Shown here one piece after another: positions 1-64,000 of a stretch of 64,000 nt of DNA. This stretch comes from an uncultured Lachnotalea sp. GTDB taxonomy: Bacteria; Bacillota; Clostridia; Lachnospirales; Lachnospiraceae. Position 1 is the stretch's first letter, and each line of letters starts with the position of its first letter. The position numbers were made by a program, and so were the translations under genes. Location: the NCBI GenBank assembly GCA_948470255.1, contig CAOKOS010000001.1, positions 57,382 to 121,381 of the forward strand. The letters run 5' to 3'. A model generated the notes under the pieces. That model was not told the origin of the DNA and made no database searches. It worked only from the letters and a program-made list of their open reading frames with translations.

Positions 1-2
1 AA

Positions 3-326
3 ATAGCTTTCCAAAAAGATATTATTAACCCTATTTTTGCTTTTACCATCAAGGATTTGCGGGGAACAGAGATTACAGGGACCAATACCATGTTCGAGCA
101 TATTTATGTGGACAATGCAGCGGCAGGAAGTACAAAAACAGTTTCCTTTACCCAGAAAATGAATCTGCAGGGAGGGGAATACCTGCTGTCGCTTGGATGC
201 ACCGGCTACAGCGGGGATGAATTTGAAGTTTACCACCGTCTGTATGATGTATGTAATATTACGGTGGTTTCTGATAAAAACTCAGTTGGTTTTTATGATA
301 TGGATTCTGAAATCAAAATTTCTTAG
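3..326 (+). CDS. Wzt-like ABC transporter ATPase, C-terminal carbohydrate-binding domain (5' partial)
   Basis: The frame is open from the window edge, so the ATG/TTG start in the ORF track is internal. The residues NPIFAFTIKDLRGTEITGTN followed by a beta-rich stretch (SLGCTGY..., VYHRLYDVCNITV) match the C-terminal domain of Wzt-type polysaccharide/teichoic-acid ABC exporters. That domain binds the modified non-reducing end of the finished glycan. The nucleotide-binding domain and the Wzm permease should lie just upstream of the window. The methyltransferase starts 12 bases after the stop, so the two are very probably one operon. Family known, substrate inferred; a generic beta-sandwich is the alternative. 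Confidence 0.72.
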   Translation: MAFQKDIINPIFAFTIKDLRGTEITGTNTMFEHIYVDNAAAGSTKTVSFTQKMNLQGGEYLLSLGCTGYSGDEFEVYHRLYDVCNITVVSDKNSVGFYDMDSEIKIS

Positions 327-337
327 GGAGCGGGAGT

Positions 338-1264
338 ATGGAGACAATCGGAAACATAAAAATTGACGATACTTTTTATTTAGGCAGGGACTTATATTCG
401 GACGGCGCCATAGAAGATGAACTGCTGGAAATTGTCCGCACATATGCGCCTTCGGAATATGAACGGGTTATCAGGGAAAGGAAGGATTGGGCAATTCTTT
501 ACCATCTTTCCGCCAACCGGGAAAATATCGTTGACTGGATGGAGAATGACAAGGAGGCTTCTGTACTGGAAGTGGGAGCCGGCTGTGGAGCCATTACGGG
601 GAAACTGGCAGAAAAATACGGGAAAGTGACCTGCATTGACTTATCCCGCAGGCGTTCTCTCATCAATGCATACCGCCATCGGGAAAAACCTAATATAGAA
701 ATCAAATTGGGAAATTATAAAGATGTTTCAGGGGCTTTAGACGAGAAGTACGATATCATTACTTTGATTGGCGTTTTTGAATATGCAGCCGGATATATGG
801 GGACAGAAAAACCCTATGAAGATTTTTTGATTTCTCTGAAGCGGCATTTAAAGCCAAATGGAAAGATCTTGATGGCCATTGAAAATAAATTTGGTTTAAA
901 ATACTGGGCAGGATGTGTGGAAGACCACAGGCAGACCATGTATGAAGGCATTGAAGGATATTGGAATACGAAAAATGTCCGGACTTTTACAAAAGAAGGA
1001 TTGGAACGTATTGTAAATAAAAGCGGGTGCGTGATAGAAAAGTTTTATTATCCTTATCCAGATTACAAGTTTCCGATGAGCATTTATTCCGATGAATATT
1101 TGCCGCAGATAGGGGAATTGAATAACAATTTTAACAATTTTGATGCCGCCAGGCTGCTGACATTTGATGAGGCGAAGGTTTTTGACACGGTCATTGAGGA
1201 AAATCAGTTTCCGGCCTTTTCCAATTCTTTTTTCATAATTGTGAAAGAAGGGAGTAAGCAATGA
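338..1264 (+). CDS. Class I SAM-dependent methyltransferase, candidate glycan chain-terminating methylase
   Basis: 308 residues. The SAM-binding motif I is clear (VLEVGAGCGAITGKLAEKYG, about residues 76-95), followed by an acidic motif II (VTCIDLS) and the motif IV region (YDIITLIGVFEYA). The C-terminal half carries LKPNGKILMAIENKFGLKYWAG, as in methyltransferases of surface-glycan clusters. It is sandwiched between a Wzt C-terminal domain and a kinase-like coiled-coil protein, the same three functions that Wzt plus WbdD supply in E. coli O8/O9a-type O-antigen export, where a methyl or methyl-phosphate cap stops chain growth. That role is inferred from order and domains. The start has a GGGAG Shine-Dalgarno sequence, and the 3' end overlaps the next gene by 4 bases (ATGA). 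Confidence 0.85.
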   Translation: METIGNIKIDDTFYLGRDLYSDGAIEDELLEIVRTYAPSEYERVIRERKDWAILYHLSANRENIVDWMENDKEASVLEVGAGCGAITGKLAEKYGKVTCIDLSRRRSLINAYRHREKPNIEIKLGNYKDVSGALDEKYDIITLIGVFEYAAGYMGTEKPYEDFLISLKRHLKPNGKILMAIENKFGLKYWAGCVEDHRQTMYEGIEGYWNTKNVRTFTKEGLERIVNKSGCVIEKFYYPYPDYKFPMSIYSDEYLPQIGELNNNFNNFDAARLLTFDEAKVFDTVIEENQFPAFSNSFFIIVKEGSKQ

Positions 1265-2589
1265 ATCCGATCTATTGCAAATATTCCAATGATAGAGCAG
1301 AAAGATTTCAGATCAAGACAACCATTTGGAAGGAAGAGGACGGGACACGTTTTGTATGGAAGTCCAGATGGAAGGAAGCGGCTGGACAACATGTGGATAA
1401 AATCTATGCCCACTATCTTCAGATGAAAGATAGTTTTGCAAAAGACGGCGTTTTTATACCGAATAGATGTGAAAAAACAAAAGATGGCGTAAAGCTTGAA
1501 TTTATAGAAGGGGAAACCTTTGAACAATATCTGGACAGCCTGTATTTAAGCGGCCGGTATGCCGAGCTTGTGGGGGAGATCAAAAAATACAAAGACGTGC
1601 TTTATTCTCTTCCTGATAATATTCCTTTTACCTATACAAAAGAATTTGATGAGGTATTTGGAAAAGAAACCCAGTTTTCAAATTGTATGTCTCTTAAAAT
1701 TTCCAATATTGATTTGATATTCTGCAATATTATTCCTCAGGGCAAATGGGTTATTATTGATTATGAGTGGATATTTGATTTTCCTGTACCCATTGATTTT
1801 ATCATTTACCGTGCAGTCCATTACTATTTATATGGCAGTACAAAGAGAAATGATTTACTGGATTTCCACATATTTAAACTTTTAGGGATATCGGAAGAAG
1901 ACCAGAGGATATACGGGGTCATGGAACAAAAGTTTCAGGAATATGTGGCCGGAGAAAAATGTACCATGTCTGTGCTGAAATCCACCATGTTGAAAGGCTA
2001 TTTAGATGCAAGGACGGAAATGCAGGATGTACGGACAGACTTTGTCCAGTTTTATATGGATAACGGGGCTGGATACAGTGAAGAGAACTCTTTAAAATAT
2101 ACTTATAGTTATTCAGATCAGGAGATCAAGGCCATGGTCTGCCTCCCGGAAGATGTGGTCAGCCTCCGGCTGGATCCTGCTTCGGCGCCAGTGATGGTAA
2201 AAGGGCTGGTGATCACCGTGGATGGGGAGAAAGTACAGCCGGACAGGACAAATGGACTGGAGGTTGATGGCGGAACTTATATTTTCAGAGGTCAAGACCC
2301 CCAGGTTCTGCTGTTCAATGTCAGAGGGAAAAAAGAAATAACTGTGCATTTTTCAGCAGTATCCTTGCTGGGGTCAAAATCAGAAGAAATGATATTGATG
2401 GCTGGTATCATGGAAGAGTTACAGAAAAAGTATGGGGACACTGAGCGGAAACGGGCGCACCTGATAAAGGAAAAGGAAGAATATGAGCGGCAATGCCGTG
2501 AAATGTCCCAGTATATCGAAGATATGCAAAACAGGTTGGTATGGCGTATTGGTTCAAAAATCAAAAGGATTTTTAAGGGAAAAGGATAG
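1261..2589 (+). CDS. Kinase-fold protein with C-terminal coiled coil, WbdD-kinase-like
   Basis: 442 residues. The N-terminal half looks like a small-molecule/glycan kinase fold: DGTRFVWKSRW as the Lys strand, NIDLIFCN at about residue 148-155 as a catalytic loop (D-x4-N), and WVIIDYEWIFD about ten residues later as the metal-binding D strand. A beta-rich middle follows. The last ~70 residues form a strongly charged coiled coil (ELQKKYGDTERKRAHL...) ending in an amphipathic basic segment (VWRIGSKIKRIFKGKG) suited to membrane or partner binding. In WbdD a coiled coil acts as a molecular ruler for chain length. Here methylase and kinase are separate overlapping genes. The family is uncertain because sequence similarity was judged from motifs only. 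Confidence 0.6.
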   Translation: MNPIYCKYSNDRAERFQIKTTIWKEEDGTRFVWKSRWKEAAGQHVDKIYAHYLQMKDSFAKDGVFIPNRCEKTKDGVKLEFIEGETFEQYLDSLYLSGRYAELVGEIKKYKDVLYSLPDNIPFTYTKEFDEVFGKETQFSNCMSLKISNIDLIFCNIIPQGKWVIIDYEWIFDFPVPIDFIIYRAVHYYLYGSTKRNDLLDFHIFKLLGISEEDQRIYGVMEQKFQEYVAGEKCTMSVLKSTMLKGYLDARTEMQDVRTDFVQFYMDNGAGYSEENSLKYTYSYSDQEIKAMVCLPEDVVSLRLDPASAPVMVKGLVITVDGEKVQPDRTNGLEVDGGTYIFRGQDPQVLLFNVRGKKEITVHFSAVSLLGSKSEEMILMAGIMEELQKKYGDTERKRAHLIKEKEEYERQCREMSQYIEDMQNRLVWRIGSKIKRIFKGKG

Positions 2590-2615
2590 TAAAAGACAGA
2601 TAAGGAGTGGCCCGC

Positions 2616-5600
2616 ATGTGGGATGAATGGCTGAATAGCTTAAATAAATTAATTGATGAGGCAGAGATAGTATCCTTTGATGTATTTGATACATTACTCT
2701 TTCGCATGGAAAAGATGCCGGAGGATGTGTTTGCATTGATGGAAAAGAATTTGGGAATCATTGGTTTTGCACAGTTTAGGCAGGAAAGCCAGAGAAAAGC
2801 CAGCATGGAGCTGGAGAGGGATAAGGGATATCCCCATGCGAATCTGGATGAGATCTATGGTTACATGGCGCTTCACGGGGAACGGGCGGGGGTCGACTGG
2901 AAACAGATCCAGGATTACGAGGTTCAGGTGGAGTTGGATTCTGTGTTTGCCAATGGGCAGATGTATCAGGTCTATCAATATGCCAGGCAGAAAAAAAAGC
3001 GGGTAATTGCAGTCAGCGATATGTATCTACAGAAAAAAGTTATTGTGCAGATATTGGAAAAATGTGGATATATGTTTGATGCTGTCTATATTTCGGCAGA
3101 TGAGAGAAAAACGAAATATGGCGATGGAAAACTTTTTAAATGGGTAGTTCAGCAGGAAAAGGCACAGCCGTCGCAAATTCTTCATATCGGCGATAATTAC
3201 AAATCAGATGTGGAAAATGCCAGGAAGCAAGGACTCAATAGTATTCATTATCAGAAAACAGAAAATGATGTAACAAGTCATGTCCCCTCATTTTTAGGCG
3301 GGATTGCAAACGCACTTTGCGGTGGGAAGGAAAATTTCTGGTATCGGCTGGGAGCCGCCCTTGGAGGTCCGTTATATCTGGAGCTTTATCTTTGGTTGAA
3401 AAAAATACAGGAAGCAGGAAATTATGATAAAATATTTTTTCTGGCCAGGGATGGATATGTTTTATACGAAATATATAGAAGTATGCCCTTTGTATCCTCC
3501 ACTATGGACATCCAGCCGTTGCAAAAAGGCATGGGGGAGGAAAAAGCAGAGTATTTTTACTTTTCAAGGAGGGCGCTTCTTCTGGCAGGAATTGAGCAAC
3601 TAGATGAGTCGGCGCTGGAACTGCTGCCGCCCCATACCCTTGGCCAGAGCCTGCAGGATGTGTTTGATTATCTGGGGGTTACAGACATTTGCGGGGGGAG
3701 CATTGGACGTGAGGGTTACAAAAGCCTTCGTGACGTCATAAAAAGCAGGGAAGACTGGAAAAAAATAAAAAATATTTTTAAATACAATGAAAAGGCATTT
3801 TTGGAAAGGTGTAAGGAAGAGCGGAAAAATGTCCTGGCATATTTAAAGAAAACTGGTTTTATGGACAGCAGGGCCTTGATATTTGACTGTGGATGGAACG
3901 GAAGCAGCCAGTATTTTCTGAAGAGGTTTTTAAAAACGGTAAAATATGAAAAAGAATACCAGTTTGCCTATGTGGGAATCTGCGATAGTGTAAAAAGCAG
4001 AAAACAGTTAAAGGGATTGAACTACAGCACATACTTGTTTGATTGTGATAAAAACCGGGACATGCAGGAGCAGGTCATGCATGCCGTGGTTTTGTTTGAA
4101 TTGTTTTTCAGCGCTCCCCATGAGTCTGTATGGTATTTTGATCAAAAAGGACCGGTGCTTGAGCCGGATGGGGACTATAACCATGAAAGTCAGGAACTGA
4201 CGGCAGGGATTAAGGACTTTGTCATCAAAAGCAAGCCTTTTGTAGAAAAATATGGAATTAAGATTGACAAAAAAGAGGCGGTGGCAGGGATTGTCCGCCT
4301 TGTAAATGCCCCTACCCTGGAAGAGGCGGTTATCATTGGAAATCTTCGGAATGTGGATGGGTTTGTAAAGGCAAAACGAGATGTTAAGTATATTGCAAAA
4401 ATTCCTTTGAAAGCATATTTAAAGAATCCCCAGACAGAGGTTTACTGGCTGGAAGGGCTTTTGAAGCGCCAGGATGTCAACGAATTTGTGAAGTGGAGGG
4501 TGGCTGGAAAGAATGGTGTGGATTATCTGGAATATAAAAGAAGACAAAGAAAGAAAGATGACTGGGAAGAGACTATCGTTGATTTAAAGCAAATTAAAAG
4601 AAAATATGGAAAAAAAGGGTATGCGCTTGTAAAAGGCCAGATGGAACGGGAGGCACAAGATACTTACAGCCAATGGATAAAAGAGAATGAAACCGGACAG
4701 GAATTTACGGAAAGGCTGGAATATAGCCCGCTTATTTCAGTGGTGATCCCAGTCTATAATGTGGAAGAAGTGCAGCTTCGGGAATGTATAGAGTCTGTGG
4801 AAGCGCAGATTTATGAAAACTGGGAGCTGTGTCTTGTGGATGATGCCTCCACCTGGCCGTCGGTGGGGGAAGTTTTAAAAGAATATGAAGGGAAAGAAAA
4901 AATCCATATCCGTTTCAGGAAGGAAAACGGCCATATTTCACGGGCAACCAATGACGGAATCGCCATGGCTTCCGGTGAATTTATTGCTTTTTCTGACTGC
5001 GATGATGTGCTTGCGCCAAATGCCCTTTATGAAATGGTAAAGCTTTTGAACGTGAATCCGGCCTATGATTTTATTTACAGCGACGAGGATAAGTTGACTG
5101 AGGATGGAAAACAGAGACATTCTCCATTTTTTAAGCCGGACTGGTCGCCAGATACTTTTATGGAATTGATGTACACCAATCATTTGGCAATTTATCGAAG
5201 GAGCCTGGTGGAGCGGACAGGAGGGCTGCGCAGCGAATTTAACGGGGCCCAGGACTATGACTTTACTCTGAGATTTATGGAATACAGCGACAATTCAAAA
5301 GTAGGGCATGTTTCAAAAGTACTTTATCATTGGAGAGAGAGGGGAGAGTCCATTGCTTCTAATCCTGAAGCAAAGCCTTATGCCTTGGAAGCTATGAAAA
5401 AAGCCAAAGAGGAAGCGCTTTTCCGGCGGGGGCTTTCAGGGGAAGTGCGCTATATCCCCGATATGTATCAATACCGTGTCGTCTACCACCCGAAAGAGAA
5501 TCCGCTTGTGTCTGTGATTATTCCATCGAAGGATAATGTGGAAGTATTGAAAAGGTGCATCCTGTCCATAAAGGAATATACAGAGTACACAAATTATGAG

Positions 5601-7142
5601 ATCGTCGTTGTGGATAATGGGAGTTCAGAAGAAAACAAAGCCCGGATAGAGGAAATTTGCAGACAGCAGGTGTGCCGCTATCTTTATAAAAAACAGTCCT
5701 TTAATTTCTCCGCCATGTGCAATCAGGGGGCAGCTGCCGCCAGTGGGGAATATCTGCTGTTTTTAAATGACGATACAGAGGTGTGTTCAAAAGACTGGAT
5801 GGAAATTCTGACTGGCCAGGCCTCGCTGAAGCATGTGGGAGCAGTTGGCGCGAAACTGCTTTATCCAAAAAGCCATAACATCCAGCATGCAGGAATTACC
5901 AATTTGGAAATTGGGCCTTCCCATGCCCTTTTGAAGGCAGACGACAGGATCATCCATTATTTTGGAAGAAACAGGATAGATTATAATTATCTGGCAGTGA
6001 CTGGCGCCTGCCTTATGGTAGCGAAGGATAAATTTGAGAAAGTAAGGGGATATGAAGAAAAGCTGCCAATTGCATACAATGACATTGACCTGTGTTTTAA
6101 GCTGTATGAAAATGGGTTTTATAATGTGATACGGAATGATGTTGTGTTATATCATTATGAATCCTTCAGCAGGGGAAGTGATGATAAGGACAAGGAGAAA
6201 CAAAAACGTTTGCAGGAAGAGAGGCGTTCTTTGTATGAGAGACATCCGGCGCTTGAAGGGCGGGATCCCTTTTATAATGTCAACCTAATGGGAAATGGCG
6301 TGGAATTCGGGTTGCGCGTAAAAAAGAAAGCAAATTTGGGTAAGCTGGAGCCTTTCGATGCTTCCAGAATTGTTGTTGGCGGTGATATCCACTTTTTTAT
6401 CGACCAGTTTACGCCAGATGAAATACTTCATGTACACGGCTGGGCTTATGAGAGAAATGGAAGACATGCGCCGTATACAAAAGTCTCTTTGGCTTTTTTA
6501 GGGAATGGAGAATATTCTTATGAGGTAGAAACAGAGCAGGTATTCCGTATGGACATTGCTAGGGCGCAGCGCCGCTTAAAAGGTACGCCTTTCTCCGGAT
6601 TTCAGTGTGATGTAGATACAGCCCAATTAAATCTTCAGAATAACGAATATAAAATAGGTTTCGTCCTGGATGGCGGAAAAAAGAAACGAAGGAGGATTAT
6701 TATTTTAGATTATGAACTGACAGGAGGAGGCGGGGAGATTGAAAAAGACAGGCTGTTTTTGTGGAAAGGGCAGGCTGAGATGCCAGATGGCATAAAGGCG
6801 AACATTGACAGCGTATCCATAAGCGAAACGGTTTTAGTTTCCGGCTGGGCATTTCTGCCTGGATGTGAAGGTAATCATCTCTGGGAACGTGCGGTGGTGT
6901 TGAAGGATGAGAGAGGGCAGATATGGGAGGCCCGGACAGACTGGAAGGCAAGGCCGGATTTGGCGGCGCTTTACGGAATGGGAAACAGCCTGATGGGAAG
7001 CGGGTTTTCCTGCGAGATTTTGGCGGATGTTTTAAAACAATACGGAAACTGCTTCCAAATCGGTATTGTAATGCGGCATAAAGAAACAGGGGAGAAACGG
7101 CTCCATTGGACAGAATGGGACGGGAGACAACTATGTTTTTAA
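2616..7142 (+). CDS. Giant fusion: HAD-like domain plus two GT2 glycosyltransferase domains
   Basis: ATG at 2616 is preferred over the GTG at 2607 in the ORF track because the AAGGAG Shine-Dalgarno covers 2602-2607 and gives 8-base spacing; this yields about 1508 residues. Order: HAD hydrolase fold (SFDVFDTLLFR near residue 21, IAVSDMY, GDNYKSDVENA); a helical region (KIFFLARDGYVLYE); GT2 domain 1 from about residue 706 (VSVVIPVYN-like start, LVDDAS, SDCDD); GT2 domain 2 from about residue 963 (VSVIIPSKDN, VVDNGSS, LNDDTE); then two beta-rich modules with an SGWAF motif. HAD plus paired GT2 proteins are common in Clostridia capsule and rhamnan-type clusters. It is probably cytoplasmic and builds successive linkages. 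The next gene overlaps its end by 10 bases. Confidence 0.88.
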   Translation: MWDEWLNSLNKLIDEAEIVSFDVFDTLLFRMEKMPEDVFALMEKNLGIIGFAQFRQESQRKASMELERDKGYPHANLDEIYGYMALHGERAGVDWKQIQDYEVQVELDSVFANGQMYQVYQYARQKKKRVIAVSDMYLQKKVIVQILEKCGYMFDAVYISADERKTKYGDGKLFKWVVQQEKAQPSQILHIGDNYKSDVENARKQGLNSIHYQKTENDVTSHVPSFLGGIANALCGGKENFWYRLGAALGGPLYLELYLWLKKIQEAGNYDKIFFLARDGYVLYEIYRSMPFVSSTMDIQPLQKGMGEEKAEYFYFSRRALLLAGIEQLDESALELLPPHTLGQSLQDVFDYLGVTDICGGSIGREGYKSLRDVIKSREDWKKIKNIFKYNEKAFLERCKEERKNVLAYLKKTGFMDSRALIFDCGWNGSSQYFLKRFLKTVKYEKEYQFAYVGICDSVKSRKQLKGLNYSTYLFDCDKNRDMQEQVMHAVVLFELFFSAPHESVWYFDQKGPVLEPDGDYNHESQELTAGIKDFVIKSKPFVEKYGIKIDKKEAVAGIVRLVNAPTLEEAVIIGNLRNVDGFVKAKRDVKYIAKIPLKAYLKNPQTEVYWLEGLLKRQDVNEFVKWRVAGKNGVDYLEYKRRQRKKDDWEETIVDLKQIKRKYGKKGYALVKGQMEREAQDTYSQWIKENETGQEFTERLEYSPLISVVIPVYNVEEVQLRECIESVEAQIYENWELCLVDDASTWPSVGEVLKEYEGKEKIHIRFRKENGHISRATNDGIAMASGEFIAFSDCDDVLAPNALYEMVKLLNVNPAYDFIYSDEDKLTEDGKQRHSPFFKPDWSPDTFMELMYTNHLAIYRRSLVERTGGLRSEFNGAQDYDFTLRFMEYSDNSKVGHVSKVLYHWRERGESIASNPEAKPYALEAMKKAKEEALFRRGLSGEVRYIPDMYQYRVVYHPKENPLVSVIIPSKDNVEVLKRCILSIKEYTEYTNYEIVVVDNGSSEENKARIEEICRQQVCRYLYKKQSFNFSAMCNQGAAAASGEYLLFLNDDTEVCSKDWMEILTGQASLKHVGAVGAKLLYPKSHNIQHAGITNLEIGPSHALLKADDRIIHYFGRNRIDYNYLAVTGACLMVAKDKFEKVRGYEEKLPIAYNDIDLCFKLYENGFYNVIRNDVVLYHYESFSRGSDDKDKEKQKRLQEERRSLYERHPALEGRDPFYNVNLMGNGVEFGLRVKKKANLGKLEPFDASRIVVGGDIHFFIDQFTPDEILHVHGWAYERNGRHAPYTKVSLAFLGNGEYSYEVETEQVFRMDIARAQRRLKGTPFSGFQCDVDTAQLNLQNNEYKIGFVLDGGKKKRRRIIILDYELTGGGGEIEKDRLFLWKGQAEMPDGIKANIDSVSISETVLVSGWAFLPGCEGNHLWERAVVLKDERGQIWEARTDWKARPDLAALYGMGNSLMGSGFSCEILADVLKQYGNCFQIGIVMRHKETGEKRLHWTEWDGRQLCF

Positions 7143-9604
7143 AGATATGGAATCAAATAGGAAAACGCCGGATCATTGTTTTTCTGCTGGCATTTGCTGC
7201 CAGTATTAGTATATGGGCTATGCCTATACGAGCGGTGAATGTGTGTATCGTTGTGGAATATGCCCAGGAATACCAGGATGATTCGGCCCAGATATTTTTT
7301 AATACAGGAAGGGGATTTGTACAGGAAGACAGCTGTGCCGCTGATATTGTTGAAAAAAAAGCAGAATTTTTGGTGAACCCAGAGTTTTTTTCCTGTGGAG
7401 AGATTCGTCTGGATCCGGGGAGCCGGGATGAGGTATATCAGCTGAGAGAAATCAGGATATATTCCCAGGTTTTTAAAAATAAAAAGACACTGCTGGCAAA
7501 AATCAGCGCAGAAGAGCTGGATACGCATGGAGTATTGCTGGGGGGGGGTAGAAAGGAAAGCGAAGGTTTCTATGCCATTCAGGATGACGCCATGGATGCT
7601 TCCATCCTCTTTGACGGTTTCCTGACGGGAAAATTCGGAAAGGCAGTACAAAATAACTGGCCGGTGAAAGCCTGCGCACAACTGGGAATCTGTGTTTTAT
7701 GTGTGGTGGCTTTAGCTTGGCTTTCCAGGGGGAAGAAAGCGGCGGGGGCGGCAGGGGCAATATCTGGTATGGTATTGCTGGTGTGTATCCTGGCGATATA
7801 CATTTTTTGCGGGCTTCCCGACAAATATTATATTCATGAAGAGGGACAGATCCAGATGCCAAAAGGCGTGGCCTCTTTTGAAACCGGAAAGAAAAACCTG
7901 GAAGGGATTTCCCTGGAATACGACGATATGGAGGCTTTGCAGGAAATAAATAAAATGCAGGTGTCTTGTAAAACGGGGGAAAAAACTTATACTAAGGATA
8001 TAACCGCATCGTCAATACCAGAAAACGGCGTTGTTACGATACTGTCTGACCAATTTAACACATTTTCGGGCGATACGTTGGAACTGGAGATATTATATGA
8101 CGGCAGAAAGGAAGAGGTGCCAGTTGCCGTTAATCTTTTGTACAGGAATGAGCTGTATCAATGGTTAATTCTCCTGACGTTTCTATGGGGGGCAGGTATG
8201 GCCGTCCTGGCTGTTTTCCATAAACGTTTAAAGTTGAAGGCAAAATGGGCCGTCTGTGGCATCTATATCATGCTTTTTCTATTTGCAGTGGGAAAGCTGT
8301 GGTATTATGGCGCCCATATTGGGCAGGCGCCGGATGAAAAAGCACATGTGGCTTATATCGCCTATCTGGAAGATACGGGAAAGGTGATTCCGCAGTTCGA
8401 TGAAATGAGGCTGTTTACAAAATTGGAACATCCTATTATTTATCAGGGAGGGGAAGAAGTTTACAATTTTGATTCCAGGCTGAATTATTTAGGACACCCG
8501 CCCGCATATTACCATATAATGAGGCTGGCCGGGGGAGTAAAGGTGAATGAGGATGGAAGTATTTTAGCTGACTACGGGAAACTGAGAGGCATGTCTTCTG
8601 CCCTTGTGCTGGCAGCCATGGTAATATGGTTTTATATTGGTTTTCAATACCTGGATAAGCAACACCCTCTTCAGCATTTACTATATGGAGCCAGTCTTGT
8701 CTGTCTGCCGATGACTTGCTTTGTGGGGGCGGGTGTGAATAACGATGCCTTAACTTTTTTAGGAGGAGCTGTGACTGCCGCCGGTATGCTGCGGTTTATA
8801 AAACGAAAAAGGGACTGGAAAACATACTGGCTCATTGCGGCTGGAGTGGCGGCAATGCTCCTGGGAAAAGTGACAGCAGGGGCAATGGTGGTTCTCGCCA
8901 TATGGGGATACTTATTGTGGGAACTTTGGACAAAGCGAAAGCCTAAAGAAATCTTTAAAAAAACATTCTGGCCCACTGTCCCGGTTTATTTATTCATAAT
9001 CCTGTATTTTATATTGGTGTATAAGCAGACAGGAAGTATTCAGCCAAGGTATCAGAGTATTGATTCTGAGGGATACCGGCTTTCAGGCTTTTATACAGAA
9101 TTCGGACAGCGTACAGTATATTCCATGATGGAATATGTAAAATACTTTTTTTCGAGGTTCTTATATATATGGTCTGGCTGGGACACATCAAGTTTCTGCA
9201 TCTATAAAAATACGATAACAGATATTTTGATTTGGCTGGTTCCTACCACACTTTGGCTGGTTCCGCTGACATTATTCAGGAAAAAAGCAGCAATGGATGG
9301 CGGAGAGAAAAAATTCTTCCAGATACTATACGCGGCGGCTATTGCGGTGTGCATGCTGCAATTTAAAAACGCCTATAATGGATTTTATTTTGAGAGCGGA
9401 TATCTGGGAGGCGCCCAGAGCAGATATTATTTATGTATTCTGGGATTTCTTTCTTATATATGGGCCAGAGTAAATATCCTGGCGTCTGAAACGGGACAAA
9501 ATGTAAGGAAATTGGTAACAGCGCTGTCGCTGGCGGCAGTGATTGTTTTAATCTATGGGGATTTTATATATTTCCTTATAAAGAACACAACTTTTTACTG
9601 TTAA
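7133..9604 (+). CDS. DUF2142-type polytopic membrane protein, GT-C-like
   Basis: ATG 7133 has GGGAG upstream at good spacing; the track's TTG at 7106 has none. About 823 residues. There is one TM helix at the N-terminus (IIVFLLAFAASISIWAM), an extracytoplasmic beta-rich domain to about residue 180, a second hydrophobic pair, another beta domain, then about ten TM helices. The motif GQAPDEKAHVAYIAYLEDTG matches the DUF2142 signature. Such proteins are thought to be lipid-linked-sugar GT-C transferases, acting outside the membrane. A run of nine G (7540-7548) encodes LLGGG and is in frame here; a slip would stop the protein before most of its membrane domain. Confidence 0.82.
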   Translation: MFLKIWNQIGKRRIIVFLLAFAASISIWAMPIRAVNVCIVVEYAQEYQDDSAQIFFNTGRGFVQEDSCAADIVEKKAEFLVNPEFFSCGEIRLDPGSRDEVYQLREIRIYSQVFKNKKTLLAKISAEELDTHGVLLGGGRKESEGFYAIQDDAMDASILFDGFLTGKFGKAVQNNWPVKACAQLGICVLCVVALAWLSRGKKAAGAAGAISGMVLLVCILAIYIFCGLPDKYYIHEEGQIQMPKGVASFETGKKNLEGISLEYDDMEALQEINKMQVSCKTGEKTYTKDITASSIPENGVVTILSDQFNTFSGDTLELEILYDGRKEEVPVAVNLLYRNELYQWLILLTFLWGAGMAVLAVFHKRLKLKAKWAVCGIYIMLFLFAVGKLWYYGAHIGQAPDEKAHVAYIAYLEDTGKVIPQFDEMRLFTKLEHPIIYQGGEEVYNFDSRLNYLGHPPAYYHIMRLAGGVKVNEDGSILADYGKLRGMSSALVLAAMVIWFYIGFQYLDKQHPLQHLLYGASLVCLPMTCFVGAGVNNDALTFLGGAVTAAGMLRFIKRKRDWKTYWLIAAGVAAMLLGKVTAGAMVVLAIWGYLLWELWTKRKPKEIFKKTFWPTVPVYLFIILYFILVYKQTGSIQPRYQSIDSEGYRLSGFYTEFGQRTVYSMMEYVKYFFSRFLYIWSGWDTSSFCIYKNTITDILIWLVPTTLWLVPLTLFRKKAAMDGGEKKFFQILYAAAIAVCMLQFKNAYNGFYFESGYLGGAQSRYYLCILGFLSYIWARVNILASETGQNVRKLVTALSLAAVIVLIYGDFIYFLIKNTTFYC
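7540..7548 (+). repeat. Poly-G tract, 9 G, in the DUF2142 gene
   Basis: Nine consecutive G inside the coding strand (LLGGG near residue 137). The frame is intact at this length. Candidate slippage site. Confidence 0.6.
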
Positions 9605-9642
9605 TTTGATTTTGTATTTATTTTATAATTGCAGAGGTATCC

Positions 9643-10683
9643 ATGAAGCTGATTATTCAAATTCCCTGTTATAACGAGGAAAAAACACTGGCCATTGCCC
9701 TGGATGCGCTTCCAAAACAAATTGAGGGCATTGACAAAATTGAATATTTGATTGTCAATGACGGCAGTAAAGATAAAACCGTGCAGGTGGCCAGGGACTG
9801 GGGAGTCCACTATGTAGTAAATTTCAAAAAAAACAAGGGGCTTGCCAAGGGGTTTATGGCAGGGATAGATGCCTGTCTCAGAAATGGAGCGGATATTATT
9901 GTCAATACGGATGCGGATAATCAATACTGTGCAGAAGATATTGAAAAGCTGGTGCGGCCGCTCCTTGAAGGAAAAACGGATATTGTCATAGGCGCTAGGC
10001 CCATTGACCAGACAGAACATTTTTCCTTTCTTAAAAAAAAGCTTCAGCACTTGGGGAGTTACGTGGTGCGTAAGGCTTCCAAAAGCAATATTCCGGATGC
10101 GCCCAGCGGCTTTCGGGCTTACAGCCGGGAGGCTGCTATGCGGCTGAATGTGGTCAATGAGTATACGTATACATTAGAAACCATCGTCCAGGCCGGAAGG
10201 AGCAAGATTGCCATGGAGTCGGTTCCTGTACGGACCAATGAAGAGCTTCGGCCGTCCCGCCTATTTAACAGTATGTTCGGATATGTGAAGAAGTCCATAG
10301 TGACAATTTTCCGGGCCTTTATGATGTACAAGCCCATGAAATTTTTTACTATTGTCGGAAGCGTGATTTTTTTGTTGGGAGCGGCCCTTGGCGTACGGTT
10401 TTTAGTATATTGGTTTATGGGAATGGGGGGTGGCCATGTCCAGTCCCTGATTCTGTGCAGTACGCTTTTATTGCTGGGATTTCAGACGATTGTGATTGGT
10501 TTTCTGGCAGATGTGATTGCCGCCAATAGAAAGCTTTTAGAAGATGTACAGTATCATGTGAGAGAAATGAATTATGACGGCGTAAAGAGACGCACTGGTG
10601 AAGGGATGAATGGAGAAGAGGAGTTTGGAAAAAAAAATTCCGGAACAAGAGGTACAGAGACAAAGAAAACAGGGAAAGAATAG
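9643..10683 (+). CDS. Dolichol/undecaprenyl-phosphate sugar transferase-type GT2 with C-terminal membrane helices
   Basis: 346 residues. The N-terminus is a DPM1/GtrB-like GT2 (IIQIPCYNEEKTLAIAL, LIVNDGSKDKT, NTDADNQY, APSGFRAYSREAAMRL). Two or more TM helices follow from about residue 230 (FFTIVGSVIFLLGAALGV, LILCSTLLLLGFQTIVIG), then a basic tail. It probably transfers a sugar from a nucleotide donor to undecaprenyl phosphate at the cytoplasmic face, feeding a GT-C transferase such as its DUF2142 neighbour. There is an AGAGG Shine-Dalgarno at 9632-9636; a TATAAT sits at 9624-9629 but with only a poor -35. The 3' end overlaps the next gene by 74 bases. Confidence 0.88.
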   Translation: MKLIIQIPCYNEEKTLAIALDALPKQIEGIDKIEYLIVNDGSKDKTVQVARDWGVHYVVNFKKNKGLAKGFMAGIDACLRNGADIIVNTDADNQYCAEDIEKLVRPLLEGKTDIVIGARPIDQTEHFSFLKKKLQHLGSYVVRKASKSNIPDAPSGFRAYSREAAMRLNVVNEYTYTLETIVQAGRSKIAMESVPVRTNEELRPSRLFNSMFGYVKKSIVTIFRAFMMYKPMKFFTIVGSVIFLLGAALGVRFLVYWFMGMGGGHVQSLILCSTLLLLGFQTIVIGFLADVIAANRKLLEDVQYHVREMNYDGVKRRTGEGMNGEEEFGKKNSGTRGTETKKTGKE

Positions 10684-11617
10684 CTGGAAAAAAACGGTCA
10701 TAAAGGCTGCCGGGCTGTTTTTGGGGCTTTTAATCCTCTGGTTTATGGTGAAGGATATCATCGCCCATTGGGCGGATATTGTTCCATACCTGGCCAATAT
10801 GAACCTCCCCCTATTTCTTCTGTCAATCATGGTTTACGGAATCGCTTTTTTATTTACCGGATACAACTGGAGCTGGCTTTTGTGGAAAATGGAGAAAGGG
10901 CCTGGCAGGAGAGAGTATCTGAATGTTCATATGGTAAGCGCCCTGGCTCGCTATATCCCGGGCGGAATCTGGAGCGTTGTGGGAAAAGCTTATTTATGTA
11001 ACAGGGAGGGTGTTACGGCTCAAGCAGCCACAGCCAGCATTATTCTGGAATATGTATTCCAGATTATTTCCAGCGGACTGTTTTTTGTGGCGCTAGTCCC
11101 CTTTTTATTTCAAAGCGGGGGGGGCTGGCTGATACTTGTCTGCCTTTTGGCGGTTGTGGCAGTTTTGCTGGTTCTGCCCTTATGTACCAACTGTGGAATC
11201 AGGCTGCTGGCCAGGATATTAAAAAAGGGCTGTGGCGATATTTGTGTGCAGAGGGGGGTTGTGTATCAGGCTTTTTTCCGGTATGCAGGGGCGTGGCTGG
11301 TGACCGGGGCCGGGCTGATTGTGCTTGTATCGGCTTTTTCGGATATCAACGCCATGGAGGGGATATACCTGGTATTTTCCTATCCTGTATCCTGGGTTGT
11401 AGGGTTCTTAAGTCCGTCTCCCAACGGCATGGGGATCCGGGAAGGGATTTTACAGATACTTTTGGGGGAGAGACAGGCAAGCCAGCTGGTGCTGCTGATT
11501 GTGGTGACCACAAGAATCTGGACGATTTTCGGCGAAGCAGCGGCGTTTTTAAGTTTTAAGGCATATTATTTGGCCACAGGGAGAAAAGGAAAAGATGCTG
11601 GAATTTCTGAATCATAA
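10610..11617 (+). CDS. LPG synthase-type/UPF0104 flippase-like integral membrane protein
   Basis: 335 residues with about eight TM helices. The central stretch YIPGGIWSVVGKAYLCNREGV and the later FLSPSPNGMGIREGILQILLG are hallmarks of the lysylphosphatidylglycerol synthase transmembrane/UPF0104 (AglD-like) family, often found beside polyprenyl-phosphate sugar transferases. A role in moving or using lipid-linked sugars is an inference. The start lies 74 bases inside the preceding GT2 gene but has a GAAGGG Shine-Dalgarno at 10600-10605, so the long overlap looks real. An eight-G run (11117-11124, SGGGW) lies in a loop between TM helices. The stop overlaps the next gene by 23 bases. Confidence 0.85.
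   Translation: MEKRSLEKKIPEQEVQRQRKQGKNSWKKTVIKAAGLFLGLLILWFMVKDIIAHWADIVPYLANMNLPLFLLSIMVYGIAFLFTGYNWSWLLWKMEKGPGRREYLNVHMVSALARYIPGGIWSVVGKAYLCNREGVTAQAATASIILEYVFQIISSGLFFVALVPFLFQSGGGWLILVCLLAVVAVLLVLPLCTNCGIRLLARILKKGCGDICVQRGVVYQAFFRYAGAWLVTGAGLIVLVSAFSDINAMEGIYLVFSYPVSWVVGFLSPSPNGMGIREGILQILLGERQASQLVLLIVVTTRIWTIFGEAAAFLSFKAYYLATGRKGKDAGISES
11117..11124 (+). repeat. Poly-G tract, 8 G, in the UPF0104-like gene
   Basis: Eight G in the coding strand between two membrane helices. In frame at this length. Confidence 0.5.
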
Positions 11618-12590
11618 AAAAGTGCTTTTTATTACGACAAAAAATCTGGATTATATCAGGAACAGCCAGGAGCTTCGTCTGATTCATGCCCAGGCAGATT
11701 CCTATGATGTCATTGGTTCTTATGAAAAAAGCTATATAAAACGTTTTTTATCCGTATACAGAAAACTATTATGGAGAAAAGTGGGACAGTATGACCTGGT
11801 TTTTGTGGGTTTTGCACCGCAGCTTGTGGTTCCGCTTTTTCGGAAACTAAAAAAACGGGAGCTGGCCATTGATTTTTTTATTTCCATGTATGATACTTTG
11901 GTATGTGACAGAAGGAAATTTAAAGAGAAAAGCCTGGCGGCCCGTTTTTTCAAATGGCTGGACAAAAAGACCTTGCTTAAAGCAGATTATATTGTCACCG
12001 ATACAAAATCCCATGGGGCATATTTTACAGAAGAATTTGGCGCAGATATAAACAAAGAATATACATTGTACCTGGAAGCGGATCCTCTCCTTTATTATCC
12101 GCGGGAGCAGGAAAAGAACAGTGGAATAAAGGACAAATTTGTGGTATTATATTTTGGAAGTATCCTTCCGCTTCAGGGGGTGTCTGTGATTCTGGAGGCA
12201 ATCGGACGTCTGCAAATGAGAAAAGACATCTTTTTTTATATGGTGGGACCATTGAGCCGGGAGATAGGAAGGCCGGATAATCCCAATGTAGAGTATATAT
12301 CCTGGCTTTCCCAGGAGGCGTTGGCTGATAAGATTGCTGAGGCAGATTTATGCCTGGCAGGACATTTCCACGGAAGTATTGCGAAAGCAAGAAGGACAAT
12401 TCCGGGCAAAGCTTATATTTATGCAGCTATGAAAAAGCCTATGGTACTGGGAGACAACGAAGCCAACAGGGAGCTTTATGAGGAAAAAGACGGCGAAGTT
12501 TATTATGTCGAAATGGGAAATCCGAAACTGCTGGCAGCAGTGATTGCTGAACTTGCAGACAGATGGGAAGAACAAAGAGACGGGGAATAA
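11595..12590 (+). CDS. GT-B fold glycosyltransferase (GT1/GT4-like)
   Basis: 331 residues. The C-terminal half has the nucleotide-sugar binding Rossmann domain expected of GT-B enzymes: FVVLYFGSILPLQGVSVILEA, FYMVGPLSRE, VEYISWLSQEALADKIAEADLCLAG and an acceptor/donor E region (NREL). No signal peptide and no membrane segment are visible, so it is cytoplasmic or peripheral. The start has AAAGGA 5 bases upstream and lies within the previous gene. The sugar and acceptor cannot be told. It is followed at once by UDP-glucose dehydrogenase, so a uronic acid donor is possible. Confidence 0.8.
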   Translation: MLEFLNHKKVLFITTKNLDYIRNSQELRLIHAQADSYDVIGSYEKSYIKRFLSVYRKLLWRKVGQYDLVFVGFAPQLVVPLFRKLKKRELAIDFFISMYDTLVCDRRKFKEKSLAARFFKWLDKKTLLKADYIVTDTKSHGAYFTEEFGADINKEYTLYLEADPLLYYPREQEKNSGIKDKFVVLYFGSILPLQGVSVILEAIGRLQMRKDIFFYMVGPLSREIGRPDNPNVEYISWLSQEALADKIAEADLCLAGHFHGSIAKARRTIPGKAYIYAAMKKPMVLGDNEANRELYEEKDGEVYYVEMGNPKLLAAVIAELADRWEEQRDGE

Positions 12591-12592
12591 AT

Positions 12593-13891
12593 ATGAAAAT
12601 AGCAGTAGCAGGCACGGGATATGTGGGGCTGGTGACAGGCGTTTGCCTGGCGGAATACGGACACCTGGTGCATTGCATGGATATTGATGAGCGAAAAATC
12701 CAGATGATGCAACAAGGGGTATCCCCCATTTATGAAGAAGGCTTGTCTGAACTCATGAGAAAGAACCAGGAGAGGCTTTTTTTTACCACTGATTATGAAA
12801 AAGGCTGTAAGGATGCGGAAGTGGTGTTTATCGGCGTTGGGACGCCGGAGAAGCGGGACGGTTCCGCAAACCTGGCTTATGTTTATGAGGCGGCCAGGCA
12901 GATTGCCAGGACAGTGGAGAGGGACTGTGTGGTGGTGGTAAAGTCGACAGTGCCCATTGGCACAAATGACAAGATTGAGAAGCTGATACAGAAGGTGAAA
13001 AAAGCGCCTGTGAAAATCGCAGTGGCTTCCAACCCGGAATTTCTGGCACAAGGAACGGCGGTACGGGATACCCTTCATGCTTCTAGGATTGTAATTGGCG
13101 TGGAAGATGAATTTGCAAGATCTGTTATGTTGCAAGTTTATGAAGGTTTTGACGCGCCGAAACTGGTGACCAACAGGAAAAGCGCAGAGATGATTAAGTA
13201 TGCCTCCAATGATTTTCTGGCCCTTAAAATCTCTTATATCAATGAGATTGCCAACCTTTGCGAGCTGGTGGGGGCGGACATTGAGGATGTCACTGCCGGA
13301 ATGGGATTTGACACAAGAATCGGGAATAAATTTTTGAAAGCTGGAATCGGTTATGGAGGTTCCTGCTTTCCGAAAGATACAAAAGCGCTTCACTGGCTGG
13401 CAAATTCTTATGATTATGAGATGAAAACCATTAAGGCCGCCATTGAAGTCAATGAAAATCAAAAATTAAAGATGGTAAAGAAGGCGCGGAAGTATTACGA
13501 AGATTTTACAGGAATTACGGTGGCGGCGCTGGGGCTCACCTTTAAGCCGGGGACTGATGACCTGCGGGAAGCGCCGTCTTTGGTAAATATTCCGATTTTT
13601 CTGGAAGAGGGAGCGTTGATCCGCGCCTGGGATCCAGTGGGGGAAAAAAATTACAGGAAATTATATCCTTCCGAAATCTGCTATTGCCAGAAGATTGAGG
13701 AAGCTTTGGAGGGGGCCGATCTTTGCCTGATTTTTACTGAATGGAGGGAAATACAGGAAATTGAGCCGGAAGTCTTTGCAAAACAAATGAAAAAGCCGAT
13801 AATTATAGACGGGAGAAACTGTTACCCGCCGGAAAATTTTAAAAACAGCGGGATTGTTTACGAGAGTATGGGAAGAGAAACTGTTTGCTAA
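12593..13891 (+). CDS. ugd: UDP-glucose 6-dehydrogenase
   Basis: ATG 12593 is chosen: ACGGGGA ends six bases upstream, and the protein then begins MKIAVAGTGYVGLVTGVCLA with the NAD motif GxGxxG at residues 7-12. 432 residues, normal for the family. The catalytic Cys is near residue 258 in GIGYGGSCFPKDTKAL, and the C-terminal domain carries GLTFKPGTDDLREAPS. It oxidises UDP-glucose to UDP-glucuronate with two NAD. It supplies a uronic acid donor for the glycans made by this locus. Start is 2 bases after the previous stop. Confidence 0.96.
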   Translation: MKIAVAGTGYVGLVTGVCLAEYGHLVHCMDIDERKIQMMQQGVSPIYEEGLSELMRKNQERLFFTTDYEKGCKDAEVVFIGVGTPEKRDGSANLAYVYEAARQIARTVERDCVVVVKSTVPIGTNDKIEKLIQKVKKAPVKIAVASNPEFLAQGTAVRDTLHASRIVIGVEDEFARSVMLQVYEGFDAPKLVTNRKSAEMIKYASNDFLALKISYINEIANLCELVGADIEDVTAGMGFDTRIGNKFLKAGIGYGGSCFPKDTKALHWLANSYDYEMKTIKAAIEVNENQKLKMVKKARKYYEDFTGITVAALGLTFKPGTDDLREAPSLVNIPIFLEEGALIRAWDPVGEKNYRKLYPSEICYCQKIEEALEGADLCLIFTEWREIQEIEPEVFAKQMKKPIIIDGRNCYPPENFKNSGIVYESMGRETVC

Positions 13892-13930
13892 GTGACAGAT
13901 GGAATGACAGATTAGAGAAGAGGGATTTAA

Positions 13931-16249
13931 ATGAAACAGATGAAGAGAAAAACAGCGTTGCTTTTGGCGGTTGTCATGCTGTGGTGCACATGGCTTTCAG
14001 GAAGTGTGCCTGTCACAGCCGTAGAGGAAATTCCCCATGTGGAAAGCGCTGCAGGGCATCCAGGGGAAAATGTCCCGGGAACTGAGGGAACAGGCACAGA
14101 AGAAGAAACAGAGAGTGCAGAGGAGACAGAAACTGTAACGGAGCCAGAGACAGCAGAAGAAACAGAGGGGGAAAGCGAAACAGAAAGCTCCGAAGAAACA
14201 GAAGAAGCGAAGGAAACAGAAAGTGAAGGCCCGGAGGAAACAACGGGGACGGAAGGCGATATGGAAACGCCTGAGGAGACAGAATCCGGGGAAGAGGCGG
14301 AAAGCGAAACAGATGAGGCGGCCGCGGAACTCTATGGCGCGGGGAAGCCTTCCATATCTTATAGCGTACATATGCAGACCTATGGCTGGCTGCCTGAAAG
14401 CGTAGACGGCGTAGAAAATGGAAAACCTGGAAAAGGAAAACGTCTGGAGGCCATAAAACTTAGTGTGTCCGGTGTGCCGGGGCTGGGAGTGTCTTATCAG
14501 GTTTACCGCGACGACTATAAATGGCATATTGGCCAGGATGGTTCGGAAGCAGGAACCATTGGTATGGCAAAACGGGTAGAGGCAGTCAAAATGTCCCTTA
14601 CCGGAACAGCGGCAGGACAGTATGATATCTATTACCGCGTGTATGTGAATGGCCATGGGTGGCTAGATTGGGCAAAAAATGGTACAGAGGCAGGCTTGGA
14701 TTCTTCCTGGAATAAAAGTATTGAAGCTGTTCAAGTCCTTGTAAAAGCAAAAGGAAGCGCCGCTCCCGGCCCCATGTCCAGGCCCTATTTAAAGGGCCAG
14801 CCGGAAGCAGAGTATCCCAATACCCATATCAATACCGGAAACAAAATCACAGATATAATCGCCATAGCGAAAACCCAGGTGGGATATTATAAGCCGGGGG
14901 ATATGCCGACGAAATACGGAACCTGGTATAACGATTATGTCAATGCCGACGGCAGCTATTATCCTTCAGCGCCCTGGTGCGCTATGTTTGTCAGCTGGTG
15001 TGCGGGACAGGCACGTATTTCCGGCAGCGTGTTCCGGATGCATGCATCTACGGTTAATATGGCGATCTGGTATCAGAACAGCAATAACCCGGGGACATGG
15101 CATGATAGAGGTGGCTATACGCCGCAGGCCGGGGATTTGATCTTTTTTAAATTCGACTGGAATAATAATTATGTAAACCATGTGGGGATTGTAACTGGGG
15201 TGTCCGGCGGAATGGTTTATACAGTGGAAGGAAATACGTCCGACAGTGTAGCGGAGCGGAAATACTCTTTGGACAATGCTTATATTAAGGGGTATGCGAC
15301 TCCGGATTATGACGGAACAGGCGTGACAGAGCCGCCGGCTAATATGAAAATATCTTATTTAGCCAATGTGGAAGGGAAAGGCTGGATTGGCTGGAAGGCA
15401 GACGGAGCTTCAGCGGGAACAACAGGAAGTTCAAAGATGCTGAAGGCGCTGCGGGTTCAGGTTTCTAATAAAGATACTTCAGGAGGTGTCACATACCGGA
15501 CTTATATGCAGACTTATGGCTGGATGGATTGGGTAAAAGATGGAGCAGTTAGTGGTGTTGTCGACAGGGAGAAACGGATGGAGGCAGTGGAAATCAAGCT
15601 TACCGGAGATCTGGCGGCAAAATACGATGTATACTACCGTGTCCATAGCCAGACTTATGGGTGGCTGGATTGGGCTAAAAATGGAGAGACAGCTGGGACG
15701 GAAGGATATGCCAAGCGGGTGGAATCCATCGAAATCTGCCTGGTGCAAAAAGGAGGCGCTGCTCCCGGCAAGACGGCCAGGCCCTTTGTAAAAAAGCCGG
15801 CTGGCGTTTCTTACAGTACCCACTGTCAGACTTACGGGTGGCTTCCTTATACATCAAACGGCGTTATGAATGGAACCCAAGGGAAATCCAAACGCCTGGA
15901 AGGGATTAAGATAAGGCTGGACAATGCTTCCGGGAATATTGCTTATAGTACCCATGTGCAGACCTATGGCTGGCAGGGATGGTCATATAATGGGGCGTTA
16001 AGCGGAACAGAAGGGAAATCAAAGCGTTTGGAAGCAATCAAGATTGCTCTGTCGGGTGAAGCGAAGGAAAAGTATGATATTTATTATCGTGTCCACAGCC
16101 AGACCTATGGCTGGATGGGCTGGGCGAAGAACGGAGAAGCCGCCGGAACCAGCGGCCAGTCGAAACGCCTGGAGGCCATAGAGATTAAGCTGGTGCCAAA
16201 GGGAGGAAAAGCCCCTGGCAGTACTGTGGGGCATTATGTCTCAAAATAA
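13931..16249 (+). CDS. Secreted ChW-repeat protein with CHAP amidase/peptidase domain
   Basis: 772 residues. Signal peptide at 1-31 (MKQMKRKTALLLAVVMLWCTW...), a Glu/Thr-rich linker to about 135 that ends in ELYGAG, three ChW repeats, a CHAP domain at about 300-460, then six more ChW repeats. The CHAP catalytic Cys is in APWCAMFVSWC and the His in VNHVGIVTGV. It should cleave peptidoglycan peptide or amide bonds outside the cell; the ChW repeats are thought to anchor such proteins to the wall or its glycans. It starts 39 bases after ugd without a terminator between them, so it may be co-transcribed with glycan genes. Confidence 0.9.
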   Translation: MKQMKRKTALLLAVVMLWCTWLSGSVPVTAVEEIPHVESAAGHPGENVPGTEGTGTEEETESAEETETVTEPETAEETEGESETESSEETEEAKETESEGPEETTGTEGDMETPEETESGEEAESETDEAAAELYGAGKPSISYSVHMQTYGWLPESVDGVENGKPGKGKRLEAIKLSVSGVPGLGVSYQVYRDDYKWHIGQDGSEAGTIGMAKRVEAVKMSLTGTAAGQYDIYYRVYVNGHGWLDWAKNGTEAGLDSSWNKSIEAVQVLVKAKGSAAPGPMSRPYLKGQPEAEYPNTHINTGNKITDIIAIAKTQVGYYKPGDMPTKYGTWYNDYVNADGSYYPSAPWCAMFVSWCAGQARISGSVFRMHASTVNMAIWYQNSNNPGTWHDRGGYTPQAGDLIFFKFDWNNNYVNHVGIVTGVSGGMVYTVEGNTSDSVAERKYSLDNAYIKGYATPDYDGTGVTEPPANMKISYLANVEGKGWIGWKADGASAGTTGSSKMLKALRVQVSNKDTSGGVTYRTYMQTYGWMDWVKDGAVSGVVDREKRMEAVEIKLTGDLAAKYDVYYRVHSQTYGWLDWAKNGETAGTEGYAKRVESIEICLVQKGGAAPGKTARPFVKKPAGVSYSTHCQTYGWLPYTSNGVMNGTQGKSKRLEGIKIRLDNASGNIAYSTHVQTYGWQGWSYNGALSGTEGKSKRLEAIKIALSGEAKEKYDIYYRVHSQTYGWMGWAKNGEAAGTSGQSKRLEAIEIKLVPKGGKAPGSTVGHYVSK
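14092..14335 (+). repeat. Low-complexity acidic linker coding repeat (GAAACAGA-rich)
   Basis: Imperfect short repeats of gaaacagag/gaggaaaca encode a Glu/Thr/Ser linker between signal peptide and ChW repeats. Similar blocks lie at about 18475-18690 and 30520-30690 in two other ChW genes. Confidence 0.7.
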
Positions 16250-16274
16250 CCAGAGTCATAAATAAGGAGTGGAG

Positions 16275-18221
16275 ATGAAGCTGAGAAAAGCCATTTTACT
16301 GGGAATCACCGTTGTGGGTATGTTTTTATTGGGAAACAGGGCTGCTTTGGCGGCGGAGGAAACAGAGGCGGCAGTGGAAAGCTCTTCTCAGGGTACTGAG
16401 TCCCCAGGAGAAGAAGAGGTTTTTATAGAAGCTTCTGCAGATTTGTACCAGGATGGGATGTTTGAAACAGCATCTTCAGGAATCGTGGCTTATGATATGA
16501 GGACAGAAGCTCAGGAGGAGCAGATTTACCAGTCCTTAAGCCAGATATCACCACAACTTGATGTGTCGGCATGGGGGCTTACGGTGGATGAAATGACGGC
16601 CATGTTTGAGCGGGTAGTCAATGGGCATCCAGATCTGTTTTATGTTTCAAATGTATATCATTATACTCTGGATTCTTCATCAGGAAAAGTGCTTTTGATG
16701 AAGTGGGAGTATCAGGAGGCAGACCAAAGCCGGATTGTTGCCATGAAATCTTCTATGGAGGCGGAAATTTCCGGTATTCTGGCTAAAATGGATCCATCCA
16801 TGACGGATTTGGAAAAGCTGATGATTATCCATGAATCCCTGGTGGTAAATATTACCTACGGGCAAACGACTGCCTGGAACAATGGAAAAGGCTGTTACAC
16901 AGCATACTGTGCCCTTGTGGAGGGAAAAGCAGTGTGCCACGGTTATGCCTTGGCTTTTAATCTTCTGGCAGAGCGGGCCGGTATCAATATGGCCTGCTTT
17001 GTGGGCAGCAGCGCTTTAAACCATGCCTGGAACCTGGTGGTTTTAGATGGGCGGACATACCATGTGGACTGCACCTGGGAGGACCAGGATGTGACAGGAA
17101 AAGTGAACCACCAGAATTTTCTTCTCAGTGATACGGGAATCAGGGGTACCGGCCACACTGCCTGGAATGACGGGAGCCTTACCGGCACTGGAAATGACTA
17201 TGATAATTATTACTGGCGGCAGCGGGAATATGATTTTGAATTTACCAAAAGAAATTCCGTCTGGTATTTAATGAATCAGCAGGGAGCTTCGCCGGATCAG
17301 TGGAAACGGATCGGTGTAAGCCTGCTGAAACCGGAAACGACAGCTTTAGCGCCTGTGTCGGTCGGTTATCAGACTTATATCCAAACCTATGGCTGGCAGA
17401 AGCCGGTGGCGGATGGGGCCATGGCGGGAACCAGCGGCAAATCTAAGCGTCTGGAAGCCATCAAAATAGAAGTATCTGGAAACCGGAATGTGGGGATTTC
17501 TTATCAGACCCATGCCCAGACCTATGGCTGGATGGACTGGGTATCAAACGGGGCGCAGTCAGGAACAATGAACCAGGCAAAACGCCTGGAAGCCATTAAA
17601 ATCCGGCTGACCGGTACAGAAGCAGAAAATTATGACGTGTATTACCGGGTTTATGCCCAGACTTATGGCTGGCTAGGTTGGGCGAAAAATGGGGAAAGCG
17701 CTGGGACTGCCGGTGTTTCCAAGCGCCTGGAAGCCATTGAGATTCAGGTGGTGGAAAAGGGCGGCGCAGCGCCTGGAAGTACAAAAAATTCTTTTGTGCA
17801 GGCGCCTTTGGCAGTGGCTTATCAGACTCATGTACAGACTTATGGCTGGCAGGACTGGGTAAAAAACGGGGCTTTGGCAGGGACCAGTGGAAAAAGTAAA
17901 CGTTTGGAAGCCATCAGAATCAGCATGGAGAACTTGCCTGTAAACGGGGGTATCAGCTATCAGACCCATGTACAGACTTATGGCTGGCAGGACTGGGTAA
18001 AAAATGGGGCTTTGGCAGGAACCAGCGGTAAGGGAAAACGCCTGGAGGCTATCCGCATTATGCTGGAAGGGGACTTGGCAAAACAGTATGACGTATATTA
18101 TCGTGTCCATGTACAGACTTATGGCTGGCAGGACTGGGTAAAAAACGGAGCTGTAGCGGGAAGCGTTGGCCGGGGGAAGCGGCTGGAGGCCATTGAGATT
18201 AAACTTGAAAAGAAAAAGTGA
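16275..18221 (+). CDS. Secreted transglutaminase-like protein with six ChW repeats
   Basis: ATG 16275 is preferred over GTG 16269 because AAGGAG occupies 16264-16269. 648 residues: signal peptide MKLRKAILLGITVVGMFLLG...ALA, short acidic linker, transglutaminase-like cysteine protease core at about 180-290, then six ChW repeats. The triad is visible as Cys in GKAVCHGYALAFNLL, His in NHAWNLVVLDG and Asp in TYHVDCTWED. In bacteria this fold usually acts as an extracellular peptidase or amide-forming enzyme at the wall. The last three repeats are nearly identical at DNA level. It follows the CHAP gene by 25 bases, so the pair is one operon. Confidence 0.9.
   Translation: MKLRKAILLGITVVGMFLLGNRAALAAEETEAAVESSSQGTESPGEEEVFIEASADLYQDGMFETASSGIVAYDMRTEAQEEQIYQSLSQISPQLDVSAWGLTVDEMTAMFERVVNGHPDLFYVSNVYHYTLDSSSGKVLLMKWEYQEADQSRIVAMKSSMEAEISGILAKMDPSMTDLEKLMIIHESLVVNITYGQTTAWNNGKGCYTAYCALVEGKAVCHGYALAFNLLAERAGINMACFVGSSALNHAWNLVVLDGRTYHVDCTWEDQDVTGKVNHQNFLLSDTGIRGTGHTAWNDGSLTGTGNDYDNYYWRQREYDFEFTKRNSVWYLMNQQGASPDQWKRIGVSLLKPETTALAPVSVGYQTYIQTYGWQKPVADGAMAGTSGKSKRLEAIKIEVSGNRNVGISYQTHAQTYGWMDWVSNGAQSGTMNQAKRLEAIKIRLTGTEAENYDVYYRVYAQTYGWLGWAKNGESAGTAGVSKRLEAIEIQVVEKGGAAPGSTKNSFVQAPLAVAYQTHVQTYGWQDWVKNGALAGTSGKSKRLEAIRISMENLPVNGGISYQTHVQTYGWQDWVKNGALAGTSGKGKRLEAIRIMLEGDLAKQYDVYYRVHVQTYGWQDWVKNGAVAGSVGRGKRLEAIEIKLEKKK
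17829..18146 (+). repeat. Near-identical tandem ChW-coding DNA repeats
   Basis: The core CATGTACAGACTTATGGCTG and the ~20 bases after it recur at 17829, 17967 and 18108, spaced 138 and 141 bases. Identity is far higher than between the other ChW units, which suggests recent duplication or gene conversion. Confidence 0.85.
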
Positions 18222-18327
18222 CAAGTTGCCATCTGATTTAAGAATATCTTTTGGAAAAGAGACTGGATATTTGGGAAAAAGTAGTATATACTAAAAAATA
18301 GTATTATATGGGAAAAGAGGTAAAATT
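18222..18327 (+). promoter_or_regulatory. Intergenic leader upstream of the L,D-transpeptidase gene
   Basis: 106 bases, AT-rich. It holds TATACT (18287-18292) and a small inverted repeat ATACTA-A5-TAGTAT, with an AGAGG ribosome site near the end. No convincing -35 box was found, so a promoter here is only possible. Confidence 0.25.
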
Positions 18328-20340
18328 ATGAAAAGGATAGGAAAACGGGGGTACAGATGGACAGCGTTGCTGCTTATTTGTGCTTGTATATTCAGCCAGT
18401 CTTTGTCTGCTGCTGCCTCAGAGGCTTCTGAAGCTACAAAAGCAGAGATTCCTGCCACAACAGAGATGACTTCGACGGAGGAAACAGAGACAACGCCGGA
18501 GGAGACAAATGAAACAGATGAGACGGAAGAGACAGAAGAAACAGAGCCGGTGACTATGGAACCGGAGGAGACAGAGACAACAAAGGCGGAGGATAATGGA
18601 GAATCAGAAGCGCCGACTGAGACAGAATCCATACCGGAAACCACAGTTTCTTCTGAAGAGGAAAGCCAGGAAACGGAGGAAACCACAGAAGAGGCGGCTC
18701 TCTATGGCGCTGGGGCGCTGGGGGTGAGATACCGTACTCATGTGCAGACCTATGGATGGACCCAGGGCTGGAAACAAAATGGAGAGGTAGCAGGAACAGA
18801 AGGAAAATCCAAGCGCCTGGAAGCAATCAATATTGAAATTATAAATAATACAGGCTTAAGCGGAGATATCAGGTATCAGACTCATGTACAGACCTATGGC
18901 TGGCAGGACTGGAAGAAAAATGGACAACTTTCAGGAACAGAAAATAAATATAAACGCCTGGAAGGGATTCGCATTGAACTGACTGGAGAACTGAAAAATA
19001 ACTATGATATTTATTATTGTGTCCATGCCCAGACGTTTGGTTGGCTGGGTTGGGCGAAAAACGGTGAGTTTTCCGGCACCAGTGGTTTATATAAACGTCT
19101 GGAAGGTATCCGGATCCGGTTGGTGCCTAAGGGGAGTCCGGCGCCGGCGCCTGTGGGAACAACGCGACAGTTATATGCTGCTGCCCCCGGGGTGACTTAT
19201 CAGATTCATGCCCAGACTTATGGAACCATGGATTGGGTTCCGGAAGGCGCTACTTCAGGGGTAGTTGGAAAAAATAAACGTTTGGAGTCCCTGGGAGTAA
19301 AACTGACAGGAGATACAAATCTGTCGGGGGGGATTGAATACAGAACCCATGTCCAGAGCTATGGATGGAGGCCTTGGAGCCAAGATGGTGTGTTGAACGG
19401 TACGACAGGAAAGGCCAAGCGTGTGGAAGCGCTTCAGGTCCGTCTGACTGGTCAGTATGCCAGTGTATGTGACGTTTACTATCGGGTGTATGTCGAAGGG
19501 TACGGCTGGCTTGGCTGGGCAAAAAATGGGGAGACGGCAGGGACAAACGGCCTGTCGCTTCGGGCGGAAGCCATAGAAATCAGAATTGGAGCTAAAAGCG
19601 GCGGTTCCCCGGTGTCCCTGGATGAGGCCTCTTATCGTGAATATACAGGGCCTGGCGTTTACCAGATCGGCGGAGAAAAGAGATATTATTCTTCTTCCGG
19701 TGTCTGGAGCACTGAAAATGGCTGGATCTTCCGAAACGGCCAGAGATATTACTATGATTACGGTGTCCCTGCAAGCGGATGGAGATATATAGGCGGCCTT
19801 AAGTATTATTTCAACAGTGATGGCAGCTTATGCCAGAATGTGGATCATATCATTGGCCCCCAGTCTTCTTATTTGCTGAAAGTAAACAAGCTGGCAAACT
19901 GTATTACAGTTTATGCCAGTGACGGAGCCAATGGATATATTATTCCAGTTAAGGCCATGCTTTGTTCAACGGGGGATGATACGCCATTGGGAACCTTCTA
20001 TACTCCGGAGAAGTATCGTTGGAGAGCCATGTTTAACGGCACTTATGCGCAATACGCAACGCGGTTGACGAAAGGGGAAGGGTTCCTGTTCCATTCCGTT
20101 ACTTATGAGCGTCCCGATAACAGGACGATGATCGCTTATGGTTACAATGGGCTTGGCACTGTCCGGTCGTCAGGCTGCATCCGCCTGGTATGCGGAGAAG
20201 CTTACTGGATTTATACCAGATGTAGAATTGGAACGACAGTAATTGTATATAACGATACAAATCCCGGGCCTTTTGACAGGCCGGTGGTTCCTAAGATCCC
20301 GGAAAACCAGAACTGGGATCCCACAGATCCGGCATTATAA
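18328..20340 (+). CDS. Secreted ChW-repeat L,D-transpeptidase (YkuD domain)
   Basis: 670 residues. Signal peptide to about 30 (WTALLLICACIFSQSLSAAA), Glu/Thr linker ending in ALYGAG, six ChW repeats, a short choline-binding-like stretch (YYYDYGVPASGWRYIGGLKYYF), then a YkuD domain from about 510. The catalytic region shows HSVTYE upstream and RSSGCIRLVCGEAYWIY with the nucleophile Cys; the usual SHGC is SSGC here. It should form 3-3 peptidoglycan cross-links or attach proteins at the wall. A strong terminator follows directly. Confidence 0.92.
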   Translation: MKRIGKRGYRWTALLLICACIFSQSLSAAASEASEATKAEIPATTEMTSTEETETTPEETNETDETEETEETEPVTMEPEETETTKAEDNGESEAPTETESIPETTVSSEEESQETEETTEEAALYGAGALGVRYRTHVQTYGWTQGWKQNGEVAGTEGKSKRLEAINIEIINNTGLSGDIRYQTHVQTYGWQDWKKNGQLSGTENKYKRLEGIRIELTGELKNNYDIYYCVHAQTFGWLGWAKNGEFSGTSGLYKRLEGIRIRLVPKGSPAPAPVGTTRQLYAAAPGVTYQIHAQTYGTMDWVPEGATSGVVGKNKRLESLGVKLTGDTNLSGGIEYRTHVQSYGWRPWSQDGVLNGTTGKAKRVEALQVRLTGQYASVCDVYYRVYVEGYGWLGWAKNGETAGTNGLSLRAEAIEIRIGAKSGGSPVSLDEASYREYTGPGVYQIGGEKRYYSSSGVWSTENGWIFRNGQRYYYDYGVPASGWRYIGGLKYYFNSDGSLCQNVDHIIGPQSSYLLKVNKLANCITVYASDGANGYIIPVKAMLCSTGDDTPLGTFYTPEKYRWRAMFNGTYAQYATRLTKGEGFLFHSVTYERPDNRTMIAYGYNGLGTVRSSGCIRLVCGEAYWIYTRCRIGTTVIVYNDTNPGPFDRPVVPKIPENQNWDPTDPAL

Positions 20341-20347
20341 ATGAAAG

Positions 20348-20398
20348 AAAAAGGGTTGCTGCAAATACCAGAATATCTTATTTGCAGCAGCCCTTTTT
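20348..20398. terminator. Bidirectional intrinsic terminator
   Basis: A 20-base stem (AAAAAGGGTTGCTGCAAATA with TATTTGCAGCAGCCCTTTTT-like partner, one G-T wobble) and an 11-base loop, with A and T runs on both sides. It lies between convergent genes and serves both strands. Confidence 0.92.
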
Positions 20399-20420
20399 GA
20401 GTACATGATTTCCACTTGAA

Positions 20421-22403
20421 TTATTGAAACAGAAGTTTATTGGGATAACCACAGCCTTTCGCTTCTCTGTCTACAGTCACTCGAATCCAATTCCCATCCT
20501 GCATCACATCAGTAATTTTATAAGTTTCTTTATTACATATAATATTCCGGGATGAATTTATCATTTGGTATAGAGGATCGGAATATTTAAATAAAATTAT
20601 ATTACATTCCTCTTTGCTGGAAATACCGGCTGTCCAGTAGTCATCTGTCAGGTTGGCGGCAGAAAATTTTGTATACTGTGTTTTATCAAGGGGCTTTCCA
20701 GACAGTTTTAAAACAGGAGAGGCAATAATAAAATAAGACTGATCTTTAAATATCTCAATATCTTCGTTTTGTGGAAGGAGTAAAGGAAGAAAATTTTCAT
20801 CTGATGTGACATATGCTGCATTTATGTCTAAATTGCCAGCAGCAATTTCATGATAGTTTTCCTGGTAAATGCGGTTTAAATCAATACCTCCACTGTAATG
20901 GGAGCTGGATATGGACAGATCGGGAGAAAGATGATATTTCTCTCCAAAGGCGGCCAATTTGTAATCGCCAGTATTATCCAGCATTTTTATTTTTTCACAT
21001 GATCTTGCAATACTGTTCCATAATAAACTTCCGGTGAAACTGCTGGCCTGATATGTTTTTTCGATGTTTTCTCTGTCAAAAGAGCGCCATTTGAGGCTGA
21101 GCGCGGGAGAAATATCAATTAGCTGTATGAAAACAGCGGCAAGCAGGACTAGATTTTTCCAGTTGGCATTGATTAAAACGTATATTCCATTGATACCTGA
21201 TAAAATCAGAAGATAATATACAGGATAAAAAATTCTGGAACTGGCCCGGAATATGGAAGCAAAACTTAAAATAGTTTCTGGTAAAGGGTAGGTAAACAGA
21301 ATCTTTCCATTGAAAGTGACAACGTTACTCACTGCAAAAATCCAGAAGCCTGCGGATAAAATAATCAAAGCAAAATTTTTTTTAATCCAGTTTATTGACT
21401 GTTCCCTGTTTATAATGGCTGTAATGACTGTAGGGAAGAGGAGGAATATCCCTCCCAGGCCAAGATAGTTAAAACCATCATAATTTCCCAGTATTTGGGG
21501 CAAGGGCTTTAAAAATTTGGACCAGATGATGCGGGAACCACCCTGGGGATTGACGATGGCGTTTAAATTCATGGAAAAATACCCATATCCATGTCCACTG
21601 AGAGAGGAAGAAGTTCCAAGTGCACCGATTAGATAGCCAAAGGACACAGTTAATAATAAAGAAACCAGAGAAACACCGACAGACCGGTAAATCTGTTTTT
21701 TGTCCCTAATTGACAGCTCTATGGCATTGGCGAAGACCAGCCCGAAAATAACAGGCAGGAAATAGGGATGAATCCCCATGGACAGGACACAAATAAGAGA
21801 GTTCCACAGAGACATTTTTCCACTTTCTCTGGATTTAAAATAAAAATATAAAGTAAAGAGGATTAACCAATGGGAAGCCAGGGCAGTGTGTTTGAAAGCC
21901 CGGTCAATCATGATGGGGGAATAGCAAAACAGAATAACGCCTAAACAGGTGAAAATTTTATCCTTTGAAAAAATACTGATCAGCAGCCCTGAAGATATTC
22001 CCTGTAAAATAAAGCAAAAGAAAATGTAAATACCAAAAAACTGAAATGTTTCAGGAAGTATCCCGCGGAGGATCTTAAAAAAGACAGCAGCTAAAGGGAT
22101 GGAGTCTGTATATGTTACGGCAGTGCCTCCCAGTCCGTCTATTATGCCTAAAGGCAGTGACCATGGGGATCGGCGGAATGCCATCCACCCTGCGTAATGT
22201 TGTGTGGCGTCTGATCCGTCATATCCATTTATGAGCCAGTGGTCATAAGTGACATCCAATGGCAAAAGGCCGTAGATTGAAATAAAAGCAAAGGCTCCTA
22301 TAAAGCCCCAGATGAGGATGTCTTTTTTTTGAACAGCTTTTTGGGGGACAGGGCTGTTTAAACAATTTAATAATTTGCGGCAGACAATTTTTAATTTTTC
22401 CAA
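20421..22403 (-). CDS. DUF6311-type polytopic membrane protein, GT-C-like
   Basis: 660 residues, the only minus-strand gene in the window. A cytoplasmic N-terminus is followed by about 11 TM helices to about residue 450, then a soluble extracytoplasmic domain. The loop after TM1 has INGYDGSDATQHYAGWMAFRRSPW, the signature seen in DUF6311 proteins, with the acidic residue where GT-C enzymes keep a catalytic Asp. It is likely a lipid-linked sugar transferase. A promoter is visible upstream on this strand, divergent from the next operon. Family assignment is from motif memory. Confidence 0.78.
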   Translation of the reverse strand: MEKLKIVCRKLLNCLNSPVPQKAVQKKDILIWGFIGAFAFISIYGLLPLDVTYDHWLINGYDGSDATQHYAGWMAFRRSPWSLPLGIIDGLGGTAVTYTDSIPLAAVFFKILRGILPETFQFFGIYIFFCFILQGISSGLLISIFSKDKIFTCLGVILFCYSPIMIDRAFKHTALASHWLILFTLYFYFKSRESGKMSLWNSLICVLSMGIHPYFLPVIFGLVFANAIELSIRDKKQIYRSVGVSLVSLLLTVSFGYLIGALGTSSSLSGHGYGYFSMNLNAIVNPQGGSRIIWSKFLKPLPQILGNYDGFNYLGLGGIFLLFPTVITAIINREQSINWIKKNFALIILSAGFWIFAVSNVVTFNGKILFTYPLPETILSFASIFRASSRIFYPVYYLLILSGINGIYVLINANWKNLVLLAAVFIQLIDISPALSLKWRSFDRENIEKTYQASSFTGSLLWNSIARSCEKIKMLDNTGDYKLAAFGEKYHLSPDLSISSSHYSGGIDLNRIYQENYHEIAAGNLDINAAYVTSDENFLPLLLPQNEDIEIFKDQSYFIIASPVLKLSGKPLDKTQYTKFSAANLTDDYWTAGISSKEECNIILFKYSDPLYQMINSSRNIICNKETYKITDVMQDGNWIRVTVDREAKGCGYPNKLLFQ

Positions 22404-22455
22404 GAGACCTAGAAACTCCTTGTGTTGATTTCAATATAATATTTTACACAGACTT

Positions 22456-22484
22456 ATTTTAACATGGAAATTGTAGAGTTTCAA
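22456..22484 (-). promoter_or_regulatory. Promoter for the DUF6311-type gene
   Basis: Reading the minus strand: TTGAAA (22484-22479), 17-base spacer, TAAAAT (22461-22456). It lies 53 bases upstream of the start codon. Confidence 0.65.
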
Positions 22485-22526
22485 TGATTACACTCTGGTA
22501 TTTTGCCTTCGGCCATAAAAAAAGAA

Positions 22527-22555
22527 TTGCCAATCCATAAAAAGGGCTATATAAT
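22527..22555 (+). promoter_or_regulatory. Promoter for the 22.6-30.2 kb operon
   Basis: TTGCCA (22527-22532), 17-base spacer, TATAAT (22550-22555). Near-consensus sigma-70/SigA type. The start codon is 70 bases downstream. Confidence 0.78.
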
Positions 22556-22625
22556 GATTATATTTGAAGTTTCATTGGGAAAATATCCGGTGTATAAATG
22601 ATATATTTTTCAGAGAGGGCCAGAT

Positions 22626-23756
22626 ATGAAAGAGAATTTTGACAAAATTATAATTGGCGCCGGATTGTATGGCTTATATGCGGCGTTGTTTTGTGGAGAG
22701 CGGGGCCAGAAAGTTCTTGTATTAGAATGTGATTCTGTACCCTTTGGACGTGCTACTTATATTAATCAGGCACGAGTGCACCAGGGATATCATTATCCCA
22801 GATCTATTTCCACGGCAATGAAATCTGCCGGCTATTTTGAACGTTTTAATAAAGACTTCAGTTTTTGCATCAATCGGGAATTTTATAAAGTGTATGCCAC
22901 ATCGGCAGACTATTCCTGGTCCAATGGAGAACAGTTTATGCATTTCTGCATGGCGGCAGGGATTCCATGCGAAGAGCTGCATACGGAACAGTTTTTTAAA
23001 AAAGGAATGTGTGACGGCGCTTTTATGACCAGGGAATATACGTACGATGCGATGATCTTAAAGGATTATTATCTGGACAGGCTTTCTTCTTTAAAAAATG
23101 TGGTGATAAAATATGATGTTAAAATTCATTCTATTGAAAAACTGCAGGAGAGCTATTTGGTCAGGGACTGTGAAGGGAATGAGTACCAGACGGGCTTTTT
23201 GCTTAATGCGACTTATGCCGGGACAAATCAGGTTTTAGATATGCTGGGATATGAAAAGTTTAAAATAAAATACGAATTGTGTGAGATTATCCTTTGCGAT
23301 GTGAATGATTCCCTGAAAGAATATGGTTTTACGGTTATGGACGGTCCTTTTTTTTCCATCATGCCTTTTGGAAAGACAGGGCTCCATTCACTTACGTCTG
23401 TGACTTTTACGCCTCATACGACCAGCTATGCGGCTGTACCAACATTTGTTTGTCAGGAAAACAGCAGAGGTCATTGTTCTCCGAGGCATTTGGGTAACTG
23501 CAATGACTGTCCGGCAAAACCGGTATCGGCGTTTCCGTATATGGCGAATCTTGCGCGAAAATATTTGCGGGAAGAATACGATTTCCAATATAAAGAGTCG
23601 TTATTTTCCATGAAACCGATTTTAATGAGCTCGGAGATTGATGATTCGAGGCCGACGGTGATACGCACATATTCTAAAAATCCCACATGTGTAGGGGTTT
23701 TGTCCGGGAAAATAAATACGGTGTATGATTTAGATGAGGTGCTGGAAAATGGTTAA
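22626..23756 (+). CDS. FAD-dependent oxidoreductase (DAO-like)
   Basis: 376 residues. The N-terminal Rossmann motif IIIGAGLYGLYAALFCGERG with ECD at the end of the second strand binds FAD; the C-terminus GVLSGKINTVYDLDEVL closes the FAD fold. A four-Cys cluster with spacing C-x7-C-x7-C-x2-C (residues about 276-295) is unusual in this fold and could bind metal or iron-sulfur. Substrate unknown; the setting between glycosyltransferases suggests oxidation of a sugar or lipid-linked sugar. It is cytoplasmic (no signal). The Shine-Dalgarno is GAGAGGG. The stop overlaps the next start (ATGGTTAA). Confidence 0.82.
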   Translation: MKENFDKIIIGAGLYGLYAALFCGERGQKVLVLECDSVPFGRATYINQARVHQGYHYPRSISTAMKSAGYFERFNKDFSFCINREFYKVYATSADYSWSNGEQFMHFCMAAGIPCEELHTEQFFKKGMCDGAFMTREYTYDAMILKDYYLDRLSSLKNVVIKYDVKIHSIEKLQESYLVRDCEGNEYQTGFLLNATYAGTNQVLDMLGYEKFKIKYELCEIILCDVNDSLKEYGFTVMDGPFFSIMPFGKTGLHSLTSVTFTPHTTSYAAVPTFVCQENSRGHCSPRHLGNCNDCPAKPVSAFPYMANLARKYLREEYDFQYKESLFSMKPILMSSEIDDSRPTVIRTYSKNPTCVGVLSGKINTVYDLDEVLENG

Positions 23757-24690
23757 TAAAGAAAAAAATTTTATATCGGCTGTTGTATATGTGCATAATG
23801 CAGAAGAAAGAGTTGGACAGTTTCTGAAAACATTGATAGAAGTTTTGGAAGAAAACTTTGAACATTCAGAAATCATCTGTGTCAATGACGGTTCTGCCGA
23901 CGACAGTGCTGCGGTGATCAAAAAAGTCAGCCAGACAGCGGCGGCGACAAGTATTTCCATATTGAATATGAGTTATTTTCACGGATTGGAAACGGCGATG
24001 AATGCCGGAATGGATTTGACAATCGGCGATTTTGTCTTTGAATTTGATTCCACAATCCTGGATTTCGACGAATCTGAGATCATGAAAGTGTACCACAGGT
24101 CATTGGAGGGGTATGACATTGTCAGCGCTTCTCCAGATAAAAAAGAGCGGCTTTCTTCAAAGCTTTTTTACAAAGTGTTTGACTGCTTTACAGAGCTGAC
24201 TTATAAATTATCGACAGAGCGGTTTCGGATTTTAAGCCGGAGGGTAATCAACAGGATCAGTTCCATGAATAAGACGGTACCATACAGGAAAGCGCTTTAT
24301 GCCAACTGCGGGTTGAAAACAGACAACAGGAGGTATTCCGTTCAAAATGATATGGCTGGCGGCAGGGGTGATAAAAAAGAAAAAAATTACAGGGCTGGCC
24401 TTGCGGTGGATTTGCTGATCCTGTTTACAGAGGTGGGCTATAGGTTTTCTTTGATTATGACAGTATTAATGATGTCCATGTCTGTGTTTATGGTGGTATA
24501 CTCTGTCACTATTTATCTGACCTCCCATCCCATTGCCGGATGGACTACCACAATTTTATTTTTGTCACTGGCTTTTTTTGGGCTGTTCGCCGTTTTGACA
24601 ATCATTGTAAAATATTTGCAGCTGCTGGTGGATCTTGTGTTTAAACGGAAACAGTATAGTTTTGAGAGTATTGAGAAATTGACAAAATAA
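23749..24690 (+). CDS. GT2 glycosyltransferase with two C-terminal TM helices
   Basis: ATG 23749 has GAGGTG at good spacing; the track's start at 23734 is 15 bases too early. 313 residues. GT2 signatures: SAVVYVHNAEE, IICVNDGSADDSA, FVFEFDSTI. The C-terminal third has two TM helices (LIMTVLMMSMSVFMVVYSV, TTILFLSLAFFGLFAVLTI), the GtrB-like layout of polyprenyl-phosphate sugar transferases. The DxD-like acidic motif is weak (EFDST), so activity is probable but not certain. It lies in an operon with an FAD oxidoreductase and an SDR. Confidence 0.8.
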   Translation: MVNKEKNFISAVVYVHNAEERVGQFLKTLIEVLEENFEHSEIICVNDGSADDSAAVIKKVSQTAAATSISILNMSYFHGLETAMNAGMDLTIGDFVFEFDSTILDFDESEIMKVYHRSLEGYDIVSASPDKKERLSSKLFYKVFDCFTELTYKLSTERFRILSRRVINRISSMNKTVPYRKALYANCGLKTDNRRYSVQNDMAGGRGDKKEKNYRAGLAVDLLILFTEVGYRFSLIMTVLMMSMSVFMVVYSVTIYLTSHPIAGWTTTILFLSLAFFGLFAVLTIIVKYLQLLVDLVFKRKQYSFESIEKLTK

Positions 24691-24700
24691 GGAGGGATTT

Positions 24701-25615
24701 ATGAATATTTTAGTGGGATATACAGGTTTTGTAGGCAGTAATCTATATGCTTCCGGACAGTTTGATCAAGTATATAATTCTAAAAATATTACAAAGGCTT
24801 ATGGTACGGAGCCGGATCTTTTAGTTTATGCCGGCCTCCGGGCAGAAAAATATCTTGCAAACCACGAGCCTGAAAAAGATATGGAAATGATTCTTCAGGC
24901 AGAAGAGAATATTTCAAAAATCAATCCCCAAAAGCTGGTTTTGATTTCGACGATTGATGTATTTAAAGTTCCATATGGGGTTGATGAGACTTCTCCCATT
25001 GATACAGAAAATCTGCATCCTTATGGATATAACCGGTATCAGCTGGAACTATGGGTACATGAAAAATATCCTGGCGCCCTGATTGTCCGGCTGCCCGGCT
25101 TGTTTGGGAAAAACATAAAAAAGAATTTTATTTACGATTATATGAATGTAATCCCATTCATGCTGAAGGAGCAGAAGATGGAAGAGCTTTGTGAAACAGA
25201 TGGAAGTATAAAGGACTCTTATGACCTGCAGGATAACGGTTTTTATAAACTGAAGGAGATTTCTCCAGAGGAAAAAGCAGCGCTAAAGGAGAAATTTCAA
25301 AAAACCGGCTTTAGCGCCCTGAATTTCACGGATAGCAGGAGCATATATCAGTTTTATAATCTTGCAAGGCTATGGGGGGACATCCAGACTGCGCTGCAGT
25401 TTGGTATCCAGTTATGGCATCCGGCCACGGAGCCGGTTTCTGCCGGGGAACTATACAGATATCTCACTAGAAAAGAGTTTGTGAATGAACTGGACGGCCC
25501 TTTGGCCAACTACGACTACAGGACGGTTTATGCAAAAGTATTTGGCGGGAGCGGCGGGTACATTTGCCATAAACAAGAAGTCCTCAATGAAATTAAAGAA
25601 TTTTTAACACAGTAA
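24701..25615 (+). CDS. Extended SDR / NAD-dependent epimerase-like protein
   Basis: 304 residues. It starts MNILVGYTGFVGSNL, a GxxGxxG NAD(P) motif as in extended SDRs, and has VLISTIDVF and the expected helix HPYGYNRYQLELW. In that helix the usual YxxxK is YxxxR, so the catalytic Lys is replaced. The protein may still bind a nucleotide sugar but its chemistry could differ or be lost. AAGGAGG Shine-Dalgarno, 10 bases after the previous stop, same operon. Confidence 0.8.
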   Translation: MNILVGYTGFVGSNLYASGQFDQVYNSKNITKAYGTEPDLLVYAGLRAEKYLANHEPEKDMEMILQAEENISKINPQKLVLISTIDVFKVPYGVDETSPIDTENLHPYGYNRYQLELWVHEKYPGALIVRLPGLFGKNIKKNFIYDYMNVIPFMLKEQKMEELCETDGSIKDSYDLQDNGFYKLKEISPEEKAALKEKFQKTGFSALNFTDSRSIYQFYNLARLWGDIQTALQFGIQLWHPATEPVSAGELYRYLTRKEFVNELDGPLANYDYRTVYAKVFGGSGGYICHKQEVLNEIKEFLTQ

Positions 25616-25626
25616 AGGAAATAAAT

Positions 25627-28557
25627 ATGCGGTTTAGATTCAAAAAAACAAAAGTCCAGAACCTGTTAAAAGAAATGGATAAGCAGATTTTTCTGATTGC
25701 AGCAGTTACAGCGCTTCTGTTTTTGTTTTATATTGACCCTCTGGCAAATGTGGACATGGCGGACTGGGACAGGACATTTTCCCCTGCTGTCCTTTCTGGT
25801 ATTTCCATTGGAAAGCGGATTCAGAATTTTTACTTTTTGTTTTTTCTTTTTATTCCAATGTTTTTTTCATTTTCAGCGTTGGCATATACGTTGCTTTTTA
25901 ACGTCAGGCCACAATATAAAAAAATATACCTGAAAATCAGCATGATATTGCTGTGTTCCGTAGTAGTGTCGTATGTTTCCAGATATATGGCGGGTTTTGA
26001 AGGGCATTGTGCAGAAGTCCTGATCAAAAATATGTTGGCTTTCCAGGGGATTCTGACAGTGATTGCTTTGATTGATGCAAAACAAATTTTTTGTTTTTCT
26101 GATGTTACCTGTTTTTTCGTGGGGTATATGGTTGCTGTTCTTTCCTCTAATATCCTTTTGCGGGTCAGTATGAATGTCAGCATTTTGATTGTGTGGGTAT
26201 GTCTTATGTGTTATGCTGCCGTGGCCTGTAAAACTGCTTTTGGAGCCAGGATTTTTAAAGACAGCCAGAACCTGTTGTTTTTGCTTATGTGGACGCCGGC
26301 TATCCTCCGTCTGACATTGGAGGGGATTTACCTTCTTACAGAGAGAGGAAAGGATATCCGCAACTATTATACATGTATTGGAGGAGTCGCCTTAGTTTTT
26401 GTGTTTTTGTCCGTGGCGATTGTTTTTCTTTTCAGAAAAAAGAAACTGTCATTTTCTACAGTAGGGTTTGTGGGAGCCATCCTCAGTCTATGCGCTTTAA
26501 GTTTTTTTGCATATACGTACCAGTATATGTGGCCTCTCAGCCGCTATTCCGGTATTTATGAAGGGGGAAACACATCCGTTTTTGCAGATACTGTTTTTTA
26601 TGGAAAAATACCGATTGTTGATTATTTTTCCGCTCATGCGCTGGGAGATATGTGGACGCATCTCATTTATTATCTTCTGCATTCAGATATAAAAACAGTT
26701 CTTGCCAACCCTTACTTTCCTTTAGGCGCAGTTGGGGGAGTCCTCGCTTTATTTTATATTGTCAGGACTTTATTTGACGAAGATGCCGCCATTTTATTTA
26801 TATGCCTGTTTCCGTACAATTATTATGGGGTGAAAATCACTTCCCTTTGTTTTATTTCCGTCGCCGCTTTATTATATATTATAAAAAGAACGACTTTCAG
26901 GGCTTATTTTCTGTTCTGGTTTGTAGTTTTGATCAGCGCTTTTACCTCCTATGACGAAGGGATATCCCTTGGCATTGCCTGCATTTTAGCCTATGTTTTA
27001 CTGATATTCAAGGAAAAAGATAAACTAAAACGTTTTATTTTAAGCGGAACTGCCGTTGGGGGCGCTGCGCTTCTTTCCTACATTTTTTATGCATTGTTTA
27101 CGGGGATTCCTGTAATTTCCAGGCTGCGGGAATGGCTTTCTGTGAGTGTTGGATCCAGCTCTACCTGGGCATTGGCTGATTTTGGGGATCCTTCTACTTT
27201 TGCGTTTCTGTTTGCTTATTTTATAGTCCCGGTATCTGCTGTGGTGATCCTGGTCGTGGCGGCTTTCTGGCTGGTCAGGAATAAAAACCATATGGCTGCG
27301 GCTGTTTTGACCATTGTATTTGCCCTTGCGCAGCTTTTGTTTTTCACAAGGACTGTCGTATACCATAATCTGGCGGCTTGTCTGGGACAGAATGGAGTAC
27401 TGCTTAATTACGTCCATTGGACAATTCCTTTGTTTGTACTGTATTTATGGAGAAGAAAGGGCAGGTCACTGGAAAAACAGCTTTTGGCGTGGTTGTGTAC
27501 TTTTGGAATTTTGCTTTTTGCGGAGGGAGCCCTGGTGACAAGCATTTTTCCAAATTCCGCTTCTTCCGTATTTGCATATGCCGCCGCCGCTTCTGAAAAC
27601 TGGGATCTTCATAATAATACGACTGAAAATTTGGGGAAAGAACGGCTTGTTTTCGACCAGCCGGCCCTTACGTTTATCGAGCAGTTTGAAACAATATTTG
27701 ATACGCTGCTGACCAGGGAACAGACTTTTATTGATTTTGCAAACATTACTTCTCTGTACGCACTTACCGGGAGAGAGAGGCCTTGCTATGTGGCGCAGAC
27801 CCCAGGGCTTTTGACAGATTTATATTCACAGGAATGTTATTTGGATGAAGTTGCTCAATATGACTGCCCTCTGGCCATTGTGGGTACGACGGAAGATACT
27901 TTTACACAGCAGATGATAGGGATCCCGCATAATATCCGGTATTATAAAATTGCTGAATATATTTATCGGAATTACCAGCCCCTCGTAAAAACAGGTGATT
28001 TTGTGATCTGGTGTAAAAAGGGACTCCGTACTGGCTTTACCGATACGTTAGCCGGCGCCGGCCTTTTGGAATCAGGATATACCCTTGTGGATTATGGATA
28101 CGATGCGGCAGATATATCGGCGGATGGAGACGGCTCCGAACTGTTTTTATATGAGCCATATCATCAATTTTCTCTTCAGAAGCTTCCCTATATCTGGGCC
28201 CATTATGATGAATATGAAGCATGGAAAAATGATGTTCTGGAAAAGCCGGAAAATGTGGAAGGACATTCCTATGTTTTTTCTGGCTCTCAGAAAATAAAAA
28301 CACCAAATGGAAATTATATGGCATTTGAATGTGTGAATCCATCAGAAACGGATATTGAGGCGACAGTGATTTTCCTGGACAGCCGTGAAGCGGGGATCCG
28401 GTATGAATATTCCTTCACAGCGCTTCCAGGTTCAAACACTTATATGATTCGAGTAAGCCAGGATTATTTTTGGGAAGCCTTTAATATTGACACGATAAAT
28501 TTTGAAAGCGAACAGGAATTTCAAATTAAAGATATTAATATTTTGACAGGAGACTGA
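25627..28557 (+). CDS. Large polytopic membrane protein with extracytoplasmic C-terminal domain, possible GT-C
   Basis: 976 residues. After a basic N-terminus there are about 16 TM helices up to residue about 645, then a ~330-residue soluble part ending in a beta-sandwich-like stretch. The segment GIYEGGNTSVFADTVFYGKIPIVDYFSAHAL between helices carries acidic residues in the position used by GT-C enzymes, and PIVDYFSAH is seen in other membrane glycosyltransferases. I do not recognise a named family with certainty. It is probably the enzyme that uses the lipid-linked sugar made by the neighbouring GT2 proteins. Confidence 0.75.
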   Translation: MRFRFKKTKVQNLLKEMDKQIFLIAAVTALLFLFYIDPLANVDMADWDRTFSPAVLSGISIGKRIQNFYFLFFLFIPMFFSFSALAYTLLFNVRPQYKKIYLKISMILLCSVVVSYVSRYMAGFEGHCAEVLIKNMLAFQGILTVIALIDAKQIFCFSDVTCFFVGYMVAVLSSNILLRVSMNVSILIVWVCLMCYAAVACKTAFGARIFKDSQNLLFLLMWTPAILRLTLEGIYLLTERGKDIRNYYTCIGGVALVFVFLSVAIVFLFRKKKLSFSTVGFVGAILSLCALSFFAYTYQYMWPLSRYSGIYEGGNTSVFADTVFYGKIPIVDYFSAHALGDMWTHLIYYLLHSDIKTVLANPYFPLGAVGGVLALFYIVRTLFDEDAAILFICLFPYNYYGVKITSLCFISVAALLYIIKRTTFRAYFLFWFVVLISAFTSYDEGISLGIACILAYVLLIFKEKDKLKRFILSGTAVGGAALLSYIFYALFTGIPVISRLREWLSVSVGSSSTWALADFGDPSTFAFLFAYFIVPVSAVVILVVAAFWLVRNKNHMAAAVLTIVFALAQLLFFTRTVVYHNLAACLGQNGVLLNYVHWTIPLFVLYLWRRKGRSLEKQLLAWLCTFGILLFAEGALVTSIFPNSASSVFAYAAAASENWDLHNNTTENLGKERLVFDQPALTFIEQFETIFDTLLTREQTFIDFANITSLYALTGRERPCYVAQTPGLLTDLYSQECYLDEVAQYDCPLAIVGTTEDTFTQQMIGIPHNIRYYKIAEYIYRNYQPLVKTGDFVIWCKKGLRTGFTDTLAGAGLLESGYTLVDYGYDAADISADGDGSELFLYEPYHQFSLQKLPYIWAHYDEYEAWKNDVLEKPENVEGHSYVFSGSQKIKTPNGNYMAFECVNPSETDIEATVIFLDSREAGIRYEYSFTALPGSNTYMIRVSQDYFWEAFNIDTINFESEQEFQIKDINILTGD

Positions 28558-28560
28558 TTT

Positions 28561-29364
28561 ATGAATTTGTCAATATCGAATATCGGCTGGCCGGCCAGCC
28601 TGGATTCATCGGTTTATGGATTAATGGAAAAATATGGATATTCCGGCTTGGAGATTGCGCCCACCAGGATTTTTCCTGAAAGGCCTTATGAAAAGCTGGA
28701 GGACGCTAAGGTTTGGAGCGGGCAGTTAAAAAGGGATTATGGATTCTGTATACCGTCTATGCAGTCTATTTGGTATGGGCGTACAGAAAATATTTTTGGC
28801 ACACAAAAGGAACGGGAAGGATTATTGGAATATACAAAGAAGGCAGTTGATTTTGCCGCTGCCATTGGCTGTGGAAATTTGGTATTCGGCTGCCCGAAAA
28901 ACCGCAACCTTCCAGAAGGGGTGGATTCGGAGCCTGCTTTCCGGTTCTTTAAAGAACTGGGGGACTATGGGGCGTCAAAGAGGGTAGTCATTGGCATGGA
29001 AGCCAATCCGCCTATCTATCATACGAATTTTATAAATGATACAGAGGCTGCCCTGGAGTTGATCAGGCAGGTGGATTCTGTGGGGTTTATGCTGAATCTG
29101 GATGTGGGTACCATGATTCAGAACCGGGAATCCGTATCGGCGCTTGAAGGAAATGTAAAAAATATCAGCCATGTGCACATCAGCGAACCAGGTTTAAAGA
29201 TCATTGAACAGAGAGGGTTCCATGGGGAATTATTTGAGCTTTTGAGAAAAGAAGGGTATTCAGGTTTTGTTTCCATTGAGATGGGAACAACAGAATCACT
29301 TTCAGATATTGAGTATGTGTTACGGTATGTAAAACAGGTTTTTGCAGAAAAGCAGGAGTTTTGA
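28561..29364 (+). CDS. Xylose isomerase-like TIM-barrel protein (sugar phosphate isomerase/epimerase)
   Basis: 267 residues, close to the family norm. TIM-barrel motifs in order: YSGLEIAPTRIFP, AIGCGNLVFGCPKN, VVIGMEANPP (metal-binding Glu), FMLNLDVGTM (Asp), ISHVHISEPG (His) and GFVSIEMGTTES (Glu), the metal ligands of AP-endonuclease-2-type barrels. It likely isomerises or epimerises a sugar derivative in the cytosol, providing an uncommon sugar to this operon. AGGAGA Shine-Dalgarno; 3 bases after the previous stop. Confidence 0.85.
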   Translation: MNLSISNIGWPASLDSSVYGLMEKYGYSGLEIAPTRIFPERPYEKLEDAKVWSGQLKRDYGFCIPSMQSIWYGRTENIFGTQKEREGLLEYTKKAVDFAAAIGCGNLVFGCPKNRNLPEGVDSEPAFRFFKELGDYGASKRVVIGMEANPPIYHTNFINDTEAALELIRQVDSVGFMLNLDVGTMIQNRESVSALEGNVKNISHVHISEPGLKIIEQRGFHGELFELLRKEGYSGFVSIEMGTTESLSDIEYVLRYVKQVFAEKQEF

Positions 29365-29365
29365 T

Positions 29366-30166
29366 ATGGTTTATAAAAGACAAAAAGGAGTTCCACAGTT
29401 TGAAGCTAGGGAATATGCCAAAAAGTCTAAAGATTATGTCGTCCTCATCCCGATTATCAACGAGGGGGATAGGATAAAGAAAGAACTGATGCGGGCGGGC
29501 AAATATCATGTGGGGGATTATGCCGACCTTGTTATCTGTGACGGCGGTTCTACAGACGGATGTACAGAAGAAAAGAGGCTTCGCAGGCTAGGGATTAATA
29601 CGCTGCTCACTAAGCAGGATATCGGAAAGCAGGGAGCGCAGCTGCGTATGGGAATCTGGTGGGCGCTTCAAAGAGGATATAAGGGGATCATTACCATTGA
29701 CGGAAACAATAAAGACAGTATCGAAGATGTGCCTCTATTTATAGAAAAATTGAAGTCCGGCTATGATTTTGTCCAGGGTTCCCGTTTCATAAAAGGGGGG
29801 AAAGCGGTCAATACGCCATTTATCCGGCTATTATCCGTAAAATTAATTCATGCGCCGGTGATTTCCCTGACTGCCCGTCAAAGGTTTACTGATACGACCA
29901 ATGCATACCGGGCGTATTCAGCCAGGTATTTGCAGGATAAACGGGTGCAGCCCCTCAGGGATATTTTTATGACTTATGAATTGCTGGCGTATTTGTCGGT
30001 GAGGGCGACACAGCTGGGCTATAAAGCCTGTGAGGTACCTGTAACCAGGGCTTATCCTAAATCTGGGAAAACACCTACAAAAATCAGTTTTTTTAAAGGA
30101 AACAGCGAATTAATGAAAATTTTGTTTAAAAATTTATTTGGAATATATCAACCAAAAGGGAAATGA
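29366..30166 (+). CDS. GT2 glycosyltransferase (DPM1-like, soluble)
   Basis: ATG 29366 is chosen for its AGGAG at 29354-29358; the track's TTG at 29342 sits inside the preceding gene. 266 residues. Signatures: YVVLIPIINEGDRIKKEL, LVICDGGSTDGC, IITIDGNNKDS (the D-x-N/D metal site), FVQGSRFIKGGKAV and the late TTNAYRAYSARYL. No TM helix is obvious. It resembles dolichol/undecaprenyl-phosphate mannose synthase-type enzymes. It ends the operon begun at 22626; no clear terminator follows. Confidence 0.83.
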   Translation: MVYKRQKGVPQFEAREYAKKSKDYVVLIPIINEGDRIKKELMRAGKYHVGDYADLVICDGGSTDGCTEEKRLRRLGINTLLTKQDIGKQGAQLRMGIWWALQRGYKGIITIDGNNKDSIEDVPLFIEKLKSGYDFVQGSRFIKGGKAVNTPFIRLLSVKLIHAPVISLTARQRFTDTTNAYRAYSARYLQDKRVQPLRDIFMTYELLAYLSVRATQLGYKACEVPVTRAYPKSGKTPTKISFFKGNSELMKILFKNLFGIYQPKGK

Positions 30167-30221
30167 GCTTTTATCTTAGAATACTGGCATATGGCCTCAT
30201 AAAGCTGGAAGATATTTATGA

Positions 30222-30250
30222 TTGCAAGATAGAAGAAACCCAGATATAAT
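30222..30250 (+). promoter_or_regulatory. Promoter for the ChW-GH25 gene
   Basis: TTGCAA (30222-30227), 17-base spacer, TATAAT (30245-30250). The first TTG is the ORF track's start codon, which is therefore most likely a -35 box instead. Confidence 0.75.
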
Positions 30251-30296
30251 GATAAAGAAATTTAGATACAAGAGATTCATACGTGGAGGGATGACA

Positions 30297-32318
30297 GTGA
30301 AAAAAAGGACCAGGAGAAGATGGATAGAAATAGTGACAGGGGTTATGCTTTGTCTGTTTATGGTGATTCAGCCGTTAAGCGTCGCCGCAACTGCAGATAG
30401 ACCAGAAGATATCCAGATAAACGGGCAGGAATCAGAAAGAAGTGGGGAGATTTCTGAGGGGGCATCTGCTGCAGCGCCGGATGTTGTAGAACCGGATGCG
30501 GAAGAACCCAATGCGCCGTCAGATATGACAGAATCTGACGAAACAGAGCCGGATGAGACAGAGTCGGATGCGACAGAATCTGATGGGGCGGAGCCGGATA
30601 CGACAGAATCTGATGAGGCAGAGCCGGATACGGAAGAATCTGCGGAGACTACGGTTTCTCAGGAGCAGGAAGAAACAACAGGTGATGAGGGGGCGCTTAC
30701 GGAAGCGGCAGAGCTTTATGGAGCCGGTGTGCCCCATGTGTCTTACAGAACCCATGTACAGACTTATGGCTGGATGGATTGGGTTTTGGATGGGAAAACA
30801 AGTGGAACAGAAGGGAAATACAAACGCCTGGAGGGTATAAACATTGAGTTGAAAGACACACCGGTTCCGGGAGGAATTGAATATAAAACTCATGTGCAGA
30901 CCTATGGCTGGATGAATTGGGTGTCCAATGGAAAGTTAAGTGGAACAGAAGGGAAATATAAACGTCTGGAGGCAATTCAGATCCGTCTCACAGGAGAAAT
31001 GGAGAAAAAGTACGATGTCTATTACCGCGTCCATTGCCAGACCTTTGGCTGGATGGGCTGGGCCAAAAACGGGGCGCCGGCTGGAAGCATGGGCTATGGG
31101 AAGCGGTTGGAAGGTATCCAGATTGTTTTGGTAGGGAAGGGCGGAGCGGCGCCTGGAAGTTCTGCAGGAAGTTATAGAGAAGACTTTAAGGTTACATATC
31201 AGACTTATGTAGAGACTTATGGCTGGTTGCCGGAAACCTGGAACGGGCAGTCAAACGGGACGACTGGCGAAGCAAAACGCCTGGAAGCCATTAAAATCCA
31301 CGTGGATAACCATTATTTGGTGGAGGGGAGTGTAGAATACCGTGTCCACGCCCAGACATACGGCTGGATGGATTGGGTAAAAGAGGGAAATATTGCGGGA
31401 ACGGTTAATAAGTCCAAACGTCTGGAGGGCATTGAGATCCGCCTTACTGGGGATCTGGCGAAAAAGTATGATATTTATTACCGCGTCCACTGCCAGACCT
31501 ATGGCTGGACAGGATGGGGATCCAACGGGGAGCCGGTAGGAAGTGAAGGTTATGGAAAACGCGTGGAATCCATAGAAATCAAATTGGTGGCAAAAGGAGG
31601 GAGCGCTCCCGGTTCCACCCAAAATACATATTATAAGCCGGAGTTTTGGGGCGTGGATGTTTCAGCATGGCAGGAAACTGTCAACTGGAAAAGCGCAAAG
31701 GCAGATGGCGTAGAGTTTGCCATGTTGCGGATTACCCAGAAAAATACAGGGTCAACAGGCGGAACTGTGATGGCAGACCGGTATTTTGAGAAAAACGCCC
31801 AGGGAGCCCTTGCCAATGGGATTCCCATCGGCGGATATGTGTATTGCTATGCTTCGACGCCTCAGGAAGCAGCAGCGGAAGCAGAATTTGCCGTAAGCCT
31901 TTTGAAAAAATATCATGTGACATATCCCATAGCTTTTGATTTGGAGGAGCCGGAACATATGACGACGGCTGCCAAATTAAATAATATGGCAATGGCGAAA
32001 GCGTATTGTTCTGTGTTGCAGAAAGCCGGTTATAAAACAGTAGTATATGGAAGCCCCAGTAAACTGAGAAGGGTATTTGATTATAATGAGGTGGCTTCCA
32101 CTTATGGTATCTGGCTGGCCAGATACCGCTGGGATTTAATTCAGTCAAGCTTGGATTTTAATGATGCGGCCACCAGGACAATGGTTCGCAGTACCGGATA
32201 TGAAGGCGGAAATTATACTGGCCTGACCGGAGTAAAAATGTGGCAGTATACAGAGCAGGGGCGCGTGAATGGGATCCCTGGAAATGTTGACTTGGACTTA
32301 AGCTATACAGCGTATTGA
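30297..32318 (+). CDS. Secreted ChW-repeat GH25 lysozyme
   Basis: GTG 30297 is the best start: GGAGGG is six bases upstream, the promoter rules out the earlier starts, and the protein then begins with a clean signal peptide (MKKRTRRRWIEIVTGVMLCL...). 673 residues: signal peptide, Asp/Glu/Thr linker ending ELYGAG, six ChW repeats, GH25 muramidase from about 450. Catalytic acids are in WGVDVSAWQ and PIAFDLEEPEH, with the family end motif GNVDLDLSY. It cleaves the muramic acid linkage of peptidoglycan outside the cell. It stands alone between its own promoter and a terminator. Confidence 0.93.
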   Translation: MKKRTRRRWIEIVTGVMLCLFMVIQPLSVAATADRPEDIQINGQESERSGEISEGASAAAPDVVEPDAEEPNAPSDMTESDETEPDETESDATESDGAEPDTTESDEAEPDTEESAETTVSQEQEETTGDEGALTEAAELYGAGVPHVSYRTHVQTYGWMDWVLDGKTSGTEGKYKRLEGINIELKDTPVPGGIEYKTHVQTYGWMNWVSNGKLSGTEGKYKRLEAIQIRLTGEMEKKYDVYYRVHCQTFGWMGWAKNGAPAGSMGYGKRLEGIQIVLVGKGGAAPGSSAGSYREDFKVTYQTYVETYGWLPETWNGQSNGTTGEAKRLEAIKIHVDNHYLVEGSVEYRVHAQTYGWMDWVKEGNIAGTVNKSKRLEGIEIRLTGDLAKKYDIYYRVHCQTYGWTGWGSNGEPVGSEGYGKRVESIEIKLVAKGGSAPGSTQNTYYKPEFWGVDVSAWQETVNWKSAKADGVEFAMLRITQKNTGSTGGTVMADRYFEKNAQGALANGIPIGGYVYCYASTPQEAAAEAEFAVSLLKKYHVTYPIAFDLEEPEHMTTAAKLNNMAMAKAYCSVLQKAGYKTVVYGSPSKLRRVFDYNEVASTYGIWLARYRWDLIQSSLDFNDAATRTMVRSTGYEGGNYTGLTGVKMWQYTEQGRVNGIPGNVDLDLSYTAY

Positions 32319-32323
32319 TAGGG

Positions 32324-32352
32324 TTGAAAGTCAGAAGGAAATAGGATAAAAT
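32324..32352 (+). promoter_or_regulatory. Possible promoter overlapping the GH25 terminator region
   Basis: TTGAAA (32324-32329), 17-base spacer, TAAAAT (32347-32352). The predicted start falls at the foot of the terminator hairpin, so RNA from it would begin within the hairpin. It may drive the double-GT2 gene. Confidence 0.45.
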
Positions 32353-32359
32353 ATAAAAC

Positions 32360-32398
32360 AGGGCATTTTGGGAAGTCCCGAAAATGCCCTCGTTTTTT
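32360..32398 (+). terminator. Intrinsic terminator after the GH25 gene
   Basis: AGGGCATTTTGGGA pairs with TCCCGAAAATGCCCT (one bulged base, 2-base loop), followed by CGTTTTTTG. Confidence 0.88.
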
Positions 32399-32464
32399 GT
32401 ACAGGTCTTTAGGGAGAAATAGGGAAAAACAGAAACCGCAGGAAACGGATGGAGGGAAAAGACT

Positions 32465-34663
32465 GTGAAATATTATATTGACCATATAAAAACCAAAGAT
32501 TGTGAAATGACGATTTCCGGGTGGGCGGTCAGTGATTCACCGAATATTCCTGTGGAAATTGAAATTATCGGGAAAAAAAGCGGAAACGTTCCATTCACAC
32601 GTACAGATGCAGGGCGCTTCGATGTGAACCGGGAATTTTTTTGGGGAAAGAGCACATTAAAACTTGGTTTTTGTATTACCTTTTCTTACGATTCCGAAGA
32701 TACTTATGCGATCGTGTTTCGGGCAGATGGAAAAACCATGAGAAGAAAACTGCATGACGGAGGCGCGAAAGAAGAACGTCCGGTTCCCTTTTCCAGATTG
32801 AAGCAGCTTTTCAGGCCGGATACGGTGGGACGCGGAATAACCATATTAAAGCAGTATGGATGGAGGGCTTTTTTAAAAAAGCTATTTGGGAAACTGAAAA
32901 AAAGCAGGGAGCATTATCATGACTGGCGGATTCAGGTACAGCCTTCACCAAGGGAGTTGGAGGCCCAGAGAAATAAAAAATTTGCTATTACGCCTAAATT
33001 CAGTATCATAGTCCCCCTTTACCGGACACCAAAAAAATTTCTTGGAGAGATGATAAAATCGGTTCAGGATCAGACTTATGGGAATTGGGAGCTTTGCCTG
33101 GCTGACGGCAGTGGTTCCGTAAATGGGGACGACGGAGAAAATCTTTCCAAATGGGTCGAAAGCTATCAGAGGGTGGATGCGCGGGTAAAATATGTCCGTC
33201 TGCAGGAAAACCTGGGGATTGCAGGGAATACCAACGCGGCTCTCTCCATGGCGGAGGGGGATTACATTGTTTTGCTGGATCATGATGATACGCTGACGGA
33301 AGATGCCCTGTATGAGTGTGCCCTTCGGATCAACAGAGAAAGGACAGAAGGGCGGAAGGTTCAGGTGCTTTATTCAGACGAAGATAAACTAACTGTGAAA
33401 AAAGGGAGAGCTTTTTATTTTGACGCCCATTTTAAGCCGGATTTTAATCCGGACCTTCTTCGCAGCATGAATTATATTTCTCATTTGTTTGTGGTGGAAC
33501 GGGCATTGGTGGAAAAGGTGGGCGTATTCCGTCCAGAATTTGACGGTTCTCAGGATTATGATTTTATTTTCCGGTGTACGGAGCAGGCAGAGGCGATCTG
33601 TCATATTCCGCGTGTGTTGTACCACTGGCGGGTAAATGCAGGATCCACAGCGGAGGATCCCCAAAAAAAGCTGTATGCTTTTGAAGCTGGATCCAGGGCC
33701 ATTAAATCCCATTGTGAGAGAGTGGGAATTGGAAAGGTGCAGGTGGAAGAAAACGAAGTGTTGGGAGCTTACCGGGTGCGGTATCCGGTGAAAGGGGAAC
33801 CTTTTGTTTCTGTGATTATCCCCAGCAAAGATCATACAGATGATTTACGTATCTGTGTAAAATCCCTTCTGGAAAAGGCGACTTATAAAAATCTGGAAGT
33901 GATCATTGTGGAGAATAACAGTACAGAAGAGGAAACTTTCCAATGTTATAGAGAGCTGGAGGCTGCTTATAAAAATCTTCAGGTGATCCGGTGGACGGGA
34001 AGAGGGTTTAATTTTTCAGCAATTAATAACTATGCCCTGCCTTACGCGAAGGGGGAGTATTTGTTGTTTTTGAATAATGATACGGAGTTGATTAATGAAA
34101 ACTGTATAGAAGAACTTTTAGGTTTTTGCCAGCGGGATGATGTGGGAATTGTCGGGGCCCAGCTTTTTTATGATGATGATACCATTCAGCATGCAGGGGT
34201 GGTTGTGGGCTATAAAGGGATTGCCGGACATACTTTTATTGGGTTTCACAAAGGGGAAAAGACGTATTTTCTGCGCTCCATGTGCGCTCAGGATTATAGT
34301 GCAGTCACAGCAGCCTGTATGATGACAAAACGGAGTATTTTCGAGGAAACAGGGGGATTCGACGAGGGGCTGGCAGTGGCTTTCAATGATATTGATTACT
34401 GCCTGAAAGTGCGGAGCATGGAAAAACTGGTGGTTTACAATCCTTTTGCCCAGCTTTATCATTATGAGTCAAAATCCAGGGGTATAGAGGATACGCCAGA
34501 AAAAATCCTTCGTTTTGACCAGGAAGTTGAAACTTTCCGAAATCGTTGGAAGGATATTTTGGACGCGGGGGATCCTTATTATAATCCAAACCTGACGTTA
34601 TTATCTTCTGATTTTTCCCTCAGAAACTATACAAAAGAGCCTTTGGACGTGGGAAAGACTTGA
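32465..34663 (+). CDS. Double-GT2 glycosyltransferase
   Basis: GTG start with GGAGGG eight bases upstream. 732 residues. An N-terminal ~100-residue beta module (TISGWAVSDSPNIPVEIEI) resembles the C-terminal SGWAF module of the giant protein at 2.6 kb. GT2 domain 1 begins about residue 178 (FSIIVPLYRTPKKF, LADGSGS, LLDHDDTLTEDALYE, YSDEDKL) and domain 2 about 445 (VSVIIPSKDHTDDL, IIVENNSTEEE, LFLNNDTELI, FNDIDYCLKVR). Both keep their acidic metal motifs. Likely cytoplasmic, forming two linkages of a repeating unit. It shares its double-domain layout with the 2.6-kb gene but lacks the HAD part. Confidence 0.9.
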   Translation: MKYYIDHIKTKDCEMTISGWAVSDSPNIPVEIEIIGKKSGNVPFTRTDAGRFDVNREFFWGKSTLKLGFCITFSYDSEDTYAIVFRADGKTMRRKLHDGGAKEERPVPFSRLKQLFRPDTVGRGITILKQYGWRAFLKKLFGKLKKSREHYHDWRIQVQPSPRELEAQRNKKFAITPKFSIIVPLYRTPKKFLGEMIKSVQDQTYGNWELCLADGSGSVNGDDGENLSKWVESYQRVDARVKYVRLQENLGIAGNTNAALSMAEGDYIVLLDHDDTLTEDALYECALRINRERTEGRKVQVLYSDEDKLTVKKGRAFYFDAHFKPDFNPDLLRSMNYISHLFVVERALVEKVGVFRPEFDGSQDYDFIFRCTEQAEAICHIPRVLYHWRVNAGSTAEDPQKKLYAFEAGSRAIKSHCERVGIGKVQVEENEVLGAYRVRYPVKGEPFVSVIIPSKDHTDDLRICVKSLLEKATYKNLEVIIVENNSTEEETFQCYRELEAAYKNLQVIRWTGRGFNFSAINNYALPYAKGEYLLFLNNDTELINENCIEELLGFCQRDDVGIVGAQLFYDDDTIQHAGVVVGYKGIAGHTFIGFHKGEKTYFLRSMCAQDYSAVTAACMMTKRSIFEETGGFDEGLAVAFNDIDYCLKVRSMEKLVVYNPFAQLYHYESKSRGIEDTPEKILRFDQEVETFRNRWKDILDAGDPYYNPNLTLLSSDFSLRNYTKEPLDVGKT

Positions 34664-34722
34664 GAGCTTAAGGGAAAATTATGGTAATATTACAAAAACA
34701 TTACAAAACTTCTGCTTTCCTG

Positions 34723-34750
34723 TTGCGGAAGAGCTTTTTTATGGTATAAT
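34723..34750 (+). promoter_or_regulatory. Extended -10 promoter upstream of the Wzx/Wzy-type operon
   Basis: TGGTATAAT (extended -10; TATAAT at 34745-34750) with a weak -35 TTGCGG (34723-34728), 16-base spacer. It lies 124 bases before the dehydratase start. Confidence 0.65.
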
Positions 34751-34873
34751 GTTTATGCCTTATGCAGATTATTCCTATTTCTGATCAGGTAAATATTTCA
34801 CCTTATTTTCGTGCAAACTACAGTAGATGATATAAATTCAGTCCTGTTTCCAGGCAAAATGGAGAATATACGA

Positions 34874-36754
34874 ATGAATTTAAAAGATAAAGCTCTTCGG
34901 ACAAAACGAATTTTTTTGATGTGCTATGATATGTTTATGGTGGCTTTGGCGGCGTTTATTGCTTTAATGCTGCGCTTTGAATTTTCTTACAAAGATATAC
35001 CGTCAAAGTATGTGGCAGCATTATGGCGTGGATTACCGTTTCTGCTGATCAGCGCAGTGCTGATTTTTTCAATTTTCCGTCTATATTCTATTTTATGGTT
35101 CTATGCCGGAACAATGGAACTTCTTAATATTGTCCTGGCATGTCTGATATCCACTTTTATGAATTATGTTTTAATGTTTTTAGTGAATGGATACGATACG
35201 TATGCGCTGCCCCGCAGTTTTTATGTATCTTACGGAGTGCTGCTTATCATATTGATGAGCGTCAGCAGGTATGCCTATCGTGGCGTTGGCATCATAGCTA
35301 CCCGGGAAATATCTGAGGGGGCGAGAAACAATGTCCTGATTATAGGGGCAGGTGCCGCAGGAAACGCGCTGATCAAGGAAATCAGGGATAGCCAGTATTT
35401 GAAAAAAAACATTGTCGGGGTTATTGACGACGATAAAAATAAGATTGGGAATTATATCCACGGTGTGAAGATCCTTGGCGGAAGAGAAACTATCATAGAA
35501 GCTGCTAAACATTATCATGTAAAAGAAATTATTATCGCTATGCCATCTGTGTCTGCTGCAAAGATAAAAGATATTCTGGATATTTGTAAACAGACAGGAT
35601 GTACACTGAAACGCGTCCCGGGAATTTATCAAATTGTAAACGGCGATGTCAACGTCAGCAATTTGAAGGCAGTGGGTATGAACGATCTTTTGGGAAGAGA
35701 ACCGGTACAGGTGGATTTGACGTCTATTTTGGACTATGTATCCAATAAGGTGGTCATGGTGACAGGAGGAGGAGGCTCCATCGGAAGCGAGTTGTGCCGC
35801 CAGATCGCTGCCCATAACCCGAGGCAACTTGTGTTGGTGGATATCTATGAGAATACCACATACGAGATACAAAATGAGCTGAAAAGCCGTTATCCAGAAC
35901 TGGATTTAGTAGTGCTGATTGCTTCTGTGCGTAATACAAAGCGCATTGACCAGATTTTTGAAACGTATCGTCCAGAAATTGTATACCATGCGGCAGCCCA
36001 TAAGCATGTGCCGCTGATGGAGGACAGTCCCAATGAAGCGGTGAAAAATAATGTGCTGGGAACCTGGAAAGTGGTAGTGGCGGCAGATAAATGGAAGGTG
36101 GAGCGTTTTGTTATGATATCGACAGACAAAGCGGTGAATCCTACCAACATCATGGGGGCGACGAAACGAATCTGTGAGATGCTGATTCAAACTTATGATA
36201 AATGGTCGAAAACAGAATTTGTTGCCGTACGTTTTGGAAATGTGCTGGGGAGCAACGGCAGTGTGATTCCTTTATTTAAGAAACAGATTGCAGAGGGAGG
36301 GCCAGTTACTGTTACACATCCCGAAATCACCCGTTATTTTATGACGATCCCGGAAGCGGTTTCCCTGGTTCTGCAGGCGGGAGTTTATGCCAGGGGAGGG
36401 GAGATTTTTGTCCTGGATATGGGAAAACCGGTAAAGATTCTGGATTTGGCGCGGAACTTGATTTTGCTTTCAGGATATAAACCGGACGTGGACATTAAAA
36501 TTGAGTTTACAGGGCTTAGGCCGGGGGAAAAATTGTATGAAGAAACGTTAATGAAAGAAGAGGGGCTGCAGGCCACGGCCAATGAGCTGATACACATTGG
36601 GAAGCCCATTGAGCTTGACGAAAACAGATTTTTGAAACAACTGGAGAGGTTGAAGGATTATGTGGTGGAAGAACCGGATGATATCCGGAGGATAGTGCAG
36701 GAGATTGTGCCCACTTATCATCCACAGATTAATGAAAAACAAAGGGGAGATTAA
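34874..36754 (+). CDS. Membrane-bound UDP-sugar 4,6-dehydratase (PglF/WbpM/CapD-like)
   Basis: ATG 34874 has GGAG nine bases upstream; the track's GTG at 34811 has no ribosome site. 626 residues: four TM helices, a first Rossmann domain (NVLIIGAGAAGNALI), then the catalytic SDR domain (VVMVTGGGGSIGSELC, YHAAAHKHVPLME, STDKAVNPTNIMGATKR). The active-site Tyr is Met (MGATK), as in the long-form PglF/WbpM enzymes. It converts UDP-GlcNAc to the 4-keto-6-deoxy sugar, first step to bacillosamine- or QuiNAc-type sugars used by the PglC-like transferase downstream. Confidence 0.93.
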   Translation: MNLKDKALRTKRIFLMCYDMFMVALAAFIALMLRFEFSYKDIPSKYVAALWRGLPFLLISAVLIFSIFRLYSILWFYAGTMELLNIVLACLISTFMNYVLMFLVNGYDTYALPRSFYVSYGVLLIILMSVSRYAYRGVGIIATREISEGARNNVLIIGAGAAGNALIKEIRDSQYLKKNIVGVIDDDKNKIGNYIHGVKILGGRETIIEAAKHYHVKEIIIAMPSVSAAKIKDILDICKQTGCTLKRVPGIYQIVNGDVNVSNLKAVGMNDLLGREPVQVDLTSILDYVSNKVVMVTGGGGSIGSELCRQIAAHNPRQLVLVDIYENTTYEIQNELKSRYPELDLVVLIASVRNTKRIDQIFETYRPEIVYHAAAHKHVPLMEDSPNEAVKNNVLGTWKVVVAADKWKVERFVMISTDKAVNPTNIMGATKRICEMLIQTYDKWSKTEFVAVRFGNVLGSNGSVIPLFKKQIAEGGPVTVTHPEITRYFMTIPEAVSLVLQAGVYARGGEIFVLDMGKPVKILDLARNLILLSGYKPDVDIKIEFTGLRPGEKLYEETLMKEEGLQATANELIHIGKPIELDENRFLKQLERLKDYVVEEPDDIRRIVQEIVPTYHPQINEKQRGD

Positions 36755-36766
36755 GGAGATAACAGG

Positions 36767-37999
36767 ATGAAGAACAGAAATGATGATATCGATGTGAAAA
36801 ATATATTTTTTTACTGTATCAGTAAGTGGTATTTTTTTGTTCTGATAGCGGTGTTTGCTTTAGTTTTTGTGTTTTTAAGCGGGAACATTTCTGGAGAGGA
36901 GAATGAAGATACAGTTTCAGAGGAGGTAGTCCAGGAATATGAACGTGTGGAAGAATATTTGGAAGATTCGATAAAAATGAATATTGATCCGACAAATGTG
37001 TATAAGGAGTCGCTTGTCTATGACTTTGTGATAGAGGAACCCTTGGAAAATGAATGGGAATATAAAAAAATGGCAGCCGGACAGTATGAGGGGTTTATTG
37101 GGTCTGGAAAATTGGCAGAGCAGGTAGCGGAGACAGTATCTGTGGATAAGCAGTATATTTATGAAATCGTATCTATAGCGAACCATGGAACATGGTTCAG
37201 TGTTTATGTACGGACGGGAGACAGCGCCCGGGGACAGGAAATTGCCGCTGTTGTGGATAAGACGATTCGGGACTATGAAGAAAAGGTGGCGCAAACTTAT
37301 CGCTGCTGCCAGTTAAAGCTGGTGGAATGGAACAGCAGCAAAGAGATGGATCTGGATCTGAGCCGTGAGCAGGATCAGGTGTCAACATATTTGGAGGCCC
37401 TAAAAAAAGAAATAGAGAGCGCCTCTGCTTCCCAGGCAGGGCAGAGTGGATATACGGAGATGATAAAAAAAGTAGTGTTGTTGACTGGAGGAGGCTGGGT
37501 GCTTCTGGTGGCGGTACTTTTGATCATCTATCTATATGGAGGGCGGATTCAGGAAAGTTTAGAAATGGTCTTGCCATATGGTCTGCATGTAATCGGGGCC
37601 TATGTGGTAAAAAGTGGGAAGGGGGGGGCTTTCCGCCGTCTGCGTTATAGCAATGTAATCTCTGTAGAAGAACAAAAATGTGCGGAACTGCTTGCGATTC
37701 AAGCGGTAAGCCAATGTCCTGGCCAGAAAATATATTTTATCAGCGCTTCTCCAGATGAAACAGTAAGAGAGATTTTAAAGCTGACAACAGAAAAGTGCCA
37801 GGCCAAAGGCATAGGGGCGGAGTACTTAGAAGAGATTCAAAAACAGCCGGAAGCGGTCGGCAAAATTATGGAAACTTTGGATTATCAAATTATTTTAGTG
37901 GAAAAGATCGGGGTGTCCAGACGGAACGCAGTGAGAGCGGAAATGGAATTGTGCAAAAACTGCAAAATAGCTGCTGAGAAAGCGATTTTTCTATATTAA
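36767..37999 (+). CDS. Wzz/CapA-like chain-length protein fused to a degenerate BY-kinase domain
   Basis: 410 residues. TM1 at about 20-45 (WYFFVLIAVFALVFVFL), an extracytoplasmic helical part, TM2 at about 235-255 (GGGWVLLVAVLLIIYLYGG), then a cytoplasmic domain. In Gram-positives this family activates a CpsD/YwqD tyrosine kinase. The C-terminal domain keeps the shape of that kinase (IYFISASPDETVREILKLT, DYQIILVEKIGV) but the P-loop GEGKS and the Walker Asp residues are missing, and there is no Tyr-rich tail. It probably has a structural role. An eight-G run (37621-37628) encodes KGGA. AAGGAG Shine-Dalgarno. Confidence 0.75.
   Translation: MKNRNDDIDVKNIFFYCISKWYFFVLIAVFALVFVFLSGNISGEENEDTVSEEVVQEYERVEEYLEDSIKMNIDPTNVYKESLVYDFVIEEPLENEWEYKKMAAGQYEGFIGSGKLAEQVAETVSVDKQYIYEIVSIANHGTWFSVYVRTGDSARGQEIAAVVDKTIRDYEEKVAQTYRCCQLKLVEWNSSKEMDLDLSREQDQVSTYLEALKKEIESASASQAGQSGYTEMIKKVVLLTGGGWVLLVAVLLIIYLYGGRIQESLEMVLPYGLHVIGAYVVKSGKGGAFRRLRYSNVISVEEQKCAELLAIQAVSQCPGQKIYFISASPDETVREILKLTTEKCQAKGIGAEYLEEIQKQPEAVGKIMETLDYQIILVEKIGVSRRNAVRAEMELCKNCKIAAEKAIFLY
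37621..37628 (+). repeat. Poly-G tract, 8 G, in the Wzz-like gene
   Basis: Eight G in the coding strand just after TM2 (SGKGGAF). In frame at this length; a slip would remove the cytoplasmic domain. Confidence 0.5.
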
Positions 38000-38020
38000 A
38001 CATTTGGGAGATATTGGTTC

Positions 38021-39181
38021 ATGGGATATAAACGGAAGAGAATCTTGTTTTCTGTAATACTGTTTCCGATGTCTGTTCTGGCGGCGTTACTGAGTATGGG
38101 ACTGTTCTTTATGGTCTGTTCCCTCTGGATTTTTTTATGGGCAGAAGATAAATTCAGCAGACGTGAACGCTTACTGTTGCTCATATTTGATATACTTCTT
38201 ATGGTGGAAATTTTTGTGGGGAATGTCCAGTTTGAATTTTTGTCTCAGGCGAAGTCTTTATTGAACATTAATGCGAATCTTTTTTACTGGTTTTCCAGAG
38301 GGCATATGCATGCGGTCAGGCTGCTGGTGGCATATCCGGGTTACTTGCTGAGTTTGTTTGGGAATGTTGGAATAAATGAGGGGTTTACAATTTATGTTGG
38401 GCTGATATTTGAATTGCTGTTTATAGGGGTATGCAGGGTGTTGAAGCTTTATATCCGGGAAATTTGGACTTCTGGTTTCTTGCTTGGCATATTGTTGTTG
38501 GTATTGTCAGTTGCAATGAGCGGCAGGATCGTGTTTGCGTTTCTGGGTCTGTTTATTATCCTTTACCAGGATATATGCCTGATCAGAAAAAAACAGGTTT
38601 CCCTGATATTCAGATGGTTCTGGCTGGGCGTTGGCTTCTTGCTTACTACGGTCAGCAGCGGGACAATGCTTCTTACTTTTGGATATATATTTTTGATGTT
38701 TATCATCCGATACCTGTTTGACTGCTCTGTAAAAGACAGGGTAAGGATTGCTGCTGGGGGAGGGATTGCGTGTGTCATAATGTTCCCTGTATGGAGCAAG
38801 GTGGCCGGTTATATTATAAAAATGTTGAATAAAAATATTTCCTATTTTGGCGGTGGGATAGAAGGCATGGTTAATATGCTGAAGCACGGCATGGGAAGAA
38901 TTATTTATATTGCAGATTCACGTTTTTATTTTATTTATTTTATACTGCTGGCCGGCATTTTGGTTATCAATGTGTTGCTGTTTGTTGAATTGATTATACG
39001 GAGACAATGGGAAAAGTTGCCTTTGTGCCTGGCAGTGAATCTTGGGTTATATGGTTTTTGCGTGGGAATCTCCACGGGTACCATGATGATTCTTCCGCTG
39101 GCGCTGATTATTTTGATTCGTGGAAATGAGAGGAGAGGAGAAGGGAATGTCATATTTAATTGTGGCGGCACACCCGGATGA
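38021..39181 (+). CDS. Polytopic membrane protein, candidate Wzy polymerase
   Basis: 386 residues with about ten TM helices and a long loop (LLNINANLFYWFSRGHMHAVRLL). No named motif is recognised. A hydrophobic protein of this size, placed between a Wzz-like regulator and an initiating transferase and upstream of a flippase, is the expected spot and shape for a Wzy-type polymerase, whose sequence is rarely conserved. The function is inferred from context only. The start has GGGAG upstream at long spacing. The end overlaps the deacetylase gene by 35 bases. Confidence 0.55.
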   Translation: MGYKRKRILFSVILFPMSVLAALLSMGLFFMVCSLWIFLWAEDKFSRRERLLLLIFDILLMVEIFVGNVQFEFLSQAKSLLNINANLFYWFSRGHMHAVRLLVAYPGYLLSLFGNVGINEGFTIYVGLIFELLFIGVCRVLKLYIREIWTSGFLLGILLLVLSVAMSGRIVFAFLGLFIILYQDICLIRKKQVSLIFRWFWLGVGFLLTTVSSGTMLLTFGYIFLMFIIRYLFDCSVKDRVRIAAGGGIACVIMFPVWSKVAGYIIKMLNKNISYFGGGIEGMVNMLKHGMGRIIYIADSRFYFIYFILLAGILVINVLLFVELIIRRQWEKLPLCLAVNLGLYGFCVGISTGTMMILPLALIILIRGNERRGEGNVIFNCGGTPG

Positions 39182-39827
39182 CGAAGTCCTGGGGGCTGGA
39201 GGGGCAATTCATCATCTTACGCAGATGGATGAGGAAGTAAATGTGTGTATTATGGTGGGGGAAGCGAAAGCAAGAAGTGCAAGGCCGGAAGATGAAGAGT
39301 TAAAGGAAGATATGTATAATGCTATGGAGATATTGGGGGTAAAGAACCGTATTATTGGTGATTTTCCCAATATTGAGATGAATACGGTGCCGCATCTTAA
39401 ATTGGTGCAGTTTATTGAAAAAGCAATTCGTGACACAAAGGCCCGGAAGGTAATCACCCATTTTCCGACGGATTTGAATAACGACCATCTGCATACATCT
39501 TTGGCTTGTCAGGCGGCGGTCAGGCAGTTTCAGAGACGGACTGACGTGGCCCCCTTGGAAGAACTGTGGTATATGGAAGTGCCTTCATCAACAGAATGGG
39601 CATTGAATGATGGTATGGATAAATTTTCCCCGAACCTTTTTGTGGAAATTGGAAAAGAAGGGCTGGAAAAGAAATTGGAGGCTCTTCATTCTTATCAGGG
39701 AGTTATGCGCAGTTATCCGCATCCCAGAAGTGAAGAGGCGATTAGGGGGCTTGCTGCATATAGGGGAGCCCAGTCAGGGTGTAAGTATGCGGAAGCCTTT
39801 ATGTGCGCGTTCAGAAGAATGGTATAA
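39147..39827 (+). CDS. PIG-L/LmbE family N-deacetylase
   Basis: ATG 39147 has AGGAGAAGGG upstream and gives the standard N-terminus MSYLIVAAHPDDEVLGAGG; 226 residues. The metal-binding motif AHPDDE and the late FPTDLNNDHLHTS with its HxxH-type pattern mark a zinc-dependent deacetylase of the PIG-L fold. It removes an acetyl group from an N-acetylated sugar, either a nucleotide sugar or a lipid-linked one. WbqC, an aldolase-like protein and two ATP-grasp ligases follow, which suggests the freed amine is then acylated with something else. Confidence 0.9.
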   Translation: MSYLIVAAHPDDEVLGAGGAIHHLTQMDEEVNVCIMVGEAKARSARPEDEELKEDMYNAMEILGVKNRIIGDFPNIEMNTVPHLKLVQFIEKAIRDTKARKVITHFPTDLNNDHLHTSLACQAAVRQFQRRTDVAPLEELWYMEVPSSTEWALNDGMDKFSPNLFVEIGKEGLEKKLEALHSYQGVMRSYPHPRSEEAIRGLAAYRGAQSGCKYAEAFMCAFRRMV

Positions 39828-39841
39828 AATGGGGGAAGAAT

Positions 39842-40525
39842 ATGATTGTATCCATACATCAGCCAGATTATATTCCATATATGGGGTTTTTTTATAAGGT
39901 TGCAAAGTCGGATAAATTTGTTTTTTTAGATGACTGTCAATTTTCCAATGACAATATGCACCACTGGAACCGGGTCAAGACCCCTCAGGGGGAATGTCGC
40001 CTGAAGGTGCCGGTTGAGCAGCATCTAGGCGATTCAATCTGTGCAGTCCGTACAAGGGATGAGTTGGGGTGGAAAAAGAAGCATTTAAAGACACTTGAAA
40101 TGAATTATAAAAAGGCGGCTTTTTTTGAAGAAGTATTCCCGGAGTTTGAAAAAAAACTGTCAGAATCTTATGCAAGTCTGGCAGAGCAGAATATTGCTAT
40201 AAATACATGGCTGATTCAGCAATTTGGTATAACAACAGAAATCTATATTTCTTCTGAAATGGATATCCATACTGTGAGAGAAGAGCGAGTGCTGGATATC
40301 TGTGAAGAGTTGGGTGCAGACGTATACTTTTCCGGTAACGGGGCAAAAGCATACCAAAAGGAAGAAGACTTCCGGGTACGAAATATAGAGTTGAGATACA
40401 CGGATTTCAGCCCCATGGAATACAGACAGCAATGGGGGGGGTTCGTTCCCAATTTATCAGTTTTGGATTACGTTTTCAACTGCGGTTTTTCGATGGATTT
40501 TATGGAATGTGGGAGTGAAAAATGA
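39842..40525 (+). CDS. WbqC-like protein
   Basis: ATG 39842 follows GGGGGAAG and gives MIVSIHQPDYIPYMGFFYK, the WbqC family N-terminus (IHQPxxxPxxGFF). 227 residues, the usual size. Typical internal motifs are VFLDDCQFS, HHWNRVKT and the C-terminal LSVLDYVFNCG. Members occur in O-antigen and capsule clusters with N-acylated amino sugars; their exact reaction is not settled. An eight-G run (40434-40441, QWGGF) is near the C-terminus. The stop overlaps the next start (ATGA). Confidence 0.88.
   Translation: MIVSIHQPDYIPYMGFFYKVAKSDKFVFLDDCQFSNDNMHHWNRVKTPQGECRLKVPVEQHLGDSICAVRTRDELGWKKKHLKTLEMNYKKAAFFEEVFPEFEKKLSESYASLAEQNIAINTWLIQQFGITTEIYISSEMDIHTVREERVLDICEELGADVYFSGNGAKAYQKEEDFRVRNIELRYTDFSPMEYRQQWGGFVPNLSVLDYVFNCGFSMDFMECGSEK
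40434..40441 (+). repeat. Poly-G tract, 8 G, in the WbqC-like gene
   Basis: Eight G across QWGGF. In frame here. Confidence 0.5.
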
Positions 40526-41304
40526 TAAAATTAATGCTGATATCTGTGGATATAGACAGGGTACAAAAGGCGCAGGAAGCAGGGGTTGACAGGATTTTCA
40601 TTGACTTGGAGAAAAATGGGAAAGCAGAACGGCAGAAAAATCTGAATACTTATGTACCGGGACATACATTTGAAGACATAAAAAAGGTAAGACAGGCGGC
40701 GCCAAATCTTGAAATCTTAGCCAGGGTGAATCCTTATTGGGAAAAAACAGGAGAAGAGATTGAACGCTGCATTGATTATGGCGCAAATATCATTATGCTG
40801 CCCATGTTCAGAAAGTATAGCGAGGTAGAAGCATTTGTACGTCTGGTAGGCGGAAGGGCCGCCACCTGCCTTTTGCTGGAAACCCCGCAGGCCTTCAGCA
40901 GGATAAAAGAGATTCTTGAAATTGAGGGTATTGATGAATTATATATCGGTTTAAATGATTTGAGCCTGGGAATGGGATTGGAGTTTCTATTTGAACCCTT
41001 ATCCGGCGGCCTGGTGGATTTTGTGGCAGGGCTTGCCAAAAGTAAAGGAATTGCTTTTGGATTTGGCGGCCTTGCCAGAATGGGGGCGGGACTGATACCG
41101 GGGGAGGATATCCTGGCAGAGAATTATCGGATTGGGACGGATATGGTCATTTTATCCCAGGCATTTGATGATTCGGAAGATGTGAAGAAGGATATTATGA
41201 AGATCAGGGCAAGAGAACAGGAATTAATGGAATGGACAAAAGCGCAGTTTGACAAAAAACATAAGGAAAATTGCGAAAAGATTTTCCATATAGTAAATGG
41301 ATAA
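40522..41304 (+). CDS. HpcH/HpaI aldolase-citrate lyase-like TIM barrel
   Basis: 260 residues. Barrel motifs: GVDRIFIDLEKNGK at strand 1-2, ANIIMLPMFRK, TCLLLETPQAF (Glu ligand position), IDELYIGLNDLSLGMG (Asp ligand position) and IAFGFGGLARMG. Members cleave or form hydroxy-keto acids using a divalent metal and pyruvate or acetyl-CoA. In this place it could make the acid that ATP-grasp ligases attach to an amino sugar. That is inference; the substrate is unknown. Translationally coupled with the WbqC gene. Confidence 0.8.
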   Translation: MIKLMLISVDIDRVQKAQEAGVDRIFIDLEKNGKAERQKNLNTYVPGHTFEDIKKVRQAAPNLEILARVNPYWEKTGEEIERCIDYGANIIMLPMFRKYSEVEAFVRLVGGRAATCLLLETPQAFSRIKEILEIEGIDELYIGLNDLSLGMGLEFLFEPLSGGLVDFVAGLAKSKGIAFGFGGLARMGAGLIPGEDILAENYRIGTDMVILSQAFDDSEDVKKDIMKIRAREQELMEWTKAQFDKKHKENCEKIFHIVNG

Positions 41305-41314
41305 GGGGAAGGTT

Positions 41315-41887
41315 ATGCTGTACAGAAAGTTTGGAAAACGGTTATGCGACGTGATTTTGTCGGCATTGGGATTGGTGATACTGTCGCCGGCGCTTCTTGG
41401 AATCAGTATTGCCGTTTTGGTTTCAGACGGTATTCCCATTATTTATAAACAAAAAAGAATGGGAAAGGATGGAAAAGCATTTTATATATGTAAATTCCGC
41501 ACCATGGTAAAAAATGCAGATCAAATAGGGCCGCTGTACACTGCAATGTCGGACAGCAGGATTACCAAGACAGGCCGTTTTTTAAGAAAGACCAGTCTGG
41601 ACGAGCTGCCACAGCTATGGAATATTTTAAAAGGCGACATGAGTGTGGTGGGTCCCAGGCCGGGTATTTGGAAAGAATACAGTGAGCTGAATGAAAACCA
41701 GAAAGAACGTCTCTCGATTGTACCGGGGCTTCTTTGTTTGGCAGATGTCAGAGGCAGGAGCCTTTTGAAGCCGGAAGAAAAGATACGGTATGACTTGGAA
41801 TATGTGCGGGGATATTCTTTTTGGAAGGATATCAAGATATGTATCAAAGGAGCCATTGTAGTTTTAAAAAGGGAAGGCGTCAATTAG
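41315..41887 (+). CDS. Initiating sugar-phosphate transferase (PglC/WbaP-type)
   Basis: ATG 41315 follows AAGGGG at six bases and gives MLYRKFGKRLCDVILSALGL; the track's 41297 lacks a ribosome site. 190 residues, the PglC size. One re-entrant membrane helix (LVILSPALLGISIAVLV), KQKRMGKDGKAFYICKFRTM, the catalytic Asp-Glu pair in SLDELPQLWNILKGDMS and VGPRPG. It transfers a sugar-1-phosphate from UDP to undecaprenyl phosphate and so starts the repeat unit. The likely donor is a product of the 4,6-dehydratase pathway at 34.9 kb. Confidence 0.93.
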   Translation: MLYRKFGKRLCDVILSALGLVILSPALLGISIAVLVSDGIPIIYKQKRMGKDGKAFYICKFRTMVKNADQIGPLYTAMSDSRITKTGRFLRKTSLDELPQLWNILKGDMSVVGPRPGIWKEYSELNENQKERLSIVPGLLCLADVRGRSLLKPEEKIRYDLEYVRGYSFWKDIKICIKGAIVVLKREGVN

Positions 41888-41943
41888 GACTGGACGAAAG
41901 GCCTGGACGAAAAGGCGAAAAATGGTTATAAGGAGGGAGAATA

Positions 41944-42861
41944 ATGGGAGAATACATTGGAGTTATCGGAGGAAGCTCAGGAGACGCATTGACAGAAAAG
42001 CTTCAGGAAAGAGGATATAAGGTAGCGCTGGCAGTTGGAACGGCCGGCGAGCCGGGGACAGACAGGGCTGACCAGTGTTATATTGCAGATTTGCGGGACG
42101 AAAATGCTGTGGTGGAGTTTTTTCAGAAATATCACGTAAAAAAGGTTTTGATCGGGACAGGGCATGAGGTGGTATTTGAGCTGGCAAAGAGGCTGGAAAA
42201 AGAAGGCTTCCTGTTATCCATAAATCTTGCAAAGAGCCTGTTGGCAAAAGATAAAATTGAATTTAAGAAACAGTTGGAAAAGCAGGGGATTTTAACACCT
42301 GCTTATTATGCTGTGGATAAAGAAAGCGATTTTGATATGGAAGAATTGCTATCGCGTGTGGGGCTTCCTTGTGTGATTAAATCTTCAATCGATGCCGTCC
42401 AGCCCAGGAAGGCCAACACGATGGAAGAACTGGAGCAGGCTGTAGGCGAAGTTTTTGCAACGAAAACTTCATTGTTGGCAGAAGAATTTATTGACGGCGG
42501 CGACTGTACTGTTGCTGTCGGGAATAGGGGGGGGGGGTATTTAACGGACTGTGGAGTCACCTTGTACAGCAAAGCGAAAGAGTATGGGTTAGAAGGGTTT
42601 TCCGGCGCGTACGCGGCAGTCCTTACGGAGTCCCAGGCAGAAGAGATCATAGAAGTTGCCAGGAAAGTAGTTCGGGAAAATGAGCTGTTGGGCCTGGTGC
42701 GTGTGGATTTTGTGATAGACGAAAAAATTTATGTATTGGAAGCAAATTCCGTTATGATGGTACAGCCTGGAGTCTCCACATCGCTTTTAAAACAGGCCGG
42801 TTATGATACGGCGGCAATTATGGTGGACAATGCTTTGCAGATTTTTGAGGAGAAAATATAG
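41944..42861 (+). CDS. ATP-grasp ligase, copy 1
   Basis: 305 residues, AAGGAGG Shine-Dalgarno. N-terminal Rossmann-like half (IGVIGGSSGDALTEKLQERG, VLIGTGHEVVFELAKRL), then the ATP-grasp core: LPCVIKSSIDAVQPRK (lysine strand), SLLAEEFIDGGDCTVAVG and, at the C-terminus, LVRVDFVIDEKIYVLEANSV with the metal-binding E/N. It ligates a carboxylate to an amine or similar using ATP. A run of eleven G (42527-42537, NRGGGYL) is in frame. The gene is a tandem duplicate of the next one. The absence of a biotin-carboxylase tail points to a small-molecule ligase. Confidence 0.88.
   Translation: MGEYIGVIGGSSGDALTEKLQERGYKVALAVGTAGEPGTDRADQCYIADLRDENAVVEFFQKYHVKKVLIGTGHEVVFELAKRLEKEGFLLSINLAKSLLAKDKIEFKKQLEKQGILTPAYYAVDKESDFDMEELLSRVGLPCVIKSSIDAVQPRKANTMEELEQAVGEVFATKTSLLAEEFIDGGDCTVAVGNRGGGYLTDCGVTLYSKAKEYGLEGFSGAYAAVLTESQAEEIIEVARKVVRENELLGLVRVDFVIDEKIYVLEANSVMMVQPGVSTSLLKQAGYDTAAIMVDNALQIFEEKI
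42527..42537 (+). repeat. Poly-G tract, 11 G, in ATP-grasp copy 1
   Basis: Longest homopolymer in the window. The aligned paralog has NDGEHL instead, of equal length, so eleven G is the in-frame state. Confidence 0.75.
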
Positions 42862-43049
42862 AAATTACCGGATAATCCAGCCATATGAAAAGTCCGCCGC
42901 AGCAAAGCGATATGCTGAATAAAATAAATAGAATGTCAGGTAAAACTGATATTCAGGTGTTTTCTGGTTCCTGTATGGATGATGGGGGATAGATGGAAAA
43001 GTACCGCCTGGAATTGTGCAGAAGATGCAATAATGCGGAGGCGGACGAA
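42862..43049 (+). other. Inter-copy spacer between the two ATP-grasp genes
   Basis: No ORF of note, no clear promoter or terminator; only GGGGG and GGAGG ribosome sites close to the alternative starts of copy 2. Confidence 0.5.
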
Positions 43050-43976
43050 ATGGCTGAGGAATGGATTGGGTTAATTGGAGGAAAATCAGGTGATTCTTTA
43101 ACAGATAAGCTTCAGGAGAAAGGATATAAAGTAGCGTTGGTGGCAGGAAGAGCCGGGGAGCCGGGAACGGACAGCGCCGACAGGCATTATATTATAGATC
43201 TGCGGGAAGCGGATGCCGTGGCGGATTTTTTTCGGAAATGCCAAGTAAAAAAGGTTTTGGTTGGGACAGGACATGAAGTGGTGTTTGAACTGGCAAAGAA
43301 GTTGGAAGAGGAAGGTTTCGTACTGTCCATAAATCTTGCAACGAGCCTGTTGGCAAAAGATAAAATTGCATTTAAAAAGCAGTTGGAAAAGCAAGGGATT
43401 TTAACGCCTGCCTATTATACCGCGGACAGGGAAAAGGATGTTGACATGAAAAAACTCATTGCCGGCGTGGGGATTCCCTGTGTTATAAAATCGTCTACCG
43501 ACGCCATCCAGCCCAGGAAGGTCAACAGGATGGAAGAATTGGAAGAAGCTGTAAGAGAGGTTTTTGCGACAGGGACATCACTGCTGGCGGAAGAGTTTAT
43601 CGACGGCGGCGACTGTACCGTCGCGGTTGCAAATGACGGAGAGCATTTGATTGATTGTGGGGTTTTGCTATACAGTAAGGCACGGGGTTCCAGATTGAAA
43701 GGATTTCATAACGCAAAGGATGCGGTTCTTTCTGAAGAACAGAAAACAGAAGTTGCAGAAATTGCCAAAAGAGTGGTAGGTGAAAATGGGCTATTGGGTC
43801 TTGCTAGGGTGGATTTTTCCATAAGCGATGAGAACTATGTACTGGAAGCCAATTCTGTGGTAGTTACAGGATATCATGGAAACACATATCCGCGTTATAA
43901 GAAAAATGGAGTTGACCTTGCTGAGATTTTGGTGGAGTATGGGGTGCGGATTCTGGAAAGAAAGAGCGTGGAATGA
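43050..43976 (+). CDS. ATP-grasp ligase, copy 2 (tandem paralog)
   Basis: ATG 43050 (GGAGG eight bases upstream) gives MAEEWIGLIGGKSGDSLTDKL, which lines up with copy 1 from its start; the track's 42993 start adds 19 residues with no counterpart. 308 residues. Highly similar to copy 1 over its whole length (IDGGDCTVAVA, LAEEFIDGGDC, LARVDFSISDENYVLEANSV). The C-termini differ (GYHGNTYPRYKKNG against QPGVSTSLLKQAG), so the substrates could differ. The 188 bases between the copies hold no other gene. Confidence 0.88.
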   Translation: MAEEWIGLIGGKSGDSLTDKLQEKGYKVALVAGRAGEPGTDSADRHYIIDLREADAVADFFRKCQVKKVLVGTGHEVVFELAKKLEEEGFVLSINLATSLLAKDKIAFKKQLEKQGILTPAYYTADREKDVDMKKLIAGVGIPCVIKSSTDAIQPRKVNRMEELEEAVREVFATGTSLLAEEFIDGGDCTVAVANDGEHLIDCGVLLYSKARGSRLKGFHNAKDAVLSEEQKTEVAEIAKRVVGENGLLGLARVDFSISDENYVLEANSVVVTGYHGNTYPRYKKNGVDLAEILVEYGVRILERKSVE

Positions 43977-43998
43977 ATTTGAAAGAGAGTAAATATAT

Positions 43999-45843
43999 AT
44001 GATGGCTGGAATCATCATTTTAGCACTGTTTTTTCTGGCGCCTTTCCTTGTGGGGCTTGCTTGTATCAGACATTTGAAAGTGTTAGACCGGGAAGGGCTG
44101 TGTGCAGTATATATAACTGGTTTTATCGGGATGTTGGGGATATTTGAGATTCTCTGCGTTCCATTGGCGTTTATGCAGGGAAAGCTCAGTATACTGGCGT
44201 GGATTTATGGAACTATAGTGGCTGTCATATGCCTGTATGCAGGCGTTTGGGAAAGGAAGGAATTAAAGAGAAGGCTGCGGATTAGCAGAAATGAAATAAA
44301 GCGGCTGTTATCGGTTGCGGCGGCGGCCGCCTTTATTTTGATTATGTTTCAAACTTTTGTTTCTGTATACTATACAACATATGCAGCTTTGGATGATGCC
44401 GGATATATCGTTTATTCATTGGATACCGTCGATACGGATCTGATCTACGGTTGTTCCCCTTATACTGGGACGGGCGCTTTCCATGAATATAAAATGTTAT
44501 TTAATTCCTGGTGCATTTTTATTTCATTTTTGTCAAGGATATCTGGTATCCACGTTGCTGTTATTGCTCATACAATTTTGCCGTTTATCCTGGTGCCTCT
44601 GGCTTATGGGGCGTATTACTTGTTGGGGAAAAAACTCTGCGGCAAAAACCGGAAAAAGACGGCGCTCTTTATGCTGTTCTTAAATATAGTCCTTATTTTT
44701 TCAGCATATTCCCGTTATTCACCGTCTCTTCGGTTAAATGTCTCCATTTGGCATGGGAAAGCAGTGCTGGCAGTCATTATTCTTCCGTTTTTATTTTACT
44801 ATCTGATGAAGCAGAAATATTTCGGGTGGCAGGAATATTGCTTTTTAATCGTTGTTTTTTGTGCGGGCTGTTCTATGACATTGATGGCATGTGGGTTGTT
44901 TCCCCTTATGTTTTTGGGAATGTTGATTGCGAATGGAAAAATACGGTTGAAGAAAAGCAATCTTTTATGCTGCTTTTTGTTTCTGGCGGTAATGGTTATC
45001 ATTGCAGTGGCGTATATTCGGCATTATTCCTTTGGAACGTTTTTTGAAATAGGGACAATTAAAAATGAAATTGGGAAAGCATATGAGATGGCATTTGCTT
45101 CCATAGGTGTGTATTGGAATAAAAGCTGGATGGCATTGGTTACGGCAGTATGTTTTGCTTATTTATGTGTTACTCAAAAGAAGGGGACAGTAAAAAATGT
45201 GCTGCTTAAATATATGGGGATTGTCCTGGTATTGATTTATAACCCGTTTTTTGTATACATTGCATACGTATATTTGAAACAGGCAAACAGCTTTGTAAGG
45301 GTCGCTTATGTATTGCCTATTTTATACGTGGTCGCTTACGCGTTTATGGATATAGTAAGCAGGATTAATGGAAAAGGATGGGGAAAACGTATTGCGGCAG
45401 TATCTGTAACCGTTTTTTTATCAGGGACTGTTGTACTTGCAGGAGAGAATTTTTATAATTCCAGATATTTTCAAAAAACGGAAAATTTATATAAAATACC
45501 CCAGGAAGTATTGGCGATTGTAAACGCGATGAAAATATATGATGAGCGGATCCATGTGGTTGGAACGAATGAAATCCTGCCGTTTTTAAGACAGTATGAT
45601 TCTGACGTAAAGCTTTTATATGGCCGGAATGGGGCTGGGAAAACAGATGGGCCGGAAATGATGGCGTCTTTTGATAATGGAGCAAAGACTGCAGAAGTTA
45701 TCAGAAATTCCATGATTGCCCATGAGTGCAATTTTGTGATTTTCTGTAATGGGGATGATCGTGCACAACGGCTGTTGGAAATGGGGGGGACGCTTGTAGG
45801 AGAAACGGAACATTACATTGTGGTTTATTTTGCTGATTCTTAA
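43999..45843 (+). CDS. DUF6077-type polytopic membrane protein, GT-C-like
   Basis: 614 residues with about 13 TM helices and a C-terminal extracytoplasmic domain of about 130 residues. The loop after TM4 (ALDDAGYIVYSLDTVDTDLIY, then YTGTGAFHEYKMLFNSW) matches what I recall of DUF6077 proteins and provides acidic residues like a GT-C active site. It probably adds a sugar outside the membrane, from a polyprenyl-linked donor. A seven-G run (45783-45789, EMGGT) lies near its end. Starts at either of two adjacent ATGs. Confidence 0.72.
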   Translation: MMAGIIILALFFLAPFLVGLACIRHLKVLDREGLCAVYITGFIGMLGIFEILCVPLAFMQGKLSILAWIYGTIVAVICLYAGVWERKELKRRLRISRNEIKRLLSVAAAAAFILIMFQTFVSVYYTTYAALDDAGYIVYSLDTVDTDLIYGCSPYTGTGAFHEYKMLFNSWCIFISFLSRISGIHVAVIAHTILPFILVPLAYGAYYLLGKKLCGKNRKKTALFMLFLNIVLIFSAYSRYSPSLRLNVSIWHGKAVLAVIILPFLFYYLMKQKYFGWQEYCFLIVVFCAGCSMTLMACGLFPLMFLGMLIANGKIRLKKSNLLCCFLFLAVMVIIAVAYIRHYSFGTFFEIGTIKNEIGKAYEMAFASIGVYWNKSWMALVTAVCFAYLCVTQKKGTVKNVLLKYMGIVLVLIYNPFFVYIAYVYLKQANSFVRVAYVLPILYVVAYAFMDIVSRINGKGWGKRIAAVSVTVFLSGTVVLAGENFYNSRYFQKTENLYKIPQEVLAIVNAMKIYDERIHVVGTNEILPFLRQYDSDVKLLYGRNGAGKTDGPEMMASFDNGAKTAEVIRNSMIAHECNFVIFCNGDDRAQRLLEMGGTLVGETEHYIVVYFADS

Positions 45844-45870
45844 AATAACAGATATAGGGAGAAAATGGAT

Positions 45871-46851
45871 ATGAAAAAAGTATTGGTGACAGGTTCTGAT
45901 GGTTTTATTGGAAGCCATTTGACAGAAGAACTGGTAAAACAGGGATATGAAGTAAAAGCATTTGTATATTACAATTCCTTTAATAATTGGGGATGGCTGG
46001 ATACCCTTCCTAAAGAGGTTATGAAATCGGTAGAGGTATTCCAGGGGGATATCCGTGATCCCAATGGAGTATGGGAAGCGGCAAAGGGGTGTGAAGCAAT
46101 TTTCCACCTGGCGGCTTTAATTGCGATTCCTTTCAGCTATCATTCACCGGATGCCTATGTGGATACAAATATTAAAGGGACTTTAAATGTGCTGCAGGCG
46201 GCAAGGCGTCTGGAGACAGAGAGGATACTGGTTACTTCTACTTCGGAAGTATACGGTACGGCACAGTATGTCCCCATTGATGAAAAGCATCCTTATCAGG
46301 GACAGTCGCCTTATTCAGCGACTAAGATAGGGGCGGACAGACTGGCGGAATCTTTCTACAGGTCATTTGGGCTTCCGGTGACGATTGTACGGCCTTTTAA
46401 TACTTATGGGCCAAGGCAGTCGGCGCGGGCAGTGATACCGACCATTATTACGCAGCTTTTGGCAGGCAGGGAGACGATCAAGCTGGGGTCTTTACGTCCC
46501 ACAAGGGATTTTAACTATGTAAAGGATACGGTAAACGGTTTTATTGCCATGTACCGGTCAGACAAGACCATAGGGCAGGAGATCAATATTGCAACGCAGC
46601 ATGAGATTTCCATCGGGGAGCTGGCAAAAGAGCTGATCCATCAGATCAATCCGGCAGCAAAGATTTTATGCGAAGAACAGCGGTTAAGACCGGAAAAAAG
46701 TGAAGTTAACCGCTTGCTGGGTTCCAACCAAAAGATTATGGAACTGACGGATTGGAAACCTCAATATACCTTTAAGCAGGGATTGGCAGAAACCATTGAA
46801 TTTTTAAGGGAAAATCTGGATCAATATAAAGTGGATATTTATAACGTATAG
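45871..46851 (+). CDS. legB: LegB-like nucleotide-sugar 4,6-dehydratase
   Basis: ATG 45871 fits the AGGGAGA better (spacing 9) than ATG 45865 (spacing 3). 326 residues. Extended SDR: KKVLVTGSDGFIGSHLTEEL, FHLAALIAIPFSYHSP, TSTSEVYGTAQYVPI, YSATKIGADRLAESF (YxxxK intact), RPFNTYGPRQSARAVIP. These match LegB-type GDP-GlcNAc 4,6-dehydratases, and the next genes complete the legionaminic acid pathway. It yields the 4-keto-6-deoxy intermediate for the aminotransferase. Confidence 0.92.
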   Translation: MKKVLVTGSDGFIGSHLTEELVKQGYEVKAFVYYNSFNNWGWLDTLPKEVMKSVEVFQGDIRDPNGVWEAAKGCEAIFHLAALIAIPFSYHSPDAYVDTNIKGTLNVLQAARRLETERILVTSTSEVYGTAQYVPIDEKHPYQGQSPYSATKIGADRLAESFYRSFGLPVTIVRPFNTYGPRQSARAVIPTIITQLLAGRETIKLGSLRPTRDFNYVKDTVNGFIAMYRSDKTIGQEINIATQHEISIGELAKELIHQINPAAKILCEEQRLRPEKSEVNRLLGSNQKIMELTDWKPQYTFKQGLAETIEFLRENLDQYKVDIYNV

Positions 46852-46871
46852 AGAAAAAGAGGGAAAATAAG

Positions 46872-48047
46872 ATGAGTGACAAATTTATTCCGCTGTCGGT
46901 TCCAAATTTAAAAGGCAATGAGCTTAAATATGTGACAACGGCGGTGGAGACAGAATGGGTTTCCACAGGAGGGCCTTATGTGGCGGAGTTTGAACAGAAA
47001 CTTGCGGATTATGTAAAGGCCAAAGGGGCGGTGGCCTGTCAGAATGGAACTGCAGGACTGCATATTGCATTGCTGCTGGCAGGGGTCACCAGGGAAGATG
47101 CGGTGATTGTGCCGACGCTTACGTTTATTGCGGCAGTCAATCCGGTGAGATATATCGGGGCGGAGCCGATTTTTATGGACTGTGATGATTCGTTGTGCTT
47201 GGATCCAGAAAAACTGGAACGCTTTTGCCGGGAGGAATGTGACATGGCAGACGGCGTATTGACAGAACGTGGGACAGGACGCAGGATACAGGCGATAGTG
47301 GTTGTACACGTTTTTGGCAATATGGCAGATATGGAGCGTATTTTGGAGATAGCGGAGCGATATCATATCTGCGTGGTGGAAGATGCCACGGAAGCCATAG
47401 GCACGTATTATACGGAAGGGAAGTATAAGGGGATGTATGCAGGAACCATGGGGGACGTGGGCGTATATTCCTTTAACGGAAACAAGATCATCACCACCGG
47501 GGGAGGCGGGATGATCGTTTCCAGACATGAGGATTACCTGGCACATGCAAAACAGCTGACGACCCAGGCGAAAAGTGATGAACTGTATTATACCCATGAT
47601 GAAATTGGTTATAATTACCGTATGACCAACCTTCAGGCGGCTCTGGGCCTGGCGCAGCTGGAACAGCTGGAAGACTTTATAAAGGTAAAAGAGCGTAATT
47701 ATACGCTGTACCAGGAAAAATTTAAGGATGTGGAAGGGCTGGAACTGCTATCTTTCCGTGATGGTATCCGCAGCAACAAATGGTTTTATGGCTTAAACTG
47801 TAAAAGTTTTAAAATCGGAAGAGATGAATTGATCCAGTATTTCAGCGAAAACAAAATCCAGACGCGGCCCATATGGGGGCTGATCAGCCGGCAGAAACCA
47901 TATTTAAAAAGCCGGGCTTATGAAATAGAGAAAGCTTTGGAATATTGGAGGTATGTTGTCAATATCCCTTGCAGCACCAATTTGGGGGAAGAAGATGTGG
48001 AAACTGTTGTGGAAGCATTAAAAAAAGCCGGGAAAAGAGAAGGATGA
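46872..48047 (+). CDS. legC: LegC-like PLP aminotransferase
   Basis: 391 residues, DegT/DnrJ/EryC1 fold type I. Motifs: VSTGGPYVAEFEQKLADYV, ACQNGTAGLHIALLLAG, VVVHVFGNMADM, EDATEAIGTYY and SFNGNKIITTGGGGMI, where the Lys of NGNKII binds PLP. It transfers an amino group from glutamate to C-4 of the 4-keto sugar made by LegB. GAGGG Shine-Dalgarno, 20 bases after legB. The stop overlaps the next start by 4 bases. Confidence 0.94.
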   Translation: MSDKFIPLSVPNLKGNELKYVTTAVETEWVSTGGPYVAEFEQKLADYVKAKGAVACQNGTAGLHIALLLAGVTREDAVIVPTLTFIAAVNPVRYIGAEPIFMDCDDSLCLDPEKLERFCREECDMADGVLTERGTGRRIQAIVVVHVFGNMADMERILEIAERYHICVVEDATEAIGTYYTEGKYKGMYAGTMGDVGVYSFNGNKIITTGGGGMIVSRHEDYLAHAKQLTTQAKSDELYYTHDEIGYNYRMTNLQAALGLAQLEQLEDFIKVKERNYTLYQEKFKDVEGLELLSFRDGIRSNKWFYGLNCKSFKIGRDELIQYFSENKIQTRPIWGLISRQKPYLKSRAYEIEKALEYWRYVVNIPCSTNLGEEDVETVVEALKKAGKREG

Positions 48048-49096
48048 AATTAGAAGATTTATTGATTACGGAAGATTATAGTGTGCTGCGGGCAATGGAG
48101 CAGCTGGACAAAACGGCGCGCAAGATCTTGTTTATCCAGAGAGAAGGGCGTTTAGCCGGTTCTTTGTCGGACGGGGATGTACGCCGTTTTCTGCTGGCTG
48201 GCGGAAAACTGGAAGATAGTATAAAAAAAGCGGTAAATACTGTTCCCAAATATTTGAGCTATCAGGAGGCTTTTAAGGCAGAGGAATATATGCGCCGCCA
48301 TAAAATCGTGGCAGTTCCGGTGGTGGATCAAAACATGACAGTTATAGATATTTTGTTTTCAGACGGAAAGGATAGCTTGCAAAAGAAAAAAGGCTCCCTG
48401 AAAATGCCGGTGGTGATTATGGCAGGAGGGAAGGGGACGCGGCTTTATCCATATACGAAAGTTTTGCCGAAACCGCTAATTCCCGTGGCAGATAAGACGA
48501 TTGCCGAACACATTATTAAACAGTTTACAGATGTGGGTTGCAATGAGTTTTACATGATTGTAAACCATAAAAAAAATATGATTAAAGCTTATTTCAATGA
48601 ATTGGAGAAGGATTACAGCCTCACATTTGTGGATGAAGAGGAGCCTCTTGGAACAGGAGGGGGACTATCTTTATTGAAAGGTATGATTCATGAAACCTTT
48701 ATCCTGACGAACTGCGATATCCTGATCCGCGGGGACTTCGGGCAGATGAAACAACTGCATGAGGAGAAGAAAAATGTGGTGACAATGGTTTGTTCACTGA
48801 AGAAATTTCCCATTGAATATGGAGTTGTGGAGTTCGGGAAGGATGGAAAAATCCAGTCCATGAATGAGAAACCTCAGATTTCTTTTTTTACAAATACCGG
48901 GTGTTATATGGTAGACAAAAAAGTAATTGATGAGATGGAAACAGGAAAACCCATTGGCTTTCCTGATATTATTGAGAGGTACAGAGAAAAGGCTCAGCAG
49001 GTGGGGGTATATCCAATCAATGAGAATGAGTGGCTGGATATGGGGAACCTGGAGGAAATGCGCCGGATGGAAGCGGAATTTGTTAGAACCCCTTAA
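48044..49096 (+). CDS. ptmE: PtmE-like CBS-domain sugar-1-phosphate guanylyltransferase
   Basis: ATG 48044 (ATGA overlap with legC, GAGAAGG upstream); the track's start at 47945 lies inside legC. 350 residues. Two CBS motifs at about 1-115 (RKILFIQREGRLAGSLSDGDVRR, HKIVAVPVVDQ), then the nucleotidyltransferase domain: VVIMAGGKGTRLYPYTKVLPKPL, EEPLGTGGGLSL, LTNCDILIRGDFG. The same two-part layout and length is that of Campylobacter PtmE, which makes GDP-GlcN(Ac)-type donors for legionaminic acid. CBS pair suggests control by a nucleotide. Confidence 0.9.
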   Translation: MKLEDLLITEDYSVLRAMEQLDKTARKILFIQREGRLAGSLSDGDVRRFLLAGGKLEDSIKKAVNTVPKYLSYQEAFKAEEYMRRHKIVAVPVVDQNMTVIDILFSDGKDSLQKKKGSLKMPVVIMAGGKGTRLYPYTKVLPKPLIPVADKTIAEHIIKQFTDVGCNEFYMIVNHKKNMIKAYFNELEKDYSLTFVDEEEPLGTGGGLSLLKGMIHETFILTNCDILIRGDFGQMKQLHEEKKNVVTMVCSLKKFPIEYGVVEFGKDGKIQSMNEKPQISFFTNTGCYMVDKKVIDEMETGKPIGFPDIIERYREKAQQVGVYPINENEWLDMGNLEEMRRMEAEFVRTP

Positions 49097-49168
49097 TAGT
49101 CGAGTAAATATGGAATTGGCCCGCCAAGGTGGTTCCAGTATCTATGAATTGCGGAGAGCAGACAGAAA

Positions 49169-50707
49169 ATGGAAAAAAAGAGCGGTATTGTAAAATCGAC
49201 GTCGTATGTGATGATTGTTCTGGTTGTTGTAAAGATTATTGGATTTTTGAAACAGGCTGTCATAGCGGCATATTTCGGAACATCCATAGATATGGACTTG
49301 TATCTGATTGCTTCTGATTTTATTACAGAGGTGGGAACTGTCTTCTTTTCTTCTTTGTCTGTAAACTTTCTGACCATGTTTGTACAGCTTCTGGTAAAGA
49401 AGGGGAAAAAAGAAGCAGATGTTTTGCTGTCCAATACATTGATTTTTTTTATCCCGGTGGCGGTTGCCATTATTATGGTCATCTGGATATTTACCGATCC
49501 GATCTCGGCTTTGATTGCTTCCGGTTATGGCGCAGCCCAACGGAAGATTGTGGGAAAATATATCCGTATTGTTTCTATTGTTATAATCAATATCTGCATC
49601 AGCAATATCTGCACGGCGGTCTTAGAGGGAGAAAAAATATTCCTTCCCGGGAAATTTGTGGGAATTATACAAAGCGTCTGTCTGGTGATTGCCTGTGTCG
49701 GCTTTTCAGGACAGCATGGTATTTATTCTATCCTTTACGGTATCATTGCATATTACATTATTCAGAATATTTTTCTTTTATATTTTGTATTTCGTGACAA
49801 TAAGTTTTGCGTGAGGCAATTCTGGAAAGATAAAAGAGTGGTGGAGCTGGTGAAGCTGTGCCTGCCGCTTTTTATCAGCAATGCAGTGGTACAGATTAAT
49901 ATTATTGTAGATAAATCCATTGCCTCCCATTTGGAATCGGGAAGCGTTGCCGCTTTGTCGTATTCCAACTTTTTGTTTCAGGCAGTCCATTCCATCGTAA
50001 TAGGAAGCTTGTGTACAGTGGTTTTTTCTTATTTTTCCACTTATGTGGCGACGAAGGAACATAATAAAATTGTTGATATTCTCAGGAAAGGGACGGCAGA
50101 TCTGCTTTTGCTGCTTTTGCCGCTGTCTGTGGTATTTCTTGTCAATGCGGAAACCATTGTACGCGTGATATATGCAAGAGGGGCTTTCGACGAAAAATCT
50201 GTCACGGCAACTACATACGCATTTATCGGATATACAATAGGGATTATTTTTGTAACCGTGAGGGACTTGTTGGTGAGGGCGCATTATGCATTCCAGGATA
50301 CAAAAAGGCCTATGCTGAATGGTATGTTGGGTGTGGTGATTAATATTGTACTGAGCGCTATCCTGGCAAACTATGTGGGGGTATTTGGAATTGCCGTTGC
50401 AGACAGCGTATCATATTTTGTGGTTTTGCTGCTGGCGATGAAAACCATCAAAAAGCATTTGAATAATTATAAATTATTCGGAGGCTGGGAAGTACCTTTA
50501 AAGATGGCGGTTGCTGCTATTTTGAGCGCATTTGCGGGAATCGCAGTAAAGCAATGTGTATATGGGCTGGGAGACATTTTGTGTGGGGCGCTGAATGGGG
50601 CGGCTACAGTGCTGGTGTTTTTTGGCATTTTATTGTGTACAAGATGTTCAGCAGCGTTGGAGTTATGGAGTATGTTAAAAAGGAAATTTGGAAAAAAATC
50701 TGCCTGA
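49169..50707 (+). CDS. MurJ/Wzx-type lipid-linked glycan flippase
   Basis: 512 residues with about 14 TM helices, MOP superfamily. MurJ-like signatures: IGFLKQAVIAAYFGTSIDMD, VIYARGAFDEKSV and LLVRAHYAFQDTKRPMLNG. Placed among legionaminic acid genes with a Wzz and an initiating transferase in the locus, it more likely flips the capsule repeat unit than lipid II; the sequence alone cannot decide. The reading frame is intact and the Shine-Dalgarno is GGAGAG. Confidence 0.88.
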   Translation: MEKKSGIVKSTSYVMIVLVVVKIIGFLKQAVIAAYFGTSIDMDLYLIASDFITEVGTVFFSSLSVNFLTMFVQLLVKKGKKEADVLLSNTLIFFIPVAVAIIMVIWIFTDPISALIASGYGAAQRKIVGKYIRIVSIVIINICISNICTAVLEGEKIFLPGKFVGIIQSVCLVIACVGFSGQHGIYSILYGIIAYYIIQNIFLLYFVFRDNKFCVRQFWKDKRVVELVKLCLPLFISNAVVQINIIVDKSIASHLESGSVAALSYSNFLFQAVHSIVIGSLCTVVFSYFSTYVATKEHNKIVDILRKGTADLLLLLLPLSVVFLVNAETIVRVIYARGAFDEKSVTATTYAFIGYTIGIIFVTVRDLLVRAHYAFQDTKRPMLNGMLGVVINIVLSAILANYVGVFGIAVADSVSYFVVLLLAMKTIKKHLNNYKLFGGWEVPLKMAVAAILSAFAGIAVKQCVYGLGDILCGALNGAATVLVFFGILLCTRCSAALELWSMLKRKFGKKSA

Positions 50708-50752
50708 GAAAATGGAATAAGAGAAGAAATTTTAATATATGGGAGAAAACAG

Positions 50753-51952
50753 ATGAAAAAGGCATTTATTGTTTCATATGGCGGGGGACATGCCAATATT
50801 ATAAAAAACATTTATAGACAGCTGGAGCAAGCAGATGGGCTTATGCCAACGATTCTTGCGCTGACTGCAAGCGTAAAGATTTATGACAGAGAACAGATAC
50901 CCTATAAGACGTACTGTGATTATCTGCCGGTGTTAAAGGCGGGAAAAGAGATTGCAAAGCTGGGGGAATATCTGGCGGCCACAGGATATGATGAAAAAAG
51001 CGGAATTCCAAAAGAACAGATCGCCGCTTATCTGGGCGTAGGGTATTATGACGGCCTGGTTGACTGCGGTATGGATGAAGAAAAAATGAAACAGAGGTAT
51101 CTTGAGGAAGGCAGGAAAGTGTTTTGCCCGGTACATGCAATGAAAGAAATATTGGAATATGAACGTCCGAGTGTGGTGGTGTTGACCAGCGGTGTCAGAA
51201 GTGAGAAGGCAGCAGGGATAGCAGCAAACAAGCTGGGAATACCGGTGGTGCGTATTGTAGACCACTTGACGTTGGCGCCTCTGCCCTACAAAGCAGTTTT
51301 ATGTGTGATGAATGAAACGGTAAAAGAGGCGTTGGAGAAACAAGAATGGGCTGGGGACACAAAAATTTTTGTGACGGGGCAGCCGGTATTTGAAGATGAC
51401 CTGCGGTTAGATCCTGGAAAACTTAGAGAAACGGAAAAGAAGTTCAGACGGGATCAATATAAAAATGTCATTATTTATCTGGAGCAGCCGGATTATGAGG
51501 ATCAGCAGCTGCTGGAACCGGAATTTATGAATCTGGCAAAAAAAAATAAGGATAATCTGTATATCATTAAACTGCATCCGAATCAGTCCTGGCCCAATAT
51601 GGAGGCGAGGCCGGAAAATGTGATTGTAGAACGGGAATATGAACTGAAATATCTGTTGGCGATGTCTGACGCAGCCATTACTGGATTTTCCACAAGCGGT
51701 ATGGAAGCAGCTTTTTTAGGTAAACCTCTGATTGTCACAGAGTTGTTCCATACGCTTGTGCTTGACTACAGTGATTATGGAATCGCTGTAAAAATAACAA
51801 GGGCAGAGGAATTGGAGAAAACCTTATCAGAATGTTTGGATGGGGACAGTGAAGCCAGCAAAAGGCTGGCAGAAGGCAGGAGAAAGTTTCAAAACAGGAA
51901 AAATGCGGCAGAAAACGTTGTACGGGTCATTGAAGAAAACGCAGTGGGTTAG
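50753..51952 (+). CDS. GT-B-like protein, candidate glycosyltransferase
   Basis: 399 residues, GGGAG Shine-Dalgarno. N-terminal MKKAFIVSYGGGHANIIKNIY is a GT-B/epimerase-type glycine-rich loop, and the C-terminal half has LYIIKLHPNQSW and MSDAAITGFSTSGMEAAFLGKPLIVTEL, like the nucleotide-binding domain of CDP-glycerol/poly-Kdo-type transferases. It sits inside the legionaminic acid genes, so it could be the transferase that adds Leg, or a NeuE-like accessory. I do not recognise a firm family. Confidence 0.6.
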   Translation: MKKAFIVSYGGGHANIIKNIYRQLEQADGLMPTILALTASVKIYDREQIPYKTYCDYLPVLKAGKEIAKLGEYLAATGYDEKSGIPKEQIAAYLGVGYYDGLVDCGMDEEKMKQRYLEEGRKVFCPVHAMKEILEYERPSVVVLTSGVRSEKAAGIAANKLGIPVVRIVDHLTLAPLPYKAVLCVMNETVKEALEKQEWAGDTKIFVTGQPVFEDDLRLDPGKLRETEKKFRRDQYKNVIIYLEQPDYEDQQLLEPEFMNLAKKNKDNLYIIKLHPNQSWPNMEARPENVIVEREYELKYLLAMSDAAITGFSTSGMEAAFLGKPLIVTELFHTLVLDYSDYGIAVKITRAEELEKTLSECLDGDSEASKRLAEGRRKFQNRKNAAENVVRVIEENAVG

Positions 51953-51981
51953 GCATATGATGTTCCAGCAGAAAGGGTACT

Positions 51982-52632
51982 ATGAACAACGATATTGTGC
52001 TGATTGGTTTCGGAGGACATGCGAAAAGTGTCATTGATAGTATAGAAAAAAGACGTGATTATCATATTATTGGATATACAGATCTTGTACCTCATGAGGA
52101 ATATAAGGGTTATCCATATCTTGGAAGCGACGATACCTTACAGGAATGTTATGAAAAAGGGGTGAGGTATGCATTTGTTGCCATTGGATATATGGGAGAG
52201 GGAAGACTGCGGGATTTACTATATCAGAAGTTAAAGAAAATAGGATTCCAGATTCCTTTTATTATCGACCCTTCTGCTGTCCTGGCAGATGACGTAAAGA
52301 TAGGGGAAGGGACTTTCATCGGGAAAGGAAGCATTGTCAATGGGGCTTCAGAGATTGGAAACATGTGTATTATTAATACCGGAGCTGTCATAGAACACGA
52401 AAACCAGATCGGAGATTTTACACATGTATCTGTGAATAGTACTCTATGCGGAAATGTTTCTGTGGGTTCCCACTGTTTCATAGGGGCAAATGCGACAATT
52501 ATTCAAAATATCAAGATCGGACAGGAAAGCCTGGTGGGAGCGGGAAGCACGGTTCTCAGGGATGTTTTGCCCAACGAAACCGTATATGGGATCGTAAAAA
52601 ATCAGGAGAAGGGGATAAGGATTGAAGGATGA
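51982..52632 (+). CDS. legH: LegH/PglD/NeuD-type sugar N-acetyltransferase
   Basis: 216 residues, the PglD/NeuD size. N-terminal UDP-sugar binding Rossmann half (DIVLIGFGGHAKSVIDSIEK) followed by a left-handed beta-helix of hexapeptide repeats (VKIGEGTFIGKGSIVNGASEIG, GSHCFIGANATIIQNIKIG) that binds acetyl-CoA. The catalytic His is in INTGAVIEHENQIGDF. It acetylates the C-4 amine after LegC. AAAGGG Shine-Dalgarno; its stop overlaps legI by 4 bases. Confidence 0.92.
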   Translation: MNNDIVLIGFGGHAKSVIDSIEKRRDYHIIGYTDLVPHEEYKGYPYLGSDDTLQECYEKGVRYAFVAIGYMGEGRLRDLLYQKLKKIGFQIPFIIDPSAVLADDVKIGEGTFIGKGSIVNGASEIGNMCIINTGAVIEHENQIGDFTHVSVNSTLCGNVSVGSHCFIGANATIIQNIKIGQESLVGAGSTVLRDVLPNETVYGIVKNQEKGIRIEG

Positions 52633-53627
52633 AGAAAATTTATATTATTGCTGAAGCTGGAGTGAATCATAACGGCAGCCTTGAACTGGCAAAGAAAATG
52701 GTGGCTGCTGCTAAAGCGGCGGGGGCAGATGCAATTAAATTTCAAACGTTTTCGGCCGAAAGCCTTGTGACAAAAGGAGCAAAGAAAGCCCAGTATCAGA
52801 AAAACACTACGGACTGTGGGGAAAGCCAATATGATATGCTTAAAAAACTGGAGTTGTCTTATGAAGACCACTGTGAATTGAAAGCGCTGTGCGAAGCTTC
52901 CAACATTGATTTTATGTCCACCCCTTTTGATCTTCCAAGTCTTGGGTTACTGGAAAAGTTAGGGGTCGCAAGCTATAAGATTCCTTCCGGGGAAATAACG
53001 AATTATCCTCTTTTAAGGGAGATAGGCAGGACAGGAAAAAAGGTGATCCTATCGTCGGGAATGAGTTCCCTTAAAGAAGTGGGGGAGGCCGTTGGAACAT
53101 TGAGAAAATGGGGAAGCGGAGAGATCACTGTGCTTCACTGTAATACGGAATATCCGACGCCATACGAAGATGTGAATTTGAAGGCCATGGAGGCTTTAAA
53201 AAAGGAGCTTGGGACTGCCGTGGGATATTCAGACCACACACAGGGGATAGAGGTTCCTGTGGCGGCGGCGGCGCTCGGGGCGTCTGTCATTGAGAAACAC
53301 TTTACTCTGGACAGAAATATGGAGGGACCGGATCACAGAGCCAGCTTGGAACCAGGGGAACTGCAGGAAATGGTGAGAGCAGTCAGGAACATTGAAATGG
53401 CGTTGGGGAACGGGAAAAAAGAACCGTCAGAGTCAGAGATAAAGAACATTGGTATTGTAAGGAAAAGTATTGTGGCAAAATGTGAAATACAGCAGGGGGA
53501 AGTATTTACAGAAGAAAACCTTACCACAAAAAGGCCGGGAACCGGAATATCACCTATGAAATGGAATGAAATCCTGGGACAGAAGGCAAAGAAAAATTTT
53601 CATATGGATGAGTTGGTTGAATTATGA
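52629..53627 (+). CDS. legI: N,N'-diacetyllegionaminate synthase (NeuB family)
   Basis: 332 residues. NeuB TIM barrel: YIIAEAGVNHNGSLELAKKM, AIKFQTFSAE, FMSTPFDLPSL, YKIPSGEITNYPLL, LHCNTEYPTPYEDVNL, GYSDHTQGIEVPVAAAALGA and EKHFTLDRNMEGPDHRASL; a C-terminal SAF/antifreeze-like domain follows (KSIVAKCEIQQGEVFTEENL). It condenses the 2,4-diacetamido-hexose with phosphoenolpyruvate. Sialic acid synthase has the same fold, but LegB, LegC and PtmE upstream favour legionaminic acid. Confidence 0.95.
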   Translation: MKKIYIIAEAGVNHNGSLELAKKMVAAAKAAGADAIKFQTFSAESLVTKGAKKAQYQKNTTDCGESQYDMLKKLELSYEDHCELKALCEASNIDFMSTPFDLPSLGLLEKLGVASYKIPSGEITNYPLLREIGRTGKKVILSSGMSSLKEVGEAVGTLRKWGSGEITVLHCNTEYPTPYEDVNLKAMEALKKELGTAVGYSDHTQGIEVPVAAAALGASVIEKHFTLDRNMEGPDHRASLEPGELQEMVRAVRNIEMALGNGKKEPSESEIKNIGIVRKSIVAKCEIQQGEVFTEENLTTKRPGTGISPMKWNEILGQKAKKNFHMDELVEL

Positions 53628-54793
53628 AGAAGATATGTGTGATTACAGGTACACGGGCGGAATACGGGTTACTGAAGCCCCTGATTGATAAAATATACAG
53701 GATACCTGCCTGGGAGCTGCAGTTGGTTGTGACAGGTATGCATTTGTCCCCGGAATTTGGGCTGACCTATGGCGCCATTGAAGAAGACGGTTATCCGATT
53801 AAGACTAAAATAGAGATGCTGTTAAGTTCGGATACGTCTGTGGGAATCACAAAATCAATGGGAGTGGCTCTGATTGGTTTTGCAGATTGTTTTGCTGAGA
53901 ATAAGCCGGACATCGTTATTATTTTAGGGGATCGGTATGAGATGCTTGTGGCAGCGCAGGCAGCAATGGTTGCCAAAATTCCCATAGCTCATATTCATGG
54001 AGGCGAACTGACAGAAGGGGCAATGGATGAAGCCATCCGACATTCCATAACAAAAATGAGCCATCTTCATTTTACTTCTACAGAAGAGTACAGGAACAGA
54101 GTCATCCAGCTGGGGGAACAGCCCCGGTCGGTGTATAATGTCGGCGCATTAGGGGTTGAAAATATAAAAACAATAAAACTTCTGGGGAAAGAAGAATTGG
54201 AGAAAGAGCTGGATTTCCGTTTTTCATCCAGGACGCTTATGGTGACGTATCATCCGGTTACGCTGGAGAATATGACTTCCAAAGTGCAGTTTAAAAATCT
54301 TCTGGATGTGATTGAAGAGAGGAAAGATCTGTCAGTGATTTTCACGAAAGCTAATTCTGACCCGGATGGAAGGATCATTAACCAGATGATGGATGAATTC
54401 GCGGCTGACCACAGGGAAAGGTGTGCTGTATATACTTCCCTTGGCCAGCTTAGATATTTCAGCGCCCTGCAGTTTTGCGCCGCAGTGGCTGGAAATTCTT
54501 CCAGCGGTATTCTGGAGGCGCCTTCTTTTGGAATTCCCACCGTAAACATAGGCGACAGGCAAAAAGGAAGAGTCCACGGAGAAACAGTGATCGACTGCGG
54601 CAATGATAAGAGGCAGATTATCTTGGCTTTGGAAAAGGCATTGTCACCAGAATTTAAAGCCGGACTCTCTAAAGCGAAAAATCCCTATGAGGGGGAGCGT
54701 ACATCGGATAGAATCCTTGAAATCATCAGTAAGGCATTGCGGGATGGCATTGATATGAAAAAAAGGTTCTATGATATAGTTGTGAAACAATAA
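53624..54793 (+). CDS. legG: Hydrolysing nucleotide-sugar 2-epimerase (LegG/NeuC family)
   Basis: 389 residues. NeuC-type signatures: ICVITGTRAEYGLLKPLIDK, VVTGMHLSPEFGLT, VIILGDRYEMLVAAQAAM, IPIAHIHGGELTEGAMDEAIRH, then MVTYHPVTLEN, VAGNSSSGILEAPSFGIPTVNIGDRQKGR in the C-terminal GT-B half. It hydrolyses the nucleotide and inverts C-2, giving the free 6-deoxy sugar for LegI. It begins in the 4-base overlap with legI. Confidence 0.94.
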   Translation: MKKICVITGTRAEYGLLKPLIDKIYRIPAWELQLVVTGMHLSPEFGLTYGAIEEDGYPIKTKIEMLLSSDTSVGITKSMGVALIGFADCFAENKPDIVIILGDRYEMLVAAQAAMVAKIPIAHIHGGELTEGAMDEAIRHSITKMSHLHFTSTEEYRNRVIQLGEQPRSVYNVGALGVENIKTIKLLGKEELEKELDFRFSSRTLMVTYHPVTLENMTSKVQFKNLLDVIEERKDLSVIFTKANSDPDGRIINQMMDEFAADHRERCAVYTSLGQLRYFSALQFCAAVAGNSSSGILEAPSFGIPTVNIGDRQKGRVHGETVIDCGNDKRQIILALEKALSPEFKAGLSKAKNPYEGERTSDRILEIISKALRDGIDMKKRFYDIVVKQ

Positions 54794-54855
54794 AAATGTA
54801 ATTTACAGTCTGTATAAAAAACTTTGAGTTTTCTTTAAAAACGGAGGAAAAACAT

Positions 54856-55539
54856 ATGGGAAATCTTGCAATTATTCCGGCAAGGTGCGGTTCCAAAGGG
54901 CTTCCTGACAAAAATATTAAATTACTGAACGGCAAGCCTTTGTTGGCTTATGCCATAGAGGCGGCTCTGCGGTCGGATGTGTTTGAGGAAGTGATGGTTT
55001 CGACAGATTCATCAGGCTATGGGGAAATTGCAAAACAGTGGGGGGCTTCCGTGCCGTTTTTGAGAAGTGAAGAAACCTCTTCCGACAGCGCCAGTTCCTG
55101 GGACATGGTCCGGGAGGTGCTTAAGCGCTACGACAGGATGGACAGGCATTTTGAGTCCTTTTGCCTTTTGCAGCCCACATCCCCTCTGAGGACTTCGCGG
55201 GATATCATAGAGGCATACCGGATTTTTGAGGAGAAAAAGGCAGTGTCGGTGGTGTCGGTCTGCGAGGTGGATCACTCCCCTTTGTGGTGTAATACGTTAA
55301 ACGAGGAAAATTCCCTGGAGGATTTTCTGGAGAGAGGGGGCGGCGCCCCCAGACAGGCGCTTGACACGTATTACCGCATCAACGGCGCGATTTATATTGC
55401 CGATATCGAAGAATTTTATAAGGATACATTTTTGTACAGGAAAGGCAGCTATGCTTATATTATGGATAGAAAAAGCAGCATTGATATAGACTGCGAGCTG
55501 GACTTCCTGTTGGCAGAGCTTTTATTAAATAATCTGTGA
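54856..55539 (+). CDS. legF: CMP-legionaminate cytidylyltransferase (NeuA family)
   Basis: 227 residues, GGAGG Shine-Dalgarno. NeuA motifs: LAIIPARCGSKGLPDKNIKLL (CTP-binding loop), VMVSTDSSGYGEIAKQWGA, ESFCLLQPTSPLRTSRDI, YRINGAIYIADI and DRKSSIDIDCELDFLLAE. It activates legionaminic acid with CTP for the transferase. The last step of the pathway and the last gene of the tightly coupled leg block. Confidence 0.94.
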   Translation: MGNLAIIPARCGSKGLPDKNIKLLNGKPLLAYAIEAALRSDVFEEVMVSTDSSGYGEIAKQWGASVPFLRSEETSSDSASSWDMVREVLKRYDRMDRHFESFCLLQPTSPLRTSRDIIEAYRIFEEKKAVSVVSVCEVDHSPLWCNTLNEENSLEDFLERGGGAPRQALDTYYRINGAIYIADIEEFYKDTFLYRKGSYAYIMDRKSSIDIDCELDFLLAELLLNNL

Positions 55540-55588
55540 TACTGCAGGAATATGGGAAATTGCAGGGACAGATAGCATTTGAGAGGGT

Positions 55589-56596
55589 ATGCGGGGTTAT
55601 GGTGTGACGGGACAAAGGGAAAGATGGATGGATTCAGCCAGAGGGATTGGCTGCTTAATTGTGCTTCTGGCACATGTCGGTTCTTTAAGTGGCCGTTATG
55701 GGGCGTATTTCAATGGCTGCGGGAAAATCGGAGTCTGGTTGTTTTTTGTTTTGAGCGGCTACTGGTTTATGGCTCCTTTATGTAAGGCTTATAAGCCCTT
55801 AAACAAACAAAATGTCGGTATATTTTATATAAAAAAACTACTTCGTTTATTTCCGGTATACGGCATTGTCCTATTGATGGCATGGCTGGTGGGATTCCTG
55901 CCGGATATGACGACGGTTATCCGGCATTTTTTTATGATGGAAGGCCAGGCTCACTTTTGGTATATGCCGGTGATTGCAAAATTTTATCTGATAGCCCCGC
56001 TTTTCTGGATGCTGCGTAATGTATTTCGGAAAGACAGCGTTTTTGTAGGTGTTTTGTTGGCGATTGGCATAGGGTGTGTTTTGTTGTTTCCTTATACAGA
56101 ATATCCCGAGAATACGGTACAGCTTTGGTGGTATCTGCCTGTTTTTGGAATGGGGTTTTTTCTGGCAGTTTTAAAGGGCCATGGAAAGGGGCGGAGAAAA
56201 ACGAATCCCGTCTGGCCGGATATGGCAGTTCCCTTGGCAGTGACAGCCATGGTTTTATTTACACCTTGGTTTCGGGAAGTTTTGTGGGGAGAGCCGCCTT
56301 CTTCGTACCTGCAGAATAAATACATGTTAATGGGAGGATTGTGGTTCATTGTGGTTTTTGCGGTGCCGTCGGGAAGCCTCTGGAAAAACCTTCTGGAAAA
56401 AAGCCGTATCCTGCAGTGGGTGGGCGACATCAGTTTCCCTCTGTATCTGGTACATTACCCGATCATGAGAAGGGTGGGGTTACTGGAGGTTTCGTGGGGG
56501 GCAAAAGCGGTTCTTATTATCATCATAAGCGTTGTTTTAGCATGGCTTTTGCATGTGTTTGTGGAAAAGCCTGTGGGGAATTTATACAAAGATTAA
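55589..56596 (+). CDS. Acyltransferase 3 family membrane O-acyltransferase
   Basis: 335 residues with about ten TM helices. N-terminal motif RERWMDSARGIGCLIVLLAH (the R..D..RG...H signature), GVWLFFVLSGYWF and FYIKKLLRLFPVY. Such enzymes move acetyl or similar groups onto exported glycans. Two starts are possible: ATG 55589 with a GAGAGG that is very close, and ATG 55628 with AAGGGA at better spacing; the longer form keeps the conserved N-terminal residues. It likely O-acylates the legionaminic acid-containing glycan. A terminator follows. Confidence 0.88.
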   Translation: MRGYGVTGQRERWMDSARGIGCLIVLLAHVGSLSGRYGAYFNGCGKIGVWLFFVLSGYWFMAPLCKAYKPLNKQNVGIFYIKKLLRLFPVYGIVLLMAWLVGFLPDMTTVIRHFFMMEGQAHFWYMPVIAKFYLIAPLFWMLRNVFRKDSVFVGVLLAIGIGCVLLFPYTEYPENTVQLWWYLPVFGMGFFLAVLKGHGKGRRKTNPVWPDMAVPLAVTAMVLFTPWFREVLWGEPPSSYLQNKYMLMGGLWFIVVFAVPSGSLWKNLLEKSRILQWVGDISFPLYLVHYPIMRRVGLLEVSWGAKAVLIIIISVVLAWLLHVFVEKPVGNLYKD

Positions 56597-56604
56597 AATG
56601 GGAT

Positions 56605-56640
56605 GGAGATATTTGGCGGTCAGGCCGGGTATCTCCTTTT
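56605..56640 (+). terminator. Intrinsic terminator after the acyltransferase gene
   Basis: GGAGATA pairs with TATCTCC, with an inner TTGGC/GCCGG stem and GGTCAG loop, followed by TTTT. It separates the glycan genes from the next unit. Confidence 0.65.
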
Positions 56641-56693
56641 ATCATGGAGTTTTATCATAAAATCATATTATTAATGGGATTTTGATAAATACG

Positions 56694-56722
56694 ATGACAA
56701 AAAAAGAGAGAAATGATATAAT
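56694..56722 (+). promoter_or_regulatory. Strong promoter of the three-gene unknown unit
   Basis: ATGACA (56694-56699), 17-base spacer, TGATATAAT (extended -10; TATAAT 56717-56722). The best promoter match in the window. Confidence 0.8.
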
Positions 56723-56767
56723 AAAAAAAGTTCTAAAATAGATGTAAAACATACAGGCATAGGGAAT

Positions 56768-57574
56768 ATGGAAAAAGGAAGGCAAACGGGCAGCCATATA
56801 AAGGGAAAGCGTAAAGTAAAAATACTTATGGCAGGGACGGCTATTTTAGCAGTTCCATTTTTGCTGGACTGGTTGTATGGATTGGGAGTTTTTGGAATCT
56901 GGAATAATGCCTTTTCGGCAGAAAGCTGGTTTTCTTTTATCGGGAGTTATCTGCCCTCTACGATTTTGGGGCTCCTCTCCATATATCAGGCTCATATTAT
57001 AAGACAAAAAGATGAAGAATACCGGAAATTGCTGAACAAGCATAGATTTGTACCGGCAAGTCATGGCTGTGTTTGCCGATACGAAGAAGAGAATGGGACG
57101 ATTGGTAGATATGATATCAGCGAGATCAGACAGATGTTGTCCCAGGGCGGCCGCAAAGAATTGTTTAAGGAATGGGAACAGGGGTATATCCTGGAATGTG
57201 ATATCCACAATAGTTCAGATATAGAGATTAATAAAATAGAATTGGAAAAAATCCTATGGGAAACCAATGGCGCCGTATATATCCAGAAGAACCGGGACAG
57301 GATAGCGAATATCCTTAAAAGACGGTCTTACGACCAGCATCAGATGGTGGTATTCTGGATATTCGATGGAACAGAGGCGAAAGACCGGATTACCCGGTGT
57401 ATGTTGAGCAAGACGCGGAGCGAGTATAGGTTTGAAAATTCGATGCTTACTGTCCATTTGTGGATCGTGGATGATGAAAACCAGGTTTCCGCATTGATAA
57501 TGCGGTATCGGTTACAAGCCCAGAACGACCAATATAAGTTATTGAGTATCGAGGAAAAATATTATGTCAGATGA
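56768..57574 (+). CDS. Unknown two-TM membrane protein of the three-gene unit
   Basis: 268 residues. Basic N-terminus, TM1 about 17-37 (VKILMAGTAILAVPFLLDWLY), TM2 about 53-72 (FIGSYLPSTILGLLSIYQAHI), then a ~190-residue cytoplasmic-looking domain rich in charged residues (SHGCVCRYEEENGTIGRYDI, VVFWIFDGTEAKDR, VHLWIVDDENQV). No family recognised. A two-helix anchor with a soluble domain is common among effectors of anti-phage systems, but also among many other proteins. The stop overlaps the AGGAGG that serves the next gene. Confidence 0.75.
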   Translation: MEKGRQTGSHIKGKRKVKILMAGTAILAVPFLLDWLYGLGVFGIWNNAFSAESWFSFIGSYLPSTILGLLSIYQAHIIRQKDEEYRKLLNKHRFVPASHGCVCRYEEENGTIGRYDISEIRQMLSQGGRKELFKEWEQGYILECDIHNSSDIEINKIELEKILWETNGAVYIQKNRDRIANILKRRSYDQHQMVVFWIFDGTEAKDRITRCMLSKTRSEYRFENSMLTVHLWIVDDENQVSALIMRYRLQAQNDQYKLLSIEEKYYVR

Positions 57575-57588
57575 GGAGGTGGATGAGG

Positions 57589-59403
57589 ATGGATGTGAAA
57601 AAGCTTCTATTGGAATATATGCCGGAAAGCAAATTTTTTGATATGTGTAATTTTATTGAAAAAGTCTATTTGATGGAATACGACCTCCTTATTTTAATGG
57701 CAAGAAAGTTTTTGAACCTATTTTGCGTATTCCATGAATTAAACTGCCAAAAATATGAGCGTTTAGGCATACCTTACCGGCACGGGAGGAAAATTGTGGC
57801 AAACCGGGCGCTGCCGCTTCTGCGCCGTGACCTGCAAAACGGGAAATATAAAAAAATAGTGATAGCAGACGACATCATTATTCATGGGAGGAGTATCCGG
57901 GAAGTATATGATGAACTGGTAAAATGTTATCCGGAAGTGGATGTTATACTGACATCCTATATGCGGAATGACCAGGATAAATCCTCCTATGAGGATATCA
58001 TTCAAAAATTCCGTTCCCGCTATTTAGTGGAATCCCATGATGAATGGAGGAGGATGTCTGATGAAATCGTAAATATTTTTTATATATCGGGTAGGCCATA
58101 TATTTCTTATCTCCCGTATTTTATCCTGGACATAGACTGGGATAGTTTGATGGAAAGGCTGCAAAGCCAGGAGATACTGCCAATTCAGGATGAGGATATG
58201 CAGAAACATGGAGTTGAAGCCTACATGTATACTGGGAAAGAAAACGGGATTTTCCAGGGGTTGAAATGTTGTCACATCGCTGTCCTGCGTTTTTACCATT
58301 ATACAAAACTGGATACAGTGGTTGCCATCCCTTATTTCTGTATGAATGTAATGGAACAGCCGTCCTTAAATAAAATTTCTGATTTTATGCGGGACAAATA
58401 TATTAAAAAAGATTACCGGGCGTTGGTAAAAAGGAATAACGATGCTGACGGGATGCGGGTGATGGAACTGGAATATATTTTCAGCACGTGGCTGGGGATG
58501 CATGTGCTGGGAACGCTGAAAGTTCCATATACTTGGCATCGGGATGCGGAAGTCTACAGTTTCAGTAAAAAACTGCTGCCTGATGAACTGCTTTCGTGCC
58601 GGGAAACGGAAGAAAGGCTGGCGGAAATAATAAAAGAAAACCAATCCGTTGGTTTGTCAGGAGGCGCGCTTAACGGGGATATCCAGATTCTTTTAAAGCA
58701 ATATGAGGATTTAAAAAAGAAATACAGAGAAAATTACCCAAGATGGAAAACCATGGAGTTGTGGACGAACAGTCCGAAGGATTATGTCCAACGTTTTATT
58801 GACAATTATTTGGTCATTAATGGGATCTTGGATGAAGAAAGCTGTAAGAAGGGCAAGATTCAGAAGAAGCGTTTGTTTGGAATCCCTATCTTTTATTTTA
58901 TAAATGATACGGCCAGGTTTTTAGATGAATTAGAAGGTGGCCAGCCAGATGGGAAGGGTTACAAAAAACAAGTCTTCGCCAGGCTCCTGACAGCTGTTGA
59001 TTCCGGGAGGGGAACGATTGTCACAAAAATTGTGGAGAGGGAGACTGAAGGCAGGTGGAATGAGTCGGTACTTTATGCTGGAGAACAGAATTATAAATTT
59101 TACGAGATTACAAATTTTCCGTTCATGTATAGCTTGTATTTGATCGAGGAGGAAAGCCAACGGAAAAATGAATATGAAAAAATTGAACCACGTAAGGTGG
59201 AGATGGTTGAACGTTTTTCTCAATATTTAACGGAGGCTAATATCTTTTATATAAAGGAGGAAATGCTGCAAATAGCAGGAGAGGACATAAGCAGTAGCTT
59301 TAAAAAATTTTTACACAATTCCTATGAAAAATACTGTGAAAATCCCGTATTGAAGCAGGCAGTTACGATGGCGCTGGATATTTGCAGCAGTACTGAAGAA
59401 TAA
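57589..59403 (+). CDS. Phosphoribosyltransferase-like protein of unknown function
   Basis: ATG 57589 is favoured: AGGAGG lies at 57574-57579; the track's 57571 also overlaps it. 604 residues. Near residue 85-98 is KIVIADDIIIHGRSIREVYD, a textbook PRPP-binding loop (hydrophobic strand, DD, G-R-S). The preceding RHGRKIVANRALPLLRRDL would complete the type I PRTase fold. The long C-terminal part is unrecognised, with a charged helical end. Its size is far above that of housekeeping PRTases (about 200 residues). PRTase domains coupled to wHTH partners have been proposed in bacterial conflict systems; I recall this but cannot check it. Confidence 0.7.
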   Translation: MDVKKLLLEYMPESKFFDMCNFIEKVYLMEYDLLILMARKFLNLFCVFHELNCQKYERLGIPYRHGRKIVANRALPLLRRDLQNGKYKKIVIADDIIIHGRSIREVYDELVKCYPEVDVILTSYMRNDQDKSSYEDIIQKFRSRYLVESHDEWRRMSDEIVNIFYISGRPYISYLPYFILDIDWDSLMERLQSQEILPIQDEDMQKHGVEAYMYTGKENGIFQGLKCCHIAVLRFYHYTKLDTVVAIPYFCMNVMEQPSLNKISDFMRDKYIKKDYRALVKRNNDADGMRVMELEYIFSTWLGMHVLGTLKVPYTWHRDAEVYSFSKKLLPDELLSCRETEERLAEIIKENQSVGLSGGALNGDIQILLKQYEDLKKKYRENYPRWKTMELWTNSPKDYVQRFIDNYLVINGILDEESCKKGKIQKKRLFGIPIFYFINDTARFLDELEGGQPDGKGYKKQVFARLLTAVDSGRGTIVTKIVERETEGRWNESVLYAGEQNYKFYEITNFPFMYSLYLIEEESQRKNEYEKIEPRKVEMVERFSQYLTEANIFYIKEEMLQIAGEDISSSFKKFLHNSYEKYCENPVLKQAVTMALDICSSTEE

Positions 59404-59404
59404 A

Positions 59405-60442
59405 ATGAACAATGAACAAAAGATTATATTGTCCCTATATTATGCGGTTCCCAACGTATCTTCCTGCCGGATAAAAGAAACTAGCTTCAGTTTGGGTATG
59501 GATATGGAGCAGCTTCTGCTTCTTATGAAGGGCGTATTTGATAAAGAAGAATGGAAATATCATATGGAAAGCGGGAGGCTTAAGATTATTCCTTCTTTTG
59601 ACAAGGAAGACGAGTATGAGCAATTAGTCAATCAGTCTGACCCGGAATTAAAAAGTTCAAGAATTCTTGACATCCCCGCCGATGGGAGGGGAAAATTTCA
59701 AAGGAAGGATTATATGAAAATCAATTCTTATAACAGGGAATTGAAAAACGCAAAAAACAGTCTGTATTTTTTAAATGTGCTGATGAATCGTGTCAACGCA
59801 ACCAGTGTGCTGGGAGAAAGGGAAAATCTGGTTTTCTACTGTTTGTTCAGCAGTAAGGCCGGAAAAGAGTTTGTCTGTGTTTTGGCTTCAATATTATTGA
59901 AATTGTCCGCTACATTTTCCGAGAATGGAGGAGATGAAAGGATAAAGGAAATAATTGAATGTTTCCTCAAAGAGTGTAACCGGATGCAGGTGTTTTATAT
60001 GGACAGCCTGAAAATCCTGAGTGAGATGGAAACCTGGGAGACAGAGAAAAGGGATGAATACGAAAAATATTTTTTCATAAATGAATCAGGAAAACTTAAA
60101 AGCTGGATCATTGATCACCGGAGTCTGGCAGAGAACGGGAATATCCTGGATTTTATTTTCTACCGGAATGATACTGGTAAAAATTATGCATGTTATTTTT
60201 TATGGCATATTGTAAAAATCAGTACATTTGTTGGAGTAAGAACAAGTGCGAAAATTCAAATTAAAAAAAACTTCGGGCTGGATAATCTTCCGTATGAAAA
60301 AAGCTTTGACAAACTAGATAGTTTGATTAGGGCGCTGGAAGAAGGGAAAGGGGATCCGTCTTTTAACAGGAGGGTCTGGAGCTATATGTACCAGGAGAGC
60401 CTGAAGGCATTAGTAAGCAGTTCTGGATTTATAAATCTCTAA
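59405..60442 (+). CDS. Unknown protein of the three-gene unit, possible N-terminal winged helix
   Basis: 345 residues; starts 2 bases after the PRTase-like gene, hence co-translated. The first ~65 residues look like a winged helix: NEQKIILSLYYAVPN, SCRIKETSFSLG, MDMEQLLLLMKGVFD and a turn SGRLKIIPS. The rest is helical (LKNAKNSLYFLNVLMNRVN, EFVCVLASILLKLSATF, IKEIIECFLKECNRMQ). No catalytic motif is evident. It ends the unit; a long palindrome lies 73 bases beyond. Confidence 0.72.
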   Translation: MNNEQKIILSLYYAVPNVSSCRIKETSFSLGMDMEQLLLLMKGVFDKEEWKYHMESGRLKIIPSFDKEDEYEQLVNQSDPELKSSRILDIPADGRGKFQRKDYMKINSYNRELKNAKNSLYFLNVLMNRVNATSVLGERENLVFYCLFSSKAGKEFVCVLASILLKLSATFSENGGDERIKEIIECFLKECNRMQVFYMDSLKILSEMETWETEKRDEYEKYFFINESGKLKSWIIDHRSLAENGNILDFIFYRNDTGKNYACYFLWHIVKISTFVGVRTSAKIQIKKNFGLDNLPYEKSFDKLDSLIRALEEGKGDPSFNRRVWSYMYQESLKALVSSSGFINL

Positions 60443-60514
60443 ATAAAAGCAGTAAGCCCTTTTTTGGCCGGGCTTGGAATAAAGACAGAGTGAAGGGAAA
60501 GTTTCGGGATATTT

Positions 60515-60570
60515 TACTGCCGGCTGGCAGAGGTATATATGGCCATGTATACCTCTGCCAGCCGGCAGTA
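60515..60570. repeat. 56-base near-perfect palindrome
   Basis: TACTGCCGGCTGGCAGAGG begins a 23-base arm that is perfectly mirrored at 60548-60570 around TATGGCCATG. No T run follows on either side, so it is not a plain intrinsic terminator. It could end transcription without a U tract, or be a dispersed REP-like element. Confidence 0.85.
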
Positions 60571-60683
60571 TTGGTGATTATAGAAAAATCTTGTTGAAAT
60601 TGGGGAAAGCCCCTTTTATTTTATGTATAATTATTATATAATAAACAAGTATTCCAACGGGTGTGGCCGGAGGAGGATATCTT

Positions 60684-61139
60684 ATGCCAGAAAATGTGTC
60701 GAATGAGAAAAAAAGATGTTCCCGGGATACTTTATGCCAGTTCATGAAATTTGGAATTGTCGGAGTTAGCAATACCGTCATTTCTTATGTATTGAATGTT
60801 ATGGTTTTAAAATGGATGGAGCCGTTGGCGGTTTCGTGGGATTATATTGTTGGAAATATCGTGGGTTTTGTAATCAGTGTGGCTTGGTCTTTTTACTGGA
60901 ACAGCCGATTTGTGTTTAAGGCGAAGAGGAAAGGCGCACGGCGGACATTGCAGGGGCTTTTAAAAGCGTATATGGCATATGGCTTCACGGGTGTAATTTT
61001 AAATAATGTCCTGTCTGGAATCATGATTCATGTCTGGGGCATTTCAAAATATATTGCTCCATTGCTGAATTTAATCGTAAGTGTCCCTCTTAATTTTGTC
61101 ATTAATAAATACTGGACGTTTAAGGCTGTAAAGATGTGA
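60684..61139 (+). CDS. GtrA-family membrane protein
   Basis: ATG 60684 has AGGAGG seven bases upstream; the track's GTG at 60663 is earlier than that site. 151 residues with four TM helices and the GtrA signature FMKFGIVGVSNTVISYVLNV plus FYWNSRFVFK. The C-terminal NFVINKYWTFK is also typical. GtrA proteins flip polyprenyl-phosphate sugars. The next two genes complete a gtr-type set. TATAAT-like sequences are found at 60626-60642 but without a good -35. Confidence 0.93.
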   Translation: MPENVSNEKKRCSRDTLCQFMKFGIVGVSNTVISYVLNVMVLKWMEPLAVSWDYIVGNIVGFVISVAWSFYWNSRFVFKAKRKGARRTLQGLLKAYMAYGFTGVILNNVLSGIMIHVWGISKYIAPLLNLIVSVPLNFVINKYWTFKAVKM

Positions 61140-61159
61140 GGAGAAAAGGAAAAGCAGTT

Positions 61160-61954
61160 ATGGAACATTCTAAAAAAACATTTTATATAGCATTTATGTC
61201 CGGTATAGGTGTAGCATTTGGATTTCTTTATGCTATTTTAGGAAATGCTGCAGATGAATATACAGGAATTGTGAAGTGGATATATTCTAATAATATAAAA
61301 ATATATCTTGTTTTTTTGTTGGTATTTGCAATGGTATTTTTAATGGTTCGTGGCATAGATAAACTGTTTTTTGCCAAAGTAGATGGACTTGTAAAAAGAA
61401 CCTGCCGTTTGGAGGGGGTCTGGCAAAGCGTTGGGGTTTTTAGCTTATCTATGTTAGGGGTTGGCATTTTTGCCCACTGGGGACTGGTGGGACAGTTTAA
61501 AGAAATAGGTGTTGCAAACGGGACATATTATGATTTTCCCTGGCTTTTCCAAGCTTTTTTGATGGGGGCAGTTTTTTTGTGGATAACCTGTATTGTGATA
61601 AGAGATAAAGATATTACCAAAGAAACATGGTATGTTATTTGTGCCGTTTCATTGTTGGTAACGTTTATGGGCTTGTACATTGTGAATCCATTTAGCTCTG
61701 TGCATAGAACGGATGCCTTTTCTATGGGGATGCAAGATAATACCAGTGTCACAGAAACCATATATAATGTTTTGGATGGGGTTCCATTCACTTATACGAC
61801 TTCGGGGATTTATGGACATTATGCCTTGTTTTTTCTACCGTTCCTCAAATTGTTAAAAATTTGTCCGGGGGGGGGGCGGCATACCATATGGAGTTATGGG
61901 GATGCTGGCGTTTTTCGGATGTTTAGCACAGCTGGCTGTGATTTATGCAGTTGA
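61160..61954 (+). pseudogene. GT-C-like membrane glycosyltransferase, 5' part, frameshifted at a poly-G run
   Basis: ATG 61160 has AAAGGA at nine bases; the GTG at 61136 overlaps gtrA. The N-terminal ~235 residues hold several TM helices and GIYGHYALFFLPFLKLLKI. After a run of ten G (61867-61876) the frame continues as out-of-frame residues (RHTIWSYGDAG...) and stops at 61954. The frame of the 3' part joins directly if the run is nine G: CPGGGGIPYGVMGMLAFFG. The whole would be 674 residues and one GT-C-like enzyme. Confidence 0.85.
61867..61876 (+). repeat. Poly-G tract, 10 G, at the frameshift of the GT-C gene
   Basis: Ten G; nine G would restore one continuous reading frame. The 5' and 3' frames overlap across this site. 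Confidence 0.85.
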
Positions 61955-63185
61955 TGTCTTTTGTAAAAAGAACTGGCTGAAAGCAGTGCTCGTATCGGCG
62001 GCTGTTGTCCGCACCACTTATACTTATCCGGCAGTTTCACCTGTTCGCACTTTATTTCCTTTGTTGCTTTGTGCTTATATGGTATTTTTGTATAAGAATC
62101 AGAAAGAAGTATGGGGAAACAGATGGATGTGGATGGGTTTTCTTTTATGTTCAGGGGCGGTTTTATGGAATACGGAGACGGGACTTGCATGTATTGCGGG
62201 GTTTGTTTTTTACATATTAGTTGAACAATGGCAGAGGCGCTCCGTGTTTGGAAAAGGGATGTCGGTTCTCTATTTCTCTGTATTTGCAGCTTCTTTGGGA
62301 TGCGTGTGTTTGGCAGTTGTTGTGCTAAATATTTATAATTGGGTTTGCGGGTATCCAAATCTGGTATTTCGCGTATTTTTTTATCCATACATAAACAGTT
62401 CTTTTGCAACAGAAGGGATACGATGTAATCTTCCCCTTGGGAATCACGCATGGGTTTATATTATAATTTTGTTGCTGGGGGCTGCTAGCTGGGCTATATA
62501 CCATACATACCTCTGGAAAAGGCGCACGGAGTACATGGAGGAGGCTCCGGTTCTGGCAGGGATTGCCATGATTGGGATTGTCGCCTTTGCATATTATGCA
62601 AATGAGGCTCATTGGGGATGTATGGAAATCGTACACCAGATTGCCATTATCGTTTCTGCTGTCATTCTTTCAAAATTGTGGCATGTACTTGGAAGATGGA
62701 AAGAATATAACCATGTAGAACATATATTTCAGAAAGCTGTGGTGGTCGTTGCCGTTGCCATCTATTCAACCCTTGCCGTGGCGGGAGCATTGGGTGATCC
62801 GGTTCGTATATCTGCCAGAAACCGTGCGGGCGCTTACAGCCTTGCCGAGGTAAAGGCAGATTTGGAAACGTTGCGCAAAGAGATACCGGAAAATACATAT
62901 GGAGTAGGGTTGGGAATTAATACGGCGTATTGTATGCTGCAATGGGATAATCATGCAAAGCTGCGGGATACCTCGGCTGTCTCCATAAATGCTTCGGGAA
63001 AGGGAAATGCATTTACAGAATTGAGAGATGAGATTTTGTGCCAGGACAGTTTTTTAATCGAGAGCAAATACAGCTGGGATCAGGATTTGCTGGGGGCGGT
63101 ATTAAAAAGGGACGATACATATGTCTTAAGAAAAACTGTCAGTATCGGCGGGGTGGAATACGGTTATTACGTGCGGGAGAAATGA
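61896..63185 (+). pseudogene. GT-C-like membrane glycosyltransferase, 3' part, continuation of the 61160 gene
   Basis: 429 residues if started at ATG 61896 (MGMLAFFGCLAQLAV), but the frame is open back through IPYGV to the G run and matches the end of the 5' fragment. It has about eight TM helices and an extracytoplasmic tail. The Met at 61896 has no good ribosome site, so it would be poorly made alone. It is the type-specific transferase of the gtr-like set, or a sequencing slip. Confidence 0.82.
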
Positions 63186-63195
63186 GGCTGTCAAG

Positions 63196-63960
63196 ATGAA
63201 AAAAATATCAATAGTAATACCATGCTGGAATGAAGAAGAAAATATTCCCCATTTATATGAGGCAGTGACAAAGCTGATGGAAGAACAGCTTTCGGCGTAC
63301 CGTTATGAAATTCTGTTTGTGGACAATAAGTCCACGGACAACAGCCGCCTTCTGCTTCGGGAACTTTGTGGAAAGGACAAACGGGTAAAAGCAATTTTTA
63401 ACCGGGTTAACTGCGGCCCCAATACGAATCCATTTTTCGGCCTGCGTGAGTCTGACGGGGACTGTTCCGTTTTACTATATGCCGATTTTCAGGAACCCAT
63501 AGAAATGATACCAGTTATGGTGCGCCAGTGGGAAAGGGGGCATAAGGTGGTATGCATGGTGAAGACCCGCAGCAAAGAAAACAAACTGGTCTATTTTTTG
63601 CGGGGCGTTTATTATAAAGTATTTAAAATGATGAGCGACGTTTCCCAAATCCGCCAGTTTACGGGATTCGGCCTTTATGACAGAAGTTTCATAGAGGTGA
63701 TCCGGAAACTGGAGGATCCAACACCTTTTTTAAAGGGGATTGTTGCTGAGTACGCTCCTGACCGTATTGAAATCCCTTATGAACAGCAAAGGCGGAGGGC
63801 AGGGAAAAGTTCCCTCAATTTTATCAGATATTACGATTCCGCAATGCTAAGCTTTACCAGCTATACAAAAGGTGGGCTCCGGGTGGCAAGCTTTGGTGGT
63901 TTTATCATAGCTGCCATGAGCTTTATCATAGGGGTGGTTTATCTGATTCAAGAAGTATAA
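63196..63960 (+). CDS. GtrB-like polyprenyl-phosphate GT2, possibly C-terminally short
   Basis: 254 residues. GtrB signatures: SIVIPCWNEEENIPHLYEAV, EILFVDNKSTDNSR, VLLYADFQEPIEMIP, FTGFGLYDRSFIEV and RRAGKSSLNFIRYYDSAM. It should load a sugar onto undecaprenyl phosphate for GtrA and the GT-C enzyme. Typical members have two TM helices at the C-terminus and about 310 residues; this one ends after the first (GFIIAAMSFIIGVVYLIQEV). The other frames beyond the stop show no second helix. Starts 10 bases after the previous stop. Confidence 0.88.
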   Translation: MKKISIVIPCWNEEENIPHLYEAVTKLMEEQLSAYRYEILFVDNKSTDNSRLLLRELCGKDKRVKAIFNRVNCGPNTNPFFGLRESDGDCSVLLYADFQEPIEMIPVMVRQWERGHKVVCMVKTRSKENKLVYFLRGVYYKVFKMMSDVSQIRQFTGFGLYDRSFIEVIRKLEDPTPFLKGIVAEYAPDRIEIPYEQQRRRAGKSSLNFIRYYDSAMLSFTSYTKGGLRVASFGGFIIAAMSFIIGVVYLIQEV

Positions 63961-64000
63961 AACTATTTTGTACTCACGCCAAAAGCCCGGAAATTCAACA

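Follow-up and report, generated by a model that had tools for sequence, protein, structure and literature searches.

A putative O7-type glycan chain terminator divided over two genes beside Wzm–Wzt in a Gram-positive bacterium

We analyzed a window of 64,000 nucleotides from an uncultured Lachnotalea sp. of the family Lachnospiraceae (assembly GCA_948470255.1, contig CAOKOS010000001.1, positions 57,382 to 121,381). With the upstream contig included, the gene order was as follows: RmlC, Wzm, Wzt, a methyltransferase (MT), a 442-aa protein, and a 1511-aa protein. Wzm was encoded at L002:11601-12431 and the complete Wzt (420 aa) at L002:12446-13708; the latter gene starts at G000:C1:56445, 937 nt before the window. 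The C-terminal part of Wzt, i.e., the last 107 of its 420 residues with most of the Wzt_C domain (PF14524, E 8e-31), was located at 3..326 on the + strand, as were all the window features given below. The MT gene (308 aa) occupied positions 338..1264, and the gene of the 442-aa protein, consisting of kinase, beta-sandwich, and coiled-coil parts, occupied positions 1261..2589. The stop codon of the former and the start codon of the latter share 4 nt (ATGA, 1261..1264), and the two genes are likely translationally coupled. The first-pass annotation of this DNA had named a Wzt-C domain, a methyltransferase, and a kinase-fold protein in succession; all three were found, and the gene layout agrees with its view that methylase, kinase, and coiled-coil ruler are divided between two genes adjoining Wzt-C. 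The next gene (2607..7142) encoded the 1511-aa protein with a HAD domain, a middle region, two GT2 domains, and a tail, as delineated with Pfam; this protein is likely the polymerase. An Rfam scan of positions 1-14000 of the window gave no match. Downstream of the glycan cluster, at 13931-20340, three consecutive ChW-repeat proteins with CHAP, transglutaminase, or L,D-transpeptidase domains were encoded.

The product of 338-1264 belonged to the class I SAM-dependent methyltransferases (Methyltransf_12, E 1.5e-11); its identification relied on Pfam, alignment, a structural model (pLDDT 85.5, pTM 0.88), and a 201-bit family-profile match to an ORF6-like protein of Pseudomonas. In the MT domain of WbdD, the chain terminator of Escherichia coli, the phosphate site is formed by H132, H133, and R203, of which His132-His133 are essential. 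The WbdD reference was the O9 protein of E. coli HS; compared with it, the window MT had generic class I similarity only, and H132-H133 were aligned with Glu148-Tyr149.

No Pfam or NCBIfam family matched the 442-aa protein, and nothing useful was obtained against PDB sequences with either a single query or a profile. An AlphaFold2 model was built from 12 related sequences (pLDDT 81). A kinase fold of this product, on which the first-pass reading had been made to stand or fall beforehand, was predicted by the model: its best PDB fold matches in the structure search were the APH(3')-Ia kinases (E 1e-5, probability 1.00), followed by PRPK and macrolide kinases. The kinase domain (approximately aa 1-240, 1261..1980) was delimited by the family alignment, the fold search, and hhalign comparison with O7-type kinases. 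The residues K34, H44, G84, catalytic D151 (1711-1713), N156 (1726-1728), and metal-binding D167 (1759-1761) were present in the window protein; among the relatives in the family alignment, K34, D151-x4-N156, and D167 were nearly invariant. A beta-sandwich resembling a carbohydrate-binding module (CBM-like domain; approximately aa 257-370, 2029..2370) was recognized by the strands of the model and by a profile match to residues 551-690 of the Pseudomonas ORF6-like protein (E 8e-4). The model ended in a single long helix (aa 376-441) with a heptad signal (p 0.004), including a coiled coil, the presumed ruler (approximately aa 376-424, 2386..2532), and a basic amphipathic C-terminal helix (2524..2577), which presumably contacts the membrane. 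The latter was characterized by a hydrophobic moment of 0.70 and a net charge of +6 (shuffle p 0.0085-0.02).

The complete Wzt matched PF14524 with E 8e-44. PDB matches were 2r5o (E 1.6e-6) and Aquifex aeolicus Wzt; 2r5o, listed as a putative ATP binding component, aligned with the Wzt-C sequence of O9. In the Wzt of A. aeolicus, Trp362 forms a lid over the methyl cap, and the W362L substitution abolishes binding (PMC9445017). Wzt Asn341 (window position 84) fell in the column of A. aeolicus Asn313 and Arg392 (window position 237) in the column of Trp362, while Thr occupied the column of His350. A binding pocket for the cap in Wzt-C, on which the first-pass reading also depended, was predicted from this alignment: the pocket Asn is kept, and Arg replaces the lid Trp.

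Of 98 related genomes, 32 encoded the kinase protein at the first threshold, counting a few partial or degenerate matches. It was also encoded on 11 contigs from a public genome collection and, in a sample of 399 genomes spanning the phylum, by 8, one of them the window genome. Outside the family of the window, L094 had a split pair beside Wzt, L099 a fused protein with a weak kinase match, L095 a split pair with neither a tail region nor a Wzt nearby, and L100 the CBM-like domain only. Wzm, Wzt with Wzt_C, MT, and kinase was the usual order among the relatives; since the same order beside Wzm-Wzt recurs in about 30 other genomes, the association of the three features is far beyond chance. The kinase also co-occurred with Wzt_C, a check that the first-pass annotation had proposed: 30 of the 32 kinase-positive relatives carried Wzt_C, while 2 had the kinase only, 8 Wzt_C only, and 58 neither (98 relatives; Fisher p 1e-15, a value that ignores phylogeny, along which the features are clustered).

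Three layouts were distinguished among the relatives: MT and kinase as separate genes, as in the window; MT-kinase fusions of about 560-850 aa (L056, L058, L060, L063); and kinases with two GT2 domains fused behind them, about 1035-1500 aa in length (L049, L051). Wherever a locus could be read at both ends, MT and kinase were almost always adjacent or fused. The split pair near Wzm-Wzt was also present in Murimonas intestini DSM 26524 (L038), a relative that can be cultured. The fused or split state changed at least five times on the MT-plus-kinase tree, the count of events being approximate because bootstrap support had not fully converged and long branches led to several rows. A single derived origin of the split form was rejected: the fused rows did not form one clade (AU p 9e-5; p 1e-12 against a fused clade with the long branches removed, several placements being uncertain). 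Thus, the claim of a distinct two-gene architecture stands as far as the split in the window is concerned, but the split is not fixed, and related genera have one protein of about 700 aa. MT-kinase pairs or fusions ending 1-16 residues after the kinase, i.e., lacking the CBM and coiled coil, were encoded at L037:7071-8750, L040:7083-8750, and L095:5904-7654. These loci had no Wzm-Wzt nearby, providing a natural contrast to the window type; their enzymes perhaps perform non-terminal decoration.

Several loci had arrangements of their own. A degenerate kinase that had lost the catalytic Asp was fused to two GT2 domains and had no adjoining MT (L071:460-3702). The proteins encoded at L070:8696-10099 (MT, CBM-like domain, coiled coil) and L100:6222-7664 contained the CBM-like domain and no kinase, and the Wzt beside them had Tyr at the pocket column; they are likely methyl-only terminators. 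At L145:4213-6890, the gene after an MT with similar end motifs encoded 546 aa comprising this CBM-like domain and a region that weakly matched APH kinases (E 0.005); it may represent a terminator with a different type of kinase. At L036:2912-4216, Wzt_C had a gene of its own following a short Wzt, and L099:2807-4761 may be alike. In two loci, a Wzt_C carrying Arg in the Trp362 column preceded a sulfotransferase (PF13469): L142:7232-8674 and 6054-7232, and L141:6224-7669 and 7660-11184, the sulfotransferase of the latter being continued by a coiled coil, a GT2, and a GT4 in one protein. A scan of viral contigs revealed no relative. Three unannotated faecal contigs labelled ‘Bacteriophage sp.’ (MT839147.1, MT836085.1, MT836982.1) encoded proteins 38-51% identical to a fused MT-kinase; these could be bacterial DNA or phage-borne genes.

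The closest described counterpart of the window pair came from Gram-negative bacteria. In ORF6 of Klebsiella pneumoniae O7 (MN173773.1), an MT and an APH-like kinase that had lacked annotation are joined to an Ig-like CBM, a coiled coil, and a pair of GT2 modules (PMC11231755, JBC 2024). Its APH/AmiN-like kinase domain comprises about 223 aa with the catalytic D441, the D441A substitution kills the kinase, and methyl-phosphate is produced from ATP and SAM and transferred to the terminal rhamnose (PMC11231755). The published ORF6 orthologues vary in their glycosyltransferases, and their survey named alpha- and gammaproteobacteria and cyanobacteria only (PMC11231755). Gram-negative stand-ins for ORF6-O7 were taken from a tblastn search of plasmid records: a 1457-aa protein of Pseudomonas asturiensis and a 649-aa protein of Citrobacter braakii, both encoded directly behind Wzm-Wzt. 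The former carried Y28, Y66, G91, G93, E112, and Y158 at the exact ORF6 numbers and D443 for D441 of ORF6; because the SAM-site numbering matches exactly and D443 lies near D441, it is in all likelihood an ORF6 orthologue.

With this Pseudomonas protein, which carries the SAM-site residues at the published numbers, in the alignment, Y20, Y55, G80, G82, D101, and Y149 of the window MT shared columns with Y28, Y66, G91, G93, E112, and Y158 of ORF6-O7, respectively, the column of E112 being occupied by D in the window. D151 of the window kinase aligned with Pseudomonas D443, and the kinase profile matched the O7-type kinases over 228 columns (hhalign 98.8%, E 5.6e-17). The GT2 pair of the 2607..7142 product matched GT2a and GT2b of L049, where they are fused behind the kinase (329/329 bits), and the GT2 pair of the Pseudomonas ORF6-like protein (L074; 197/166 bits), where they sit behind MT, kinase, CBM, and coiled coil in one polypeptide. 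From the matches of MT, kinase, CBM-like domain, and GT2, three consecutive genes of the window therefore appear to carry the modules of ORF6 in the order of ORF6. The nearest characterized system to the window pair thus appears to be O7 ORF6 of Klebsiella, a link that runs via a Gram-negative stand-in recognized by residue numbering. Full-length fused O7-like proteins also occur in Bacillota: L151 encoded one of 1555 aa, and that of L152 runs off the contig end.

The column of A. aeolicus Trp362 was then compared between Wzt sequences. Arg occupied it in the window, in O9, which has a methyl-phosphate cap, in both Gram-negative O7-like Wzt, and in 34 of 35 kinase-linked Gram-positive Wzt_C. 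Among the 15 rows labelled as non-kinase-linked, a single one had Arg, and its genome has the kinase on another contig. In L041 the kinase was present, and the Wzt was different, distant, and had no Arg. Wzt beside MT-only terminators lacked Arg here, having Tyr, Trp, or a different residue instead. In a separate set of 27 Wzt_C sampled from the phylum, Arg was found in three kinase-linked sequences (L151, L152, and L160, the last from a genome with the kinase on another contig), in L145, which has an MT and the weakly scoring APH-like gene, and in L141 and L142 with their sulfotransferase as the next gene. The remaining 21 had Tyr, Trp, Phe, Ile, or Leu; for 20 of them, one nearby gene each was scanned, revealing mostly MTs and neither a kinase nor a sulfotransferase. 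Arg was thus present in 3/3 kinase-linked sequences versus 3/24 others (p 0.007). On the tree, 80 of 81 rows agreed with the association of Arg and kinase, but the Arg state changed only three times, so that the independent evidence for the link is limited and an independent-pairs test had no power. A tentative link between the Wzt-C pocket residue and the charge of the cap may be proposed. In its full form, with Arg marking exporters of anionic caps (WbdD, O7-type, APH-like kinase, sulfotransferase) and Tyr, Trp, or other residues marking neutral caps, it is a possibility that we would rather bet against; the sulfotransferase grouping was assigned after the Arg had been seen.

We consider it probable that 338-1264 and 1261-2589 encode the two halves of a chain terminator of the O7-ORF6 type working as follows. 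The kinase half would be held at the membrane by its amphipathic tail, with the coiled coil setting the distance to the polymerase and thus the chain length. It would place a phosphate on the last sugar at the non-reducing end of the lipid-linked glycan, probably a rhamnose, and the MT half would then most likely methylate the terminal phosphate. The capped chain would not be extended further, and the C-terminal domain of Wzt would bind the cap through the Arg pocket and start export by Wzm-Wzt. The analysis shows the gene order, the domain make-up, predicted folds, conserved catalytic residues, O7-type homology, and co-occurrence with Wzt-C. We infer the enzyme activities, the methyl-phosphate product, the identity of the sugar, the function of the ruler, and the binding of the cap by Arg. 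The absence of His132-His133 speaks against methylation of a phosphate; yet the O7 enzyme methylates phosphate, and its Tyr158 aligns with Tyr149 of the window MT.

Modification of separate positions or of internal residues by kinase and MT, with a cap other than methyl-phosphate or one that is not the sole stop signal, is unlikely, though it is the strongest of the alternatives. The two genes are indeed separate in the window and many relatives, the His residues of the WbdD phosphate site are missing, and the pairs of L037, L040, and L095, having no CBM, coiled coil, or nearby Wzt, are doubtful as capping enzymes. Against it, MT and kinase adjoin or are fused in almost every locus readable at both ends, pairs beside Wzm-Wzt come with the coiled coil and Wzt_C, and the homologous O7 enzyme makes methyl-phosphate (PMC11231755). 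A cyclic or bare phosphate cap, the MT having another role, is less probable still. Such an end is known from the S-layer glycan of Clostridioides difficile SLCT-11, a Gram-positive, ABC-exported glycan whose non-reducing rhamnose carries a 2,3-cyclophosphate; the main text of that report assigns no capping gene and names no methyltransferase for the locus (PMC6254364), while the MT of the window is conserved and carries the SAM-site residues named for O7, with D for E112.

The first-pass annotation had likened the window pair to WbdD. In favour of a genuine WbdD that has been split in two in a Gram-positive are the identity and order of the functional modules and the length of about 700 aa of the fused relatives, close to the 708 aa of WbdD. 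As a statement of homology, the WbdD label was not borne out, and WbdD was rejected as a homologue: the kinase profile gave an hhalign probability of 0.3 and represents a different family, WbdD was missing from the best 50 structural matches of both the MT model and the kinase model, Glu-Tyr replaces His132-His133, and the CBM-like domain is foreign to WbdD. We give such an origin very little credence. The least credible alternative, an inactive kinase domain serving as a scaffold with a plain methyl cap, would be in keeping with the lost catalytic Asp of L071 and the kinase-less MT-CBM-coiled-coil protein beside another Wzt in L070, but the window retains K34, D151, N156, and D167, which hardly vary in the family, and the Arg of the Wzt pocket tracks the kinase.

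Phosphate-type chain termination and the quality control of export have been worked out in Gram-negative O antigens. The window appears to hold a well-preserved, split terminator of the O7 type in a Gram-positive; our literature search, which covered few subscription journals and is weak evidence in this respect, retrieved no description of such an MT-kinase pair in Gram-positives. If such terminators are common in gut Lachnospiraceae and other Bacillota, the outer end of many Gram-positive surface glycans would be defined and phosphorylated and their length set, both being relevant to contact with the host and phages. Members of the kinase family are also candidates for producing the phosphate end of the C. 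difficile SLCT-11 glycan, which is so far unexplained. The pocket residue of Wzt-C is a sequence feature that might predict cap chemistry in unstudied clusters. The O7-type reading would extend phosphate capping of ABC-exported glycans to a wide range of Gram-positives, and the Arg code, if true, predicts an undescribed class of sulfate-capped glycans of the L141 and L142 type.

Among the known systems, E. coli O9/O9a WbdD is similar in its working, with a kinase, an MT, a coiled coil, a membrane helix, and a cap read by Wzt-C. Unlike WbdD, the window system has a kinase unrelated by profile, an MT that lacks H132/H133, and a CBM-like domain between kinase and coiled coil; WbdD joins MT, kinase, and coiled coil in one gene, whereas the window has two genes with the ATGA overlap. 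The window system thus seems to resemble WbdD in operation while standing outside the WbdD family. With the SLCT-11 glycan of C. difficile it shares a Gram-positive host, ABC export, and a phosphorylated non-reducing rhamnose end, reported for SLCT-11 and proposed here; the reported 2,3-cyclophosphate differs from the cap proposed for the window (PMC6254364). In Geobacillus stearothermophilus, likewise Gram-positive and using Wzm-Wzt export, WsaE caps the exported glycan with an MT joined to two glycosyltransferases (PMC2943079); unlike the window system, it makes a 2-O-methyl cap and has no kinase (PMC2943079). The likeness to O7 ORF6 is the closest: the MT is a family member that carries the SAM-site residues named for ORF6 (D for E112), the APH-like kinase has its catalytic Asp in the same column, and an Ig-like CBM (a beta domain here), a coiled coil, a GT2-GT2 pair, and adjoining Wzm and Wzt are present in both, the Wzt of the stand-in orthologues carrying Wzt_C, as in the window. 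Unlike K. pneumoniae O7 ORF6, a single polypeptide with two C-terminal GT2 domains, the system described here belongs to a Gram-positive host and is encoded by three genes, for MT, kinase-CBM-coiled coil, and GT2-GT2.
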